Source: a virus. Taken from it: 55,732 bases of DNA. The stretch spans positions 1 through 55,732 of IMG/VR virus record IMGVR_UViG_3300025769_000012, one strand, 5' to 3'. The position numbers and the translations under genes are program-made. Under the pieces are notes generated by a model that ran no database searches, was not told the DNA's origin, and saw nothing but the letters and a program-made list of their open reading frames with translations. This document shows, one piece after another, positions 1-55,732 of this stretch (position 1 is the first letter of the stretch; every line of letters starts with the position of its first letter).

Positions 1-98
1 TCAGAATGCTCATTCTCGTAACGGTTGTATTCGAGCCCGAACAAGGCATTAAGGCCGGGTTCCAGCTCTTTCGCTAGTTGTGCGCGAGAGATAGCCAT
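1..98 (-). CDS. major capsid protein, N-terminal part (duplicate of 55606-55703)
   Basis: This is the first 32 codons of the major capsid gene seen a second time because of the contig overlap. The start ATG at 98 follows an AGGAGG ribosome site placed just after the stop of the upstream gene at 113. The peptide LAKELEPGLNALFG (residues 8-21) lies at 36-77. The full gene is described at 54795-55703. It should not be counted as a separate gene. Confidence 0.93.
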   Translation of the reverse strand, partial: MAISRAQLAKELEPGLNALFGLEYNRYENEHS

Positions 99-127
99 TG
101 ATTAAGCCCTCCTTAAATGCCGGTGGA
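1..127. repeat. terminal direct repeat, left copy (contig overlap)
   Basis: Bases 1-127 are identical to 55606-55732. The length of 127 equals a common maximum assembler k-mer, and the repeat cuts through the 5' part of the capsid gene, so it is best read as the overlap of a circularly closed contig and not as a biological terminal repeat. A circularly permuted or circular genome of 55,605 bp follows. Confidence 0.95.
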
Positions 128-763
128 ATCCGCAGTCGTTTGAGAATCAAACGAGCGAGTTCCAGCGTTAAAGTGTGCGTTAAGACGAACGATCAGCGGA
201 ATACCGGCTGCGGTATAGTCGCTGTTTGCTTCGTCGTCCATGATACCTACGATGCGCAACGGCAAAGTCGCCGTAGTTGCAACGGAGGAAACACTCAAAG
301 CAGAGTTAGACGAGCCTGTATCGGTCGAACCGGTACGAGCCGACGTACCCAACGATGCGTTTGCAAACACAGTTGCAAGAGCAGTCGCACGGTTAGTCAG
401 AGACGCGTCAGAAGCTACTTTGAACAGTTGGTTCGGGTTGTCTGCAACGAACGCCTTTACAGGGTAGTTCGTGTCAACGCTGACAGAACCGGAACCGGGC
501 CAGTAGTTGAGCCATACAGGTTTTTTCTGTACGGAGTCTTGATACTCCACACCCATCAGGACACCAAGCGCCTGCGTAGTACCACCGTTAGTGGCACCAG
601 CAAAGTCGATAACGCCGTCCGCAGTTGGGACAACGATACCGTACTGGTAGATCGCGTTGGTATTGTCAGAAGCGATTTCATACTGGGTTACACCAGTTGA
701 GTTTGCACCGCTGCCGACGAGCCCGATAGGACGTAGACCATAGGCAGTTGATTGATTTGCCAT
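113..763 (-). CDS. putative capsid decoration/stabilisation protein
   Basis: The product has 216 residues, is rich in Ala, Thr, Ser, Gly and Asn, and has no membrane segment or cysteine. It lies directly before the major capsid gene, with only 14 bases between its stop and the capsid start, and follows the scaffold pair. It begins MANQSTAYGLRPIGLVGSG after a GGAGA ribosome site. Proteins of this size and place in phage head operons are usually capsid cement or decoration proteins. That role is inferred from position and composition; no catalytic motif is visible. Confidence 0.6.
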   Translation of the reverse strand: MANQSTAYGLRPIGLVGSGANSTGVTQYEIASDNTNAIYQYGIVVPTADGVIDFAGATNGGTTQALGVLMGVEYQDSVQKKPVWLNYWPGSGSVSVDTNYPVKAFVADNPNQLFKVASDASLTNRATALATVFANASLGTSARTGSTDTGSSNSALSVSSVATTATLPLRIVGIMDDEANSDYTAAGIPLIVRLNAHFNAGTRSFDSQTTADSTGI

Positions 764-789
764 TTTAGGTTTCTCCTATTGGGGCAGCC

Positions 790-1275
790 CTATGTTTTGG
801 GGCCACCGAAGGTTACACGAGATTGACGGTCAGGTTTGCTGATCGTCATGGTGGAATGTGCATTCTCGCGCATCATGTCCTGATCGACAGCTTGCATCTG
901 GTCACGATTACGTTGATTAAAGTAATCGCTACGTTCTGCAATTGTCTCCTCTGGAATACGAGCAAGAAGCAGTCCGCCTACTCCAAACACACCTTGGTAT
1001 TTACCTGTTTCCACAACGGGAGCTTCGAAGTCTGGATATTCGTCCGCACGGACCAATTCCCAACCTTCTCGCATTTTTGCACTGACGTTCTTTGTATCGT
1101 CAAAACCACGCGTTTCGGCGCGAATCCAACGATGCTTAAAGCCATCAGGCGCAGGCGGTGCATCTAACATTGACGGGGGAGCCCAAGGCTTACGAACGGC
1201 CTGTTTCTCCCGAGTTTGGTTAGCGCGAGAAGCACGATTGATGGATGTTCCACCTTCTTTTACTTGGTCATTCAT
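790..1275 (-). CDS. head-region protein of unknown function
   Basis: The product has 161 residues, is hydrophilic, with a basic N-terminal third, a Pro-rich stretch around residues 30-45 (KPWAPPSMLDAPPAPDGF) and a compact central region with many Trp, Arg and Glu residues (RWIRAETRGFDD, REGWELVRADEYP). It is packed 4 bases after the scaffold gene and 26 bases before the decoration-like gene, so it is very likely expressed with head morphogenesis genes. It may be a minor capsid or assembly factor. I do not recognise a named domain. Confidence 0.75.
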   Translation of the reverse strand: MNDQVKEGGTSINRASRANQTREKQAVRKPWAPPSMLDAPPAPDGFKHRWIRAETRGFDDTKNVSAKMREGWELVRADEYPDFEAPVVETGKYQGVFGVGGLLLARIPEETIAERSDYFNQRNRDQMQAVDQDMMRENAHSTMTISKPDRQSRVTFGGPKT

Positions 1276-1279
1276 CTTT

Positions 1280-2140
1280 CTACTCCTTCACGTATTTCGC
1301 ATATTCTTCAAGCGGCACACCCAATTTCTTCGCTATTGCGACTTGGCTCGGGGTGAGTCGAACCTTTTTCCCACTGCGCCCAGTATTTGAACTTCTCGAA
1401 GCGCCAACAACCGTCTGAGCGGCACGTTTGTTAGCCGATTTTCCGCCGTTTCCAAACTTGTCAGATATACGACGGTCGAGTTCAGTATAGTAGTCATCGC
1501 TCTGCGGGTCAAATCCTTCGTCTTCGACAAGTTTTTTGTGTATTCCGAAGGCAGCATACGTCATGGCTTCGTCTTGGCCAAACCATGAGTTTTTAAGGGC
1601 CCACTGTTCCGCTTTCGGATCAGGGCGACGAGGCTGTTGTGCAGGCATCGGCTGGCGAGACTGGTGTTGTGCGGCAGCTTGTTGCTCCTTCAAATACCGC
1701 TCTTGCTGGGCTTTTGCTTGCTGCGCACGATCTGCTTGGATAGCTAGATTGGTTAGCTTCCGCTGTGCTTCAACAGTTTTAGCCGAGTCGCCAACCTCAA
1801 TCGCACGAGCCAGTTCATGTTCGGCTTGCTGGATTTGCGTATTAACGCGGTTGGTGTACTCGGTGACATAGTTGTTATCCATCGAGTTCATACGCTGCTT
1901 GAGCGTCTGGGTCTCGGATTGGACAGCCTGCGCGTAACGAATAGCTTCTTGCTCGCGGCGTTCAGCTTCACGCATTTTCTTTGTCAGGCGGTCAATACGC
2001 TTCTGCGTAGCAGTCTCCGCCTTACGGAAATTCTCATCGGAATCACCGTCGTCATGGTCAGAGGCTTGAGCCTCTACTTCAACTTCAGTGTCCTGCTCTT
2101 CAAAGTCTAGTTCGACTTGATCTTCTTCTCGTTCAGCCAT
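1280..2140 (-). CDS. capsid scaffolding/assembly protein
   Basis: The 286-residue product has the usual make-up of a scaffold: a very acidic N-terminus (residues 1-37), a long charged Gln/Glu/Arg-rich coiled-coil region (about 40-175), a Pro/Gln linker, and a basic C-terminal part (KSANKRAAQ, RSGKKVRLTPSQ) that would contact the capsid shell. It lies two genes before the capsid gene in the reading direction, the normal place for a scaffold. No protease motif is seen, so scaffold removal may not use a phage protease from this gene. Assignment rests on composition and position. Confidence 0.75.
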   Translation of the reverse strand: MAEREEDQVELDFEEQDTEVEVEAQASDHDDGDSDENFRKAETATQKRIDRLTKKMREAERREQEAIRYAQAVQSETQTLKQRMNSMDNNYVTEYTNRVNTQIQQAEHELARAIEVGDSAKTVEAQRKLTNLAIQADRAQQAKAQQERYLKEQQAAAQHQSRQPMPAQQPRRPDPKAEQWALKNSWFGQDEAMTYAAFGIHKKLVEDEGFDPQSDDYYTELDRRISDKFGNGGKSANKRAAQTVVGASRSSNTGRSGKKVRLTPSQVAIAKKLGVPLEEYAKYVKE

Positions 2141-2149
2141 GTTTCACCT

Positions 2150-2644
2150 TTACATATGATGGATGTCTTCAGGGTCCAGAATAGTCGCGAGTATCTCATC
2201 ATCGTTGAGAATACGGACTTCTCCGCCATCGATCTGGAAGCGTGAGCCAGCATAACGAGCGAACATCACCCACTGCTTTTCCTCACACCACGGACCGGAC
2301 GGAAACTTTTCGGTATCCTTGTACGCCAAGGGACCGACTTTAAGGACGTAACCTACCTGAGTAGAAACATTGTTCTTCTCTTGGACTTCGCTAGGCAGAA
2401 AAATACCACCCGCGGTCTTGGCTTTGCCTTGGTAAGGTAGGATTAGAATGCGCCACCCAGTAGGGGCTGGCATTCTTTCAAGAAGACCCACACCAATTGC
2501 TTCAGGATTAAGGCGGGGTTTTTCGACGTAAGCGTCGGCGAGGTTTGGCTTTTCGCTCTTAGCCTCGGTACTTTCTTTAGTTTTTGCTAAAGCGGCTACG
2601 CCTTCTACGGCGGCAGCCAAATCAATTTTAGCTGATTCAGTCAT
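2150..2644 (-). CDS. GroES/Cpn10-like co-chaperonin
   Basis: The 164-residue product has an extended N-terminal tail of about 55 residues followed by a Cpn10 barrel. Family features are visible: GWRILILPYQGKAKTAGGIFLP matches the first strand and the mobile-loop start, then EVQEKNNVSTQVGYVLKVGP, and the end VRILNDDEILATI matches the typical Cpn10 terminus. It probably caps the host GroEL and helps fold the capsid protein, as T4 gp31 does; its place next to scaffold and capsid genes fits. It overlaps the upstream 65-aa gene by 8 bases. The family call is firm; the capsid-folding role is inferred. Confidence 0.85.
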   Translation of the reverse strand: MTESAKIDLAAAVEGVAALAKTKESTEAKSEKPNLADAYVEKPRLNPEAIGVGLLERMPAPTGWRILILPYQGKAKTAGGIFLPSEVQEKNNVSTQVGYVLKVGPLAYKDTEKFPSGPWCEEKQWVMFARYAGSRFQIDGGEVRILNDDEILATILDPEDIHHM

Positions 2645-2834
2645 TTGATCGCTCCTGTTTATCTAGCAGGCCCTTGAGTTCCTGTTCCACGTGGTTAAGG
2701 CATTCCATGTTGCCCATAAGCTCACGATAATGCTCCATCGACTTAACGTTTCCGTTTAGCATGAAGTCCACGCAGCCTTGGCGACGTTCTCGGAGAACCC
2801 GAAAAACCGCTTCGGCAAAATATATTTCGTCCAT
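2637..2834 (-). CDS. small hypothetical protein before Cpn10
   Basis: The 65-residue product is fully soluble and predicted helical, with charged clusters (FRVLRERRQG, HVEQELKGLLDKQERSND) and three cysteine/methionine-rich spots. Its stop overlaps the Cpn10 start by 8 bases, so the two are translationally coupled. Codons 46-51 contain a parS-like half site (2683-2698). I cannot assign a function. A head-assembly or chaperone-related role is only a guess from the neighbourhood. Confidence 0.65.
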   Translation of the reverse strand: MDEIYFAEAVFRVLRERRQGCVDFMLNGNVKSMEHYRELMGNMECLNHVEQELKGLLDKQERSND

Positions 2835-2871
2835 CCAGTCCTCGCATAGTATCGTACAACACGTGGGTTGA

Positions 2872-2903
2872 TCCTAGCACAACTTGTATAAGATATGCTA
2901 GGA
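2872..2903. promoter_or_regulatory. inverted repeat between endolysin and Cpn10 genes
   Basis: Arms TCCTAGCA (2872-2879) and TGCTAGGA (2896-2903) are perfect complements around a 16-base AT-rich spacer. It lies in the 81-base gap between the endolysin stop (2916) and the start at 2834. It has no following T-run on the minus strand, so an operator, an RNA processing site or a weak attenuator is more likely than an intrinsic terminator. Confidence 0.45.
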
Positions 2904-2915
2904 GAAACTAGATAA

Positions 2916-3368
2916 TTATGCGAGTTCGAAGTGCGGCCCATCCAAAAACGGGCGCTTGCCCTGCGACCGACGTAAATCAATGTACGCGTTCATCGCGTCT
3001 TCCATCGTACCATTCCATTCCCGAATGTCTGGGATATGCCACGCGCAACCCCAACGGATGCCGACGTCACACGCTTCTGCACCCTTTTTCATGGCATCTG
3101 CCACTTCGTCGTACAAATTCAATTCCCACGATCCCCGCGAACCCAAATAGACCATAAGGTCGACGGCCTCGCCGTCGATGTGCTTGGACTTCATCGTCTT
3201 ACTGGCACCCTTGGCCACCAGCTCACGCTGTTCTTCAATAGTCCGCAGCCCACAAATCACTCCAAAGTCAACTTTGGTCTCGGTGATCGCGTATTTGACA
3301 ACCGCAATCATGCGCTCGTCTACGCCTTCCATTCTATCCAGACTACGCTGGGATAATTTAAACGCCAT
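2916..3368 (-). CDS. endolysin, M15-type L-alanyl-D-glutamate peptidase
   Basis: The 150-residue protein matches the D-Ala-D-Ala/LAS carboxypeptidase-like M15 fold used by T5-type endolysins. The zinc-binding pattern is visible: SKHIDGEAVDL (His63, Asp70) and the C-terminal GPHFEL (His146), with GIRWGCAWHIPD between. It would cut the peptide side chains of peptidoglycan at the end of infection. It has no signal peptide, so it needs the holin encoded just upstream (3845-4249). The start overlaps the preceding membrane-protein gene by 11 bases. Confidence 0.88.
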   Translation of the reverse strand: MAFKLSQRSLDRMEGVDERMIAVVKYAITETKVDFGVICGLRTIEEQRELVAKGASKTMKSKHIDGEAVDLMVYLGSRGSWELNLYDEVADAMKKGAEACDVGIRWGCAWHIPDIREWNGTMEDAMNAYIDLRRSQGKRPFLDGPHFELA

Positions 3369-3843
3369 TTGTCGCCCTTTCTATGTTGAAGCGAACATTC
3401 TCGTGGTCCGGATAATGCACTACCACAGGCCCCTCGGGGCATTCATAGTTGATAGTGGCCAGCAACGTAGCTTCACCCAAAGCCACACGGTCGTAGTGGC
3501 CCTCGCGAATAAAAACGTTGAAACCAAATTTATCGACCTTGTCGTTGGCGGGCCCTGAAAATTTGGTAACGCTAGGGGTTGCCGGATGAACAACATATTC
3601 GCTGTCTCTGATTTCCAGAGTAAATCCCGTGACGTCACAATCATCACGTATCTTTTCTCTGGCTACGATAACGCGGAACGGGCCATCAACAGGCCCGTCC
3701 GTAATTTCAAAGTGTTCTGGTGCCCAGATCAAGATAGGTTTATCAAACAGACCAAGTTTATCGGACAACGTATAACCGCCGCCAATCAAAGCAAAGGTCG
3801 CTGTTACAACCCCGATACCCTTAGTAACTGCTTCTACATCCAT
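3358..3843 (-). CDS. membrane-anchored protein of the lysis region
   Basis: The 161-residue product has one hydrophobic segment at residues 8-28 (GIGVVTATFALIGGGYTL) followed by a mainly beta, probably periplasmic domain with two cysteines (DDCDVT and NYECPE). The N-terminal anchor suggests a type II inner-membrane protein. It sits between holin and endolysin, overlapping the endolysin by 11 bases and one base away from the holin stop. A spanin-like or lysis-accessory role is possible, but it lacks the lipoprotein partner and coiled coil of classic spanins. Confidence 0.75.
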   Translation of the reverse strand: MDVEAVTKGIGVVTATFALIGGGYTLSDKLGLFDKPILIWAPEHFEITDGPVDGPFRVIVAREKIRDDCDVTGFTLEIRDSEYVVHPATPSVTKFSGPANDKVDKFGFNVFIREGHYDRVALGEATLLATINYECPEGPVVVHYPDHENVRFNIERATNGV

Positions 3844-3844
3844 C

Positions 3845-4249
3845 TCACTTAGCTACGCCTTTCGCTTTCTCATAAGTACGCAAGCCACCAAGGCCCAGCA
3901 TACCCAACAAAACCGTCATCAGGCTGTCCATATCAAACGACGGCAAATCGCTTGGGTGCAAACCCGTGACGTTAAACGCAACCAAAACAAATACGATAAG
4001 TGGGTATAAGATAAAGTGGTACGCTAACGCGGCTGCACATACCCAACCCACCATCGGTCTCCACCCCGCCACAAAAATACTGCGGTGTGCAGCTTCTGTT
4101 TTGTTTACTTCGAGCTGACCCATTGTCTGCTCGTGCATTTGTTTTTCAGCCATTGTCGCAATCTCATGCGCCAACTTGGCTTTTTCGTCAGCGTCCGGAA
4201 TAAACTTGTCCAAAAGACTACTTACCGGACCAATCAGTGCTTGTAACAT
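3845..4249 (-). CDS. holin, GTA-type three-transmembrane family
   Basis: The 134-residue protein resembles the three-TM holins associated with alphaproteobacterial gene transfer agents. An amphipathic N-terminal region (LIGPVSSLLDKFIPDADEKAKLAHEI, split helix) is followed by a Trp-rich entry AGWRPMVGWVCAAALAYHF, a second hydrophobic helix (LYPLIVFVLVAF) and a third (LMTVLLGMLGLGGLRTYEK) ending in the family-typical G-x-R-x-x-E-K. It would form inner-membrane lesions that release the endolysin. It opens the lysis cluster and has a GGAGG-type ribosome site before ATG 4249. Confidence 0.85.
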   Translation of the reverse strand: MLQALIGPVSSLLDKFIPDADEKAKLAHEIATMAEKQMHEQTMGQLEVNKTEAAHRSIFVAGWRPMVGWVCAAALAYHFILYPLIVFVLVAFNVTGLHPSDLPSFDMDSLMTVLLGMLGLGGLRTYEKAKGVAK

Positions 4250-4316
4250 GGGTCTCCTCCTAAGATTTCCCGCATTTTATCCTATACCGATTTGTTAAAT
4301 TTTTAAAGAATAAAGG

Positions 4317-4637
4317 TTACTTGCGGGACATCCACGCGGACGCCCCCATGTATGCGCCAACCACACCCGCCATGGAGATGTAGAACAAACCGAACAGATC
4401 AGACAACGCGGTTACTCGCTCCACAGATACCGCAGGAGTGACAAGAAGAAGGGTAAAAGCAAGACAAGCACCGAGAGCCACAGTAGCCATGTGCTTCTGC
4501 GCTCTAAGTTTTCTAATCTGCGCTTCTGCTTCTCCAATCTCTTTAGCAGCCGCAAGCTCTTCGTCTGTAATGATTCCATCTTTGTCTATGTCGTACTTCG
4601 AATAAGCCGTCCCTTTTTCAAACGTTTTACTTGTCAT
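4317..4637 (-). CDS. two-TM protein with an EF-hand-like loop
   Basis: The ATG at 4637 follows GAGGG and is preferred over an upstream TTG. The 106-residue product begins with a single calcium-binding-like loop (DIDKDGIITDEE, residues about 16-27), then a charged coiled coil, then two membrane helices (VALGACLAFTLLLV and LFGLFYISMAGVVGAYMG). The design, sensor-like loop plus coiled coil plus two membrane spans, suggests a holin or antiholin-like factor. It is 67 bases upstream of the holin. The loop has Asp at positions 1, 3 and 5, Gly at 6 and Glu at 12, so cation binding is chemically reasonable. Confidence 0.72.
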   Translation of the reverse strand: MTSKTFEKGTAYSKYDIDKDGIITDEELAAAKEIGEAEAQIRKLRAQKHMATVALGACLAFTLLLVTPAVSVERVTALSDLFGLFYISMAGVVGAYMGASAWMSRK

Positions 4638-4668
4638 AGCGCACCATCCCTCAAAGTACTTTCCCTGT

Positions 4669-4806
4669 TTATTCCGGTATAACCTCAAAGCAATATACCG
4701 TAGTTTGACTGGTGGTTATCAAGACTTTTGCATCTTCAAGAGCTTCCCTACACTCGTTCTCAGTGGTAAACTGATTAAGTTGATAATGCTCAATGTTGTT
4801 ATTCAT
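4669..4806 (-). CDS. small hypothetical protein, 45 aa
   Basis: An ATG at 4806 opens a 45-codon frame (MNNNIEHYQLNQFTTENECR at the start, VYCFEVIPE at the end). It fills the gap between two clear genes in the same direction and its stop is 31 bases before the next start. The product is soluble, with two cysteines. No ribosome site better than a weak GGTATGG is visible. I regard it as a real small gene because of tight packing, but with no known function. Confidence 0.55.
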   Translation of the reverse strand: MNNNIEHYQLNQFTTENECREALEDAKVLITTSQTTVYCFEVIPE

Positions 4807-4832
4807 AACTTGGAACCATACCAAAAACCACA

Positions 4833-5306
4833 TCACCACTTCCCCTGACTTCTACCCATGAAATACAGTACAATAGCCAAACCAATGATGCCTGAAAGCA
4901 CGAGCAAGATACCTACGGTCCACTCTATTAAGGCGCGTTTAAACTCTTCTTTCCTGTAAATTTCTTCTTTGCGCTGCTTTCGCATCTGCGCCTCAATGTG
5001 CAGAACTTCCTCCCAAGCAGAAGGACCGTACTGGAAACTGATGAAGCTCTTGATTTCATTGCGCATTTCGGACATCTTTTTTCTTTGCGCAAATATTTCT
5101 ATGGCGCTATGCGTATCTGATCCTTTAAATTTATACCAAGGAGGGTTCTTGATTTGCTCTTCAGCAAAGGCAAAATCGCTGCAAGCCTTGCCCCACTTGC
5201 CAAGCTGACCCGTAATATCTTGCAGCTCACGGCCTACGGAAATGCCATGCTTGATAGCGTTGTAGGCGGATGTGGCAAGGCCAACGGCTGTGATAGGATC
5301 AATCAT
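4833..5306 (-). CDS. C-terminally membrane-anchored protein
   Basis: The 157-residue product is mostly charged and helical, with a C-terminal transmembrane helix (WTVGILLVLSGIIGLAIVLYFMG, split around residue 140) and a short basic tail. An N-terminal hydrophobic patch (AVGLATSAYNAIKHGISVG) resembles the start of small phage membrane effectors. Its start ATG overlaps the stop of the upstream 60-aa gene (ATGA), so both are coupled. A place in the lysis or membrane module is inferred from topology and neighbours. Confidence 0.75.
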   Translation of the reverse strand: MIDPITAVGLATSAYNAIKHGISVGRELQDITGQLGKWGKACSDFAFAEEQIKNPPWYKFKGSDTHSAIEIFAQRKKMSEMRNEIKSFISFQYGPSAWEEVLHIEAQMRKQRKEEIYRKEEFKRALIEWTVGILLVLSGIIGLAIVLYFMGRSQGKW

Positions 5307-5485
5307 GTGTCCATGTACCTCGCAGGGCAGTAAGCATCTGGGTGGACAACGTGCCGTTTATCGTACCATTGACCGTTCTTTCCGCCCGGTGCGCCACAGT
5401 CGTAGTAGCAGGCTTTATAGAACGACGTGCCGTAGTTGTTTACGAAAGTGTGTCCGTACCCGACAAATACAAGAACACACCACAC
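5303..5485 (-). CDS. small Cys-rich exported protein, GTG start
   Basis: A GTG at 5485 preceded by GGAGA (7-base spacing) starts a 60-residue protein. Residues 1-14 are hydrophobic (MWCVLVFVGYGHTF), and the rest carries four more cysteines spaced to form disulfides (KACYYDCGAPGGKNG, then AYCP). This looks like a short exported or lipoprotein-like peptide; no clear lipobox is visible. It is coupled to the next gene by an ATGA overlap. Function is unknown; small Cys-rich proteins in this spot could act in the periplasm during lysis. Confidence 0.6.
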   Translation of the reverse strand: MWCVLVFVGYGHTFVNNYGTSFYKACYYDCGAPGGKNGQWYDKRHVVHPDAYCPARYMDT

Positions 5486-5527
5486 TAAAACTCTCCGACA
5501 AACCTCTTGCCCTTCTTTAAAGGCATA

Positions 5528-5728
5528 TCAGCACCCCATAAAATCTGTGCCCTTAATGGCTGCACCGGCACCACGCATTTTCATCTTGCGAGGCGTATCA
5601 CTAGCCATAGGCGCTGGCGCAGACTTACCGTAAGGGATACGACCCTGACCTTTGATGTCCGCATACTCAACCGCCTTCGGCGGGTCTTTAGGCGCAGAGC
5701 CGTTTACTTTTACTGTACGATTTTTCAT
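5528..5728 (-). CDS. small basic protein, probably virion-associated
   Basis: The 66-residue protein is basic and Gly/Pro/Ala-rich, ending RKMKMRGAGAAIKGTDFMGC. The C-terminal Met-Arg-Gly-x-Gly-Ala-Ala-x-Lys-Gly-Thr pattern is of the same flavour as the Gly-rich repeat protein at 52655-52807. It has an AGGAG ribosome site and its start overlaps the stop of the upstream gene (ATGA). Function unknown. Confidence 0.68.
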   Translation of the reverse strand: MKNRTVKVNGSAPKDPPKAVEYADIKGQGRIPYGKSAPAPMASDTPRKMKMRGAGAAIKGTDFMGC

Positions 5729-6486
5729 GTTGGTCTCCTAAATGGACTGTTTAGAGATGCTTGCTGCACCACTTGCTGCGTATTAATGGGCGAGCCGTAA
5801 GCCGTAGGAACAGAAGCCTGTCCACTAGGCGGGCGGTAAAACGGCGACAAGTCGCCTACCATTCCAGCCGAATAAGACGTCGGGCTAGTGCCGTAAGTCC
5901 CAGACGAGGCTTGCTGCTGTTGCGTGTTGCCCGTGTCTTGGTTCTCCTGAACCAACGAGCCAATACCGCTGTCCATAGCAGTCGTGCCCGCGTTAATGTT
6001 GTCCATCGACGTTAAACTATCGGGGTTATAGTTTATACCCGTCCCGCCAGAATACTGAGAAACAAGTTGTTGCGCCGCATCCAGAGCTGCTTGATTGTTC
6101 GGAGCGTGTTGTTGCACAAACGCAAGGCGGTTTTGAGCGATTTCCGGATTGGATTCCATCAAAGAATTGTTATAGGCAATCTGGCTTGTGTTAAACTGAC
6201 GGTGTGCCGCCTTATATTGCGGATCACTAGCCACACCGCTCGCCCACGTATTTAGGTGCCAATCAGCAAAGTCATCACCCGAAGACATATTGTCAAAAGC
6301 GCCCAGACTATCCGCAGCCTCATACAAAGCCTTCTGCGTCATACGCTTAGAACCGTCGGCAAACGTCAACAAAACCATGTCGTTGCCTAACGCCTCGTTT
6401 CTGCCACTGCTCACATCCGTCATTTTGACAGCGCCGCCGTCCTCAAACCGCTGCGGATACGCATAGTTCAAGCTCTTTCCCATCAT
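5725..6486 (-). CDS. virion-region protein of unknown function, GG motif
   Basis: The 253-residue product is Asn/Gln/Ser-rich, low in hydrophobics, and begins with the short motif FEDGGAVKM (residues 14-22) that recurs in other late proteins here. The middle part is helical (residues about 75-160), and the C-terminal third is a low-complexity Gln/Ser/Thr/Pro tail. It is packed directly behind the portal (overlap ATGATG). It probably belongs to the virion or its assembly; no enzyme motif is visible. Confidence 0.65.
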   Translation of the reverse strand: MMGKSLNYAYPQRFEDGGAVKMTDVSSGRNEALGNDMVLLTFADGSKRMTQKALYEAADSLGAFDNMSSGDDFADWHLNTWASGVASDPQYKAAHRQFNTSQIAYNNSLMESNPEIAQNRLAFVQQHAPNNQAALDAAQQLVSQYSGGTGINYNPDSLTSMDNINAGTTAMDSGIGSLVQENQDTGNTQQQQASSGTYGTSPTSYSAGMVGDLSPFYRPPSGQASVPTAYGSPINTQQVVQQASLNSPFRRPT

Positions 6487-8945
6487 TGCTGCGGCCCCCC
6501 TTGGTTACGTTGTTTCAACAGCTCACGCTGCATTGCAGCGTCGATGCGAGCCTGAGTTTGACGCTCTTGCGCCGCCAACCGCTCTCCAAACTGCTGAGAA
6601 CGAATTTGCTGGCCCTGCGCGTCCAACTGTACCTTGGCTTGGTCGATCTGTTGATCGGCCTGATCCGAAGCAGCCTTTTGCTGCAACTCGGCTTCCTTGA
6701 GCTGTACAAGTGGGTCCGGGGCCCCCGCGCCAGATAGTTGCTGCGACAAATCGCGAACCTGTTGCAAACCTTCCGCAACAAACTGAGCCGTCATCTGCTC
6801 CATTTGCAGCATCTGTTCGTCGTCCGCAGGCTGACCGCCTTGTTGCTGAACCATTTGCAAATATTGCTGTGCCGCCTGCTCGCGAGCCGCGATCTGGACA
6901 TGCTCCATAACGTGCTTTTGCAAGTTGATAGCGACCGGAGGCATCTGACCAACCATCGGTGTCGCCCCAAAAGTAAGGTGCGCCATGATGTGCGCCTGAT
7001 GGTTCTGACCTTCAAACGCCGTCATCGGCAACTGATCCAACGCGTTGATGTTCTCTTGTGCTGGATCAAGCGGCTCTGGAATTTCCGCAGGCGTCGCCTT
7101 CATCAAACGGTCCACATCGCTCACACCCAAAGCCTCATACATGTCACGGAAAACCTCGTGCATGTTGTGTATCTCTGGTGCTTGGGCCGCGAGCTGTAAT
7201 TTGGTCTGCGCGAGCATAATCCGCTGCGCTTGGCTGAATACATTCGGGTTGCTGACCGGAATAACGTCCACGCGGTCGTCAAAGTCCTTTGCCATGATCG
7301 TCTGATCGTTGCCCGGAACAGAGTACGGATACTCCTGCGGCAAGCTTTCAGACATCACGCGAGCTAGAATTTTAAACTCCTGACGCATCGCATAGTGCAA
7401 ACGCTTATGCACTGCGCTCATGACCCGCGAGCCTTGCTCCATCATGGCAATAGTCGTGCCAACAGGGGCTTGCTGGTTGCCGTCACCAACCTTCAAGTCA
7501 GTGATAGTCGCGAACCGCTGGCCAGCCTGCACAACAAAACCAAGAAGGTTAAACAGCGTCTGGTCAGGGCCCTTAAACGGCAAGGGCATGAGGCTATCGC
7601 GGATAGCCCCACCGGGAGCGTCCACGTCTCGGAACTCACCGGGCTGCAAAGGATCGTCGTCATCTCTGATACGCAGCCCACGGGCCTTGAAACCCGCTGG
7701 GAGGTTGGACAACGTACCAGCATCGATCAACTGTCGCAGTGCCGCCGTGGCGGTCCGTGACAGACCACCAATCGTATGTATCAGACCCAAGCCATAAAAC
7801 CCGAAGCCGGGTAGGAACTTGTAGTGGGTGAAGTATTGGATTTTCTTTTTAAGCTCGTCTTCTTCACTGTAGTTACGGCGGATAGACAGGACTTGACCGT
7901 TGTCCAAGGACATTGTCACAACGTAGGGAACGCGAATACCGGTTGGTTCGCCGTTTTCGTCTACGTCTTCATAGCCCTCAAGGTCCAAATCAACGTGGCA
8001 CTCAAGGATTGTGCAGTCATAATCAATCTGCGAAGGCTCAATCCCGTCAATACGATCAATCGTATCTTCGACTTGGTTAAGCTCTTTCTGGGCAGGAATG
8101 ACCTCAACGTCCAAATACGTCCCCGCCAACTGGCGCTTGCGCAAATCATTGAGCGACATCCGAACAACCTGCGTGATGTTCGGACATGTTTCGAGGTCCG
8201 CGGTCTCATACGGAACAACCAAGTTTTCCGCAGGGACAAACTTGGATACCGCTCGACCCAGCGTTTCGTCATAGTAAGTTTTCTTGAACGTAGAACCCGC
8301 CAGCGGCAAATAGAACAACATCTGGTCCATGTCGGGCGTATATTCTTCCATCACATTCGTGATGTAGTAGTTCATAAACGTCTTAACGCGCTGCGCTTGA
8401 GCTACCTTTTCGTTCGATTCAGCGCCCATAACCACAGTGCGGACGGGCCCCGAAGGAGGTAGAAGCTCGTTAAATGCCTGCGCTTGGAACTGCGTCGCAG
8501 CTTCCGCCAATAGCGGGTGCGTTACGCCAGTCGCGCCACGGAAAGGCTGCGTCCGATCTTCGTAAGTAAAGCCCAGAAGCTCCAGACCATCCTTGTAAGC
8601 ATCTTCCCATTCCTGACGGCTCGCCTTGTTGGCGTCATACTCGTCCAAAAGCTCACCCGCAATACGGGCCAGCTCGCGATCCGGCATCTCTTCCGCCAAG
8701 TTCGAATAAAAATCTTCGCTTTCACCACGCATGTCCTGCGGATCAAAGTCTATCTCGACACCACCGTCGTCCGTCTGAGTAATCCCAATCTCGCCAACAC
8801 CCGAAGCGTCGATCATTGCAGTAACGTCGTTTTGACCGCTCGGAAGCTCAATCTCCAGCTCCGCGTTCAATTCGTCTTCGTTGAGCTGAGACGGAACCAT
8901 CGTGTCCATCAAGCTGCTTTTGTATCCGTTGCGTGGTTCTGCCAT
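6483..8945 (-). CDS. portal protein
   Basis: The 820-residue protein has the arrangement of large phage portals: an acidic N-terminal arm, then the conserved entry region (RQEWEDAYKDGLELLGF, PFRGATGVTHPLLAEAATQF, NELLPPSGPVRTVVMG), a stem/clip region in the middle, and a long Gln-rich helical C-terminus (about 670-820) that may form an internal barrel like that of P22. It would make the dodecameric ring through which TerL pumps DNA. It follows TerL and one unknown gene. The size (820 aa) is larger than T7 portal and closer to P22-type portals. Confidence 0.88.
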   Translation of the reverse strand: MAEPRNGYKSSLMDTMVPSQLNEDELNAELEIELPSGQNDVTAMIDASGVGEIGITQTDDGGVEIDFDPQDMRGESEDFYSNLAEEMPDRELARIAGELLDEYDANKASRQEWEDAYKDGLELLGFTYEDRTQPFRGATGVTHPLLAEAATQFQAQAFNELLPPSGPVRTVVMGAESNEKVAQAQRVKTFMNYYITNVMEEYTPDMDQMLFYLPLAGSTFKKTYYDETLGRAVSKFVPAENLVVPYETADLETCPNITQVVRMSLNDLRKRQLAGTYLDVEVIPAQKELNQVEDTIDRIDGIEPSQIDYDCTILECHVDLDLEGYEDVDENGEPTGIRVPYVVTMSLDNGQVLSIRRNYSEEDELKKKIQYFTHYKFLPGFGFYGLGLIHTIGGLSRTATAALRQLIDAGTLSNLPAGFKARGLRIRDDDDPLQPGEFRDVDAPGGAIRDSLMPLPFKGPDQTLFNLLGFVVQAGQRFATITDLKVGDGNQQAPVGTTIAMMEQGSRVMSAVHKRLHYAMRQEFKILARVMSESLPQEYPYSVPGNDQTIMAKDFDDRVDVIPVSNPNVFSQAQRIMLAQTKLQLAAQAPEIHNMHEVFRDMYEALGVSDVDRLMKATPAEIPEPLDPAQENINALDQLPMTAFEGQNHQAHIMAHLTFGATPMVGQMPPVAINLQKHVMEHVQIAAREQAAQQYLQMVQQQGGQPADDEQMLQMEQMTAQFVAEGLQQVRDLSQQLSGAGAPDPLVQLKEAELQQKAASDQADQQIDQAKVQLDAQGQQIRSQQFGERLAAQERQTQARIDAAMQRELLKQRNQGGPQQ

Positions 8946-8964
8946 CTAACTCTCCCTGATACGA

Positions 8965-9852
8965 CTACTGATAATTTCGGTACTTCCTTGGCGAAAAGCC
9001 AAGTACCTGACGCGTCGTATCGAAATACCCCTGCTCATTGCGAGGGAAGTAAACATCCGGCCCCGTCTCCGGAGACACAAAGTTCCGTGGGGCGCGGGGC
9101 TGTTCCGGGGCAGGCGTCATCTGCGCCTCCGAAGAACGACCCATAATTACATCAAGTTGCCTGAATATCTCCGCGTCGACCATTTGTGTCAACTGTTGAG
9201 GCGTCGCGTTAATACCAGCCTTCATGAATAGCTGACGACCAACAGCGTTGTTCCGCTGATCCATCGCAACGTCTCTTGCGTTCTGACCACCCAACGGAAA
9301 CGGCGCAAAACGATCCAAAAACTCGTTGAACGTACCAGCCGTCTCCGCAGTCTCAGGACCATACTCCTTTGCCATTACCGCAGAACCGAGCATATGCGCA
9401 CGAGCATCCTCTAACTCAGGATACGTCGGCATGTCACGACGACCCTCGGGACGCGCCATCCGGATACTCTCAGGCTCAGAACCCGTAGGAATAACCATCT
9501 GACCCGTTTCCTGATCGATAACAGCCGGGTAGTTGTACTCATCAATGAGCTGCGCCATAAAGCTCGGGTCCGAACCATAAAGAGCCGCGGTCCGCGAACC
9601 GCCGACACGGGCACTCTCCCGGAGTCCCTCAGTCGGATCACCATCACCAAGAAGTTTGTCATACAATACAGTGCCAAAACCCGACTCTTCCGGGGCCCCT
9701 TGCGAAACTTCTTCAGGCATGTATTCTAAATAAGCTGGATCAGAACCGGGGGCCGTGGTCTGCAAATCAATAAGCGTAGGGTCTCCGCCGTCCTGCATAT
9801 AACGTACAGGATCGTGACCGGCTGCACCTAAATTAACCGCAGACTTGTACAT
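8965..9852 (-). CDS. virion-region protein of unknown function between TerL and portal
   Basis: The 295-residue product is hydrophilic, Pro/Gly/Glu-rich and carries the late-gene motif YMQDGGDP at residues 18-25. A central helical part (about 125-230) is followed by an extended C-terminus (RNFVSPETGPDVYFPRNEQ, split). It sits 17 bases after TerL and 19 before the portal start. Its motif links it to the group of late proteins discussed in the findings. No known domain is recognised. Confidence 0.68.
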   Translation of the reverse strand: MYKSAVNLGAAGHDPVRYMQDGGDPTLIDLQTTAPGSDPAYLEYMPEEVSQGAPEESGFGTVLYDKLLGDGDPTEGLRESARVGGSRTAALYGSDPSFMAQLIDEYNYPAVIDQETGQMVIPTGSEPESIRMARPEGRRDMPTYPELEDARAHMLGSAVMAKEYGPETAETAGTFNEFLDRFAPFPLGGQNARDVAMDQRNNAVGRQLFMKAGINATPQQLTQMVDAEIFRQLDVIMGRSSEAQMTPAPEQPRAPRNFVSPETGPDVYFPRNEQGYFDTTRQVLGFSPRKYRNYQ

Positions 9853-9869
9853 ATGGCCGCCTTTCTGGT

Positions 9870-11333
9870 TTAATAATACATTCGCACTCTAACAGAGTTT
9901 TGTTCATCTTCCCAGTCATCAGTTGGGAGTTGGACAAAATTTCCTTGCCTATATCGCATAAGAGCCTGCGTCATACTATCAACCAAGTCATCATGCTCCC
10001 CATTCGGAAACGCCGCAACTTCCTCTACTAGCTCATCTGCCCACACCTCATCGGGGGCCCAAACCATACCTGCCTCAAACAAGGGTGAAACACTATGAAC
10101 TCTTGATACCTTATCGTTGCCTCGGCTCGGTGTAAAGTTAACAACAGGTATCCCCATGTTCCGCAATTCGTGCGTCAAAGGCATACCACTCGCCTTCGCC
10201 TCAACAATTACCGTGTCAGGCTCCCAAAATTTGTAATTTTCCAAAGCAACCTGCTTCAACTCCGGGAAATCCCACCTCCCCTTCTTACTGTCCAACAAAA
10301 TCAAATTTGGACCCGAACCACCCTCGTTCGGATAAAACACACCCCACGTCGTAATCGCCGAATAATCCGCCGTCTCACGCTTCGAAAACGCCGTATCATA
10401 ACTCTGGATCACATATTCTAACTGCGGAACCTTCGGCTTGTCCCAAACACGCCACCACTCCCGCTTGATAATCGCGTTCTCTTCACCCGTAGGATTTTGC
10501 TGATACTGCGCGTTCCACTTGCTCGGTGGAATAGACGCCTTAACCGCAGTCAAATCCTCCAAACTCCAAAACTCAGGCCAACACGGAGTCCCATCCTCAA
10601 AAATTGCAGGTAATTCAACAACTTCCCATTGATCCGCTAACGGGTCTTTAGCCATCGCCTTCAATAACTGACCCGTCATGTCCTTCTCAGACCACCGCGT
10701 CTGAACCAAAACAATCGAACCACCCGGCTGAAGACGCTGTCGGGGGCCCCCAGTGTACCAATCCCAAGCATCGTCAAAACCACTATTGCTCATAGCAGTC
10801 TGCTCAGAATGAGGGTCATCGATAATCACCAAGTCACCACCACGACCCGCCAAGTTTGAACCAACACCAACCGCGTAGTACATACCACCCTTGTTCGTGT
10901 CCCAACGTCCACTCGCCTTACTATCCGCAGCTAACTTAACCTCCGGGAAAATCTCCCGAAACTCATCACTCTCAATCAAATTCTTCGTCTTACGGCCAAA
11001 GTTAACCGCCAACTCAGTCGTGTGCGTCGCCTGAATGATCTTCTTCTTAGGATCACGGCCCATGAACCACGCCGGAAACAAAAAAGACGCAAACTCACTC
11101 TTCGTGTGCCGCGGGGCCATGTTGATAATCAGACGCTTCAACTCGCCACGAGCCACCCGCTCAAGCTTCTCTGCAATGATCCGGTGATGACGGCCCGCGA
11201 TGAAGTCAGGCCAAACTGTTTTCACGAAAGTTAAAAAATCATCTTGGCACTTCTCGTTCTTTTCGAGCTGCGCGAGCCGCAGTTCAAGCTTCAATTTTTT
11301 CTCTTCTAAGGCTGGATTTGCTGCTGCACTCAT
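9870..11333 (-). CDS. terL: terminase large subunit (TerL)
   Basis: The 487-residue protein is the DNA-packaging motor ATPase and nuclease. The Walker A-like motif is APRHTKS (residues 73-79), the Walker B is DLVIIDDPH (167-175) with acidic residues for catalysis, and the adjoining WYTGGPRQRL segment is typical of this TerL class. The C-terminal RNase H-fold nuclease shows YDTAFSKRETADYSA with its first Asp, and HDDLVDSMTQAL near the end. It is the first gene of late block 1, preceded by a long non-coding region with parS sites. The start at 11333 has a GGGG-containing leader. Confidence 0.93.
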   Translation of the reverse strand: MSAAANPALEEKKLKLELRLAQLEKNEKCQDDFLTFVKTVWPDFIAGRHHRIIAEKLERVARGELKRLIINMAPRHTKSEFASFLFPAWFMGRDPKKKIIQATHTTELAVNFGRKTKNLIESDEFREIFPEVKLAADSKASGRWDTNKGGMYYAVGVGSNLAGRGGDLVIIDDPHSEQTAMSNSGFDDAWDWYTGGPRQRLQPGGSIVLVQTRWSEKDMTGQLLKAMAKDPLADQWEVVELPAIFEDGTPCWPEFWSLEDLTAVKASIPPSKWNAQYQQNPTGEENAIIKREWWRVWDKPKVPQLEYVIQSYDTAFSKRETADYSAITTWGVFYPNEGGSGPNLILLDSKKGRWDFPELKQVALENYKFWEPDTVIVEAKASGMPLTHELRNMGIPVVNFTPSRGNDKVSRVHSVSPLFEAGMVWAPDEVWADELVEEVAAFPNGEHDDLVDSMTQALMRYRQGNFVQLPTDDWEDEQNSVRVRMYY

Positions 11334-11370
11334 AGGGGCCCCTAGCTAACTTTTCATACGCAGTTTTTAA

Positions 11371-11386
11371 TGTTTCACGTGAAACA
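11371..11386. promoter_or_regulatory. parS-type ParB-binding palindrome 1
   Basis: The 16-base palindrome TGTTTCACGTGAAACA fits the well-known bacterial chromosomal parS consensus TGTTNCACGTGAAACA exactly. It lies 38 bases upstream of the TerL start. ParB clamps of the host would load here if present. No parA or parB gene is in the genome. Confidence 0.85.
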
Positions 11387-11394
11387 TTCACGCG

Positions 11395-11410
11395 TGTTCC
11401 ACGTGGAACA
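11395..11410. promoter_or_regulatory. parS-type ParB-binding palindrome 2
   Basis: The 16-base perfect palindrome TGTTCCACGTGGAACA is a symmetrical variant of the parS consensus, centred 24 bases from the first site. Two adjacent perfect palindromes sharing the CACGTG core argue against chance. Confidence 0.75.
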
Positions 11411-11869
11411 TAGCACGAAATATATGCGATTTTAACCGCAAATATAAGACAGTTAAAGCCCGTTCAAAAAATCACGTAATTATTTGCGAGAAACATGGCC
11501 CTAGCCACCGTGACGTCGGCCCGGGGGCGGGGGTCGCGGCGCGGCGATTTCGGCCTTCGATCTGTGCCTTTTGACCCGATAGCTAGGGGCCCCTGCCCGT
11601 TTTTCTCGGCCTTCGGATGTCGGCCCGCGGTCCATCCGGTGCGGCGATTGCCGGTCGATCCGGTGCCCGCGATCCGGTGCCCGGTGCCCTCGGCCCTTGG
11701 CTAATTTGCACCGGCTGGGCTGCTCGATCCATGCAGCGCGGCGGGCGGATAACTGACACCGGCCAGCGATAACCGGCACCGGCTGGGGGTGCGCGGGGCG
11801 CGGCCCGTAGGTTTTGCCCTGGGGGCGCGGCCCTTGGCCCGGCTTGTTTAACTGTTAATCACCAGACAT

Positions 11870-11893
11870 AAAAAAGGCCGCCCGAAGGCGGCC
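11870..11893 (-). terminator. intrinsic terminator after the 134-aa gene
   Basis: On the minus strand a 7-bp stem GGCCGCC/GGCGGCC with loop TTCG is followed by six T. It lies 23 bases after the stop of the gene at 11916. Nearly the same hairpin ends the next two units. Confidence 0.88.
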
Positions 11894-11915
11894 AGTGTTG
11901 CGCGGTGGCGGTGGT

Positions 11916-12320
11916 TTAGCTGATGTCGATATTCACGATAATATCGCCGTCGCGGATCATGTCTCGGACAGTGTCTCGGATTTCATCGTCGCCGGTATGG
12001 TCACCCTCTAACCGCTCGACGCGGTCGCGTAGGTCTTCCAGCGGGCGGCATTGCTCGACGGCATCGTCAATCATCCTTTCCAGCTCGGGCCGGATAATGG
12101 CCAGCAACGCGGCGGCGGCCTCGTCGCGCTGGGTGCGTATGCTTTGAATTTCGCCGCTCATCTGGTTAACGCTGCGCTCGATCCGCTCGGCATAGTCGCG
12201 CAGGTTTTTGAGATCATGCGCGGCTGCGTCGAGATCGTGGGCAAGGTCGGTCTGGTCAGTCAGTCGGACATTGCTTGCGATTGCGTGTAGGTGGTCGGGG
12301 TTTGTTTTTAGTTCGATCAT
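11916..12320 (-). CDS. coiled-coil protein of unknown function
   Basis: The 134-residue product is acidic and almost wholly helical with long heptad-like stretches (residues 25-110), ending in a short beta-like DGDIIVNIDIS. It is a single-gene unit with its own promoter (12375-12404), leader hairpin, CTACGGAGGG ribosome site and terminator. The GC content is higher than in late genes. No partner can be named; coiled coils of this length often mediate oligomer formation. Confidence 0.75.
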   Translation of the reverse strand: MIELKTNPDHLHAIASNVRLTDQTDLAHDLDAAAHDLKNLRDYAERIERSVNQMSGEIQSIRTQRDEAAAALLAIIRPELERMIDDAVEQCRPLEDLRDRVERLEGDHTGDDEIRDTVRDMIRDGDIIVNIDIS

Positions 12321-12348
12321 GGCTTGCGCCCTCCGTAGGTTAAAGTTG

Positions 12349-12368
12349 CGACGGGTTGCCCCCCGTCG
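12349..12368 (-). ncRNA. 5'-leader hairpin with GGGCAA loop (1)
   Basis: On the minus strand a perfect 7-bp stem CGACGGG/CCCGTCG encloses the six-base loop GGGCAA. It begins about 7 bases after the -10 box of the promoter at 12375, so it would form at the extreme 5' end of the mRNA. The same loop with different stems recurs at 12913-12930 and 14243-14267. Confidence 0.6.
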
Positions 12369-12374
12369 TCTGCG

Positions 12375-12404
12375 ATTATATGCGATAACTTTTTAAAAAG
12401 TAAA
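12375..12404 (-). promoter_or_regulatory. promoter with TGCGAT operator pair (134-aa gene)
   Basis: Minus strand TTTACT, 18-base spacer, TATAAT. Forward bases 12371-12386 read TGCGAT-N4-TGCGAT, two copies one helical turn apart overlapping the -10 box, so a bound protein would block polymerase. The 35-base block is almost identical to that at 12939-12968. Confidence 0.7.
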
Positions 12405-12413
12405 TCCCCCAAT

Positions 12414-12436
12414 AAAAAGGCCGCCCGAAGGCGGCC
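12414..12436 (-). terminator. intrinsic terminator after the 141-aa gene
   Basis: Minus-strand stem GGCCGCC/GGCGGCC with loop TTCG followed by five T, 25 bases after the stop at 12461. Confidence 0.86.
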
Positions 12437-12460
12437 CAGTGTCCAGCGGTTGCGCTAGGT

Positions 12461-12886
12461 TTAATCAAAGCGGGCGATTTTATAAGGCCCGTCCAAACCG
12501 ATGCGCACTGCGGTTATTCCGTAGTCATAAACAAAACAGAAAACGCGGCCTTCAAAACCAAAACGGGCCAGCGGGTGCAAGTCTGCGTCGTCTTCGTGTT
12601 CGCTGCGGTAGGTGCCCGCATGGTCCAGCGATCCGCCGAAGGGATAGCAAAAGCCGCCCATTCCGTAAACCTCGTCCATTGCCTCGCAGATACCGTCGAG
12701 CGATACGCCCAGCTCGCCGTTAGATACTGACACGCAAGCCTCGCAGAAAAAGTCGGGGATGATCCCGCAAGCCTCGACGATGTCGGCGGGGCGGGCTGCT
12801 CCGATGTTCTGATCCCGTGCGGGATTTAAAACGCGGTCGAGAATGATTTCAGACGGGCGAAAGTTTAAGTTAAATATTTGTGCCAT
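12461..12886 (-). CDS. hypothetical protein, single-gene unit
   Basis: The 141-residue product has an ordered mixed alpha/beta look with six cysteines (EACGIIPDFFCEACVS region, GICEAMD, GGFCYPFGG, VFCFVYDY). It starts at ATG 12886 after a TACGGAGG ribosome site and has its own promoter, leader hairpin and terminator. Its composition matches the DUF932 neighbour, so it may have come with it from a plasmid-like source. I do not recognise a family. Confidence 0.72.
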   Translation of the reverse strand: MAQIFNLNFRPSEIILDRVLNPARDQNIGAARPADIVEACGIIPDFFCEACVSVSNGELGVSLDGICEAMDEVYGMGGFCYPFGGSLDHAGTYRSEHEDDADLHPLARFGFEGRVFCFVYDYGITAVRIGLDGPYKIARFD

Positions 12887-12912
12887 GTTGGCCTCCGTAG
12901 GTTTTAAGGTTG

Positions 12913-12930
12913 CCGAGGTTGCCCCCTCGG
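12913..12930 (-). ncRNA. 5'-leader hairpin with GGGCAA loop (2)
   Basis: Minus-strand stem CCGAGG/CCTCGG (6 bp, perfect) with loop GGGCAA, starting close to the expected transcription start of the promoter at 12939-12968. Stem sequence differs from hairpin 1 at most positions, yet pairing and loop are kept. Confidence 0.6.
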
Positions 12931-12938
12931 TGTCTGCG

Positions 12939-12968
12939 ATTATATGCGATAACTTTTTAAAAAGTAAA
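12939..12968 (-). promoter_or_regulatory. promoter with TGCGAT operator pair (141-aa gene)
   Basis: Minus strand TTTACT, 18-base spacer, TATAAT, with TGCGAT-N4-TGCGAT at forward 12935-12950. Near-copy of the promoter at 12375-12404. Confidence 0.7.
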
Positions 12969-12975
12969 GCCCCAT

Positions 12976-13000
12976 AAAAAAGGACCGCCCGAAGGCGGCC
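12976..13000 (-). terminator. intrinsic terminator after DUF932 gene
   Basis: Minus-strand stem GGCCGCC/GG(T)CGGTCC-like with loop TTCG and six T, 25 bases after the stop at 13026. The hairpin is the same type as at 11870 and 12414 with one bulged base. Confidence 0.82.
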
Positions 13001-13025
13001 CAGTTACTACGGCGGCGCGGTGGTT

Positions 13026-14216
13026 TTATGCTGCGACTTTGTCCAGCAATGCCCCGGCCTTGCGCTCGATCTCAATGCGGGCGTCTTGGTGGGGGATGTC
13101 GCGGGCGATTGCGGTTATCGCCTGCGCTGCATCCCAAACGGTCTCAACGGGGCGGCCCTCTTCCTCGATGTGGCGGGCTGCCGCTGCTTTGGCCATGCGT
13201 CCAGACAATCCGGCGCGCTTAGTCAAAAAGGCCAAGCGGTCGTCGTCATCGCTGGCCACCTTCGCGGCCTTCGCTGCTTGCACACCCTCGACAAACGTCG
13301 CGGTCGATCCGGTCGCAAAAGATTGCAAAGCCGGGCGGGCTTCCATTGCAAACCGATCCGGCGCGAATTTAGTGTGCCGGATTTTGATTTCGTGGAAATT
13401 CTCCACGCCCCAAAGATTGCGGTTCATGCAAACCCCGCGCAGATACATCGCCGCAATGCCTGCGGTTTTGCTGCCGGTCTCACTGTTCCAAGCGTAAAAC
13501 CCGCGGAACATCAAATCGGGCTCGCCGTTCGCAAGCTTGCCGACCTCGATGGGGTTGCGGTCGTCGACAAGGAAAACGAAAACGTCGCGGTCGGATGCGA
13601 AAAGGGTCGTCGTGTCCATGCTTACGGGGATTTCCGGATCATAAACGGCCAAACCGTTTTGGCTGCCGACCATCATGCCGGGCACCTTCCAGCGCCCGCC
13701 CGATGCGTCGACCAATTGTTTAATTGGTTCCAAGATTTCCCAGTCATAAATCCGACCATAGTCGGGGCCAGTTGCCGCCCGCAGTTCGCCGCCGTCTTGC
13801 TGGTGTCCGTAAACTTTGACCAGCTCGCGGCCTCGGTTATAGCGCAAACCCCATTGGATACAGTCCGCCGCAAGCGGGGCGGGCAGGTCTTTCAAATATC
13901 CAGACGGTGCGCCCGCCAGTTGGGCAAGCTGTCCAAAGCTCCAATTGGTGGGGGTGTTGATATGCTCGCGCCCGTTGTCGTCGTCATATTCGACAAAGAT
14001 ATTCCCCGCGCTGGGGCTGCCCTCGTCGATGTCTCCCACAATTTTCATGCGGTGCGTGTCGACGGTGCGCGACGTCATGCGCTGGGCGTCGATCTTTTTA
14101 AAGGCCAGCATATCGTCCAGCGACAAAAACTTTTGATCGTCTGGGCGGCTGAACCATTGCGAAGAAACGGCGCTGTTTCCGATACCATGGGCGAAAGCGT
14201 TAGTTGTGTAAGTCAT
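13026..14216 (-). CDS. DUF932-family protein
   Basis: The 396-residue product matches the DUF932 family often found on plasmids and phages: an N-terminal part around residues 85-130 (WSFGQLAQLAGAPSGYLKDLP), a central beta-rich region, and the diagnostic segment SKTAGIAAMYLRGVCMNRNLWG (split at about residue 260), followed by a helical C-terminus. The family function is not known; some members resemble phage LGT/plasmid stress genes. It is a one-gene unit with a hairpin leader and its own terminator. Start ATG 14216 follows ACGGAG. Confidence 0.85.
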   Translation of the reverse strand: MTYTTNAFAHGIGNSAVSSQWFSRPDDQKFLSLDDMLAFKKIDAQRMTSRTVDTHRMKIVGDIDEGSPSAGNIFVEYDDDNGREHINTPTNWSFGQLAQLAGAPSGYLKDLPAPLAADCIQWGLRYNRGRELVKVYGHQQDGGELRAATGPDYGRIYDWEILEPIKQLVDASGGRWKVPGMMVGSQNGLAVYDPEIPVSMDTTTLFASDRDVFVFLVDDRNPIEVGKLANGEPDLMFRGFYAWNSETGSKTAGIAAMYLRGVCMNRNLWGVENFHEIKIRHTKFAPDRFAMEARPALQSFATGSTATFVEGVQAAKAAKVASDDDDRLAFLTKRAGLSGRMAKAAAARHIEEEGRPVETVWDAAQAITAIARDIPHQDARIEIERKAGALLDKVAA

Positions 14217-14242
14217 GATTTTCTACTCCGTAAAAGTTAAAA

Positions 14243-14267
14243 GGGCAGACCATTGCCCGGCCTGCCC
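14243..14267 (-). ncRNA. 5'-leader hairpin with GGGCAA loop (3)
   Basis: Minus-strand stem GGGCAGGCC/GGTCTGCCC (9 bp including one G-U pair that would be an A-C mismatch on the other strand) with loop GGGCAAT. It lies in the leader of the DUF932 gene, 27 bases before its start. The wobble favours a minus-strand RNA structure over a simple DNA palindrome. It lacks the long T-run of a good terminator. Confidence 0.55.
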
Positions 14268-14318
14268 CTATAATGTCGCATAAACTTGCATACGGTGCAA
14301 GCTTAATTTTTCCAAAAG

Positions 14319-15032
14319 TTATTCCGCCCCGATGTCGCCCGCAACGTGGTGGCGGATGATCGACCGCGGCGGCAGTGATTTAGCAAAGCGCCGCACCTTT
14401 TCCGCGTCGGTCTCGTCGGGCTGGTCGCCGTTCGCAGTGTCTTCCCACCAAATACGGCAGTTGCCCGCATCGGCATAGCATCCCCCGCGGGTCGTCGGGT
14501 CGGCTGCTTTTTTCTTGCTGGGTCCATGCGCTGTAAATCCGATGATGTAATCACGATCCAGACGGGCGCAAAGCGGCACACCGTTGCCACAATCGCGGCA
14601 GGAAAACCCCTCGCGATATTCCGCCGGACACCGCACGATTTTCACACCGAAGGGGGCCGACTGCGTTTTGCTGCCCTGCCAATAGTCTTCGCGCAATACG
14701 ACGACCGACGGCACCCCGTTATAAATTGACGCGGCTGCGGCTGCCGGGCTTTCGGTCGAAAAGTTTATGACGGTCTTGCCCTCTTTCAACTTTTTGCCCC
14801 AGCCATAAACCAGCGGGTCAAAATGTGAATAGGTAAAAGACACACCTTTGCGCGGCACCGCGTCCAGCAATGCGTCCAAATATTCCGCGTCTAATTTCTG
14901 CGCACCTTTGCCGCTGCAATTCATTTTGCAATCGGCTGGGCAGGTTGCGTATTTCTCGCCGCTGCCCGCTCGATAAGTTACCGCGACGCCCTTGGTTTTG
15001 GTTGCCCGGCTCATTTCAACAGTCTTTAACAT
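14319..15032 (-). CDS. Cys-rich protein, possibly radical-SAM/GP88-like
   Basis: The 237-residue product has a cysteine set near the N-terminus, CPADCKMNC (Cys31, 35, 39), and a second one FSCRDCGNGVPLCAR (about 142-155), plus two later cysteines. Segments GVSFTYSHFDP and TVINFSTESPAAAAASIYNG look like strands and turns of a barrel as in phage GP88-type radical-SAM proteins, but the first cluster has CX3CX3C and not CX3CX2C. A metal- or Fe-S-binding protein is likely; chemistry is unproved. It has its own promoter and a CTACGGAGGG ribosome site. Confidence 0.75.
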   Translation of the reverse strand: MLKTVEMSRATKTKGVAVTYRAGSGEKYATCPADCKMNCSGKGAQKLDAEYLDALLDAVPRKGVSFTYSHFDPLVYGWGKKLKEGKTVINFSTESPAAAAASIYNGVPSVVVLREDYWQGSKTQSAPFGVKIVRCPAEYREGFSCRDCGNGVPLCARLDRDYIIGFTAHGPSKKKAADPTTRGGCYADAGNCRIWWEDTANGDQPDETDAEKVRRFAKSLPPRSIIRHHVAGDIGAE

Positions 15033-15068
15033 GGTTTGCCCTCCGTAGTGGTATAAGACTTATCGCAT

Positions 15069-15098
15069 ATCATAAGGCATAAAAAAGCCCGCAGTCAA
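15069..15098 (-). promoter_or_regulatory. promoter of the Cys-rich gene, -35 inside a terminator loop
   Basis: Minus strand TTGACT, 18-base spacer, TATGAT, with ATCGCATA (15062-15069) just downstream. The -35 hexamer is the loop of the terminator at 15081-15104, so the end of one unit and the start of the next are superposed. Confidence 0.6.
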
Positions 15099-15104
15099 GC
15101 GGGC
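15081..15104 (-). terminator. intrinsic terminator of the 15119-15580 operon
   Basis: Minus-strand stem GCCCGC/GCGGGC with loop TTGACT followed by six T, 15 bases after the stop of the 43-aa gene. Confidence 0.88.
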
Positions 15105-15118
15105 AATTTTCTGGAAAG

Positions 15119-15250
15119 TTATCTTCGCCTTTTTCGGACGCGTTGCTGCGGTCGTTTCATCGGTCGCCCGCGCTTTTGTTTCTCTTCCCATTCGCGGACC
15201 TTGTCGGGGCCATGCTTCAAATATGCCCAGAGTTTTGCGAATATCATCAT
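15119..15250 (-). CDS. small basic protein, 43 aa
   Basis: ATG at 15250 overlaps the stop of the upstream 72-aa gene (ATGA), giving a 43-residue product (starts MMIFAKLWAYLKHGPDKVRE, ends RVRKRRR). The C-terminal half is strongly basic, as in small nucleic-acid-binding peptides. The terminator follows directly. The coupling and the empty space otherwise left make it a credible gene; function unknown. Confidence 0.6.
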   Translation of the reverse strand: MMIFAKLWAYLKHGPDKVREWEEKQKRGRPMKRPQQRVRKRRR

Positions 15251-15465
15251 GACGCATCCCCCCAGTCTTTTTGATTCCCGCGCTCTTCCGCATCACGATA
15301 TCCCGCAGAATAGGCGGTGATTTCATCGGGCGTCATATCGGCCAGCTCGACCTTATCGCTGGTGTATGTCGCGCCCACAAAATAATGCGGCTCAAACGGT
15401 CGGCCATAAAAATAGTCTGCGCCGCCTCGGTCATATGGTCCGCCGTGTCTAGTATCATAAGTCAT
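15247..15465 (-). CDS. small hypothetical protein, 72 aa
   Basis: The ATG at 15465 with GGGAGGG upstream is preferred over a start at 15492. The 72-residue product is Tyr/Gly/Asp-rich (YDRGGADYFYGRPFEPHYF) and ends with a helical acidic part (TPDEITAYSAGYRDAEERG). It overlaps the 41-aa gene before it and is coupled to the 43-aa gene after it. No known domain. Confidence 0.65.
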   Translation of the reverse strand: MTYDTRHGGPYDRGGADYFYGRPFEPHYFVGATYTSDKVELADMTPDEITAYSAGYRDAEERGNQKDWGDAS

Positions 15466-15580
15466 TAGCTCGACCCTCCCGATCACGCACAATCCGCTCG
15501 GCCACAGCTTTAAAAGCTTCGTCCAAGATTTTTTCCAGCTCTTCGGTCGTCAAGGTTGCCCACTTGTTTACAAATTTCAT
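15455..15580 (-). CDS. small hypothetical protein, 41 aa
   Basis: An ATG at 15580 behind an ACGGAGG ribosome site starts a 41-residue amphipathic helical product (MKFVNKWATLTTEELEKILD, then EAFKAVAERIVRDREGRAND). Its stop lies inside the next gene, so the two overlap by 11 bases in different frames. It heads a three-gene operon with promoter 15613-15641 and terminator 15081-15104. Confidence 0.6.
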   Translation of the reverse strand: MKFVNKWATLTTEELEKILDEAFKAVAERIVRDREGRANDL

Positions 15581-15612
15581 CTCATATCCTCCGTAGTTAA
15601 AGAGACTATAAG

Positions 15613-15641
15613 ATATTATGCGATTATCTGGGACTAATCAA
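15613..15641 (-). promoter_or_regulatory. promoter of the 15119-15580 operon
   Basis: Minus strand TTGATT, 17-base spacer, TAATAT. ATCGCATA (15617-15624) overlaps the -10 box as in other early promoters. The -35 lies in the end of the nuclease gene. Confidence 0.55.
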
Positions 15642-16085
15642 GCCCAAAATTGTTTCCCAGTCTGGATCGCCCTCGCACTCGAACAGCGGTTCCACCGCCA
15701 TGCCCTCTAGCTTCAGGTCCATTGCGGCGCTGCCGGGGTACAAAAGCACACGCTGCGGCAGGGTCTTAGTTTTCTTTTTCAGCACCAAAACCCAGACGCT
15801 TGCATGTGCATGATTGGAAAGCCACGCGACTTGGTGGGGGCGCAGCTCGACAGCTTTTCCGCCTGTCGCCTTCAGCTCCACAAAGTGAAAGTCTCCGTCT
15901 TCATCACAAAGCAGGACGTCCGGCACACCGGGCATCGCCCACGTTTCAAGCCTCGTCGCTGTAATCTTCCGCGAACTCTTCGTCAGCGCCGTCTTCATCA
16001 TTTGCCAAAAGTCGGACTCTCGCTTTGTCGCGGTTCTGGGAATTGCTTTGTCCTTCGGGAGTAACGTCGATAGTGATCGGGGCAT
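15624..16085 (-). CDS. PD-(D/E)XK nuclease, VRR-NUC/resolvase-like
   Basis: The 153-residue protein has the nuclease core: KRESDFWQMMKTAL (Glu of the first helix), GVPDVLLCDEDGDFHFVELK with the catalytic Asp and Glu-x-Lys (GVPD ... ELK), and LRPHQVAWLSNH (Gln after the core). It likely resolves branched DNA or acts in packaging-linked processing. The start at 16085 makes a 140-base out-of-frame overlap with the C-terminus of TerS. A start at about 16001 would shorten the overlap but lose the FW helix. Confidence 0.82.
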   Translation of the reverse strand: MPRSLSTLLPKDKAIPRTATKRESDFWQMMKTALTKSSRKITATRLETWAMPGVPDVLLCDEDGDFHFVELKATGGKAVELRPHQVAWLSNHAHASVWVLVLKKKTKTLPQRVLLYPGSAAMDLKLEGMAVEPLFECEGDPDWETILGLISPR

Positions 16086-16590
16086 ATTGGTTCTTTATCT
16101 CTTCTAGGGCCTTTAGCACATCGTCCTTGCTCATACTGTCGATGCTGCCGTGGCGGATTTCTGATTTGCTTACATAAATGTCGCCCTGCGCTTGCCCCCG
16201 TCGATACTCAGCTTGGACTGCTGCTGAATATGCGCCGTTCTGCAAAGCCATATCACGGATGCTTTGCAAATCTCTCAGGTGTCGTTGGTACGTCACGCCA
16301 AACTTTTCGTCCAGCTCGGCTCGATAAGCTTGGATGGCTGCAACAACATGCGGGCTTATGTGTGGATTGGTCAGCTCATATGCCCGAGTGTGGGCAGAAC
16401 TTGCAGGATAACCAGCATTGATGGCGGCTTCCCTCATTGTGATCTGGCCGTCCTTCGAGACCAGCTCTTTTACAAAAAGCTCTTGCTTGCGGGTCAAAGG
16501 CTGGGCCTTTGATGCTCGTGGCCGTCCCGGTTTTTTCTTTACCGCGACAGGCACGGATTTAGCGGTGGTCATGTCTTTTCTACGGGCCAT
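15946..16590 (-). CDS. terS: terminase small subunit (TerS)
   Basis: The 214-residue product has a basic N-terminus (KKKPGRPRASKAQ), then the small-terminase helix-turn-helix region LTRKQELFVKELVSKDGQ with REAAINAGYPASSAHTRAYEL, which is the Terminase_2-like pattern, then an oligomerisation helix region and an acidic tail (NDEDGADEEFAEDYSDEA). It would bind the packaging site and feed TerL. Unusually it lies in the early block 4.6 kb upstream of TerL and is separated from it by the small-unit region. Its last 140 bases also encode the start of the nuclease. Confidence 0.85.
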   Translation of the reverse strand: MARRKDMTTAKSVPVAVKKKPGRPRASKAQPLTRKQELFVKELVSKDGQITMREAAINAGYPASSAHTRAYELTNPHISPHVVAAIQAYRAELDEKFGVTYQRHLRDLQSIRDMALQNGAYSAAVQAEYRRGQAQGDIYVSKSEIRHGSIDSMSKDDVLKALEEIKNQYAPITIDVTPEGQSNSQNRDKARVRLLANDEDGADEEFAEDYSDEA

Positions 16591-16923
16591 GGCATACTCC
16601 AGTTAATAAGCGGTAGTTTGCCACAAACTAGCCCTTTTGTTTATATAGAGCCAGAAAAATATTTTTTAAAAAATTTCTCCGCGACCCCCTTAACGCACTT
16701 CTGCCCCTTACTGGTTACACAAACTCTGGTTACGTTACGTTTTTGATTTCTAGTTTATGAAACTTGTAAGTCTATATAACATAAAGGCTTTTTGCCCAAA
16801 GTTACACGGTTACACCGGTTACGGCCATTTTCGCCTAAAAATATTTTTTTATTTCTGGCTCTATATATAAGGAACAGGCGTTTTCGGTGTTGCCCCGTGG
16901 GCCGCGATCCGCGATCCGTCCCC
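16591..16923. other. AT-rich non-coding region with inverted repeat and GTTAC iterons (candidate origin)
   Basis: This 333-base gap has 15-base arms TATATAGAGCCAGAA (16642-16656) and its exact complement (16853-16867), each flanked by long A/T runs (AAAATATTTTTT). Between them lie at least six GTTAC words (16714, 16729, 16734, 16801, 16809, 16818), two groups of three, mostly in the form GGTTAC(A/G)C. Iterons, AT-rich unwinding blocks and dyad symmetry are origin-like. It also must hold the TerS promoter. Confidence 0.55.
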
Positions 16924-17088
16924 TTAGAAAGTCGGCTCTTGTCCTGCGTATTCGGGTTTCCACGGTGTTGGCTCGTGATCCGCGGGCTTTGAGGAGGAGA
17001 AGGGGTTCTTAGGTTTTGGCTTGCGGACCCCGAGTTGATCGAGGTCCACTTCGATCCAGAGGGGGAGATCAGTCGTCGGTGTCATCAT
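16924..17088 (-). CDS. small hypothetical protein, 54 aa
   Basis: The ATG at 17088 (MMTPTTDLPLWIEVDLDQLG) lies within the last codons of the upstream gene and is preferred to one at 17130, which would overlap it by 62 bases. The product is Pro/Ser/Lys-rich and probably unstructured at its C-terminus (KPADHEPTPWKPEYAGQEP). Function unknown. Confidence 0.55.
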   Translation of the reverse strand: MMTPTTDLPLWIEVDLDQLGVRKPKPKNPFSSSKPADHEPTPWKPEYAGQEPTF

Positions 17089-17302
17089 CGTCGACGTCCC
17101 ATAGTTCGGCTTGTTCTGGTTCGAGTTCATCTTTCCAGACTACGCCAATGACGTATGTTGAATTGAGGCAGATGGTTGTGTCGTCATCTTCTAGGACGAC
17201 GTGGACGTATTTATCGTCCCAAGCCCATGTTTTGACGTCTCGATAGATCAGGGGTTGGGTTTGTCCTGACGCTGAGTGCATGTTTACTGTGAGTGCTTTC
17301 AT
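17069..17302 (-). CDS. small beta-rich hypothetical protein
   Basis: The 77-residue product has alternating strands (DVKTWAWDDKYVHVVLEDDD, STYVIGVVWKDE) with a very acidic tail (DVDDDDTDD). GAGGAAG precedes ATG 17302, which overlaps the upstream stop (ATGA). A small barrel-like fold is possible; no function known. It is part of a run of coupled small genes 18074 to 16924. Confidence 0.65.
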   Translation of the reverse strand: MKALTVNMHSASGQTQPLIYRDVKTWAWDDKYVHVVLEDDDTTICLNSTYVIGVVWKDELEPEQAELWDVDDDDTDD

Positions 17303-17601
17303 TGTTCTTCCTCCGCGATGTACACGCGTTTCATCGGCTTCGTTCTGAAGAAGCCTTTGTACTGTGGATGTTGGTGCATGAACAAACGTGCGTAGAGCGC
17401 GATGTAGTCATTGCTGATTTTGTAGTCGTCTCCGGTGGTGACGATCATGGTCTCCCACCGGATTCGATTAACGATTAGCCAAGCGGACAAGCGAGAGTGT
17501 CCTCGCTCGATAGCTTGGAAGGTGAAGCGTTCGAAGAGTTTGTAGAACTCTGGGTTTTGTTTGTGCCACGCCCACCATTTTTCTTTGAGGTCTTCCTTCA
17601 T
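17299..17601 (-). CDS. conserved-looking early protein, 100 aa
   Basis: The 100-residue product is rich in aromatic residues and Arg (KEKWWAWHKQNPEFYKLF, RGHSRLSAWLIVNRIRW, NDYIALYARLFMHQHPQYKG, FFRTK). The dense aromatic/basic pattern looks like a folded helical domain that contacts nucleic acid. It overlaps genes on both sides by ATGA. I recall similar proteins in marine phages without assigned function; no domain name is claimed. Confidence 0.72.
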   Translation of the reverse strand: MKEDLKEKWWAWHKQNPEFYKLFERFTFQAIERGHSRLSAWLIVNRIRWETMIVTTGDDYKISNDYIALYARLFMHQHPQYKGFFRTKPMKRVYIAEEEQ

Positions 17602-18074
17602 GTAAACAACATGACGGCGATGCCAGCCAACAAGGCTCCTACTACGGCTTGAGCTATATAGCGTTTTGTCTTGGATGGTTCCTCAACAGGCTCGAAGTCG
17701 TATAGATCGTTCACGCCTTCGCCTAACCGGGCGGCATCATCTGGCTGCAAGGCTTCTTTACCGAACAGGGCATTGAGCCCCGGTTCGAGTTCCTTGGCCA
17801 GTTCGGCGGAGGTAATGGGCGCTTTATCTACTTTAGCGCAAGCGGCTTTAATGTCTTTGACCGGCTGTTTCATCCAGTTGGGGTCGTTGCCTTTTAGCAG
17901 CCATCCCATGACTTCGCTTCGATCCCAGCGGTTGACTTTTTTCGGCCCGCGGGCGTTGTTGCTTGCGATTTTCTTTGGTTTTGGGAACGTGCCCAGTTTG
18001 ACGCGACGATAGACAGTGGGCTTTGAGACTTTTGCCATCAAGCACACTTCGTCGATATTGATAAGGTCTTTCAT
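17598..18074 (-). CDS. AlpA-like HTH protein with capsid N-terminal peptide and C-terminal TM helix
   Basis: The 158-residue protein has three parts. Residues 1-65 are an AlpA/MerR-type winged HTH (INIDEVCLMAKVSKPTVYRR, VNRWDRSEVMGWLL). Residues 92-105, LAKELEPGLNALFG, are identical to residues 8-21 of the major capsid protein. Residues 138-158 are a transmembrane helix (YIAQAVVGALLAGIAVMLFT) at the very C-terminus. It has a strong promoter with paired TGCGA operators, so it may be self-regulated. A membrane-tied transcription factor that mimics or meets the capsid is suggested by the parts only. Confidence 0.8.
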   Translation of the reverse strand: MKDLINIDEVCLMAKVSKPTVYRRVKLGTFPKPKKIASNNARGPKKVNRWDRSEVMGWLLKGNDPNWMKQPVKDIKAACAKVDKAPITSAELAKELEPGLNALFGKEALQPDDAARLGEGVNDLYDFEPVEEPSKTKRYIAQAVVGALLAGIAVMLFT

Positions 18075-18105
18075 AGGTGCATCTCCATAGTTTTGACACT
18101 CATCG

Positions 18106-18135
18106 ATAATATGCGAAGTTATGCGATGTTGTCAA
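18106..18135 (-). promoter_or_regulatory. promoter with operator pair of the AlpA-like gene
   Basis: Minus strand TTGACA, 18-base spacer, TATTAT: near-consensus sigma-70. The spacer holds TGCGAA-N4-TGCGAT (18112-18127 forward) one helical turn apart, ending at the -10. Confidence 0.75.
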
Positions 18136-18140
18136 CAAGC

Positions 18141-18428
18141 TTAGTGGATTTCGTCGCTGGACGGATGCGTGATGATTGTTGTTTCGGTGTGGAATGCTGC
18201 GTTGGATATGCAAGACGACAGCATACCCATTGCTGTTTGGGTATCGGGTGAAACGGCGATGAGGTGTGTCAGGATTTGCGTGAGTGCCCCGCCGAGAGCT
18301 GGGCCTTTGCCCAGCCCCATGGCATCAAATTCCTCCAGCAACTCCTGCGTACAGTCTGCTGCTGTTAGAAAATCATCTTTAGCTTGTTCAGCCAGTGAGG
18401 ATGCGTTGCCATGCTTTTTCGAGTTCAT
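18141..18428 (-). CDS. hypothetical helical protein, 95 aa
   Basis: The 95-residue product has two helical parts (AKDDFLTAADCTQELLEEFD and ALGGALTQILTHLIAVSPDT) and a His-containing tail. Its start overlaps the end of the 58-aa gene by 41 bases in another frame. No membrane segment or known motif is seen. It is the last gene of a short unit beginning at 18758. Confidence 0.6.
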   Translation of the reverse strand: MNSKKHGNASSLAEQAKDDFLTAADCTQELLEEFDAMGLGKGPALGGALTQILTHLIAVSPDTQTAMGMLSSCISNAAFHTETTIITHPSSDEIH

Positions 18429-18564
18429 TCACTTTTAACTTTTTAGCCTCTGGTTTCAACTTATCATCATTCTCAATTGCCGTCATTTGGTTATTGATTG
18501 CCGTGTTGACCTGCGCCACGGCCCATGACCAATCGATTTCGTTTACTCGCTTTTTGGCTTCCAT
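18388..18564 (-). CDS. small helical protein, 58 aa
   Basis: GGAGG seven bases before ATG 18564 fixes the start inside the end of the upstream gene. The 58-residue product (starts MEAKKRVNEIDWSWAVAQVN) is a charged helical hairpin type protein. Coupled upstream and downstream by overlaps. Function unknown. Confidence 0.62.
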   Translation of the reverse strand: MEAKKRVNEIDWSWAVAQVNTAINNQMTAIENDDKLKPEAKKLKVNELEKAWQRILTG

Positions 18565-18758
18565 GTATCGACCTCCGCATACCATTTGCCGTTTCGGCTT
18601 TCGCACACTTGAACGTTGATCCACTCGTCTGTCTGTCCCGTGAGCCACGCAGCGAGTTCTTCGCGTTTGATGCTGATATTACATTTGATCCAATCGGGAG
18701 CCGTGTCCCGTGGTTTTTTGGCGATGAGGCCATCGACGAATTGCTTTTGATTTTCCAT
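18543..18758 (-). CDS. small early protein, 71 aa
   Basis: AAGGAG precedes ATG 18758, giving 71 residues; the in-frame ATG at 18797 lies in a hairpin and is less likely. The product has an ordered alpha/beta look with repeated Trp residues (DTAPDWIKCNISIKREELAAW, EWINVQVCESRNGKWYAEVDTW). It could be a small DNA- or protein-binding factor. The leader has an 8-bp hairpin (18780-18810) and a promoter at 18850-18878. Confidence 0.68.
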   Translation of the reverse strand: MENQKQFVDGLIAKKPRDTAPDWIKCNISIKREELAAWLTGQTDEWINVQVCESRNGKWYAEVDTWKPKSE

Positions 18759-18779
18759 TTTTCTCTCCTTAAACGAGGT

Positions 18780-18810
18780 GCCCCCAGCCGGGGGCAACCG
18801 AACTGGGGGC
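18780..18810 (-). ncRNA. leader hairpin with complementary loop
   Basis: Minus-strand outer stem GCCCCCAG/CTGGGGGC (8 bp) with an inner CGG/CCG stem and six-base loop TTGCCC. This loop is the exact reverse complement of the GGGCAA loops of the three leaders at 12349, 12913 and 14243. It lies midway in the leader of the 71-aa gene. Confidence 0.5.
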
Positions 18811-18849
18811 TAGTCTCTTCTACGGAGTGCAGCCGAAGCCACGAAAAGA

Positions 18850-18878
18850 ACTATACTCCCAGAGTATGCGATTTGCAA
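18850..18878 (-). promoter_or_regulatory. promoter of the 71-aa gene unit
   Basis: Minus strand TTGCAA, 17-base spacer, TATAGT. TATGCGAT (18865-18872) abuts the -35 and an inverse copy ATCGCATA (18885-18892) lies upstream, inside the end of the zinc-ribbon gene. Confidence 0.65.
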
Positions 18879-18881
18879 CAC

Positions 18882-19073
18882 TTAATCGCATAGATCACTT
18901 GGATACTCGGCGTCGGGCATTCTGTCATGTATGTCGAGTTTGCACTGCGGGCATCGACGGTGAAGCTTTTCCTCAGTTTTTTCAATAACTTGCAAAGACG
19001 TCTCGCACTTTGGGCAAAGGTTTTGGATTAAACGCTTGTGGATTTCACCCGCGGCGCTCGTCAGGTCGCTCAT
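18882..19073 (-). CDS. zinc-ribbon protein, 63 aa
   Basis: The 63-residue product has CPKC (residues 20-23) and CPQC (41-44) forming a zinc-ribbon, with helices on each side. Such small ribbons bind DNA or protein partners. It overlaps the RHH gene before it by 29 bases and shares its transcript. Its last codons contain an ATCGCATA operator copy. Confidence 0.7.
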   Translation of the reverse strand: MSDLTSAAGEIHKRLIQNLCPKCETSLQVIEKTEEKLHRRCPQCKLDIHDRMPDAEYPSDLCD

Positions 19074-19227
19074 CGATCACCTCAACTTCACCATGCTTTT
19101 CTTTGTACCAATCAAAAACAACGCGCAGTTGACCACCGATGGTTCGACCTTCGTGTTTCGACATTTCTTTGATTTCCTCGTAAACCTCTCGCGGCACAAG
19201 GATGCTCTTCCAGCGTGTTGTATCCAT
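19045..19227 (-). CDS. ribbon-helix-helix regulator candidate
   Basis: The 60-residue product has the RHH layout: a short strand (TRWKSILVP), helix A (REVYEEIKEMSKHEG), turn and helix B (RTIGGQLRVVFDWYKEKHG). This fold makes dimeric repressors of the Arc/CopG type that bind repeated short sites, so it is one candidate for the TGCGAT operators nearby. The ribosome site is GGAG; a weak promoter lies at 19263-19289. Confidence 0.7.
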   Translation of the reverse strand: MDTTRWKSILVPREVYEEIKEMSKHEGRTIGGQLRVVFDWYKEKHGEVEVIDERPDERRG

Positions 19228-19262
19228 TAAATTTCTCCAGCATACCCGGGCATGTGTAGGAT

Positions 19263-19289
19263 ATTATAGGAGATTATAAGAGAACGCAA
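19263..19289 (-). promoter_or_regulatory. possible promoter of the RHH gene
   Basis: Minus strand TTGCGT and TATAAT separated by 15 bases; a second TATAAT lies at 19273-19278. The spacing is short, so this is only a candidate. No TGCGAT copy is present here. Confidence 0.35.
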
Positions 19290-19290
19290 G

Positions 19291-19313
19291 AAAAACCCCG
19301 CCGAAGCGGGGTT
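19291..19313 (-). terminator. intrinsic terminator before the RHH unit
   Basis: Minus-strand stem AACCCCGC/GCGGGGTT with loop TTCG followed by a T-run. It ends the 71-aa gene unit at 19335-19550. Confidence 0.8.
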
Positions 19314-19339
19314 AGTTAGTCGAAGCGGGGTTAGTTAGT
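19302..19339. repeat. 19-base perfect tandem duplication
   Basis: The 19-base unit CGAAGCGGGGTTAGTTAGT occurs twice in tandem (19302-19320 and 19321-19339). It duplicates one arm of the terminator and the end of the 71-aa gene with its stop codon. Confidence 0.9.
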
Positions 19340-19550
19340 CGAAGTAAAAACAAAAGCTGTCGCCTTCTCCGAAGGGGTGGTGATCCACCGTTGTTGGCTG
19401 CCCGGACTTATCGTAATGGGTTTTTACGATTCGTACTTGTGAGCAGAGGTCGCCTTCAAAATCTTCAATAGTTAACTCTGATTTGAAGCGATCATTCACG
19501 TGTTTTTGCAAAGCCTCAATTAGCTCGTGGTAATAAATTTCTATTTTCAT
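19335..19550 (-). CDS. small hypothetical protein after DNA polymerase
   Basis: The ATG at 19550 follows CTACGGAGG and gives 71 residues (MKIEIYYHELIEALQKHVND at the start). The N-terminal half is an amphipathic helix; the C-terminal half is strands with acidic and aromatic residues (GDSFCFYFD). The ribosome site is paired in a hairpin (19559-19575). It has its own promoter and terminator. Function unknown. Confidence 0.68.
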   Translation of the reverse strand: MKIEIYYHELIEALQKHVNDRFKSELTIEDFEGDLCSQVRIVKTHYDKSGQPTTVDHHPFGEGDSFCFYFD

Positions 19551-19558
19551 GTTGCGTT

Positions 19559-19575
19559 CCTCCGTAGTTAGGAGG
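19559..19575 (-). promoter_or_regulatory. hairpin masking the ribosome site
   Basis: On the minus-strand transcript CCTCC pairs with the ribosome site GGAGG across a 7-base loop, directly upstream of ATG 19550. Translation control by this small hairpin is plausible. Confidence 0.45.
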
Positions 19576-19577
19576 GC

Positions 19578-19606
19578 GTTATCGCATAACATCGCATACA
19601 TGTCAA
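19578..19606 (-). promoter_or_regulatory. promoter with operator pair of the 71-aa gene
   Basis: Minus strand TTGACA directly after the DNA polymerase stop, 17-base spacer, GATAAC. The spacer is filled by ATCGCA-N4-ATCGCA (forward 19581-19596). Confidence 0.6.
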
Positions 19607-19607
19607 C

Positions 19608-21488
19608 CTATTTAGCTTCGCCCCACGAAGGTCCGATTTCGACGTCGCACTTGCTTGGGACTTCCAGCGGAACAGCCTGTGTCATGATATTAGCAATCTC
19701 ATGAGCTTCTTCAACGCTTTTGACCGACATAGCGATTTCATCATGGATTTGGATCATTGGAAGACGGCCTGTCTTGTAGATGTCCACCATAGCTTTCTTT
19801 GTCATGTCCGCAGCCGATGCTTGGATCAAGCGGTTCAAAGCTTTGTAGGTGTATGCCCGCTTCAGCCTTGCGGTTGGCCCGTAGGTATCGACCGCTTCGC
19901 GATAGGGCAAGGCTTTGTTCATAGCGAACGTGTCGGGCTCCCACAAATCGAAGCGGCATTTACGGCCAAGCAACGAGCGCAGCGTACCTTTGGACGATTT
20001 CTCGTTCAGACGGTTCGTGACGCCATTCATCAGGCCCTTAACGAACGGAACGCGGTCGTGGTATTGCTTGATGATTGCTTTGGCTTCTTCCACGGTGATG
20101 TCGAGCTGTTCGGACAGTTTATTCACGCCCATGCCGTACATCATGCCGAGGTTGATGGTTTTTGCCTGCTTACGCGGGATGTTAGCCATCTCGGCCACCA
20201 TGTCGTGGAAGTCGGTCGCCGGGTTGTTGTTATATGCCTCGACGAACTCCGCAGCGCCCTCAAGGGGCAATCCTCGCGTTTTTCCATATACATGCGCATA
20301 ATGGGTCAAGATGCGTGGTTCCTGTTGCGAGAAGTCAATGGCAGCCCACTGGTCGCCTTCCTCTGGGAGGAACAGACTACGGATCATTGGACCCAGCTCG
20401 GGATCGCGGGCCGGGATTTGTTGCAGGTTGGGGTTGGACATAGAGAACCGCCCGCTGACCGTGCCCCCATCATCAGAACGGATTTGGTTGATATGAGCAT
20501 GTATTCTGCCGTCACTGTGGCAGTGTTTCATGATGGAGTTGATGAAGGTTCCGGATGTCTTGTTCAGGTTCCTTGCTTGGACGATGAGCTGCGCGAGGGG
20601 ATGTTCATGCTCTTGGAGGAACAGCTTCGTGAACGACGGTGCGCCTTTTTCGGTCTTTGGATATGCGACGCCGACTTTGTCGAACGCTTTCGAGAGCGAC
20701 TGAGCAGCCCAGATTTCGACATCGCTGCCAACGACGTGCTTGATTTGCTTCAGGACCTCCCTCTCTCGTTTGAGCAGGTTATCCCGCGTTCTCTCTACCC
20801 GGTCGGTGTCGACACGGACACCGCGCATGGTCATGTCAACGAGACATGGGAGCAGATCAAGTTCGAGGTTTGCGATAGGCCAAAGGTCTTCTTTTCCAAG
20901 CTGTACGGAGAAGTAATTCCAGAGTTCGAGGGTCAATACGGCGTCAGCTTCAGCGTAAGGTCCAACGTACATGGCTGGCATCTTCCACATTTCAGCTTTC
21001 GGGTCGATGCCGAACTCCCTTGCAGCTTCGACAAGGGCCTTCTCTGATTTGGTTTTGTTGAGGTGGTCGTAGCACAGCGCGTTTAGACTGTAGCTGAACC
21101 GGTTTTCATCCAACAGGGATGCCACCACCATAGTATCGATGATGCGGCCTTTGACCTCGAAGCCTGACGCAGTAATCCAGCCCAAGTCATACTGGGCGTT
21201 GTGCATGATTTTATCTGCGGGGCATTCGAAAACCTTTTTGAGCCACCGGTTGACGATCTTTTCGTCGAGATTGCCGCCGCCGAGGTGTTTGACTGGCAGG
21301 TAACCTGACCAGCCGTCCACCGCAACCGCGTAGCCGACAATATATCCGTCCTTGGTTGGCCAACCCGGACCATTCTGTTTTAGGTTCGAGTCTTTTGTTT
21401 CCACGTCGATTGCAATTTTCTTTGCCGACGTGATGTCTGGTAATTCGAGCGGGGGAACCCACTCACTTTTCGGTGCGAACATCGCCAT
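19608..21488 (-). CDS. family A DNA polymerase with 3'-5' exonuclease
   Basis: The replicative polymerase (626 aa from ATG 21488; an upstream ATG at 21563 would overlap the previous gene by 100 bases). The exonuclease shows Exo I IAIDVET, Exo II MHNAQYDLGW and Exo III YAEADA. The polymerase core shows motif A IDFSQQEPRI, motif B RKQAKTINLGMMYGMG and motif C QIHDEIAMS. No 5' nuclease domain is present. It follows helicase and primase genes in order and supplies phage DNA synthesis. The presence of all catalytic acids suggests an active enzyme. Confidence 0.93.
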   Translation of the reverse strand: MAMFAPKSEWVPPLELPDITSAKKIAIDVETKDSNLKQNGPGWPTKDGYIVGYAVAVDGWSGYLPVKHLGGGNLDEKIVNRWLKKVFECPADKIMHNAQYDLGWITASGFEVKGRIIDTMVVASLLDENRFSYSLNALCYDHLNKTKSEKALVEAAREFGIDPKAEMWKMPAMYVGPYAEADAVLTLELWNYFSVQLGKEDLWPIANLELDLLPCLVDMTMRGVRVDTDRVERTRDNLLKREREVLKQIKHVVGSDVEIWAAQSLSKAFDKVGVAYPKTEKGAPSFTKLFLQEHEHPLAQLIVQARNLNKTSGTFINSIMKHCHSDGRIHAHINQIRSDDGGTVSGRFSMSNPNLQQIPARDPELGPMIRSLFLPEEGDQWAAIDFSQQEPRILTHYAHVYGKTRGLPLEGAAEFVEAYNNNPATDFHDMVAEMANIPRKQAKTINLGMMYGMGVNKLSEQLDITVEEAKAIIKQYHDRVPFVKGLMNGVTNRLNEKSSKGTLRSLLGRKCRFDLWEPDTFAMNKALPYREAVDTYGPTARLKRAYTYKALNRLIQASAADMTKKAMVDIYKTGRLPMIQIHDEIAMSVKSVEEAHEIANIMTQAVPLEVPSKCDVEIGPSWGEAK

Positions 21489-21819
21489 TTGTAAACCCGC
21501 CACGTGCATACTCCATTGTTTGTTCCACGGACCGTGCATCGAGGGCGACGAACTCTGCCCCAAGTGCCGAGTATCCGACTTTATCGACCCATGAGTCGTA
21601 TTTATCCATATTGGTAAGTAGTCTGCTGGTTTTTAGCCAGTCCATCATGAGAGCCACGTGAGACGGGGTAAGATACCCATGCGTCTTGAGCGCCTCTCTG
21701 ACGATGATGTTCCAGCCTTCGCAGATACGACCATGGTTATCGTAAGCGTCACCATAATCTGCCGCTCTATCGCCGTTTATCAGGTCTTTTGCGGCATCTA
21801 TAACCTCGTTGCGCCGCAT
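21463..21819 (-). CDS. DUF6378-like protein
   Basis: The 118-residue helical product has the pattern AAKDLINGDRAADYGDAYDN followed by NHGRICEGW, VALMMDWLKTSRLL and SWVDKVGYSALGAEF, which I associate with the DUF6378 family common in phage replication regions. The conserved Asp/Tyr-Gly-Asp/His and Lys residues resemble nucleotide-handling helical proteins (MazG-like), but no activity is known. It overlaps the polymerase gene and shares TGATG with the gene before it. Confidence 0.75.
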   Translation of the reverse strand: MRRNEVIDAAKDLINGDRAADYGDAYDNHGRICEGWNIIVREALKTHGYLTPSHVALMMDWLKTSRLLTNMDKYDSWVDKVGYSALGAEFVALDARSVEQTMEYARGGFTNGDVRTEK

Positions 21820-22037
21820 CAGTGTTCCACCTGATTAACGTAGCCTGTGTGAACAAACTCGCCGAGTTCTTTGTCGTACTCGAACTTCACGGCAGGAATG
21901 TCTTCGTCTTTGACGGTGGGGTCGTCCCACATCTTTTGTGCGCGGTATGCCTCAAAGTCGGTGACGCCCATCTCTTTGTACTGCTCGCGCTTTTTGCGCT
22001 CATGTTCTTTCCATTCATCCCACGTCATCTTAGTCAT
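21819..22037 (-). CDS. small charged protein, 72 aa
   Basis: The 72-residue product is highly charged and helical in the first half (WDEWKEHERKKREQYKEMG), with a partly ordered second half (AVKFEYDKELGEFVHTGYV). It is coupled to the genes on both sides by overlaps of a few bases. Function unknown. Confidence 0.68.
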   Translation of the reverse strand: MTKMTWDEWKEHERKKREQYKEMGVTDFEAYRAQKMWDDPTVKDEDIPAVKFEYDKELGEFVHTGYVNQVEH

Positions 22038-22236
22038 TTTCGTTCTCCTTTGGGCGATAAACTAAAACCATCGAACCGCATCCGGGACAGGACAGGTTAG
22101 TGACCATGTTGTATTCGTTGTGAATTGACTCTACGTCTTCACCTTCGTCCGCGGCGATAGCCGTTGAGTAGCTCTCGACGTCACAATCGTGATCGCCGTT
22201 CCAAATAAGGTCTGTTTTGCAGTGCCAACAATTCAT
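22030..22236 (-). CDS. zinc-ribbon protein, 68 aa
   Basis: CWHC at residues 3-6 and CPGC at about 50-53 make a zinc-ribbon, flanked by strands (MVLVYRPKE). The acid-rich insert (AADEGEDVE) is unusual for a DNA binder. It overlaps the helicase stop by 4 bases. It is one of several zinc-ribbon proteins in this genome. Confidence 0.7.
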   Translation of the reverse strand: MNCWHCKTDLIWNGDHDCDVESYSTAIAADEGEDVESIHNEYNMVTNLSCPGCGSMVLVYRPKENEND

Positions 22237-23747
22237 AGGTCATAGCTCCTTGATATGTCTTCCGCGTCGACGATGTAGAGGTTTTGCTTGGTCCGTGTGA
22301 CGCCAACGTAGAACACACGGTGCATGTCATCAGGATTGATGCGCATTTGTTCGTCTGCCGCTGGACTAAGGTCCGTGAACAGCACGACGTTATCTGCTTC
22401 CCCGCCTTTTGATCCGTGGATCGTGGAAGCTGTGATGCGGGGGATGCCATTGAACTTCTCACCACGGCGTAACAGGGCCGTGATGTATGCCCGATCTGTT
22501 TCGGGCAGCTTATCCATGGCTTCTGACCAGATCATGTTGGGGTCTGCCAATAAACCATGGTTAACGGTCAAGGCTTGCATGTTAACCAAGTCTTGATCCT
22601 CTAGCCCCGGCAGCTTTTTAAAGCCGCGCTTCACGCGTTCCCCGAGGGACATAAAGCCGTAAATCTTGCGAGCGGTCTCACCGGAAACTTCTTTTCCTTT
22701 ACGCAACTGCTCCCAGCCATTTACTGCATCAGAAATCTTTTCACTGATGGACCGATGGCCGCGATAAGTGAAGAGATAACCGTTTGACTTCAGGTCGTTA
22801 GCCACAGGTTGGAGCTGATAACCGGCCTGCGATAAAATTAGCCACGAGCCTTGCGCCATGTCCACTGCGTTGATAGTTGTTATCCGCGCCACATTGCCCA
22901 GATCGTCACGAGGCTCGTATTGCTTTGGAAAACGTCTCGCGATGCGGCGCACGACACTTTCCGCGACATTGTGAACAGACTTCGGAACCCGATAAGACTT
23001 CGACAGGGTTTCGCTTCCGCCCGGCAGGTTGATGAAGTGGTCGACGTCTGCGCCCGCCCAACGATAGATGGCTTGGTCATCGTCTCCTGCGGCGTACATG
23101 CGCTTGGAATTACCATCCAGAATATGAGCGATGTCCCACTGTAGCGGACTTAAATCCTGCGCTTCGTCGAGAAAGCACAGGTCGAACTCGGGGCAATACT
23201 TATCGGACTGCCGAACAAACTCTGACAGCATGTCGGTGAAGTCATAAAGGCCCATCTTATCTTTGTATTCCCGCAGGCACTTGTCGACGTAGCTGACAGT
23301 ATTCCAATCTTGGTCGATGTTGCTCTCGTTGTACTGGTCGCGCAGCGGCACCTTGCGCAGACGCGCCAAGTTAATCAGACCAAGCACAGGATCGTTGGCC
23401 GCGGTCATTGAGGGGACGTCCTCAAACTGGTCGTGTTTTGCGCCAACTAGACTTACGCCGATGGCGTTCCCCAGTTCTTTGTAATGTAGCGGCTGCATAA
23501 CTTGCTCGGGCCTAATATCGGTAGCAGTTAGCGCCAGCGAGTGCAGTGTTCGGAAGTAGATTAGGTCTTTTTTCGGGTCCAAGCCGAAGCGAGCGGCTGC
23601 CCGCTCTTTTGCTTCGTTTGCGGCCTTACGGGTGAACGCAAGAAACGCAATACGATGTGGATGCACCCCACTTTCGAGGGCGTCGTCAACCATGTTAAGC
23701 AGGGTTGTTGTCTTACCTGTGCCCGGAGGACCAAATATCCTAAACAT
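22233..23747 (-). CDS. UvrD/PcrA-like SF1 DNA helicase
   Basis: The 504-residue protein has SF1A motifs: Walker A GPPGTGKTT (6-14), TRKAANEA (Ia), LCFLDEAQDLSPLQW (II), AGDDDQAIYRWAGA (III), TIHGSKGGEADNVVLF (V) and RVFYVGVTRTK (VI). It unwinds DNA 3' to 5' in replication or recombination. Compared with cellular UvrD it is short, lacking most of the accessory subdomains. The start overlaps the mini sigma-4 gene. All motifs are intact. Confidence 0.92.
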   Translation of the reverse strand: MFRIFGPPGTGKTTTLLNMVDDALESGVHPHRIAFLAFTRKAANEAKERAAARFGLDPKKDLIYFRTLHSLALTATDIRPEQVMQPLHYKELGNAIGVSLVGAKHDQFEDVPSMTAANDPVLGLINLARLRKVPLRDQYNESNIDQDWNTVSYVDKCLREYKDKMGLYDFTDMLSEFVRQSDKYCPEFDLCFLDEAQDLSPLQWDIAHILDGNSKRMYAAGDDDQAIYRWAGADVDHFINLPGGSETLSKSYRVPKSVHNVAESVVRRIARRFPKQYEPRDDLGNVARITTINAVDMAQGSWLILSQAGYQLQPVANDLKSNGYLFTYRGHRSISEKISDAVNGWEQLRKGKEVSGETARKIYGFMSLGERVKRGFKKLPGLEDQDLVNMQALTVNHGLLADPNMIWSEAMDKLPETDRAYITALLRRGEKFNGIPRITASTIHGSKGGEADNVVLFTDLSPAADEQMRINPDDMHRVFYVGVTRTKQNLYIVDAEDISRSYDL

Positions 23748-23892
23748 TTTCCGCCTCCACCTGTCTTACTATCTGACGGATACGCTCCCTACTTAGGTTG
23801 TATCGCTGCCCAATGGCAGTGAACGTCATACGTTTATCAAACCAAAGCTTAAAAATCTCTTGGTTACGCTTGGCAAACTTATCCTTTGTCAA
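23740..23892 (-). CDS. mini protein with sigma-70 region 4-like HTH, TTG start
   Basis: A TTG at 23890-23892 behind GAGGAGG opens a 50-codon frame. Residues 22-42 (MTFTAIGQRYNLSRERIRQI, first 20 shown) read like region 4.2 of primary sigma factors, in which SRERIRQI is the DNA-recognition helix for the -35 box. No other sigma region is present. It overlaps the primase stop and the helicase start. It may bind promoters or RNA polymerase; a general HTH is also possible. Confidence 0.68.
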   Translation of the reverse strand: MTKDKFAKRNQEIFKLWFDKRMTFTAIGQRYNLSRERIRQIVRQVEAENV

Positions 23893-25424
23893 AACGGAGC
23901 CTCCTCTGCGCCAAACTTCGGAGGTTTGATTTCGATGTCGGCGTTATCAAAAGCCGGTATCTTCCAAACACGCACCGCTCTTCCTTTAATCTTCAGCACG
24001 ACGCTCTCGCCACTGATGTCCCGCAGACGCTGGGCAATCCGATGTGACTTGTATTCAAAGAACTTGTTCTTACGCAGGAACGCTTCAAAATCTTTGAGGC
24101 GAAAATATGTCCAACCCTCATCTTCATCGGTCCAAGGGCGGCGCAGCAAGATTTCTTCTTTGTCTTGTGCTTGCTGTAGGTGGCGGCAAAACTCTTCGAG
24201 GTAATCGTAGAACTGACCGCTGATACTGGCATCCTGCGCCACTTCGATGATGGCGCTTTCGTTGTCACGCATTTCAGTCATCAAGGTGCTGATGCGGCTT
24301 TCCCATTGCTGCTTGGCTACGGAGCGCGGCATAAAGTTGAGCTGCTCCATGCAAGCCCGCTGGAACGTCATCTGGTTCATCAGGGCGTCTGTATCAAGCT
24401 CCAGAGGCTCGCCGTTAACGTCCATAAACCAAACCGGGGGTGTTGAGTTATATTTGCGCAGATTGGCAATGGTAGCCCCGGAGACAGCCGCTCCGACGCC
24501 GTGTTTACGGGTGCGGCAAAGTTCTTTATTGCAGTGCGCGTTGATTGGTGCGTCGTTACATTTGAAAGCGTAGTCTTTTCGCTGGACCTGCTTTGCAACT
24601 ATGTTGACCTCCGGGAGTGGAAGCGGCGGAGAAAGGTACTCCATGTTGTATTTAAGAATTTCGGATTCCCAACTATCTGGATACGCTTTTCGTAAATAAA
24701 CGCCGATGTTGAATAACCCATTATTGCGGCCCCCTTCGCTGATGCCCATCTTACAAAGTATCTGTAAGCACGGCGGGCCATCCTTGAGCAGGTCGGTTTC
24801 GCCGCTGCCTATTACTTGAAGCTTAACAACTTCTTCTGGGGTCTGGGCATATTTATCGTACAGGGTGAAAAATTCTTCTATTGACGCCGAAGTACCGTCG
24901 TCAAGGAAAGCGTAACGCAGACCATTTTCGTGGTCATAATATGGCAAATTGAGAAAGTTACCCACATCGCCACGATCTAAGTGCAATTTGACTTGCTTTG
25001 GAAATATCTCGCTCTCTCCATATCCGAGAGCCGCGGACATATTTTGCAGGCTCTTCTGCATGTCCTTCGCTTCGACCCACTCCTTCGAAAACAGGAAGCA
25101 ATGCGCCCCGCCGGACTTAGAACGGCAGACGACCAGCGGCAATTTCATGCGCCGGATTTTTTCGATAAGTAGTTTGTGATCGAGTGGATACTGATCGATG
25201 TCGATACAGCCCCACTTGCACATGTTGTCTTCGTTGATTGGAATGATGCCAAGACCATTCCCTTTGCCCGATAAATGGTTTTCCCACAGTTTCGTGGTGC
25301 GCGGTTCGCGTAACACGCCCGCTTTACCTTTAGCCTTACCGTTGGCTCCAGTGTTCTCTATCTTGAAGTAACCATAGGCTTCCTTCAAACCATCAAAGAT
25401 TGATGCAAATTTTTCTAACGACAT
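23889..25424 (-). CDS. archaeo-eukaryotic-type primase (AEP/prim-pol)
   Basis: The 511-residue protein has the AEP catalytic core: WGCIDIDQY (metal-binding Asp-x-Asp, about residues 71-79), CRSKSGGAHCFLF (Ser-Gly-Gly-x-His) and EIFPKQ (third acidic/motif). A PriCT-like helical part follows (around 215-290) and a cysteine cluster (INAHCNKELCRTRKHGVGA) may hold zinc or iron. It would prime phage replication. It begins after the strong terminator of the SSB gene with a GGGGG ribosome site. Confidence 0.85.
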   Translation of the reverse strand: MSLEKFASIFDGLKEAYGYFKIENTGANGKAKGKAGVLREPRTTKLWENHLSGKGNGLGIIPINEDNMCKWGCIDIDQYPLDHKLLIEKIRRMKLPLVVCRSKSGGAHCFLFSKEWVEAKDMQKSLQNMSAALGYGESEIFPKQVKLHLDRGDVGNFLNLPYYDHENGLRYAFLDDGTSASIEEFFTLYDKYAQTPEEVVKLQVIGSGETDLLKDGPPCLQILCKMGISEGGRNNGLFNIGVYLRKAYPDSWESEILKYNMEYLSPPLPLPEVNIVAKQVQRKDYAFKCNDAPINAHCNKELCRTRKHGVGAAVSGATIANLRKYNSTPPVWFMDVNGEPLELDTDALMNQMTFQRACMEQLNFMPRSVAKQQWESRISTLMTEMRDNESAIIEVAQDASISGQFYDYLEEFCRHLQQAQDKEEILLRRPWTDEDEGWTYFRLKDFEAFLRKNKFFEYKSHRIAQRLRDISGESVVLKIKGRAVRVWKIPAFDNADIEIKPPKFGAEEAPF

Positions 25425-25439
25425 TGTTGCCCCCTACGG

Positions 25440-25474
25440 AAAAAAAACGCCGGAGCTGATGCACAGCCCCGGCG
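25440..25474 (-). terminator. intrinsic terminator after the SSB-like gene
   Basis: Minus-strand stem CGCCGGGGCTG/CAGCTCCGGCG (11 bp, one G-U) with a five-base loop followed by eight T. It may reduce readthrough into the primase, lowering primase relative to SSB. Confidence 0.92.
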
Positions 25475-25483
25475 CACTGACGA

Positions 25484-26260
25484 TTAAAACGGTGTGTCGC
25501 CGCCTACGGTATCGTCGTCCGTATGTTTAACAACAACATCTCCAGCCGTGATGCTGTCAGCAAACCCCTTTGCACGGGTGTACAAAGATGCTTCTGTGAT
25601 GGGGCCGTCCAGCGACATCTCCCAGCCATGCCAAGAGCCTTTGGAGTTTTCTTCACCAATGGTCTTGAGGTGGTAGATATGCGAGAAGCGAGGCGGGGTG
25701 AACGGGCCGTTCTTACCCTGCATCTGGCGGGAAGCCATCATGCTATTCCATTTACGCGACTTTTTGAGCTGCGTAGACTTCATAGCAATCAGCGCGGTTT
25801 CCGCCGACCCATCTTCTTTGATGATAATCACAAAGTGCTGGTGCGTTTCCTCGATGTAGTCGCCATCTCCTCCAACAACATATTCTTTGTTGTCTTCGGG
25901 TGAACGCTCCGTCTTGGGACGCTGATCTTGTGGCTCGTAAATTGCCACGGGCGCACCGCTTCCGCTGCCACGCGGAGCCCACTGAATAAACCGACGCTGG
26001 TAGGCACATGGGACAACCCGAATGCCTGTTTTACCTTTGACGATTTCACCAGTCACGGTGTTATAAATGTCGCCCTTACGAGCCTCTTCGTTTTCGTCCA
26101 ACACCGGGTCATTACCTGACAGAACTTTCAGGAACGGAAGAGCCATGTCCTCCTGTCCCATGTTCTCCATGCCACGGCCTGCGTCGGCTTCAAACATAGA
26201 TGGATCGAATTCCGTGATTGCGGTGTTTTGCTTAGTAGCTACTGCTTTAGTATCGGCCAT
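25484..26260 (-). CDS. single-stranded DNA-binding-like protein with acidic PF tail
   Basis: The 258-residue product has a beta-rich core of OB-type length (residues about 55-220) with aromatic and basic residues (RRFIQWAPRG, FVIIIKEDG) and a C-terminal tail ending DDDTVGGDTPF. An acidic tail that ends in Pro-Phe is the hallmark by which bacterial SSBs recruit partners. The gene lies before primase and polymerase. The SSB call rests on tail, size and context, not on a recognised OB motif. Confidence 0.72.
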   Translation of the reverse strand: MADTKAVATKQNTAITEFDPSMFEADAGRGMENMGQEDMALPFLKVLSGNDPVLDENEEARKGDIYNTVTGEIVKGKTGIRVVPCAYQRRFIQWAPRGSGSGAPVAIYEPQDQRPKTERSPEDNKEYVVGGDGDYIEETHQHFVIIIKEDGSAETALIAMKSTQLKKSRKWNSMMASRQMQGKNGPFTPPRFSHIYHLKTIGEENSKGSWHGWEMSLDGPITEASLYTRAKGFADSITAGDVVVKHTDDDTVGGDTPF

Positions 26261-26262
26261 GA

Positions 26263-26844
26263 TTATTTACCTTTCTTGATGACTGCACGTTGACCAACCC
26301 ACGCTCCGAAAAGCTCCATAGGAAAGTCTTCCCCTTCTTCGACGCGTTCCTTGACGAAAGCGCGTAGCGTCTGCGGATGAATTTCTGTCTTTTGCTCGGG
26401 AACGTACCCTTGTTGCTGCGCGAACGCCGCAAACGAGCTTGCGAGATCGTCCTCTCCTCGTCCAAACTGGCACAAGACTGTATTCTTGATAATGTCATCG
26501 TACCCATGGTCTCGAAGCCACTCGTAGGCTTGAGGACGGTTATTTACGAGGATTGAAGCCCCGTAAGTTTGTTTAACTTCGACTTGTGAACCGTCGTCGA
26601 GGCTAAACGAAGAAATGCCAATCTCTGCAAGCATGGCTGGCATATCTTCATCCGTGAGCTTCAGAAGAGACTTCTTCTCATCTTTGAGAGTTTCCTCTAA
26701 AGATTTAATACGGTCTTCTTTGTCTCGGATTTGGCGGGCCAACGCAGCCACCGAAGTGAGCCCTTGTTGGTCTAGTTTTTCGACCGATGTTGCAAGCGTG
26801 TTTTCGAAATCCTGCTCCATCATTTTTGCGAGTTCATCACTCAT
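26263..26844 (-). CDS. coiled-coil early protein, first gene of the early operon
   Basis: The 193-residue product begins with a long coiled coil (residues 1-70), followed by a small beta domain (ISSFSLDDGSQVEVKQTYGA) and a helical end (PQTLRAFVKERVEEGEDFP) with a basic tail. It ends 2 bases before the SSB-like gene. As the first early gene it may assist replication or host takeover. No enzyme motif is visible; phage genomes of this type often have such a protein next to SSB. Confidence 0.72.
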   Translation of the reverse strand: MSDELAKMMEQDFENTLATSVEKLDQQGLTSVAALARQIRDKEDRIKSLEETLKDEKKSLLKLTDEDMPAMLAEIGISSFSLDDGSQVEVKQTYGASILVNNRPQAYEWLRDHGYDDIIKNTVLCQFGRGEDDLASSFAAFAQQQGYVPEQKTEIHPQTLRAFVKERVEEGEDFPMELFGAWVGQRAVIKKGK

Positions 26845-26883
26845 CGTCTGTCTCCTTTCGTGGTTAAAGGCACCTTTCGGGCC

Positions 26884-26924
26884 TTGACAAATGTAGATAA
26901 TATCTTATACTCGTGTCTTGTCAA
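26884..26924. promoter_or_regulatory. face-to-face overlapping promoters (early minus, helicase plus)
   Basis: Plus strand: TTGACA (26884-26889), 16-base spacer, TATACT (26906-26911), reading to the helicase. Minus strand: TTGACA (26919-26924), 16-base spacer, TATTAT (26897-26902), reading to the early operon. The two share the same DNA and have outer arms CTTGACA/TGTCAAG. Both are close to consensus. Confidence 0.82.
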
Positions 26925-26948
26925 GCAGTATTTTCAACGGGGATAAAA

Positions 26949-28397
26949 ATGCACGGATTTGAGTTTAAGACCACGCCGTATGACCATCAGCGCAGAGCGT
27001 TGTCTGACTCGTGGGCCGCGGAATATTACGCGCTGTTCATGGAGATGGGGACGGGCAAGTCGAAGGTCGCCGTAGACAACATGGCCATCTTATATGAGAT
27101 GGGGAAGATCAACTCCGCGCTTATTGTTGCGCCCAAGGGGGTCTACGACAACTGGGTCAAGGGCGAGATACCGGTGCATTTGCCAGATCGCATTGACCGT
27201 CGCGTGTTGCGCTGGACCCCTGTCCGTACTAAGCGGTTTGAAGAAGAATTGATCGACATGATTACGTCGAAGGAAAAGTACCTGAAGATTTTTGTGATGA
27301 ACGTCGAGGCGTTCTCCACGCCGCGTGGGACAGAGGCCGCAGAAGCGTTTTTGTTCCAAAACCCAGACAACATGATTATCGTCGACGAAAGCACGACCAT
27401 CAAAAACCGCAAGGCGCAGCGTACTAAAAACATCGTGAAGTTGCGCGACCGAGCGAAGTATCGTCGCATTCTGACTGGATCGCCTATCACCAAGTCACCG
27501 ATGGACCTGTTTAGCCAGTGCGACTTACTTAACGAAAAGTGTCTCGGGTTTAACAGCTACTTTGCTTTCCAAGCCCGCTACGCCAACGTGCAGAAACGCA
27601 CTATGGGGCACCGTAGCTTTCAACAGATTGTGGGATACCGCCGTCTGGACGAGCTGTCGGAGAAGCTGGACAGCTTCAGCAACCGCGTCTTGAAGGAAGA
27701 CTGTCTGGACTTGCCGCCCAAGGTGTATATACGCCGCGAGGTTCCGCTCACCAAGGAACAAGAACGTCTGTATATACAGATGAAAAAGTTAGCTTTGGCC
27801 AAGATGGAAAGCGGCGAGTTGGCAACGACCGCCAGCGTCCTGACGCAGATCATGCGTTTGCAGCAAATTTGCTGTGGCCACCTCGCACCGGATGACGAAG
27901 AAATCCTGACAATCAAGAACAACCGTCTGGACGAGCTGCTGGGTCTAATTGAAGAGGTCAACGGCAAAGCCATTATCTGGGCCACCTACTCCCACGACAT
28001 CAAGATGATCGAACGCGAGATTGCCAAGCTATATGGTGAAAACAGCGTGGCGACCTATTACGGGGCAACCCCGCAAGACGAGCGTCAGGAAATCGTTAAC
28101 CGGTTCCAAAACACCCGTGATCCGCTGCGCTTTTTTATAGGACAGCCCAAAACAGGCGGTTACGGCATCACGCTAACGGCGGCCAACACCGTCATTTACT
28201 TTTCCAACAGTTACGACTTGGAAATCCGCTTGCAGTCAGAAGACCGTGCGCACCGAATCGGTCAGGGCCATAAAGTGACCTACATCGACTTGGTGTCTCC
28301 GGACACGATTGATGAGCGCATCTTAGAGGCGCTGCGGAACAAGATTGATATTGCCGGTCAGGTGCTTGGCGAAGACGCCAAAGACTGGTTGCGCTGA
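26949..28397 (+). CDS. SNF2-family (SF2) helicase/ATPase
   Basis: The only plus-strand gene; ATG 26949 follows GGGG. The 482-residue protein has motif I MEMGTGKSK, motif Ia ALIVAPKGV, motif II VDESTTIKN (DEST instead of DEAH), motif III RILTGSPITKSP and motifs V and VI GYGITLTAANTVI and QSEDRAHRIGQ. These are RapA/SNF2 signatures. Members translocate on double-stranded DNA and remodel bound proteins, or disable host polymerase traffic. Its last 40 bases overlap the transglycosylase gene on the other strand. Confidence 0.9.
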   Translation: MHGFEFKTTPYDHQRRALSDSWAAEYYALFMEMGTGKSKVAVDNMAILYEMGKINSALIVAPKGVYDNWVKGEIPVHLPDRIDRRVLRWTPVRTKRFEEELIDMITSKEKYLKIFVMNVEAFSTPRGTEAAEAFLFQNPDNMIIVDESTTIKNRKAQRTKNIVKLRDRAKYRRILTGSPITKSPMDLFSQCDLLNEKCLGFNSYFAFQARYANVQKRTMGHRSFQQIVGYRRLDELSEKLDSFSNRVLKEDCLDLPPKVYIRREVPLTKEQERLYIQMKKLALAKMESGELATTASVLTQIMRLQQICCGHLAPDDEEILTIKNNRLDELLGLIEEVNGKAIIWATYSHDIKMIEREIAKLYGENSVATYYGATPQDERQEIVNRFQNTRDPLRFFIGQPKTGGYGITLTAANTVIYFSNSYDLEIRLQSEDRAHRIGQGHKVTYIDLVSPDTIDERILEALRNKIDIAGQVLGEDAKDWLR

Positions 28398-30010
28398 TCC
28401 TCTTGAGGCTCTCCATACGCGGCGTATTGGCGATAAAACTCGATACCACGAGCCTCTTCTTCGGTCTGTGGCGCTTGCTGCATGATGTTTGGGATCATCT
28501 GACGTGTCTGAGCGGGCTGTTCCGCGGGCCGTGTGCCGCCAAATACGCTTCCTAACCCGGACATCAGGTATTCGCTTTGAACCGGCGTAGGTGGCGTATA
28601 TCCGGGCGTACCAAGCCCCTCTGGACGCATCCTCGGTTTAGGTGAAGGGTCTTCTCCTTCGACACGGGTGTAAAACGCATTCATATCCGGCAGGATTTCT
28701 CCTGTATCCACACCGTGGATCATTGCAACATAGTTACGGGTTTCCTCGAAAGGTGGAACACCACCGTATTTCTGCACATTACCGGGGCCCGCGTTATACG
28801 CAGCGAGGGCCAAGGGCACTGTTTGGAAGGTGTTGAGTTGCTGGCGAAGGTAACGTGCGCCACCACGGGCGTTTTGGATCGGATCGTTCGGGTCCACGCC
28901 TAGTTCACGCGCCGTTCCGGGCATGAGCTGCATCAGACCGATAGCACCCTCCTCACTAACGGGGCCTTGGCGACCTTTGTTCTCGGTGTACATGACGCGT
29001 AGGTATAGCTCTGGGTCGACGCCCTCTTCCATGGCGATGTCGATAGGGTCAAACCCGTAGTCGTTAATCACCTTTTGGCGCATTGCAGTCAGGTCTTCAT
29101 CGGTTATGGCGGTGACGGCTCCGCCTTGTGCATAATTTCTGAATAGACCGGCCACGCCGCCTTCCTCATAGTTTCTAACTGCGGGTTCTTGTGTTTTTTC
29201 TTGCCATTCCAAAAAGTCTGCGAGTAACCCCGCCATTGAAGAGGACCATGGAAGCTCTCCGGTCAAACCCACTAAATAGTCCCCGGCAGAGGCACCGTAG
29301 TTTCCTCGATCCCATTCTGTTCGAGCATCGTCATAATAATTGTCGGGGTTTACTGCAAAATTTCTTACAATGTCGTGGAAGGGAAGTGTTCCACTATCCA
29401 ACAGCTCTTGTTGCGTCATTTCAGCCACGGGGTTTCCGCCATCTTCAAAACCCATGGCAGTCGATCCGAAACCCGACATGCCTGCTAAACTTACTTCTGG
29501 CGTTGATCCAAAAGTATCTCGACCAACCGTGTAAAACTGGCCCGGTGAAGTCATGACCGCTTGTGCCGTAGCAGCGGCGTTACCGCGCCGTGTTGCCCGA
29601 GCTTGTGCGGATTCGACAAATTCGTCGACGTCTTTTCCGCTAAAACCGGGGTCTGCCGGAGCAACGGGTGCCGAACCGCCCTCAAAAACGGGTGCTGTTC
29701 CGACCCATTCGCCGGGCGACGCCACGGAATTTGCCCACTCTTCATACGGTGTCGTGCGGTCAGTCTCGTTCCACGCAGCAATTGCCTCGTTGTAGGCGTT
29801 TGCGTTGTTTCTCCAGTTCTCCAAGTCGGTGTTGTACTGATTAACCTTGGCGTTATGGGCATCTACCAAGGTTTGGTAAGAGCCCGCCTCTGTTTTGTAC
29901 TTGTCGAGAGCCGTGTTGTAGAGGTTGATCCGGTTATCATAGTCTTCCATGATGTCCCGGTCATACTGGTAGTAACGGGCTTCCGGGGTGGCGTATCTAA
30001 GAATGCTCAT
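28358..30010 (-). CDS. virion protein with lytic transglycosylase (SLT) domain
   Basis: The 550-residue product has an N-terminal coiled coil (residues 15-70), Gly/Ala-rich central parts with motifs GFEDGGNPV and YEEGGVAGL ... YAQGGAV, and an SLT domain at about residues 315-430: YTENKGRQGP with the catalytic Glu, EEGAIGLMQLMPGTARELG, and LALAAYNAGPGNVQKYGG. It would open peptidoglycan during DNA entry. It is the last gene of late block 2, following the three other large virion proteins. Its end overlaps the plus-strand helicase by 40 bases. Confidence 0.86.
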   Translation of the reverse strand: MSILRYATPEARYYQYDRDIMEDYDNRINLYNTALDKYKTEAGSYQTLVDAHNAKVNQYNTDLENWRNNANAYNEAIAAWNETDRTTPYEEWANSVASPGEWVGTAPVFEGGSAPVAPADPGFSGKDVDEFVESAQARATRRGNAAATAQAVMTSPGQFYTVGRDTFGSTPEVSLAGMSGFGSTAMGFEDGGNPVAEMTQQELLDSGTLPFHDIVRNFAVNPDNYYDDARTEWDRGNYGASAGDYLVGLTGELPWSSSMAGLLADFLEWQEKTQEPAVRNYEEGGVAGLFRNYAQGGAVTAITDEDLTAMRQKVINDYGFDPIDIAMEEGVDPELYLRVMYTENKGRQGPVSEEGAIGLMQLMPGTARELGVDPNDPIQNARGGARYLRQQLNTFQTVPLALAAYNAGPGNVQKYGGVPPFEETRNYVAMIHGVDTGEILPDMNAFYTRVEGEDPSPKPRMRPEGLGTPGYTPPTPVQSEYLMSGLGSVFGGTRPAEQPAQTRQMIPNIMQQAPQTEEEARGIEFYRQYAAYGEPQEDQRNQSLASSPST

Positions 30011-30011
30011 C

Positions 30012-33000
30012 TTAACCTCCCATCAAGCTGCCGATACCAAGAAGTTCACGGTCCTCTGGAAATAAAGCTGCAAACCTAGTCCGATCCACTGGTCCCGAAG
30101 ACTGGATAGGTGGCCGAGGAGGGGCCGCGGAAGCCTGTTGGACCGGACTAGATGCAGCTCCGCCGCCTTGCGTGGGAGATATGGCGGGCGGAACAAGAGA
30201 CCCTTGCTGGGTAGGCGCAGGTACAACTGGTGCAGGCGTCGGGACCGGAGCTGGAGCCGGAGCGGGCTGCTGCTCTTCTTCGATGCTTTGCAGGTAATTC
30301 TGGATTTCCAGAGCGTCTTGCTCATTCAAGTTCTGGACCGCGGGCGCTGTGCGGCGAATGCTGCTCATAATGCCGTTGTCGATCAAGCCTTGTACGAGAG
30401 CTTGGCCAATTCGCTGTTGCTCCTCTGGGCTTGAACCACGACGTAAGACCGTAGCCAAGAGCTGGGGGTCTTCCACAATCGTAGTAATGACGTCCATCCG
30501 CAGCGAAGCGGGTAGCTCTGAAAGGTATTGGTTTACAACACGCTGCGCGAACTGCGAACCGGCCTGACGAGCAATAAGGCTTTGCGTACTGCCGCTCATG
30601 GCCCGCTGACCCAAAGCACCCAACTCCGAACCGGAGATACGGGTAGCCAGCATAAAGAGCGGTCCAACCTGTTGTGCAAACTCTTCGATTTCGCCCGGTT
30701 TGGCGCGTGAAGAGAACGCTTGGATTTGTGCCATACGGCCAAGCAAGCGACGAGTGCGCGAAATGTCGCCCTCGCTCATAATGCCCCGCTCTTGCATCCA
30801 ATCTGCCAAAATTACGTCATTCGGAGAGTTCGGATGCGGTTCAAACATGGTGCGGTAAGCTGCTTCAATATCGAAGATCGGACCGTTTTCACCAGCGCGG
30901 TTGAACACGCTGTCCATAATTGATCGGCGGAAGCCGTTTACCAGCTCTTGCTTGCTGAACGTTTGACCGGCCATTGGTCCGGTCGTCACAGAAAATCCTT
31001 CGTCCCCCATTCCGTCGACATATGCCCAAAGGTCATTCAGGTCAGCAAACGGGCGCTCGTTTGTAAGCGAGATTGCACGAGAAACTTGCGTGGCAGGGTT
31101 CATTGTTTTATCAGGAAGCAGTTCATACAAGCTCAAAATGCCTCGACGGCGCTCTGCGGCAATCTCTGAAGTTTCCGTCGCAGTGTTTGTCAAAAGCTGC
31201 CGCGCCGTTCCAATGTTTTCGAGGTCTGACTTGAGCGCAGGCATCGAATCGAGCAACCGAGCGTTGTCTGGGCGACCCATCCAACGACGAAGTGCATCCA
31301 CGTTAAGCGTCCGGCTTTCTGGATCGAGGGCCGCGGCCCGTGCAGAGCGGAGCAGCATTTCAGAAGCGCCGCGAATGTCCGCATTTGCCGTAATCATTTC
31401 CGTTAGGTTCTGACGTAGGCCCGGAATAGCGTCAATATCGGCCTGATTGGCATCAAACCAAGAGTTAAATGCCTGACGGTCGATCATTCGGGTTTCTGGG
31501 TTAATAACGCCTGCGTCAGTAGCCGACTGCATCAAAGCTTGGCCCGCGGGAACGTCGCTTGCTTCCAGCAATGTGCTAAGAGACTGACCGAACTGGGTTT
31601 GACCAATCATGTCTAGTTGCTGGGCTCGCAGGTAACCCGCGTCGCCAGAGAACATGCGATTGGCTAGAACACCCACGGGGATCGAAGGAGCGCCGGTTCT
31701 GCGGGTGCCCAACACGTCACCCGCATACATGCGAGTGAAGACGTCATTGTATGCCCGGCTGTATGCACGGGCATTGTCGTATGCCGCATCCGCGCCTTCC
31801 GGGAAGGCGTCGAGGTCACGCAGCAAAGCATCTGCAAACTCGTAGGCAATACGAGCCTTGTCCGACCTACCGGCAGCGGATAGTTCACGCCCTGCATTCA
31901 ACGCGGTGTTTCGCATCGAAAACAGCTCTGATGCGCTAAGTGCGCCTTGCGGCGCAGGGGTGCCGTCCATGGCGGGTTGCTGCGTCTGTGCAATAAGAAG
32001 TTCAGCCTGACGATCCAGAGCATTGGCGTAGTCGCGAGTACGAGGAGTTGAGAAACGACCCCGCTGTGATCCAGCCTCTTGGCGAAGACGACGTACTGCG
32101 TCTTCTGTGGACATGCTGGCCAGCTCTTCAGATAACGCTTGGAACCGTTCGCTATATGTTGTGCCATCAATCTTCAGGAAAGCGGCATCAAAACGGCGTT
32201 GTTCTGGCAGAACAGGTGCGGCCCCGTCGCCATCCGAGCCAAAGCCGGGCAAGCCCAGTTCTTGGCCTTTGCGACGGACAAAATCGTCCATGTCGCGCAG
32301 TTCGGCAATACGCAGGATCGGGTTCCGCGCTTCAGGCATACTTTCGTCTGGCAAAAGGTCTTGCCAAGCACTGATGAAGTTAGGAGTGTCGGTTGGGTTA
32401 CCCGCCGCATCCCTAAATTCGGTAATTTCTATGTTTTGTGGAATTCTCCGCCACAAGCTACGTTCGAAACCGCGCATGGCACGTTGCTGTTCTCCGAGAA
32501 CACGGATCAACGCTTCCGCGCTATCCAAGTTGTCGACGTCCGCGCCCACCGCCCGCATGTTTTCTTGCAAACGGTTGGTTGCGGCCTGAATAGCACCTGT
32601 AATTTCGGCATCCCAAAGAGACGTTTGGACTTCTGCTAACTGGCCGAGCGCCTGACGGTCACCGTTGGCATACATGAACAGGATGCCGCGGCGTAAAGCA
32701 TCTACGGCTTTTTGCTGGTTTGAGCCTGTTCCTGTACCACCTTGTGCGCCGCGCTCCATTTGCAAACGCAGAAGCGTTGGGCTGCCGGTAAGTTCTGCGG
32801 CACTAAGCTGAATAGGCTGACCATCTTGGTCTACCAAGAAGCGAGAGAACTCTTCAGAGTTTAAAAGCTCTACAAGTGCCTGCGGGTCTTCTCCGTTGGC
32901 TTCAAGCTGGGTCAGCAAGTAATCCGCGGCATCCGCCATTTGTGCGTCGGACAGAGCGCCTGTCGCGTTAGCTGCGTTATCTGATTTGAAGCGACGTAAC

Positions 33001-34001
33001 AAACCTAAGACGCCGTCGTAAGCCAAGCTCAATGCTTGTGGAACACGCTTAACAACCGTGTCTCCCACCAAGCCGCCACCAATGCCGCCGACCATTTCTG
33101 CACTGAAACGAGCCCAAGCGTCGCCGGGGGCAACATTTTCAACACCATAAGCAAAAGCGCCTGTACCTACAACGGCACCAAGTTCTGTCAAACCAGTACG
33201 AATAGGAGTTTCGCGGGCCAAGGCCCCCGTGCGCTCCATGCTTGCCTCAACGCCACGAACCAGACGCGTGGACAGCGGTGCGCGAGCATCGGCTGCCAGA
33301 TTGTCCAACACGGCCCGTGCGCCAAGATTAACTTTGCCTGAAATAAGGAAAGGCATCGGCAAGAACGCGGCGGCACCCATGGTCGATTTACCCGCCTCAA
33401 ATGCAGCGGCAGTGCCGGGCACAAAGGTGGGTTCTGGACCAATCAGGGATTCTTGCGCGGTTCTGGTTGCCCAATCACCAAAAATTGCGCCACCAATACC
33501 GGTCAAAATAGGCACACCAACGCGAACTGCGGCAGTCCAAGGCGTTACCGGAGGAACGCCAGAAACAGAGAGGTTACCGGCTTGCATACCACCGTAAAAA
33601 CCACCGGCTGCGCCAGCGGCAGGGGCTGCCTCACGAGCAAAACCTTCCCAAAAACCGCCGCCTTCTTGGATCGGGCGGCCTTCTGCATCACGCGCAAACA
33701 AGGAAATAATTTGAGCGTCAGTTAATCCCCGACCTTGCTGCATACCTAAATCACGCAGAACACCGGCATCGCCGGCACGCAAAGCGTCATAACTCAGGTA
33801 ATTCGGACCGCGGTCTTGGATACGCGCATCACGAGATAACGTATTCGTGAGCATTTGGGCGAACCCGGGAACGGGATCGCCTTGTGTTCTTAGAACATCG
33901 ACGACTTCGTTGAATTCATCCTGTCCGAAGGTTGCTCGGGGAATGAACAAGCCTTCGGCAGGAGTAGTTGCTGTAGTGCCCGGAGTGTTTTCTTCAGCCA
34001 T
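30012..34001 (-). CDS. large internal virion protein, 1329 aa
   Basis: The longest gene of the genome. The protein is largely helical, Ala/Arg/Gln-rich, with a Gly/Ala-rich hydrophobic part near residues 90-160 (AAPAAGAAGGFYGGMQ, TGIGGAIFGDWATR) that could insert in membranes, then long charged helices, and a Pro-rich low-complexity tail followed by PVDRTRFAALFPEDRELLGI at the C-terminus. In short-tailed phages such giant proteins are ejected to form the channel through the cell wall. It starts just after the next gene's stop. Role inferred from size, place and composition. Confidence 0.72.
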   Translation of the reverse strand: MAEENTPGTTATTPAEGLFIPRATFGQDEFNEVVDVLRTQGDPVPGFAQMLTNTLSRDARIQDRGPNYLSYDALRAGDAGVLRDLGMQQGRGLTDAQIISLFARDAEGRPIQEGGGFWEGFAREAAPAAGAAGGFYGGMQAGNLSVSGVPPVTPWTAAVRVGVPILTGIGGAIFGDWATRTAQESLIGPEPTFVPGTAAAFEAGKSTMGAAAFLPMPFLISGKVNLGARAVLDNLAADARAPLSTRLVRGVEASMERTGALARETPIRTGLTELGAVVGTGAFAYGVENVAPGDAWARFSAEMVGGIGGGLVGDTVVKRVPQALSLAYDGVLGLLRRFKSDNAANATGALSDAQMADAADYLLTQLEANGEDPQALVELLNSEEFSRFLVDQDGQPIQLSAAELTGSPTLLRLQMERGAQGGTGTGSNQQKAVDALRRGILFMYANGDRQALGQLAEVQTSLWDAEITGAIQAATNRLQENMRAVGADVDNLDSAEALIRVLGEQQRAMRGFERSLWRRIPQNIEITEFRDAAGNPTDTPNFISAWQDLLPDESMPEARNPILRIAELRDMDDFVRRKGQELGLPGFGSDGDGAAPVLPEQRRFDAAFLKIDGTTYSERFQALSEELASMSTEDAVRRLRQEAGSQRGRFSTPRTRDYANALDRQAELLIAQTQQPAMDGTPAPQGALSASELFSMRNTALNAGRELSAAGRSDKARIAYEFADALLRDLDAFPEGADAAYDNARAYSRAYNDVFTRMYAGDVLGTRRTGAPSIPVGVLANRMFSGDAGYLRAQQLDMIGQTQFGQSLSTLLEASDVPAGQALMQSATDAGVINPETRMIDRQAFNSWFDANQADIDAIPGLRQNLTEMITANADIRGASEMLLRSARAAALDPESRTLNVDALRRWMGRPDNARLLDSMPALKSDLENIGTARQLLTNTATETSEIAAERRRGILSLYELLPDKTMNPATQVSRAISLTNERPFADLNDLWAYVDGMGDEGFSVTTGPMAGQTFSKQELVNGFRRSIMDSVFNRAGENGPIFDIEAAYRTMFEPHPNSPNDVILADWMQERGIMSEGDISRTRRLLGRMAQIQAFSSRAKPGEIEEFAQQVGPLFMLATRISGSELGALGQRAMSGSTQSLIARQAGSQFAQRVVNQYLSELPASLRMDVITTIVEDPQLLATVLRRGSSPEEQQRIGQALVQGLIDNGIMSSIRRTAPAVQNLNEQDALEIQNYLQSIEEEQQPAPAPAPVPTPAPVVPAPTQQGSLVPPAISPTQGGGAASSPVQQASAAPPRPPIQSSGPVDRTRFAALFPEDRELLGIGSLMGG

Positions 34002-34004
34002 TTA

Positions 34005-36728
34005 TTAATTCCCCTGTCCAGTAGCTTGGTTCATGATTTCCTGCGCTCTTTCCAAATCTGCGGCATTGGCAGTATTTGAGAGAGTTAGGATTGGGCCAAG
34101 CAGACCTTCCAAGCGTTCGATTTCAAACAGTTTCTGGCTAAGAGTGCTATTAAGCGCACTGTCGATAGGCGTACCGCTTGCACGAAGCGTAAGAATGCGG
34201 GCTTTCTCGGTGCGCAGCTCTTCCGCCAAACGAGTAAGTTTGCGAGCTTCCGAAACAGGGTTGCGGAAGAACGAGCGTTCGTCTGGGAACAACTGAGCCG
34301 TGGTTTCCAGATCGGCGACCGCAAAGCGAGGCGATGCAGACAGCGCCGAACGACCAAATACGCGAACCATTTCGATGTACTGACGTGCATCCTGCGTATC
34401 GCGGAACATTTCCCCAAAATACTCTGGAGCAATCGTACCACCAAGCAGTCCGTCGACACCGGCATAAACCTTGGACCAGAAACCAGTACCCAACCGAGCC
34501 TGACGCAGCGCGTCACGGACGTTGTTTCGTGTTTCTTGGTTCAATGGATTGCCTTCGGCATCTGTCATTCCGCCGATAAGGTCATTTTCCATGGCATCCA
34601 AGGCTTCTTGCGCACCCGCGCTGACGCGAGCGTTGCGGTTAACCTCGTAAGCAATGGTGTTAGACACTTCAAAGCCATTTGACGGAACAGTGCGTTGTAC
34701 GCCATTTGCGTCCGTAAATGTGCGGCCACCGTCGTAGCTGGTGTAAACGCCACTTTCGAAGCCTTCGCCCGCTGGGACGTAGAAGCCACGAGGCGACACG
34801 TCTTCTGTACCAAGACGGAACATCGTTGCGGAACCCGGAGTTGCAGAGTTAAGGCGGTTAACATCCGCCACAACAGCCTGACCTTCCGGAGTTTTGATGT
34901 CCACAACACGCTGTTGAGGTTGACCGTCTGTACCCGGCATCGTAACGCGGAAGTAAGACGGTGTAACCGAGACGTCGCGGTCCAGAATATCCATGCTCTC
35001 GCCGGTACGCTCGTTGATACGAACGATTGTGACGCTGCCATCTTCGCCTTGAAGCGTTTCGAAGCGGTAGTCGGGATCGATACCAAGCAGAACCTGACGA
35101 TCTTCCAACTGCAAGCCTTCGAAGGCGTTGCGGTCCATACCAAACTTGCCGAAGTAATCGCGGTCCGTGAGGACAGGAAGACCCTGCAAGTATTGCTTCT
35201 GCGTTTCATCCAGACCGTTAAACTGCTCTTGCGTCATGCCAAAGCGGTTGAAGTAATCGCGGTCGCTGACTGGAGCGGTGTATGCCGTATAAGCATCCGC
35301 ACCATACTGAGAAGCAATTCCGTTAAGTTCGTTTGAACTCAAGTTTGGTGACGATCCTGCCGGATAAGTTCTGTTACCCAGAGTAACATCCATGTTCAGT
35401 GTTACCTGAGTGCGGTCTTGCGCACGAGACAGCAAGCTTTCTGGGCTGTACGTGCCCATGCGAACCGCGCCGCTATTCACCAAAGAGCTATAAAGAGCTG
35501 TTCCGGGGATCGCGGCCAACTGACTGCCGTCCGTCATCATGAAGTTTTCAGCACTTTGTGGGGTGCCCGAGGTCTTCGGCATGGCGCGAACGGTAACGTT
35601 TTCCATACCGTACTGTGCATAAAGCCCTTCTAACTGACCACGGGTCAAGGGCCGTTCACCGAGGTTTCTGGTAACGGGCTGGCCGTTTTCGTCCGTTTCG
35701 GTAACCGCTACGGAGTAAACATCACCAATGTCTTTATCTTGAGCGGCCAACGCTGCCGAGCGTTCTGCGCCATACAGGCTTTGTGCGCCTTGCAATGCCG
35801 CTAAGTCAAGCTGACGCTGTTCAGCTTTTTGGCCTTGTTTAAATTTGCCGAACTCACCAGCCCGCGCACCGATGTTGCCAAGAACCGGCGTAAATGCCTC
35901 CGCAAAGCGCGACACAGGGCTGACATTCCGCTCGCCCGGGGTGGCAAGCATCAGGCCGCCTTGCGCGATGTCAAAAAGCATCTGCGCTTGGGTAAGATTA
36001 CGCTGCTCTTCGAGGTCCACTGCGCGTTGCGCCGGATCGAAAAGCTGGCCGTAGAGGGCCCGCTGTTCGTTGAAGAGTTCTTGCTGACGGGCGTTAGGCA
36101 TGGAGACGCCGCCATCAGCCATGTACTGGACCGCGCCTCCTTGGTTAAAATTTACAGGAGCTGGGCCTCCTTGACCCGGCATTGGCGCTTCTTCCGCCAT
36201 GCTTACCGTCGACATAATGCCGCCAGCCATATCACCTTGTATTGGAGTATCCATTGCTTCGGGAGCCATGCTTCCGATGCCCTGATCTACCAATGCAACC
36301 TGCATAATCGGCTGAACCAGCGTCAGAACCGAGTCCGGCGTCTGTGCCGCATCTGCGTCACCAACTACTCCGGCCAGCTCCATGCGCCGATCTTGGAGAG
36401 GTGCCTGATCGCCGCGGATCGTGTTGATAATTTGCTCGTAATCTTCAGTTTCGGCTGCCGCGTCCAAGTTCCCGAAAGAACCGGCGGCTTGCTGAAGCAT
36501 TGATTCGAGGACCGCGGGGTCAATGCCTTGCTGCATGGCACCCATGGCGGCCTGATCCATTGGCATGTCCTGCGGGACAGGAAGAGCTGCTGCGGAAGGT
36601 GCCGGGGGCATTCCCATTCCACCTTGTGGAGCCGGAGGTGCCATCATCGGATCGCCTCCTGCCTGCATACGACGTACCTGTCCGCCATTGGCAAACATCT
36701 GTCGATCCATTACGCCTCTATTCATCAT
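34005..36728 (-). CDS. large virion protein with repeated GG motifs, 907 aa
   Basis: The N-terminus has tandem motifs (MFANGGQVRRMQAGGDPMMA) and a second pair (FNQGGAVQYMADGGVSMP) near residue 205, with a Met/Pro/Gly-rich and acidic stretch between. The rest is an extended, mixed alpha/beta protein with repeats DRDYFNRFGMTQEQFNGLDE and DRDYFGKFGMDRNAFEGLQ (about residues 480-540). A structural or ejection role is likely given neighbours on both sides. It overlaps the Gln-rich protein gene by 4 bases. Confidence 0.72.
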   Translation of the reverse strand: MMNRGVMDRQMFANGGQVRRMQAGGDPMMAPPAPQGGMGMPPAPSAAALPVPQDMPMDQAAMGAMQQGIDPAVLESMLQQAAGSFGNLDAAAETEDYEQIINTIRGDQAPLQDRRMELAGVVGDADAAQTPDSVLTLVQPIMQVALVDQGIGSMAPEAMDTPIQGDMAGGIMSTVSMAEEAPMPGQGGPAPVNFNQGGAVQYMADGGVSMPNARQQELFNEQRALYGQLFDPAQRAVDLEEQRNLTQAQMLFDIAQGGLMLATPGERNVSPVSRFAEAFTPVLGNIGARAGEFGKFKQGQKAEQRQLDLAALQGAQSLYGAERSAALAAQDKDIGDVYSVAVTETDENGQPVTRNLGERPLTRGQLEGLYAQYGMENVTVRAMPKTSGTPQSAENFMMTDGSQLAAIPGTALYSSLVNSGAVRMGTYSPESLLSRAQDRTQVTLNMDVTLGNRTYPAGSSPNLSSNELNGIASQYGADAYTAYTAPVSDRDYFNRFGMTQEQFNGLDETQKQYLQGLPVLTDRDYFGKFGMDRNAFEGLQLEDRQVLLGIDPDYRFETLQGEDGSVTIVRINERTGESMDILDRDVSVTPSYFRVTMPGTDGQPQQRVVDIKTPEGQAVVADVNRLNSATPGSATMFRLGTEDVSPRGFYVPAGEGFESGVYTSYDGGRTFTDANGVQRTVPSNGFEVSNTIAYEVNRNARVSAGAQEALDAMENDLIGGMTDAEGNPLNQETRNNVRDALRQARLGTGFWSKVYAGVDGLLGGTIAPEYFGEMFRDTQDARQYIEMVRVFGRSALSASPRFAVADLETTAQLFPDERSFFRNPVSEARKLTRLAEELRTEKARILTLRASGTPIDSALNSTLSQKLFEIERLEGLLGPILTLSNTANAADLERAQEIMNQATGQGN

Positions 36729-38941
36729 CCAAATAACCCCGCTTTAGCTGCGCCGCCTGCGGCTGACAGACCGGCTATCCCCAGACCCAAAATTTGCTGG
36801 GCGGGGGATACTGTTGGTGCAGTGGTGCCAGTAATACTTTGCTGAGACGACGGAGCGCCTTTGTAAATATCTGACAAGAACGCCACACGTTGATAAGGCT
36901 CGTACATTTGTTGCAATTGCGTCTGGCGCTGTGCTTCCAGAGTTGCTTGCTGTTGAGCCTGTTGCTGTTTGCCAAGGTCGAACAAGAAGCCCTGCTCCCG
37001 CTGACCCATTTGCTGTTGTAGTTCGCCAAGAGAAGCCTGACGTAGACCCAGAGTACCAAGAGCTTCGCCTTGTGCAAGACCGAGCTGGCCGTACTGGGTT
37101 CCAAGACCACCGAGGCCTTCGCCAAGGCGGCCCAAAAGTTCTTGGCCTTGAATTCCAAGAGCGCCAGCCGCTTGAGAGCCTTGTACACCAAGACCCGCCT
37201 GCGCCTGACCGAGTTGACCGGCTTGAAGACCAAGCTGACCTGCAAGCTGTTCTGCACTGATGCCCATCTGACCGGCTTGCGCAGCGATATTGGCTTGCGC
37301 TTGCTGACCCTGAAGGCCCAAAGCTCCGGCTTGACTGGATAGCTGACCTGCAAGCTGGGCTGCATTCATACCAGTGGTTGCTGCCAACTGTTGAATATTC
37401 ATGCCTGTTGAGGCCAAGGCTTGTGCGTTTGCCGCAGCCATCTGCTCGCCAGACAATCCAAGTTGACCGGCGACCTGTGCGGCTTGAATACCTTGCTGAC
37501 CGATTTGACCCGCACCAGCTTGCGCCAATTGTTCTGCGGACATACCCAATTGGGCTCCGGACAGGCCAAGCTGGCCCGACGCTTGCTGTGCAGACAAGCC
37601 AAGCTGCCCGCCTTGTAGCGCCTGTTGGGCGGCAAGTTGTTCTGCTGTTAGACCCAAAGAACCCGCAGCTTGCGCCGCTTGCGTTCCAGCTTGCGCACCT
37701 TGCGCACCCAGAGCCCCGGTAAGTTGTGCAGCCTGTTGGCTCCGACCTTGCTGGGCCTCATAAGCTTGTTGAGCGCGTTGCGCGGCGCTTTCAAAGCCCG
37801 CCTGACGCATCTGAGCGGCAGTCCGACCTTGTTGTTCCAGTACGTTGCGGCCTAATTCGGCTTCTGCGACGGCTTGGCGTGATCCGCCGAATGCGCCTGC
37901 ACCAACTGCTTGCGCACCAAGTTGCTGTTGCTGAATTTGACCCGCACGAGCGACGTCTGCAAGTGCTTGCTGTACCGCAGCGTCTTCGTAACCGCTCATA
38001 AACGGGCTAATTTGGCTCGGATCAAAGGCTCCAGTGGTGCCTGCCAGACCGGCAATTCCGCTAATTGCGGAACCCGTCCCTAATGCGCCAGCTTGTTGTA
38101 GAGCCGTCGCTGCGTCGGCAGTAATACCGCGAGCGCCGGTTACAGCTTGTTGGCTTCCTGCCAAAGCATCTTGATATGCACCAATTCCGCCCACCCCCGC
38201 GGTTTGAGCGGCTTGTTGACCAGCAAGCGCCTGAAGGCGCGCTTGGTCCGTAGCTTGAAGAGTGTTTTGTTGTGCAAGTTGTTGCGCAGTTAACGCGCCT
38301 TGACCCATTGCACCGTAAGTTCGAGCGCCTGCGGTGGCCGTTTCAAGCTGGCCCTCCAGAGCCTGCCCAACACCGCGTCCACCAGTAGCTGCGCCCGCCG
38401 CAACGTTTGCAGCGTCTGATGCGGCTCCTTCCATCCCCATTCGTGCCGCACCAATACCCGCGGGAATAGCGTCATAGGCCGCTAACTGGTCGGCCATCGA
38501 CTGACTTGCGATGGTCCGTGCGCCTTGGGCCGCGGTCCCCATAGCGCCAGTCGCGGTTTCTACCGCACCGGCACCATAATCTATGGCACCGCCAATACCG
38601 GTTTGAGCCGCTTGAACTTGACCCGGAATATTTGCTGCGCCAGTGCGCATAAGACCGGCAGCTTCCGTTTGAAACGGGACGGCGTCCGCCATTACACCGC
38701 CAAGAGCGGTTTGTGCGTCGCCAAGCGTGTAGCCTGCTTCTGTCAGATACGGCTGATAACCGCCAATACCCTGTGCTGCGAGTTCCGTGGCGCTAACTTG
38801 GAGGGCCGACATGTCCGCCACAAGCTGCGGCGGAATTGTGATGCCTTGGTCTGCGAGTGCTTTTGCGGATTGTAGAAGCCCAATTTTATAGGCTTCAATA
38901 TCCGGGGCTTCGCGGACTATCTGTTCTGTTACTTCAGCCAT
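36725..38941 (-). CDS. Gln/Ala/Gly-rich repeat virion protein, 738 aa
   Basis: Residues about 100-640 form a long low-complexity helix-prone array of about 11-residue units such as AAQVAGQLGLSGEQMA and AGQMGISAEQLAGQ, with hydrophobic residues in regular spacing. Such units form extended coiled or amphipathic structures, as in pilot or tape-like proteins. The last part is less regular (QREQGFLFDLGKQQQAQQ). It touches its neighbours by overlaps. I infer an internal virion or DNA-entry protein; there is no enzyme motif. Confidence 0.72.
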   Translation of the reverse strand: MAEVTEQIVREAPDIEAYKIGLLQSAKALADQGITIPPQLVADMSALQVSATELAAQGIGGYQPYLTEAGYTLGDAQTALGGVMADAVPFQTEAAGLMRTGAANIPGQVQAAQTGIGGAIDYGAGAVETATGAMGTAAQGARTIASQSMADQLAAYDAIPAGIGAARMGMEGAASDAANVAAGAATGGRGVGQALEGQLETATAGARTYGAMGQGALTAQQLAQQNTLQATDQARLQALAGQQAAQTAGVGGIGAYQDALAGSQQAVTGARGITADAATALQQAGALGTGSAISGIAGLAGTTGAFDPSQISPFMSGYEDAAVQQALADVARAGQIQQQQLGAQAVGAGAFGGSRQAVAEAELGRNVLEQQGRTAAQMRQAGFESAAQRAQQAYEAQQGRSQQAAQLTGALGAQGAQAGTQAAQAAGSLGLTAEQLAAQQALQGGQLGLSAQQASGQLGLSGAQLGMSAEQLAQAGAGQIGQQGIQAAQVAGQLGLSGEQMAAANAQALASTGMNIQQLAATTGMNAAQLAGQLSSQAGALGLQGQQAQANIAAQAGQMGISAEQLAGQLGLQAGQLGQAQAGLGVQGSQAAGALGIQGQELLGRLGEGLGGLGTQYGQLGLAQGEALGTLGLRQASLGELQQQMGQREQGFLFDLGKQQQAQQQATLEAQRQTQLQQMYEPYQRVAFLSDIYKGAPSSQQSITGTTAPTVSPAQQILGLGIAGLSAAGGAAKAGLFG

Positions 38942-40869
38942 TACGCTGTCGCCCTCCCGCGGCTCTCAAGATTACGCATGACCGAATACATGTTCTTGAT
39001 GCCGTTATTTAGGTTTCCGTTCCCCATACCGCGGACCGCGTCTGTTGTCATGACAAACTCGCCGGGCATGAGCATTGCGCGGACACTGTCCTGCCCCGGA
39101 ATACCCTCGTCGGGCATGATGCCGCCGTTGCGGCGCGGGAAGATCGCTCCACCGTCAGCCGCAGTCACATAAGGACGGGCAAACGGGCCACCGGGGGTGC
39201 TACCCTGAAGGTAGTTACCACCTTGGTTGTAAGTGTACTGAGTGGGGACCGAATACGTGCTGTATTCCGGTGCCCGGATGGTCAAATCGTTAATTGCGCC
39301 AACCGAAGAACTTGCTCGTGGAACGTAAGTGCCTGTTTCGGGGTCCAAAACTTGGTCGCCCAAGTCGGCAACAAGGTATTTACCCGGATCGGCGGCAACG
39401 AGGTCTTCGCCAGTAATAATATTGCCGTCTGCATCGCGCTGGGCGATGTCTAAAGGCTCGGCAGGTATTGGGCTAAACGCGCCAGAAGCCGCTGCGACAC
39501 CTGTACCGAGGGCCGCGAGCGGCCCATAAGTACGCAAGAAGCCCGGAGCTGCGCTTGCAACTGCCGATTCCGCTGCTTTAGTCGCAGTAGAGGCTGCCAC
39601 GCTTGGCGTCATGCCGGGCAACGTCATAGCGTTGTTGTAAGCGTCCGTATATGCCGCATTGCTAAGTTGCGTCGTTTGAGCGGCATTTGGACCTCCCGGG
39701 AAGAACGCATCCTTCATGCCTTGAGTAAAGCTGATGTCGTCGCCCGGAGTAACCGCCCCTTTGATGCTTTCCATAAAGCTAGGAGGCTCGTAGGCCGCGA
39801 CTTGCGGGCCAATCACTGGATTGACCGTCGCACCGGCAGGAATTTGACCGCCTGCTGGGATAGTCATACCGTTGCCGTTCGCCAAAGTAACGTCAACCGC
39901 GGAACCGGTGTTGTTCAGGCGAGCAATCGAGGTATCCGCCGTGCGAAGAGCTTCAGTTGCGTTAGTTACGTTCGGGTCTGCCGAGGAAACCGCCTCGGTG
40001 CGTACTGCACTGGTGTCGCCTGCGGCTTCGGATGCGCCTTGCGCTGTTTGTGCCGGAGCTTGCGCTGCGCCCGTCGGGACATACTCGCTGAAGAACCCTT
40101 GTTTGCCAGCGTTGGCCGCTTGAGCCGCTTCGCCGCCAAATACATTTGAAAGCGAAGTTTGTGCGCCAGAAACGGTTTGTCCAAAACGACCAATCGGGTC
40201 AGCTAGACCCGTCTTGATGTTTTCCATAAACCCGCCGCTTCCTGTGAAGCCTTGGAAGACTGCGCCCGTTGCGCCTGCAACCAAAGCAGACTTGAGGGCG
40301 TCTTTGATCGATCCGCCTTGTATCAGCGTTCCGATACCAGAACCAAGCGCCGCACCGTAGATAGGTCCGAGAGGCGTGAACGACAAAGCAATCGGCAAGA
40401 TGACGGGAGCCACCTTCTTGACCACTTTGACGACCGACTTAACAACGTTCTTAACGGCTTTTACTATGCCTTTAAAAAGCTTTTTAAGGAAAAACTCCGG
40501 TGCGCCTGTTTCAGGGTTCAAGCTGTTAGCTTCAGAACCCACAACGTAGCGTTCTGGGTCTTCGACACCCATTTCCCGCAAACGTTGAAAAATACTTTCT
40601 TTAAGCTCTTCGTCTTGCTCGATTAAAGCAAGCGGGATGACCAATTCCCCAGTTTGAAGGTGAGCAACAACGTCGTCGCCCTCGCGGCCCATAGCCGCCA
40701 TCTTCTTGGTCAGAGCAGGAAACTGTGCGATGCCCTCATCGCCGTATTCTTCGGTGCCGTCATCGTCTTCGCCGTAAACCGCTTCAATCTCATCATCGTC
40801 CATGATAAGATCGCCAATACCACCGTCGGGAACGGTTAACTCATCAATTTTTTGCGCTTCTACTGCCAT
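38941..40869 (-). CDS. virion protein with cationic amphipathic membrane segment, 642 aa
   Basis: The product has an acidic N-terminus, then a very basic amphipathic segment at residues 126-152 (FFLKKLFKGIVKAVKNVVKS, first 20) followed by a hydrophobic part (APVILPIALSFTPLGPIYGA) and Gly-rich stretch. The middle is Ala/Thr/Asn-rich. The C-terminus has ADGGAIFPRRNGGIMPDEG and MLMPGEFVMTTDAVRGMG. The segment resembles pore-forming peptides, suggesting a role in membrane passage of DNA. It is coupled to genes on both sides. Confidence 0.75.
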   Translation of the reverse strand: MAVEAQKIDELTVPDGGIGDLIMDDDEIEAVYGEDDDGTEEYGDEGIAQFPALTKKMAAMGREGDDVVAHLQTGELVIPLALIEQDEELKESIFQRLREMGVEDPERYVVGSEANSLNPETGAPEFFLKKLFKGIVKAVKNVVKSVVKVVKKVAPVILPIALSFTPLGPIYGAALGSGIGTLIQGGSIKDALKSALVAGATGAVFQGFTGSGGFMENIKTGLADPIGRFGQTVSGAQTSLSNVFGGEAAQAANAGKQGFFSEYVPTGAAQAPAQTAQGASEAAGDTSAVRTEAVSSADPNVTNATEALRTADTSIARLNNTGSAVDVTLANGNGMTIPAGGQIPAGATVNPVIGPQVAAYEPPSFMESIKGAVTPGDDISFTQGMKDAFFPGGPNAAQTTQLSNAAYTDAYNNAMTLPGMTPSVAASTATKAAESAVASAAPGFLRTYGPLAALGTGVAAASGAFSPIPAEPLDIAQRDADGNIITGEDLVAADPGKYLVADLGDQVLDPETGTYVPRASSSVGAINDLTIRAPEYSTYSVPTQYTYNQGGNYLQGSTPGGPFARPYVTAADGGAIFPRRNGGIMPDEGIPGQDSVRAMLMPGEFVMTTDAVRGMGNGNLNNGIKNMYSVMRNLESRGRATA

Positions 40870-41102
40870 TATCCCGCTCCACCAGTGATACCTTGCGGCA
40901 TGGTTACGTTAATAATTGTACTTCTCTTTTCCCCTCCAGTCCATGAAGAACCGCACTGCGGGCAGTTCCCATCGGGATAAGATGCAATTTCTTCGGGTGT
41001 ATCCACCTCATTACTACATGTAACACAATGCACCACATCTACGCTAGTAGAAGGTAGCCATTTACTACCGTTTGGCATTGTGATGATGGTTTTATCAGTC
41101 AT
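40869..41102 (-). CDS. zinc-ribbon protein in the late block, 77 aa
   Basis: CVTC (residues 26-29) and CPQC (47-50) form a zinc-ribbon; the ends are short strands. It starts 9 bases after the fibre-like gene and shares its stop base with the 642-aa gene start. It may be a small virion or assembly protein; zinc ribbons in late phage genes can serve in tail or fibre folding. Function not known. Confidence 0.68.
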   Translation of the reverse strand: MTDKTIITMPNGSKWLPSTSVDVVHCVTCSNEVDTPEEIASYPDGNCPQCGSSWTGGEKRSTIINVTMPQGITGGAG

Positions 41103-41111
41103 AGTTTTTCC

Positions 41112-42209
41112 TCACAACTGGAGCTGGGATACATTTACCAGCACCGAGGGTGCCGACGGCGCGAAGGCTGATGCCGTTAATGCGTCCAACAAAACGTTTG
41201 TATCGTTCGCCGCCCAATACAGCTCAACGTAATCGGTGGCGGCAAGAGAGATGGTGTAGTTCAACGATATGGGCAAATATCCGTTGTTGGCGTCTATTGT
41301 CACAGCACGGGTTGAGTCGGCAACATCCGTGCCGTTCTTTCGAAGCCAGAAAAATATGTTTTTCGCACTGGCGCTCGTCGAAGTTAACTGGATTGTGGCG
41401 TCCACCTGATAATAACCAGCCTCGACAACGTTTAACCGCGACCCGCTGCTCAAGGTAACCCCGTTAGTGACGAGTGTGTCCGTCAGGGTAATGGCGGTTG
41501 CCGTGTTGATAGCCCCCAGCGTCTGATCGACCGCAGCGTCAAAACTGCCGTAGTCCAAACCAATTGGAACGGTAGGTCGCACCATGATTTCGCCGTCTGT
41601 GGCGTCTACTTTAAGCACCGCAGCAATAACAATCACACCATTTGGTGCCGTTGGGCGCACATTAGTAAGCAAACCGGCTGTAGTTGGCGAGACATACAAA
41701 ATGTCGCCCACACTCCACGTCTCTGCCCCGGGGCCCGTGGTGTCTAAACCCCGCACCTTGCCGTATAACGTCACCGGGCCAATATCTTGATCTGGCATGT
41801 CGTGCGTGGCTACACCCACAAAATACAGCTCGTTTGCCGTGTTGTTGGCAATATAGGGCGCAACCTTGATTTCGCCGTTTACCCCAACAAAACCCACGAC
41901 TTCGCCATTATTGATTTGGCTTCCGGTGTCGTTTTTGACCCGCATGTAGGTCTCAAAACCAACTTGCTGGACAACGCCGTCGCCCATCGTAATGTCGACG
42001 GTCTCTTCGTTGAGGTTCCACGTCATCTGGCCTTGGTCCACGTTCCCCGTGGCTTCCGTCAACGTGATTTCAGTGGCGCGTAGCGGCCCGGGGTTGATGG
42101 ATTGCTGAAGGTAAACAGAAAACGAGCGAACAACCTCGGTCAAGTACCGCTGGTCGTATTGAGCTGGAGGAAGTGGAAAGTAAGGAACCGGTTGACCGCG
42201 GGATGCCAT
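41112..42209 (-). CDS. tail/neck fibre-like protein with jelly-roll C-terminus
   Basis: The 365-residue protein starts with a short conserved-looking arm (YFPLPPAQYDQRYLTEVVRS), then a beta-rich domain (TYMRVKNDTGSQINNGEVVG, VGDILYVSPTTAG) like those of phage tail appendages, and ends with a jelly-roll region (GSRLNVVEAGYYQVDATIQL, NIFFWLRKNGTDVADST) of the C1q/TNF-like type. It would be a surface fibre or collar protein for host contact. It directly follows the gp10-like protein gene, sharing one base. Confidence 0.75.
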   Translation of the reverse strand: MASRGQPVPYFPLPPAQYDQRYLTEVVRSFSVYLQQSINPGPLRATEITLTEATGNVDQGQMTWNLNEETVDITMGDGVVQQVGFETYMRVKNDTGSQINNGEVVGFVGVNGEIKVAPYIANNTANELYFVGVATHDMPDQDIGPVTLYGKVRGLDTTGPGAETWSVGDILYVSPTTAGLLTNVRPTAPNGVIVIAAVLKVDATDGEIMVRPTVPIGLDYGSFDAAVDQTLGAINTATAITLTDTLVTNGVTLSSGSRLNVVEAGYYQVDATIQLTSTSASAKNIFFWLRKNGTDVADSTRAVTIDANNGYLPISLNYTISLAATDYVELYWAANDTNVLLDALTASAFAPSAPSVLVNVSQLQL

Positions 42210-44299
42210 CAGCGCCTCCCATCGGGTCGCATGTCGTAGCGAAGGCTACCCAAGCGCCACGCAACTCCTGTGTCGTCGGACTGCACCTGAATGCTGAACT
42301 GACGACCACGAAGTCTCAAGTTAATTTGTTCCGTGTCGTCTCCAACCTGACTGGTCACCGTTTTCAGGTAATTACCGTTGCTGTAATTGCGTACACGCGT
42401 CGTAATATCAAGCAAAGGCACCGGGGCGCTTGAGTTTCTAAACCCAACATCGGGGATCAAACGGCTCAAGAACGTAAATTGCTGACCGTCGCCCATGTCC
42501 ATCGGGCTGGAGCTGACATATGCCGTAATAGCTCCCGCCGGGGACACGCTGCCGTCGTCAAATCCAAACTCGTGGTTGTACAAGAAATTGTCTGGCGATG
42601 CCGCAATCGGATATTGCTCAATGCCGCGGTCAATCCAGCAAGTACGAGGCAAGTTACCGTAATACCAGACCTGCTCTAGCGTGTTGTAGACCACATAACG
42701 GTCGTTTTCAGAGCTGCTCGAAGACGGGTAGAACCACCAAATCTCATTGTTTTCGGAGTTTACCGCTGCGGTGACCTTGTCAAACTGACCGACGTTGATG
42801 TCGTCAAAGACGTAATCCCGTACCGAACACGGAATTTTCTGAACCGCACCGTTGTACATGTAAAACTCAGAGATACCCATCCAGAATATCTGATCCTCGA
42901 CAGGAACCGCGGTCAGCGGTCCGGCAATCGTGGTGTTTTCAGAAATAAGCTGGATACCAAAGGTAAACGGAGGGCCAAGGTACTGCATTGCGTACATCGA
43001 GCTGTCCGTAAAGACGATAACCTGTTGGCGCGTCTCTACCGCAGTGACAATCTCGGACCCCGAGCCGAGGCGCAAGTCCCCCGCCGTAGTCAGCGCGGTG
43101 CTTTCCCACTCGGTCAGGCTCTCTTGGTCAGAAAACCGGATCAAAAGCGGGTCTTGTACGCCCGGATCGTTCTGTGGATCACACCCAAAAGCAATTACGT
43201 GGCGGTCACGGTCAGAGACCAAAACCTGCTTGGCAATTGTCGGTGTGTAATTTGCTCCCGCCAGCGACGACAGCTCAACACCGCGTGTGCTAGTGCCGTT
43301 GGTTTTGTCCCAATAGTAAAGACCACCGTCGCGGACGTTAAACAGCAAGTCCTCACCAAAGTTGTCGTGGCTCCAAATACGAAGCTTAGAACCCTCCGCC
43401 AAAAGGTTGGCAGCCGATCCCCACGCGCCGCGGGACCAAGTCCCGGCACCCCAGCCAGAACCCACAACCGTGGTGTCCAGACCGGTGTTGATTTGATATG
43501 CGCCTACTACTGCCGCGCCGCCGTTGCCGCTATCACCGGTTGTAGCAAAAACAGGGGTTTCGTCTAAACCGCCAGAAACGGTAATCGACGGGATCGTCGA
43601 TACAATACGCGCCGTGATGTAATAGGTGTCGTTGTCTTCAACGTGAACCACCTGATACTCTTGATTCAGAATATCTGCGGTAATTTCGTCGCCCAGAGAA
43701 ACCGCGCCAGAAAACGTCACGAAGTCGTCGTCATTACAGCCATGACCCGTGTCATTCACAGTGATCGTTGCGCAAGTAACCGCATCACCGCTGGTGTGCG
43801 CGGTTGCCGTCGTATCAAACTGGGCACGAACGCAGTTTTGCAAGTCGTTGCCCGAAACGTTCGAATACAGAATAATTTCGGAGTTGATCTTGATGTAGCC
43901 GTTTGACGGGAAGCCTGTCGTAGAAGACAGGGTAATCGTCACGTCGTCATCAGTAACGTTGCCGTTTAACGTGTTAGCCGCCGCGGAAAACGTGACGTCT
44001 CCCGCAGCGGTCGTAACGCGAATAGGTGTGATGTCTGAATAGCCGCCGCCTTCGTTAATGTAGTATTTTAAGTGCGTTCCCACACCCAAATACCGCTCAC
44101 CCGAAAGCGCCACCCACGGATGGAGAGCGCGGCAGGTGCCTAAAAAAGTGGTGGATGACAGCTTTTGCCATCCACCAATTTTTTCAGGAAAGCCGTAGCG
44201 AAACCGGACCTTGTCACAGTCGTACCAACCACCTTCGTTGGTGTACGAGGTTACCTCTCGGTTAATCCCGGGTCTGAACTGTAACTTGGTAAGAGGCAT
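42209..44299 (-). CDS. P22 gp10-like tail completion/DNA-stabilisation protein
   Basis: The 696-residue beta-rich protein opens with LQFRPGINREVTSYTNEGGW and has propeller-like repeats (FGYPSNG..., RDRHVIAFGCDPQND, EQVWYYGNLPRTC). I associate this start and length with tail hub proteins of P22 gp10 type in marine short-tailed phages. It would close the portal after packaging and hold the tail needle or fibres. It lies between the fibre-like gene and two small genes. Call rests on recalled family resemblance and position. Confidence 0.68.
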   Translation of the reverse strand: MPLTKLQFRPGINREVTSYTNEGGWYDCDKVRFRYGFPEKIGGWQKLSSTTFLGTCRALHPWVALSGERYLGVGTHLKYYINEGGGYSDITPIRVTTAAGDVTFSAAANTLNGNVTDDDVTITLSSTTGFPSNGYIKINSEIILYSNVSGNDLQNCVRAQFDTTATAHTSGDAVTCATITVNDTGHGCNDDDFVTFSGAVSLGDEITADILNQEYQVVHVEDNDTYYITARIVSTIPSITVSGGLDETPVFATTGDSGNGGAAVVGAYQINTGLDTTVVGSGWGAGTWSRGAWGSAANLLAEGSKLRIWSHDNFGEDLLFNVRDGGLYYWDKTNGTSTRGVELSSLAGANYTPTIAKQVLVSDRDRHVIAFGCDPQNDPGVQDPLLIRFSDQESLTEWESTALTTAGDLRLGSGSEIVTAVETRQQVIVFTDSSMYAMQYLGPPFTFGIQLISENTTIAGPLTAVPVEDQIFWMGISEFYMYNGAVQKIPCSVRDYVFDDINVGQFDKVTAAVNSENNEIWWFYPSSSSSENDRYVVYNTLEQVWYYGNLPRTCWIDRGIEQYPIAASPDNFLYNHEFGFDDGSVSPAGAITAYVSSSPMDMGDGQQFTFLSRLIPDVGFRNSSAPVPLLDITTRVRNYSNGNYLKTVTSQVGDDTEQINLRLRGRQFSIQVQSDDTGVAWRLGSLRYDMRPDGRR

Positions 44300-44300
44300 A

Positions 44301-44531
44301 TCATCCGTTCACTACTTCGGGCTCTTCTTCAGGCGCTTCGAGCGCCGCAGCGAGCATATTAACGAAAGCTTCGCGTCCGACAGCCAACTGGTCCATATTG
44401 AAACGAGCGTTGTCCATTTTTCGGCCAAGGTCGTTAATGTGGTTCAGCAACGTGCGCTGTTCTTCGGTCATGTCTTCGACAAAGTATTCTGTGTCGTTGA
44501 CTGTGATGGGGGTCTTTTCATTTTTTCCCAT
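44301..44531 (-). CDS. small helical protein, DUF6447-like
   Basis: The 76-residue product has a short beta hairpin (ITVNDTEYFVEDMTEEQ) then a helix (LLNHINDLGRKMDNARFN, MDQLAVGREAFVNMLAAAL) and acidic tail. The layout matches small chaperone-like proteins in late phage regions, which I associate with DUF6447. It lies one base from the gp10-like gene. Function unknown. Confidence 0.65.
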   Translation of the reverse strand: MGKNEKTPITVNDTEYFVEDMTEEQRTLLNHINDLGRKMDNARFNMDQLAVGREAFVNMLAAALEAPEEEPEVVNG

Positions 44532-44553
44532 GCTAGTCTCCTATGTTAAAGTT

Positions 44554-44775
44554 TTACGAGTTCGCTGCGATTGCAGCGTTTACCGCAGTCATATCTTCCG
44601 TTGTCCAGAAGTCTTTTGCAACCATTAGCTGTAGATGCTCTACGTTGCGTGACACAGTGTCAGCCCAATCAGCGTCTTCCATGTCCTCTGGTTGCCCAGC
44701 GTTTAGCAAGTCAACAGAGTGACCCATTGCGACATAATGCTGGGCAATCTCTTCTACTGTCGGTGTGTCTGTCAT
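44554..44775 (-). CDS. small late protein, 73 aa
   Basis: The 73-residue product begins MTDTPTVEEIAQHYVAMGHS and contains NVEHLQLMVAKDFWTTEDM. It is helical, soluble and Asp/Glu-rich, probably a folding helper for the fibre. Its ribosome-site region and first six codons resemble those of the HNH gene directly upstream, which suggests the HNH gene inserted here with a copy of the leader. Confidence 0.68.
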   Translation of the reverse strand: MTDTPTVEEIAQHYVAMGHSVDLLNAGQPEDMEDADWADTVSRNVEHLQLMVAKDFWTTEDMTAVNAAIAANS

Positions 44776-45275
44776 GTTCTTTCTCCTTTATAGACAAAAC
44801 TACCATAATGCTGCTGCCTAGCTTGTTCTGCTATAACAGCGGCGGTTTCAACATCGTCATAGTATCCAAAGTGTTTCTGCTTTCCATCAACACTGACCTG
44901 AACACCATACTTTGCATGATTCTTGTGCCAATAGACATTAGGCACTTTGCATTTATTGTCGGAACGCAACCGTCTGTTTAGACTATTCTGCTGCTGCGTT
45001 GCCTCACGCAAATTCTCAATACGGTTGTTAAAAGCATTACCATCAATATGGTCAATGATCTCTGGCAAATAGCCTTTGTTCATCAAGAATACGATGCGAT
45101 GCGCTTGGTATTGCTTTCCTTTGATCCGTGTCTTTGCGTACCTGCCAGACTTATAGATAGCAGACATGCCGACTTTACCACGGCGGCTCTGTACCTTGCG
45201 AACAAGATCACCATCATTGTATTCAAACATCTGATGGGCTAGTTCGTACAGTTCCGCAGTTGGTGTATCAGTCAT
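44772..45275 (-). CDS. HNH endonuclease (homing type) with AP2-like end
   Basis: The 167-residue product has an HNH_3 core: QAHRIVFLMNKGYLPEIIDH with IDGNAFNNRIENLREATQQQ and NSLNRRL, giving the two metal-binding His and Asn. The C-terminal part (YWHKNHAKYGVQVSVDGKQK, HFGYYDDVETAAVIAEQARQ) resembles an AP2 DNA-binding domain. It is a free-standing mobile gene between the fibre and the 73-aa gene. It starts MTDTPT like that gene, with a matching AAAGGAGAAAGA leader. Confidence 0.87.
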   Translation of the reverse strand: MTDTPTAELYELAHQMFEYNDGDLVRKVQSRRGKVGMSAIYKSGRYAKTRIKGKQYQAHRIVFLMNKGYLPEIIDHIDGNAFNNRIENLREATQQQNSLNRRLRSDNKCKVPNVYWHKNHAKYGVQVSVDGKQKHFGYYDDVETAAVIAEQARQQHYGSFVYKGERT

Positions 45276-45303
45276 GTCTTTCTCCTTTTCTGACTGGTTA
45301 CGA

Positions 45304-45660
45304 TTAAGCGTTTTCTAGGGCGGTTACTTTTGCCTCTAGGGTTTCAATGCGATCCATTGCCTCTTGCAGTGCCTTGACTGCTTTCATGTAGAGGATAGAG
45401 TATTTTACAGTTTTGGTTACTGTGCCAAAGTCTTCGCCTGTATGAGGATCAACGTCTGGGCTTGTTTCTACCAACCCAGCCATACCCGCAGCTTCAAGCT
45501 CTTGAGCAATAACACCAAGTTTATTTGGCGCGTCAAGATTGTCCGTTTTCATACTGTATTTGCGAACAGTTAGTGCCTTGATGTCATTCCACTGGGATGC
45601 AGCATCTACAATGTTTTCTTTCAGTTTAATGTCTGAGATAGCACCATAGCTGTTGTTTGC
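45304..45660 (-). other. S74 self-cleaving chaperone domain of the fibre
   Basis: The end of the fibre carries the S74 signature with Ser-Asp (in AISDIKLKENI) and Lys in the catalytic dyad region. Domain spans about the last 119 residues. Cleavage would release a trimeric fibre tip. Confidence 0.8.
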
Positions 45661-48600
45661 GTTTTCAACGTTACCGTCTCCTTTGACGTTGAAACAGTTA
45701 CCTGAAGAGTTTTCTGCGAAAACAAAATAAGACGCTCCATTGTTAGTGTTTGATAAGTCCCAAAACTGAACCCTTCCGGCTGAACCTGTTTGGGTGCCAA
45801 CGGCTTTTAAGCAATAATGCCCTGCGGTTGCGCCTAGGGTTATAAGGTCTAGCGTTTTGTTTGTCTCAGGTGTTACACCAACACCCATTGCCCCAGTTGA
45901 TGCGATACGAACCCTAGGATTACCATCCCCATCCGACAGCACGATGTTGTTGCTTGAGGTGCGGATGTCTAGGCCGTATTCGTTGCCGTTGTAGCGGCCT
46001 AGGATGGTGTTCTTTACACCAGAAGTGATGTTTTCACCAGCAGCTTGGCCTACAAACGTACTCAAGTTACCTGTTAAATACCGACCAGCATAGGCTCCAA
46101 GAATCGTATTAGCTGATGATCCAGCGCAGGTGTAGCCTGCAAAATACCCCAAAAATGTTCCGTTAGCACCTGTCTCGTTGTTATACCCAGCCGCATACCC
46201 AACCGCTGTGTTGTTGCTGGCGGTGGTGTTGGAGCGCAAAGCACCATAACCTGATGCTACGTTGCTAGTACCCGTAGTATTGCTTCGTAAAGATTCCCAC
46301 CCAATAGCGGTGTTGTCGTTAGCTGTTGTATTCAACAGTAATGCAGCGTGGCCAACAGCAGTGTTTTTCTGGCCGGTAGTGTTTGTATAAAGAGCCGCAC
46401 TTCCCAGTGCAGTGCTTTCACCACCTGTTGTATTTTCAAACAAAGCATAACGACCAATTCCAACATTGTTTGCACCTGTCGTGTTGTCCCGCAAGGCAAA
46501 AATGCCGACTGCCGTGTTTTGAGAGGCAGTAGTGTTTGAATAAAGAGCTTCTTTCCCAACTGCTACGTTATCTGCACCAGTAGTATTACTATACACCGCC
46601 TGATACCCAACCGCCGTGTTGTTGCTGGCGGTGGTGTTTAAGCGTAGAGCCTGATGACCTAACGCAGTGTTACTTGCGCCAGTAGTATTTGCAGCCAAAC
46701 TAGCCTGACCAAAGGCATTGTTAAGTGTACCAGTAGTGTTGGCGTATAACGCACTTGAACCGACGGCTACATTATCAATACCCGAAGTGGTGCTTCTTAA
46801 TGCTTGATAACCAACGGCAACTTGATCTGTACCAGTAGTATTACTATACGCAGCCTGATACCCAACCGCAGTGTTGTTGCTGGCGGTGGTGTTGGAGACT
46901 AGAGCCTGACGACCAATTGCCGTATTGTTACTACCTGTTGTGTTTGAGCTTAAAGCATTTGCACCAAAAACTGCGTTTTCTGCGCCAGTCGTGTTTGCAT
47001 ACATAACATCATTACCCATCGCAGTGTTTAACTGACCAGTGGTATTATATGCTGCACGATAGCCAACTGCGGTGTTGTAGCTTGCGGTGGTGTTATAAAA
47101 AAGAGCAGAGCGTCCCACCGCCGTGTTTAGTCCACCTGTTGAATTATTGACCAATGCTTGGTGTCCCACCGCAACATTGTTTGATCCTGTCGTTACATAG
47201 TACAGGCTATCCGCACCAACCGCTGTGTTAGAAACAGCGGTTGAACCTAAGTAGTGTGATCTATACCCAAGGGCCACGTTGAAATTACCCGTGGTGTTTG
47301 TATACCCAGCCTGAAACCCCATAGCCGTGTTGTTGCTGGCGGTGGTGTTGGAGAGTAGTGAGCTAGTACCCAGTGCGGTGTTGTATCCGCCAGTGGTGTT
47401 GGCATTCAAAGCATCCCAACCAATCGCCACATTGTTTACGCCTGTGCTATTATTATAAAGAGAATTTGGGCCAACGGCTACGTTGATTTGTCCCGTAGTA
47501 TTCCCATATAAAGCCCCATAACCAACAGCAACATTGTAGGAGGCGGTGGTGTTGTCTGAAAGTGCGTAAGAACCTAATGCAGTATTATAATTACCTGTAG
47601 TGTTAGCTGACATTGAGGCATTACCAATAGAAGTATTGTTGCCACCCGTTGTATTTGCATCTAATGTGTAGGTGCCTATCGCAGTATTTCGTGAGCCTGT
47701 AGTATTCTCTTTCAGAGCAACAGTACCAAATGCCGTGTTTAAAATACCTGTGGTGTTTTTGTTTAAGGCTTGGTACCCAAAAGCGTTTATATTGGCCCCC
47801 GTAGTATTCGCATACCCAGCTTGATAACCAACGGCAGTGTTGTTGGAGGCGGTGGTGTTGGAGAGGAGAGATTGATGCCCAACCGCCACGTTAGATGAAC
47901 CCGTTGTGTTTGTATTTAACGACTGAGTACCAATAGCAATATTAGAACTTGCCGTTGTATTTGAATATAATGCTCGTCTGCCCAAGCCAACATTGTTATC
48001 ACCTGTAGTATTGTCAGTTAAACTAGATGTGCCGATAGCCACATTGTAGTTGCCATCTGAAGCAACACTATCCAACGCAGTATCACCCAGAGCCACGTTG
48101 TCTGTACCAACAGGATAATTCCCGTCCAGCTTGATCGTGCCGTTGGCTTCAAGGTTCGTAAACGTCCCAAGCGCCGCAGAGGCCTGACCAATATTGGTGC
48201 CGTCAATCGCACCGCCGCCAATATCTACGGAGTTCGAGATGAACGACGTGATCGTCACGGCACCCGTGCTATTCGCAATCGAACCCGCCGCCGTGCCGTC
48301 CTTGGCCTTGATGTTGGTAATCTCAAGGTTCGTCGCGTTAACGCCGTCGTCTTTCAGCAAGACGCTGTCAATCGTCACACCGCTGCCCGCGGTGGTTTCG
48401 TTGATGGTGTTCGTCGTAATGGCTTGACCACTGTCCACGATGATGTTGTTGGCTCCGGTTGTATTACCGTTGGCCAAAACCTCGGCCAGTGTGTCCACCG
48501 TAGCCACTTGGTCATCAACATACGTTTTAATAGAAAGCGACGTCGCCAACGTCGTGGCAGACGCATCGGACATGTTTGTAGTCGTGTTGATGCCGGTGAC

Positions 48601-49224
48601 CGTTGCCCCGGTGGCAAGACTTAGGTCCGTGTTGGCAGTCAAATTCGTGAACGTGCCCGCCTTCGGTGTAGTACCGCCAATGACCGCTTCGACCGTACCA
48701 TCGTTAATGTCCGCAGTTCCTGCGGTGAGGTCGTCCGTAGTAAGCGTGGGGGTGGTGATTTCTGTCGCACGGAGCTTGGTAAAAATGTCAGTAGTGGTCG
48801 CAGTGGCTCCGCCTCCACTAAACTTGACCACCATGTCGACGCCCGCCGGAACCTCAAGGTCGCGGCCAGCATCGTATGTGCCTTGGAAGAGAATAACCGA
48901 GCGACTGCCAGACAAGCTATTGCGGATGAAAACAATCTTTTCCGCGTCGTTTGGCGTAAGTTGGACATAAGCCGTCGCGCCCAAATCGCCACCGTCAACA
49001 AACTCAATCCATTTGTTGCGGCCATCCGAGGTGGCACCGTCGCTAATTGCTAGCGTATTCGGGGAACCAGAAGTACCTGCCGAAGCAAGCGTTAGGGAAA
49101 GACATCCGTTGATCGCCTGATCCAGAATGTCAAAATTAATGTTTGTGGTATCACCCCAAGTACCCGACTGTTCACCGGTTGCCGGTTTCTCGATACCGAG
49201 GTTAACTGTATAGGTGCTTGGCAT
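45304..49224 (-). CDS. long tail fibre with about 40 beta-roll repeats and S74 chaperone
   Basis: The 1306-residue protein has an N-terminal arm (residues 1-160), a linker, then about 40 imperfect 17-residue units of the form NTTGxxNTAxGxxALxx (about residues 380-1060) like YadA/trimeric autotransporter head repeats, then a peptidase S74 intramolecular chaperone at the end: SDIKLKENIVDAASQWNDIK, KYSMKTDNLDAPNKLGVIAQ, ELEAAGM and a coiled-coil end. The chaperone cuts itself off at Ser-Asp. It is the receptor-binding fibre. Near-identical codon blocks recur. Confidence 0.9.
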   Translation of the reverse strand: MPSTYTVNLGIEKPATGEQSGTWGDTTNINFDILDQAINGCLSLTLASAGTSGSPNTLAISDGATSDGRNKWIEFVDGGDLGATAYVQLTPNDAEKIVFIRNSLSGSRSVILFQGTYDAGRDLEVPAGVDMVVKFSGGGATATTTDIFTKLRATEITTPTLTTDDLTAGTADINDGTVEAVIGGTTPKAGTFTNLTANTDLSLATGATVTGINTTTNMSDASATTLATSLSIKTYVDDQVATVDTLAEVLANGNTTGANNIIVDSGQAITTNTINETTAGSGVTIDSVLLKDDGVNATNLEITNIKAKDGTAAGSIANSTGAVTITSFISNSVDIGGGAIDGTNIGQASAALGTFTNLEANGTIKLDGNYPVGTDNVALGDTALDSVASDGNYNVAIGTSSLTDNTTGDNNVGLGRRALYSNTTASSNIAIGTQSLNTNTTGSSNVAVGHQSLLSNTTASNNTAVGYQAGYANTTGANINAFGYQALNKNTTGILNTAFGTVALKENTTGSRNTAIGTYTLDANTTGGNNTSIGNASMSANTTGNYNTALGSYALSDNTTASYNVAVGYGALYGNTTGQINVAVGPNSLYNNSTGVNNVAIGWDALNANTTGGYNTALGTSSLLSNTTASNNTAMGFQAGYTNTTGNFNVALGYRSHYLGSTAVSNTAVGADSLYYVTTGSNNVAVGHQALVNNSTGGLNTAVGRSALFYNTTASYNTAVGYRAAYNTTGQLNTAMGNDVMYANTTGAENAVFGANALSSNTTGSNNTAIGRQALVSNTTASNNTAVGYQAAYSNTTGTDQVAVGYQALRSTTSGIDNVAVGSSALYANTTGTLNNAFGQASLAANTTGASNTALGHQALRLNTTASNNTAVGYQAVYSNTTGADNVAVGKEALYSNTTASQNTAVGIFALRDNTTGANNVGIGRYALFENTTGGESTALGSAALYTNTTGQKNTAVGHAALLLNTTANDNTAIGWESLRSNTTGTSNVASGYGALRSNTTASNNTAVGYAAGYNNETGANGTFLGYFAGYTCAGSSANTILGAYAGRYLTGNLSTFVGQAAGENITSGVKNTILGRYNGNEYGLDIRTSSNNIVLSDGDGNPRVRIASTGAMGVGVTPETNKTLDLITLGATAGHYCLKAVGTQTGSAGRVQFWDLSNTNNGASYFVFAENSSGNCFNVKGDGNVENANNSYGAISDIKLKENIVDAASQWNDIKALTVRKYSMKTDNLDAPNKLGVIAQELEAAGMAGLVETSPDVDPHTGEDFGTVTKTVKYSILYMKAVKALQEAMDRIETLEAKVTALENA
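46010..48060 (-). repeat. array of 17-codon repeats in the tail fibre
   Basis: About 40 units of 51 bases. Some blocks are almost identical at the DNA level, for example the NTTASNNTAVGYQA coding block at about 46207, 46611, 46870, 47325, 47834 (forward GTGTTGTTGCTGGCGGTGGT). Recombination between copies could change fibre length. Confidence 0.85.
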
Positions 49225-49235
49225 CTCTCAATTCC

Positions 49236-50129
49236 TTACGCTGCTACCCGCGTCCAATTAGCGTTCTGGTTAGGTGCTTCCTCCGACCATGCTGGTTCTT
49301 GACTTGGGTCAACGTCACTATAGCTCGGATTTTGATCCGGGACAATCTTTCCGTAAACCAGTACCTGTCCAACTTGTCCGGCAGCACTTACGCCTGTTAC
49401 ATTTACGATAGCGTCTGCATTTGCAATAACACTACCAACTATTCCTATCCCCGCGACACCGCCAACATTTACGTTCTGGTCGGTGGTTACCGCAACAGAC
49501 CCTACGTTACCTATCGCCTCAATACCCACTACAGGTACATTGGCTTCCCCATCGACAGACGCCTGTCCAACTTGCCCAGTTGCCGCGATACCGGTAGGGT
49601 ACACATTCGCGACAGCAACAACAATAACAGACCCAACATTACCGGTGGCAGCTATGCCCGTAACCGGTACATTTGCCGCCGCGTCGATTTCAACCGACCC
49701 AACTGCGCCTGTTCCAGCACTTCCCGTAACGTTGACGTTTGCATCTGCGGTGACCGTAACAGAGCCGACAGCTCCTGTCCCAGCCAATCCGGTGGGGTAG
49801 ACATTGGCGTCAGCGTTTATGCTGACGGAACCGACTTGGCCAGTACCGGATACCCCAGTAACGTCTACATTGGCCTCGCCGATGATGCTGACTTCGCCTA
49901 TTTGGCCGGTGCCAGCAACACCCGTAACCTCAACATTGGCTTCCGCAACTACCGTTACGCTGCCAACATTACCCGTCGCTGCAATCCCAGTAACTGGCGC
50001 ATTTGCTTCCGCAATGACCGTTACCGAGCCTACAGAACCCGTGACAAACGGAAAACCGCTCTGGCTCCACGGGCCTTCGCCCCAACCAGAGCGGCCCCAG
50101 CCGCCGATTGGAACGATAACATCAGCCAT
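49236..50129 (-). CDS. tail/virion protein with 22-residue beta-solenoid repeats
   Basis: The 297-residue product starts with a Gly/Trp-rich arm (PIGGWGRSGWGEGPWSQSGF), then has about 11 units of 22 residues with the pattern GxVGSVxVxAxANVxVTGxA, and a short tail (AWSEEAPNQNANWTRVAA). Regular Val/Ala/Gly spacing points to a beta-solenoid. It sits between the fibre and a small structural gene and may be an accessory fibre or fibre anchor. Confidence 0.75.
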   Translation of the reverse strand: MADVIVPIGGWGRSGWGEGPWSQSGFPFVTGSVGSVTVIAEANAPVTGIAATGNVGSVTVVAEANVEVTGVAGTGQIGEVSIIGEANVDVTGVSGTGQVGSVSINADANVYPTGLAGTGAVGSVTVTADANVNVTGSAGTGAVGSVEIDAAANVPVTGIAATGNVGSVIVVAVANVYPTGIAATGQVGQASVDGEANVPVVGIEAIGNVGSVAVTTDQNVNVGGVAGIGIVGSVIANADAIVNVTGVSAAGQVGQVLVYGKIVPDQNPSYSDVDPSQEPAWSEEAPNQNANWTRVAA

Positions 50130-50581
50130 TACGCTATCCGAATAATTGCGTTACTTGCGTCGGCAGTCGGAAAAACGATGGTGAAGTCACCGGCGGTGGA
50201 GGTCTTGTCCCCACCGAAATCCAAAACCACAACAGACGGGTTCGATACCGAAATAGAAGTGGTGTTCGGAGTAGTATTGTAGATCAACGCGCCACGGGCC
50301 GTAATCGTTGCAGTCGTGAAAGTCTCGTCTGCAAAGTCAGTGAAAGCCGTCGTACCAGAAGTGGTCGGGTTTACACTGGTCAAAGCTTGACCGCCCGCCG
50401 AGTAACCGGTGCCGCTGGTTTCGTTCGTTGCCGAATACGCAGTCGTCGACGCGTCTAGCGTCGCCGCGCTGGTATAAAGCGCGATGTTAAAAGTGTCGCC
50501 CGTTGAGGCATCAAAGTCGTGTACACCATAAAGAAGCTCGTTCTTAAAGGATGTACACATGTAGTTTCCTGAGAAAGCCAT
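50129..50581 (-). CDS. beta-rich virion protein, 150 aa
   Basis: The 150-residue product begins MAFSGNYMCTSFKNELLYGV and has alternating strands with many Thr, Ser and Ala (TFNIALYTSAATLDASTTAY, SISVSNPSVVVLDFGGDKTS). It has the look of a head fibre or decoration protein. It overlaps the beta-solenoid gene by one base (ATG/TGA). I place it in the virion by context. Confidence 0.72.
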   Translation of the reverse strand: MAFSGNYMCTSFKNELLYGVHDFDASTGDTFNIALYTSAATLDASTTAYSATNETSGTGYSAGGQALTSVNPTTSGTTAFTDFADETFTTATITARGALIYNTTPNTTSISVSNPSVVVLDFGGDKTSTAGDFTIVFPTADASNAIIRIA

Positions 50582-50582
50582 G

Positions 50583-50882
50583 TCACAGTCTCCTTATCAA
50601 ATCAGCAAGCTCCTTATGGCCTGCGTCGGTTAGCGCATTGTACACAGTGGTTCTATCACTTTTTATCGCCTCACGCATGTAGTTTTCTAAAACTTTTACG
50701 AGTTGCTTGCGAAAGGCATGTGCTTGTGCCCGGATTGCAGGGTTCGCATCGTCGCTGATCGAAATAATCTTGTCGGCAGCGCGTTCCGCGATTTCCGCTG
50801 GAGTAAACCCACGTCTGTTGGTGGTGTGTACTTCCACCGAAAAACCCGGGTTTATGTTCATATCTAATGCTGGAAAACTCAT
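50583..50882 (-). CDS. helical late protein, 99 aa
   Basis: The 99-residue product has an extended N-terminus (VEVHTTNRRGFTPAEIAERA) followed by helices rich in Ala, Arg and Lys (RAQAHAFRKQLVKVLENYMR, SDRTTVYNALTDAGHKELAD). It is placed between the adaptor and the beta-rich virion gene, overlapping the first by 4 bases. Function unknown; an assembly factor is possible. Confidence 0.7.
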   Translation of the reverse strand: MSFPALDMNINPGFSVEVHTTNRRGFTPAEIAERAADKIISISDDANPAIRAQAHAFRKQLVKVLENYMREAIKSDRTTVYNALTDAGHKELADLIRRL

Positions 50883-51529
50883 TGTTTCGGCCTAATCACC
50901 ATTCCTGTACGATATTCGTCCGTCACTTCCTTCGATTCACCGAACATCTTCAGACCGGTAATCGCTTCCGCAAAACGCTTCTCGTATTGTTGTAGTATAT
51001 CGGGCTCACCCTTCATATAGATGTATGCCTCGATCAAGCTTCCGTACAAAAGAGCCAACTGAGCGTTTTCACTCAGCCATGTCGTGCCGCTGCCGCCTGA
51101 CTGAGTCAAACTGAGCGGACGATAGAAGTAATGAAGCTCCACCGCATAGCTTGCGTCTGGTGTAGGCCCCAAAATGAAGTTATCGATGTCAAAAACCGCG
51201 TAATACCGCGGATTTCCCGTCGTAGACGCGTTTGGATTGAATGTTTGCACGAAATCGGGGTCTTTGAAGTCCAAAAACACCTGATTTGAGCTGGCGTCCG
51301 TGAAAGACAACGAAAATGGTGCCAAAAAGTCACTCGGACAGGCCAAATACTTATTCGAAGACGACAATGCGCCGCTTACGTTCTTGCGGAACAGGCTTAA
51401 CTGGACGTTTTTGAGGATACGCTCCTCTGCCTGCACGATAAACACAGGAATATTGGCAACGAACGAGCTTTCGTCGTACTGCGTGTAGTCCTGAATGGCC
51501 TGCGTTAGCTGATCGTATGTAAAGCTCAT
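50879..51529 (-). CDS. head-tail adaptor protein
   Basis: The 216-residue product has the helical start (FTYDQLTQAIQDYTQYDESS) and beta core (LACPSDFLAPFSLSFTDASS, YAVFDIDNFILGPTPDASYA) and the helical end (TWLSENAQLALLYGSLIEAY) that I associate with phage gp11-type adaptors which join the portal to the tail hub. Overlaps the next gene by ATGA. Assignment rests on recalled pattern and place. Confidence 0.65.
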   Translation of the reverse strand: MSFTYDQLTQAIQDYTQYDESSFVANIPVFIVQAEERILKNVQLSLFRKNVSGALSSSNKYLACPSDFLAPFSLSFTDASSNQVFLDFKDPDFVQTFNPNASTTGNPRYYAVFDIDNFILGPTPDASYAVELHYFYRPLSLTQSGGSGTTWLSENAQLALLYGSLIEAYIYMKGEPDILQQYEKRFAEAITGLKMFGESKEVTDEYRTGMVIRPKQ

Positions 51530-51828
51530 GTCACCACCGTTACTTGGCCAACCTTACCGAACGCCTGTACAGGCCGAAGGTTCGGGCTCTCAACCAGCGG
51601 CACACCGACATAGACATCCAGTGGCTCAACTCGGTCAGGTCTTGCGTTATCAAGGGCCTCGGGGTCATCAACCTTGCGAAAAGGCCCTAGCTGCGGGTGT
51701 TTCGGCTCGTATTCGTCCGGACCCACAAGCAAACCGTTCCATTCCTTTTTCATCACCCGATATGGATAACGAAAACCGGAACGATCCGAGATTGCCCATG
51801 AGTTTTTTCCGGAAGCAAACTTACCCAT
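51526..51828 (-). CDS. small structural protein, 100 aa
   Basis: The 100-residue product begins MGKFASGKNSWAISDRSGFR and has basic, Pro-rich middle parts (LLVGPDEYEPKHPQLGPFRK) with an Asp/Pro/Val-rich end. It starts one base after the gp4-like stop and is coupled to the adaptor. It may be a minor head-tail protein. No known domain. Confidence 0.68.
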   Translation of the reverse strand: MGKFASGKNSWAISDRSGFRYPYRVMKKEWNGLLVGPDEYEPKHPQLGPFRKVDDPEALDNARPDRVEPLDVYVGVPLVESPNLRPVQAFGKVGQVTVVT

Positions 51829-52497
51829 CTACCCCGCCCTATAATATTCGTACCTTGGAACAACATTGAAGGATGACCGATCACGGTCCTCCGTCGCTGC
51901 TCGCTCAAACTCCTCTTCATACACAGCTTTGAGCATCTGAACACGGTTCGGTGCCCGCTTCAAAGCAATGTAATAGGCCAGCCCCGCCGCGAGGCAGGGA
52001 TAGAACCGAAACGGCATGTCCATGGTATTGGTGAAATCGTCCGCGTCGTCCACTCGGGTCAACGCATCGTAGATCACAACGTCCGAAGCATCGTCAGGAA
52101 CCGGCCAAATTTTTAAGTTTGGCGTCACTTGACGGTCCAAAAAGAACTGGTTTGGACGGCCCTGAGAGGTTTTGTTCGGAATGTTAAGGTAGTCATCACG
52201 GCTGAGACGCTCCATAGAGTAATCGGTGCCGCTGCGTCGACAAATAACCGACAAAACGTCGATTACATCGCTGCCTAAGTCATAATCCCCGTCGCCTACA
52301 ACCAAGGTGACCGTGCGTTGCTTAATAGTCCACTGGTTTAATCCGCGGTTTGCCCAGTCCGCAAGCAACAAGTTGAGCGAACGCTTGGCTGATTTCAGGT
52401 CGTAACCTGTACGAACCTCAAGGCCGCACCGCTCAAATGCCTCTTCGACATATTCAGCGACGTCTAGCTCGAAGTCTTTGCTGCCTGACGTGGTCAT
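51829..52497 (-). CDS. P22 gp4-like tail accessory/connector protein
   Basis: The 222-residue product starts with helices (DFELDVAEYVEEAFERCGLE, VRTGYDLKSAKRSLNLLLAD, WANRGLNQW) followed by a beta region (TVTLVVGDGDYDLGSDVIDV) and a helical end (YYIALKRAPNRVQMLKAVYE). This pattern resembles the P22 tail accessory factor gp4, which docks to the portal after packaging. It overlaps the 53-aa gene by ATGA. Function inferred from that resemblance and the adaptor next to it. Confidence 0.7.
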   Translation of the reverse strand: MTTSGSKDFELDVAEYVEEAFERCGLEVRTGYDLKSAKRSLNLLLADWANRGLNQWTIKQRTVTLVVGDGDYDLGSDVIDVLSVICRRSGTDYSMERLSRDDYLNIPNKTSQGRPNQFFLDRQVTPNLKIWPVPDDASDVVIYDALTRVDDADDFTNTMDMPFRFYPCLAAGLAYYIALKRAPNRVQMLKAVYEEEFERAATEDRDRSSFNVVPRYEYYRAG

Positions 52498-52655
52498 GAC
52501 CGTTTCCTACTCTTCTTGGCGGTTTTGGCCGCTTTTTTAAACGCCTTGTCGGTAGGCGCACCTTTGCTGCCCGGCTTACGCATTTTTTCACCAGACCCGG
52601 CAGCTATCCGCTTCCGTTTGGCTTGAATGTTTGCATATAAACCGCGCTTTGCCAT
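52494..52655 (-). CDS. small very basic protein, 53 aa
   Basis: ATG at 52655 sits in TAATG with the stop of the upstream gene, and the stop TGA overlaps the next start (ATGA). The 53-residue product (MAKRGLYANIQAKRKRIAAG at the start, KKAAKTAKKSRKRS at the end) has about one third Lys/Arg. It could coat DNA or act in assembly. The tight coupling on both sides and a typical late-gene arrangement support it. Confidence 0.72.
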   Translation of the reverse strand: MAKRGLYANIQAKRKRIAAGSGEKMRKPGSKGAPTDKAFKKAAKTAKKSRKRS

Positions 52656-52807
52656 TATGCGTTCCTTACCGCGCAGCTCTTTTTGCCGCCAGATTTACGG
52701 CTAGACGTGCGTACTGCACCGCCGCCCTCCATCTTTTTAACCATACCGCCGCCGCGCATTTTCTTAACCATGCCGCCGCCACGCATCTTTTTAGGTTTCA
52801 TCGCCAT
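52655..52807 (-). CDS. Gly-rich tandem-motif protein, 50 aa
   Basis: ATG at 52807 with AGGAGG 7 bases upstream gives 50 residues. Three tandem copies of K-M-[RE]-G-G-G-[MA]-V (MRGGGMVKKMRGGGMVKKME and GGGAVRT) are followed by a basic tail. The motif matches the GG motif scattered in large virion proteins. The start at 52807 overlaps the upstream gene by 17 bases. Likely a virion-associated or scaffold-binding peptide. Confidence 0.75.
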   Translation of the reverse strand: MAMKPKKMRGGGMVKKMRGGGMVKKMEGGGAVRTSSRKSGGKKSCAVRNA

Positions 52808-53381
52808 TTTTAAGCCTCCTATAAAAACGTTCCCGCTTATCATAAATCTCACGGGCGTTATACTGGCCATTATATGTATCATAATAGCCTTTTTTATCTA
52901 GCTTGTCTGCCGCTTCTTGTAGCTTTGACAACCGCTGGACAAAAATCATTGCATATTCCGCGTCTATTTGCGGTTGGAAATCCACGTCGGCGACGAAATC
53001 GCTCTCCTCGTCGTGCGGATGAAACCCCATAACCCAAACATCACGATCAATGAACATGCCGTCTGCGATGGCGTCGTTCATTTCATCCAGATACGTGTGA
53101 AACAAGTCAGGGTCTTTATCGAACTTGAAGTCGATAATGATCGCGATCTCAAAATTATCGTCAAACTGAGATACGGTGTTATACAGCGTCTGCTTGTTGG
53201 TCTCGTACTTATACAAGACTGCCACGCGGCTATCTATCCACGCTTGTCGAGCATACGGACACGGCGGAAGATTGTTGAAATGCGGGCTAGGTTTTTCTAA
53301 CACCGTAGCAGACCAGTCTACCAGCTCGTGATAAACAGCGTGTTCTACTTCAAAGGACGGTGTCAAAAAAGCTAGTCCCAT
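52791..53381 (-). CDS. late protein of unknown function, 196 aa
   Basis: The 196-residue product is acidic and ordered, with an N-terminal part LTPSFEVEHAVYHELVDWSA and PSPHFNNLPPCPYARQAWID, a core of strands (FEIAIIIDFKFDKDPDLFHT, VWVMGFHPHDEESDFVADVD), and a helical end (MIFVQRLSKLQEAADKLDKK). The Cys-Pro and His-Pro-His spots could bind metal. No domain is recognised. It overlaps the Gly-rich gene by 17 bases. Confidence 0.72.
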   Translation of the reverse strand: MGLAFLTPSFEVEHAVYHELVDWSATVLEKPSPHFNNLPPCPYARQAWIDSRVAVLYKYETNKQTLYNTVSQFDDNFEIAIIIDFKFDKDPDLFHTYLDEMNDAIADGMFIDRDVWVMGFHPHDEESDFVADVDFQPQIDAEYAMIFVQRLSKLQEAADKLDKKGYYDTYNGQYNAREIYDKRERFYRRLKNGDET

Positions 53382-53384
53382 ACA

Positions 53385-53567
53385 CTACTCCAGAAACTTG
53401 TGTACTAGAGGTGTTACGACTATTAGAATGCCAAGCCCCCAGATTTTGTAATCAAGACCGTCCAAAGACTTTTTCTGTTCCTTCAGCTTTTCTTCAATGC
53501 GTTGATAGCGAAGATTGCACTCCGCTTCATGCTTTTCTAGCTTCGATAAAACGTCTTCTACGCGCAT
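53385..53567 (-). CDS. small coiled-coil protein with C-terminal TM, XhlA-like
   Basis: The ATG at 53567 after GGTGAGG gives 60 residues: a coiled coil (VLSKLEKHEAECNLRYQRIE, EKLKEQKKSLDG) and then a C-terminal membrane helix (LDYKIWGLGILIVVTPLVHK). This is the layout of XhlA-type haemolysin/holin-associated proteins. It starts 8 bases after the DUF6321-like stop. A role in lysis or membrane anchoring is inferred. Confidence 0.68.
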   Translation of the reverse strand: MRVEDVLSKLEKHEAECNLRYQRIEEKLKEQKKSLDGLDYKIWGLGILIVVTPLVHKFLE

Positions 53568-53574
53568 TTCTTCC

Positions 53575-53859
53575 TCACCAAGCTTTGCAGGACCAGTAAC
53601 GGGCACTGAACTTGTCTTTGGCGGTGCCACACGAATGACGCGCTCTAAAGTTTTTTCTACGTCCCGGCTGATCTTTTTTAATTGCCATGTTCGGATCGCC
53701 GAAGCGAACCAATTTAACTTCCGACCCTTTTTTAGCGAGGACCGCACTTTTCTTTGATTTCCCGGGTGTACGCTTTGGTTTGTTATATCCTGCAAAAGTT
53801 TCCCCCCGGTACTTTAATCGGCCTGATGGCATACGCTCAACGTCTTTTGTAGAAGCCAT
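53575..53859 (-). CDS. DUF6321-like basic protein, 94 aa
   Basis: The 94-residue product is very basic with the patterns GETFAGYNKPKRTPGKSKKS, VKLVRFGDPNMAIKKDQPGR and RRKNFRARHSCGTAKDKFSA with RYW at the end, which I associate with DUF6321, a small phage family. It probably binds nucleic acid or a capsid surface. It lies between two structural small genes. Family name is from memory and should be checked. Confidence 0.72.
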   Translation of the reverse strand: MASTKDVERMPSGRLKYRGETFAGYNKPKRTPGKSKKSAVLAKKGSEVKLVRFGDPNMAIKKDQPGRRKNFRARHSCGTAKDKFSARYWSCKAW

Positions 53860-53870
53860 CAGAGCGCCCC

Positions 53871-54146
53871 TTAACTGTAGAAAATCGTCATCGCAGTGAC
53901 GTTGGTGGCGGTAGCCACGTACAAGTCATCCGTGAACAACACCCCCTCGTCGGGAATGTTCACAGAGTGCGAATCCGATGCTAAGAAGTCGATGTCGAGA
54001 ACCGTCGCGCCGCCGTTGCCATTAGTCAACGTCAAACGACCCGCGCCCGCGCCTGTCAAAACCTGTATCTGACGAAGACGGTTGCGACCAATACTGGCCG
54101 CTCCTGCCCCAGTCAGACGTTTTGTTTTTACGTCTGAATTAGCCAT
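53871..54146 (-). CDS. small beta-rich structural protein, 91 aa
   Basis: The 91-residue product is Gly/Ala/Thr/Asn-rich and beta-like (KRLTGAGAASIGRNRLRQIQ, GRLTLTNGNGGATVLDIDFL, LYVATATNVTAMTIFYS). It overlaps the 70-aa gene by one base. Composition suggests a decoration-type or head fibre-associated protein. No known domain. Confidence 0.68.
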   Translation of the reverse strand: MANSDVKTKRLTGAGAASIGRNRLRQIQVLTGAGAGRLTLTNGNGGATVLDIDFLASDSHSVNIPDEGVLFTDDLYVATATNVTAMTIFYS

Positions 54147-54358
54147 TATTTGCTCTCCGCTTTCTTCGTTGTTTTCTTAGCAACTTTTTTGGGAGCGGCT
54201 TTTTTGACAGGTTTTTCCACCCACGCCTCGTTGACGTCTGGCGTCGAAGGATCATCGGCCTTCAACGTGCCATCGTCGTTACGTGCGCGAACTTTTTCGA
54301 CCTTAACGCCGCGAGCTGCTAACTCTTCATCAGAAGGTGGACGAAACCGATTACTCAT
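54146..54358 (-). CDS. small protein with Lys-rich tail, 70 aa
   Basis: The 70-residue product begins MSNRFRPPSDEELAARGVKV, then a Pro/Asp stretch, and a tail PVKKAAPKKVAKKTTKKAES, rich in Lys/Ala like histone H1 tails. It may bind DNA or the acidic scaffold. It is coupled to the 91-aa gene. Function unknown. Confidence 0.67.
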   Translation of the reverse strand: MSNRFRPPSDEELAARGVKVEKVRARNDDGTLKADDPSTPDVNEAWVEKPVKKAAPKKVAKKTTKKAESK

Positions 54359-54369
54359 GTTTCATCCCC

Positions 54370-54594
54370 TTATGCTGCTGCGATAGTAGCGCCAGTGTCA
54401 GACCGCTTCCAATTGGTGCCGTCAGAGAATGCAAGAATTGCAGAACCTGCCGCGCCGTTAGAAACAAACACAAGCGTACCCGCGCCTGCCGAAGAAGCAG
54501 AAGGTGCATTTGCAACTGTATAGGTGGGAACTTTGATGTCGCCGATGAAGCCGTTAGTGGAAGTCACCGGACCGGAGAAAGTAGTTGAAGCCAT
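54370..54594 (-). CDS. small structural protein, first gene of late block 2
   Basis: The ATG at 54594 after GGGG starts a 74-residue product (MASTTFSGPVTSTNGFIGDI at the start), Thr/Ser/Ala/Gly-rich with no charge clusters. It is beta-like and similar in flavour to the small proteins after it. The gap behind it to the capsid terminator (54595-54709) may hold a late promoter, with TATAGT on the minus strand near 54690, but no clear -35 is seen. Confidence 0.7.
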   Translation of the reverse strand: MASTTFSGPVTSTNGFIGDIKVPTYTVANAPSASSAGAGTLVFVSNGAAGSAILAFSDGTNWKRSDTGATIAAA

Positions 54595-54709
54595 TTCGTA
54601 CCCCTTGCACAAGGTTTTGCTTCACAGTCCGTGCAATGTCAGGTGGGCTGATTCCTGTCTGCGAAGCTAATATGTTAAGCCCTATCGTGACTATAACTTA
54701 GCTTGAAAC

Positions 54710-54738
54710 AAAAAGAAAGGGGCCTCTTACGAGGCCCC
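54710..54738 (-). terminator. intrinsic terminator after the major capsid gene
   Basis: Minus-strand stem GGGGCCTC/GAGGCCCC (8 bp) with loop GTAA and a pyrimidine/T-rich run follow the capsid stop by 57 bases. It separates head and tail blocks and would fix the end of the capsid transcript. Confidence 0.9.
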
Positions 54739-54794
54739 TAGTGCAGTCATCAGGGAGGTGGGTAATGAAAAACCCAACTCTCTTATACCACAGA

Positions 54795-55703
54795 TTACGC
54801 TGCGCCGGGAGTACCGAATACACAGCGCCAGTCAGAAACGCCGAAGCTGTAACGCTCACGCGCTTTGAAGCGCATGTTGCCGGTGTCAAAGTCCCCTTCC
54901 ATTGCCGTTTTGATTGGCGAACGGTTGAAGTATTTGAAGCCGTTAGGAGCGTCAGTCTTAATGAAGAACGCATCGGTGTCCGTCAGGAAGTGGTTAACCA
55001 CTGCACCTTCAGGAAGCATACCCATGGTCTTCATTGCGTTCAGATCGTTGTCCGCAGTGCCAGAGCGCAAGTTCGAGTTGATAACTCGTTCTGCGATGAA
55101 CTGAAGCTCTTTCGGAATGATGAGCTTCATGCCGCGTACAGCAATCTTCAGACCGCGTTCGTCAGTCAGACCCGCAATGTCGATTAGCATTTGCTCAAGC
55201 GAAGTTTCGTTGAGGTCAGCCGCAGTAGACAGCAAGTTACGCTGGTTACCAGACAAAGAGGGGTGAGCCGCCGAACAAAGCGCCGCGCCATCACCAACAG
55301 GGCTACCAGTGCTGAACGCGTTGTTCAGGATAGAAGCAGCCTTGATTTGCTTGGTCTGCGCCATAGAGCGAGCCAAAGCTTTAGTGTAGCGAGATGCGAG
55401 ACGATCATAAAGGTTATCTTCGATAGCCTCTTCAGTGATCGAGAACGCAAGCGCGATGGTTTCATGAGTGTAACGAGCAGTGTATGTCTCTTGTGCGTCG
55501 TCGAAACTGATGGCACCGCCTTCAGATTTCGTTGGCGCAGTCGAAAAACCACCGAGCATAACTTCCTCTTCAAAGGCACGGTCAGATGACTCCTCCTCAA
55601 AGACTTCAGAATGCTCATTCTCGTAACGGTTGTATTCGAGCCCGAACAAGGCATTAAGGCCGGGTTCCAGCTCTTTCGCTAGTTGTGCGCGAGAGATAGC
55701 CAT
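54795..55703 (-). CDS. major capsid protein
   Basis: The 302-residue protein starts MAISRAQLAKELEPGLNALF, followed by an acidic arm with RAFEEEVMLGGF, the core entry YTARYTHETIALAFSITEEA, YTKALARSMAQTKQIKAASI with LNNAFS, and a shell domain with LEQMLIDIAGLTDERGLKIA and KELQFIAERVINSNL. These lines match major capsid proteins I know from marine phages of HK97 fold. A strong ribosome site AGGAGG, its own terminator and the upstream decoration, scaffold and chaperone genes fit. Its residues 8-21 recur in the AlpA-like protein. Confidence 0.92.
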   Translation of the reverse strand: MAISRAQLAKELEPGLNALFGLEYNRYENEHSEVFEEESSDRAFEEEVMLGGFSTAPTKSEGGAISFDDAQETYTARYTHETIALAFSITEEAIEDNLYDRLASRYTKALARSMAQTKQIKAASILNNAFSTGSPVGDGAALCSAAHPSLSGNQRNLLSTAADLNETSLEQMLIDIAGLTDERGLKIAVRGMKLIIPKELQFIAERVINSNLRSGTADNDLNAMKTMGMLPEGAVVNHFLTDTDAFFIKTDAPNGFKYFNRSPIKTAMEGDFDTGNMRFKARERYSFGVSDWRCVFGTPGAA

Positions 55704-55732
55704 TGATTAAGCCCTCCTTAAATGCCGGTGGA
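55606..55732. repeat. terminal direct repeat, right copy (contig overlap)
   Basis: Exact copy of bases 1-127, spanning the first 32 capsid codons, the ribosome site and the end of the decoration-like gene. It closes the circle. Confidence 0.95.

Follow-up and report, generated by a model that had tools for sequence, protein, structure and literature searches.

The small open reading frame at 52655-52807 raises the question of whether the short GG-containing heptamer that it repeats in tandem, and that recurs in other late proteins of the same marine phage, is a real linear motif and, if so, what it does. The window analysed here is the whole of an IMG/VR virus record (55,732 bases), and its portal is 44-50% identical to the portals of pelagiphages HTVC023P and HTVC027P, phage DSL-LC04 and Roseobacter phage CRP-901. 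A sequence-only reading of the window had proposed three options for the motif, namely procapsid loading, binding to scaffold or portal, or a processing site. The features and the motif copies concerned are listed in Table 1.

Table 1. Late-gene features of the window and positions of the GG motif copies
Feature	Position	Strand	Remark
TerL	9870-11333		
Portal	6483-8945		
GroES	2150-2644		
M15-type endolysin and holin			Among late genes
Capsid protein	54795-55703		
SU10-type adaptor	51829-52497		PF24175
Virion structural protein	42209-44299		
SLT transglycosylase protein	28358-30010		
Acidic coiled-coil, scaffold-like protein	1280-2140		Usual protease/scaffold place
FEDGGAV	6427..6447	-	Residues 14-20 of ORF 5725-6486, gene after portal
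MQDGGDP	9778..9798	-	Residues 19-25 of ORF 8965-9852, TerL-portal slot
FEDGGNP	29429..29449	-	In SLT-transglycosylase ejection-type protein 28358-30010
YEEGGVA	29150..29170	-	In 28358-30010
YAQGGAV	29114..29134	-	In 28358-30010, just ahead of SLT domain
FANGGQV	36675..36695	-	ORF 34005-36728, N-terminal; F and GG unchanged across 39 relatives
MQAGGDP	36648..36668	-	ORF 34005-36728; exactly 9 residues past FANGGQV
FNQGGAV	36129..36149	-	ORF 34005-36728; conservation F 97%, GG 97%, V 92%
MADGGVS	36102..36122	-	ORF 34005-36728; 9 residues past FNQGGAV
C-terminal module of ORF 38941-40869	39040..39162	-	GGAIFPRRNGGIMPDEGIPGQDSVRAMLMPGEFV; two GG at 9-residue spacing ahead of a GEFV segment
50-aa basic repeat protein	52655..52807	-	Three tandem 9-residue repeats KKM[RE]GGG[MA]V; from translation
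MRGGGMV, copy 1 in 50-aa ORF	52766..52786	-	
MRGGGMV, copy 2 in 50-aa ORF	52739..52759	-	
MEGGGAV, copy 3 in 50-aa ORF	52712..52732	-	

The minus-strand translation of 52655-52807 is MAMKPKKMRGGGMVKKMRGGGMVKKMEGGGAVRTSSRKSGGKKSCAVRNA; the plus-strand reading of the same interval was set aside, as it is not the ORF concerned. The protein had been described as carrying KMRGGGMV in three tandem copies, and three KMxGGGxV repeats are indeed present, but the third is KMEGGGAV. Its gene falls in the interval that separates the capsid-protein region from the SU10-type adaptor gene, and this placement is a constant of the family, with an adaptor homologue directly downstream in 80 of the 80 loci checked, in some of them after one small intervening basic gene. 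Family members have about two to five repeats. Candidates were found in viral contigs in 422 of 600 cases, and one of 593 candidates was in a bacterial genome, on a contig that is itself phage-like; the family is phage-borne and phage-specific. A tblastn search of phage isolates with the repeat protein returned no match even at an E-value of 10, probably as a result of low-complexity filtering.

Like the 50-aa protein, the products of the neighbouring ORFs 52494-52655 and 53575-53859 are strongly basic. The first of these neighbours (minus strand, 53 aa, MAKRGLYANIQAKRKRIAAGSGEKMRKPGSKGAPT...) has its first 35 residues highly identical across many marine phage isolates (84 records), and of 80 loci only 15 have it beside the repeat protein. 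The ORFs 53575-53859 and 53385-53795, both on the minus strand, overlap in different frames and have homologues in 46 and 49 of 80 related loci, respectively; 53575-53859 encodes a Cys-containing basic protein (KNFRARHSCGTAKDKFSARYWSCKAW) that resembles HTVC023P gp43. A separate repeat architecture is found at 49236-50129 (minus strand), a 297-aa protein made of repeats of about 20 residues, GSVTVxAxANVxVTGxAxTG.

All of the motif copies that the sequence-only reading listed in other ORFs are present there, and the carriers are unrelated as it stated, with no pairwise match better than E = 0.07 among six window proteins. Some copies are near the N-terminus, at residues 12-25, and others are internal (188-293, 194-203). 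In the 34005-36728 family, with 39 relatives, the two best-kept copies have F conserved at 97-100%, both G at 97-100% and V at 72-92%, whereas their x columns are at 62-69%; the consensus is therefore Phi-x-x-G-G-x-V, where Phi is F, Y or M. The residue at -1, previously given as D, N or Q, is free: most large proteins have an acidic or amide residue there, and the small ones have R, K or G. Copies exactly 9 residues apart are found in the repeat protein (period 9), in the 34005 family (MFANGGQVRRMQAGG and NFNQGGAVQYMADGG), in a 1524-aa protein (LMADGGAVKHFATGG) and in an SLT relative (GMRDGGIVQNFQEGG), among others. Leaving the small family aside, 25 distinct strings of this kind came from larger proteins, and the reversed motif gave no pair at spacing 9. 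ORF 8965-9852 (minus strand) encodes 295 aa with a weak DUF6973 domain, and in this family most relatives have another short motif, VNLGAGGF, in the N-terminal part ahead of the GG motif.

The motif is enriched in late proteins over early proteins and over shuffled sequences. The late proteins without the 50-aa ORF have seven GG sites with F, Y or M at -3 and V or P at +2, against a mean of 1.05 and a maximum of 6 in a null with GG fixed (0 of 20,000 nulls reach 7), and none of the 17 GG of the early proteins is such a site. With the strict form [FYM]x[DENQ]GGx[VP], the late proteins have six copies, compared with a shuffle mean of 0.22 (maximum 3 in 300 shuffles), no copy of the reversed motif in the late proteins and none of the strict motif in the early ones. 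Because the pattern was picked after viewing the window, the relatives are the independent and real test. Per 10,000 residues, the strict motif occurs in them 3.5-3.7 times and the reversed motif 0-0.08 times, and in unrelated contigs the forward motif occurs 0.12 times. The counts are 50 forward and 0 reversed in the portal loci of relatives, 12 and 0 when each protein cluster of the portal loci is counted through a single representative (window included), and 96 and 2 in the loci of the 38941 protein. An origin by chance or composition is thus ruled out by the reversed-motif and fixed-GG nulls.

A single heptamer is not itself diagnostic, as the exact string FEDGGAV occurs in 118 IMG/VR stretches, only slightly more than the 97 of the reversed VAGGDEF. 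A second motif copy accompanies it in 32 of 71 in-frame FEDGGAV carriers and in 2 of 58 controls, with redundancy among the relatives; in the positional analysis, collapsing similar contexts merges the motif itself and hides the signal. Pelagiphages HTVC023P and HTVC027P, of the same portal and capsid family, have 0 and 1 strict copies, respectively, so this head type can do without the motif.

In the relatives, the same gene slots are filled by proteins of mixed ancestry that have the motif in common. The TerL-portal slot contains a 1268-aa protein with five copies in L046, a 727-aa protein with four copies in L080, a PcfJ-domain protein with SMADGGLV and FAEGGEV in DSL-LC04, and a GP88-domain protein with FYAEGGGV in L495; the PcfJ, GP88 and DUF6973 domains are each single in their slot protein. 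In the capsid-adaptor slot, other phages have unrelated basic proteins with GG motifs, including a 75-aa protein in DSL-LC04 (MMKDGGAV and KKMMGGGMM), the C-terminus of a 308-aa protein in Pag-Yong1 (GYAKGGAV and RYASGGMI), a 449-aa protein with eight copies in L495, and HTVC023P gp43 (GFKRGGDV). The motif is also found in the N-terminal tail of the portal in some relatives (L192, L208 and L234), which were called portal by their common LMPxGGPVR context, without a profile search.

Several further proteins of other phages have features of their own. L187 encodes a scaffold-like acidic protein (10481-11380) with HVRNYFEDGGAVP, and L263 a marine phage protein (1949-3865) with a different short motif, GGRVGFADGPDDPSKRKFMK. 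The 951-aa slot protein of L061 (2610-5465) has, by eye, a GNAT-like segment, an RHELEH metalloprotease-like motif and a DUF6973-like end, and Pfam returned nothing for it at an E-value of 0.01. The slot proteins of L080 (943-3126) and L210 (11190-14552) contain a module whose final strands look like those of an outer-membrane barrel (GVNIGYTIPF, NAGVRYTKRF), with EDGG directly after it.

All of the carriers with a guessable role are late proteins of the head interior, the ejection apparatus or the neck, and the SLT transglycosylase, the DNA-transfer neighbours and the TerL-portal slot point to the virion interior. The residues kept fixed suit a peptide ligand in an extended state. Taking together these roles, the ligand-like residues, the siting in linkers and tails and the mixed ancestry of the slot carriers, the simplest reading is that the heptamer serves to dock or sort the cargo and ejection proteins of the head interior, a reading that is put here at somewhat short of an even chance. 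In these short-tailed phages, Phi-x-x-G-G-x-V would then be a short docking motif within flexible termini and linkers that collects cargo and ejection proteins within the head, close to the portal vertex. It would act by binding, probably during head assembly, and its partner would be a virion component such as the portal, the scaffold, the capsid interior or a motif on another protein; the scaffold or the portal, which the sequence-only reading had named, is a possible partner. Of the three options raised by that reading, docking or loading fits best, and its premise of a real linear motif confined to late proteins stands.

The charge of the heptamers differs with the place of the gene, being positive in 25 and negative in 4 copies of the capsid-adaptor slot and positive in 31 and negative in 91 elsewhere. 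This contrast suggests hetero-pairing of heptamers, although it may simply mirror the overall basicity of the small proteins. Because slot copies are mostly positive and those of large proteins mostly negative, the tiny repeat protein is proposed to be a multivalent member of the docking network. A bolder form of the proposal would make the motif an address code across distant short-tailed phages, where the multivalent, mostly basic repeat protein encoded beside the adaptor gene pairs with mostly acidic heptamers on ejection and cargo proteins, keeping these at the portal vertex up to the time of injection, and where any protein gaining the heptamer would become cargo; this form is speculative and unlikely.

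The motif seems undescribed so far, no description having been found in the literature searched (open-access only, which is weak evidence). The capsid targeting sequence of T4 (IPI-IPIII, Alt) lies at the N-terminus, exceeds the window motif in length and is cleaved off by the gp21 protease. It is likewise a short signal that places cargo in the prohead for later injection, but the window motif is also internal and multi-copy, and no protease was found in the head cluster. Encapsulin cargo-loading peptides are short and conserved, lie in flexible tails or linkers, sometimes several of them, and bring cargo to an HK97-fold shell; their sequence differs from that of the window motif, and here the capsid protein is only a candidate partner. 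Another parallel is crAss001 gp45, a cargo protein shown inside the virion, where it touches the portal wing (PMC10172136). This virion-interior ejection protein (PDB 7qog) is encoded next to the stabilization-protein gene and has several F-x-x-GG sites; motif-like sites are NIFDTGGQS, NAFAEGGG and SMFAYGGDT, with similar sites kept in orthologues, and the bare motifs are outside the resolved density. Homology of the window domains to its portal-bound domain (425-552) was not found by profile or sequence comparison (hhalign probability 0.8% and 0.1%; BLASTP E 2.9), and the crAss001 precedent is therefore one of resemblance only. Polyvalent proteins, as presented in the passages of Iyer et al. 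2017 (PMC5512222) that were searched, are multi-domain, probably injected and encoded near the portal. The slot proteins of L046, L061 and L210 look like them and have several motif copies; many carriers here are, in contrast, not multi-domain, and the motif does not appear in those passages.

An alternative to docking, itself unlikely, is that the motifs are structural stickers, self-associating through the aromatic or Met residue and GG in a multivalent manner and condensing cargo without a dedicated receptor. The many copies, the tandem repeats and the positive and negative versions in different proteins would all suit such stickers, as would the presence of the motif in phages whose portal and capsid sequences differ widely; the fixed V at +2 and the exact 9-residue spacing, however, speak for a defined binding geometry.

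A processing site, the third option of the sequence-only reading and the main rival of docking, would mean that a protease cuts after GG as the head matures, shortening proteins at the N-terminus and dividing multi-domain cargo. Adenovirus protease is known to cut at MxGG-x and African swine fever virus protease at GG-x, and the MRGG-G of the repeat protein is like (M/I/L)xGG-x; the frequent location of motifs near the N-terminus or between domains would agree with this. However, the aromatic residue of the window motif is spaced differently from those sites, the strong V at +2 and the aromatic at -3 are odd for a GG cutter, and the 9-mers from a cut 50-aa repeat protein would make little sense. 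Neither a prohead protease nor a GG-cognate cysteine protease was detected by Pfam or PHROGs among the scanned window ORFs, where a very divergent one might escape; no protease domain is next to the head genes, and 1280-2140 is acidic and coiled-coil. Furthermore, residues 425-552 of gp45 are modelled in the crAss001 virion as one folded segment or domain (PMC10172136), and sequence inspection places TFINEGGSHE inside this stretch, so that at least this GG is uncut in crAss001. The lack of a head protease and a model that is unbroken across INEGG make processing less likely, and it is regarded as quite unlikely.

ADGGAIF and RNGGIMP of ORF 38941-40869 are a special case. These open a longer module, GG...DSVRAMLMPGEFV (GG...DSVxAMLxPGEFV), conserved in all relatives, and the C-terminus of this protein matches tape-measure PHROGs 5448, 6090, 934 and 37649 (45-49 of 49 relatives), a match that concerns this copy of the motif only. 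Since they belong to a tape-measure-matching module, the setting of these two copies is known in part, whereas the bare copies elsewhere are mostly without the GEFV part. The bare motif could be imagined as the broken-off first strand of a GEFV mini-domain that inserts into such modules in other proteins, which is a doubtful and rather improbable origin. The motif does stand directly before D-V-x-x-x-L-x-x-GE-x-V in 38941-40869, and in other phages FEDGGAV is directly ahead of a GEFV-type module (L185, L198 and L207); GG pairs 9 apart also occur within the module. Against this, most bare copies are not close to any such module, and no confident fold was obtained, as the structure models of both ends of 38941-40869 are of low confidence (pLDDT 55-57) and a fold search with the first of them gave no match.

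It is very unlikely that the motif is an inert flexible linker or a recombination seam kept by module exchange alone: copies do lie between swapped modules, as in L080 and L210, but Phi and V are conserved against drifting neighbouring x positions, copies near N-termini have no preceding module, and the motif makes up most of the 50-aa protein. The least probable reading is protamine-like DNA condensation by the repeat protein with GG as incidental spacers, which the basicity of the small protein and its two neighbours would allow and which leaves the acidic copies in large proteins unexplained.

In podovirus-like phages, head packing and the choice of what is injected are known for few models (T4, P22). 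If the seven-residue rule is true, packaged effectors would be recognisable from sequence alone in marine and freshwater phages, where most of the proteins so marked are now annotated as hypothetical.
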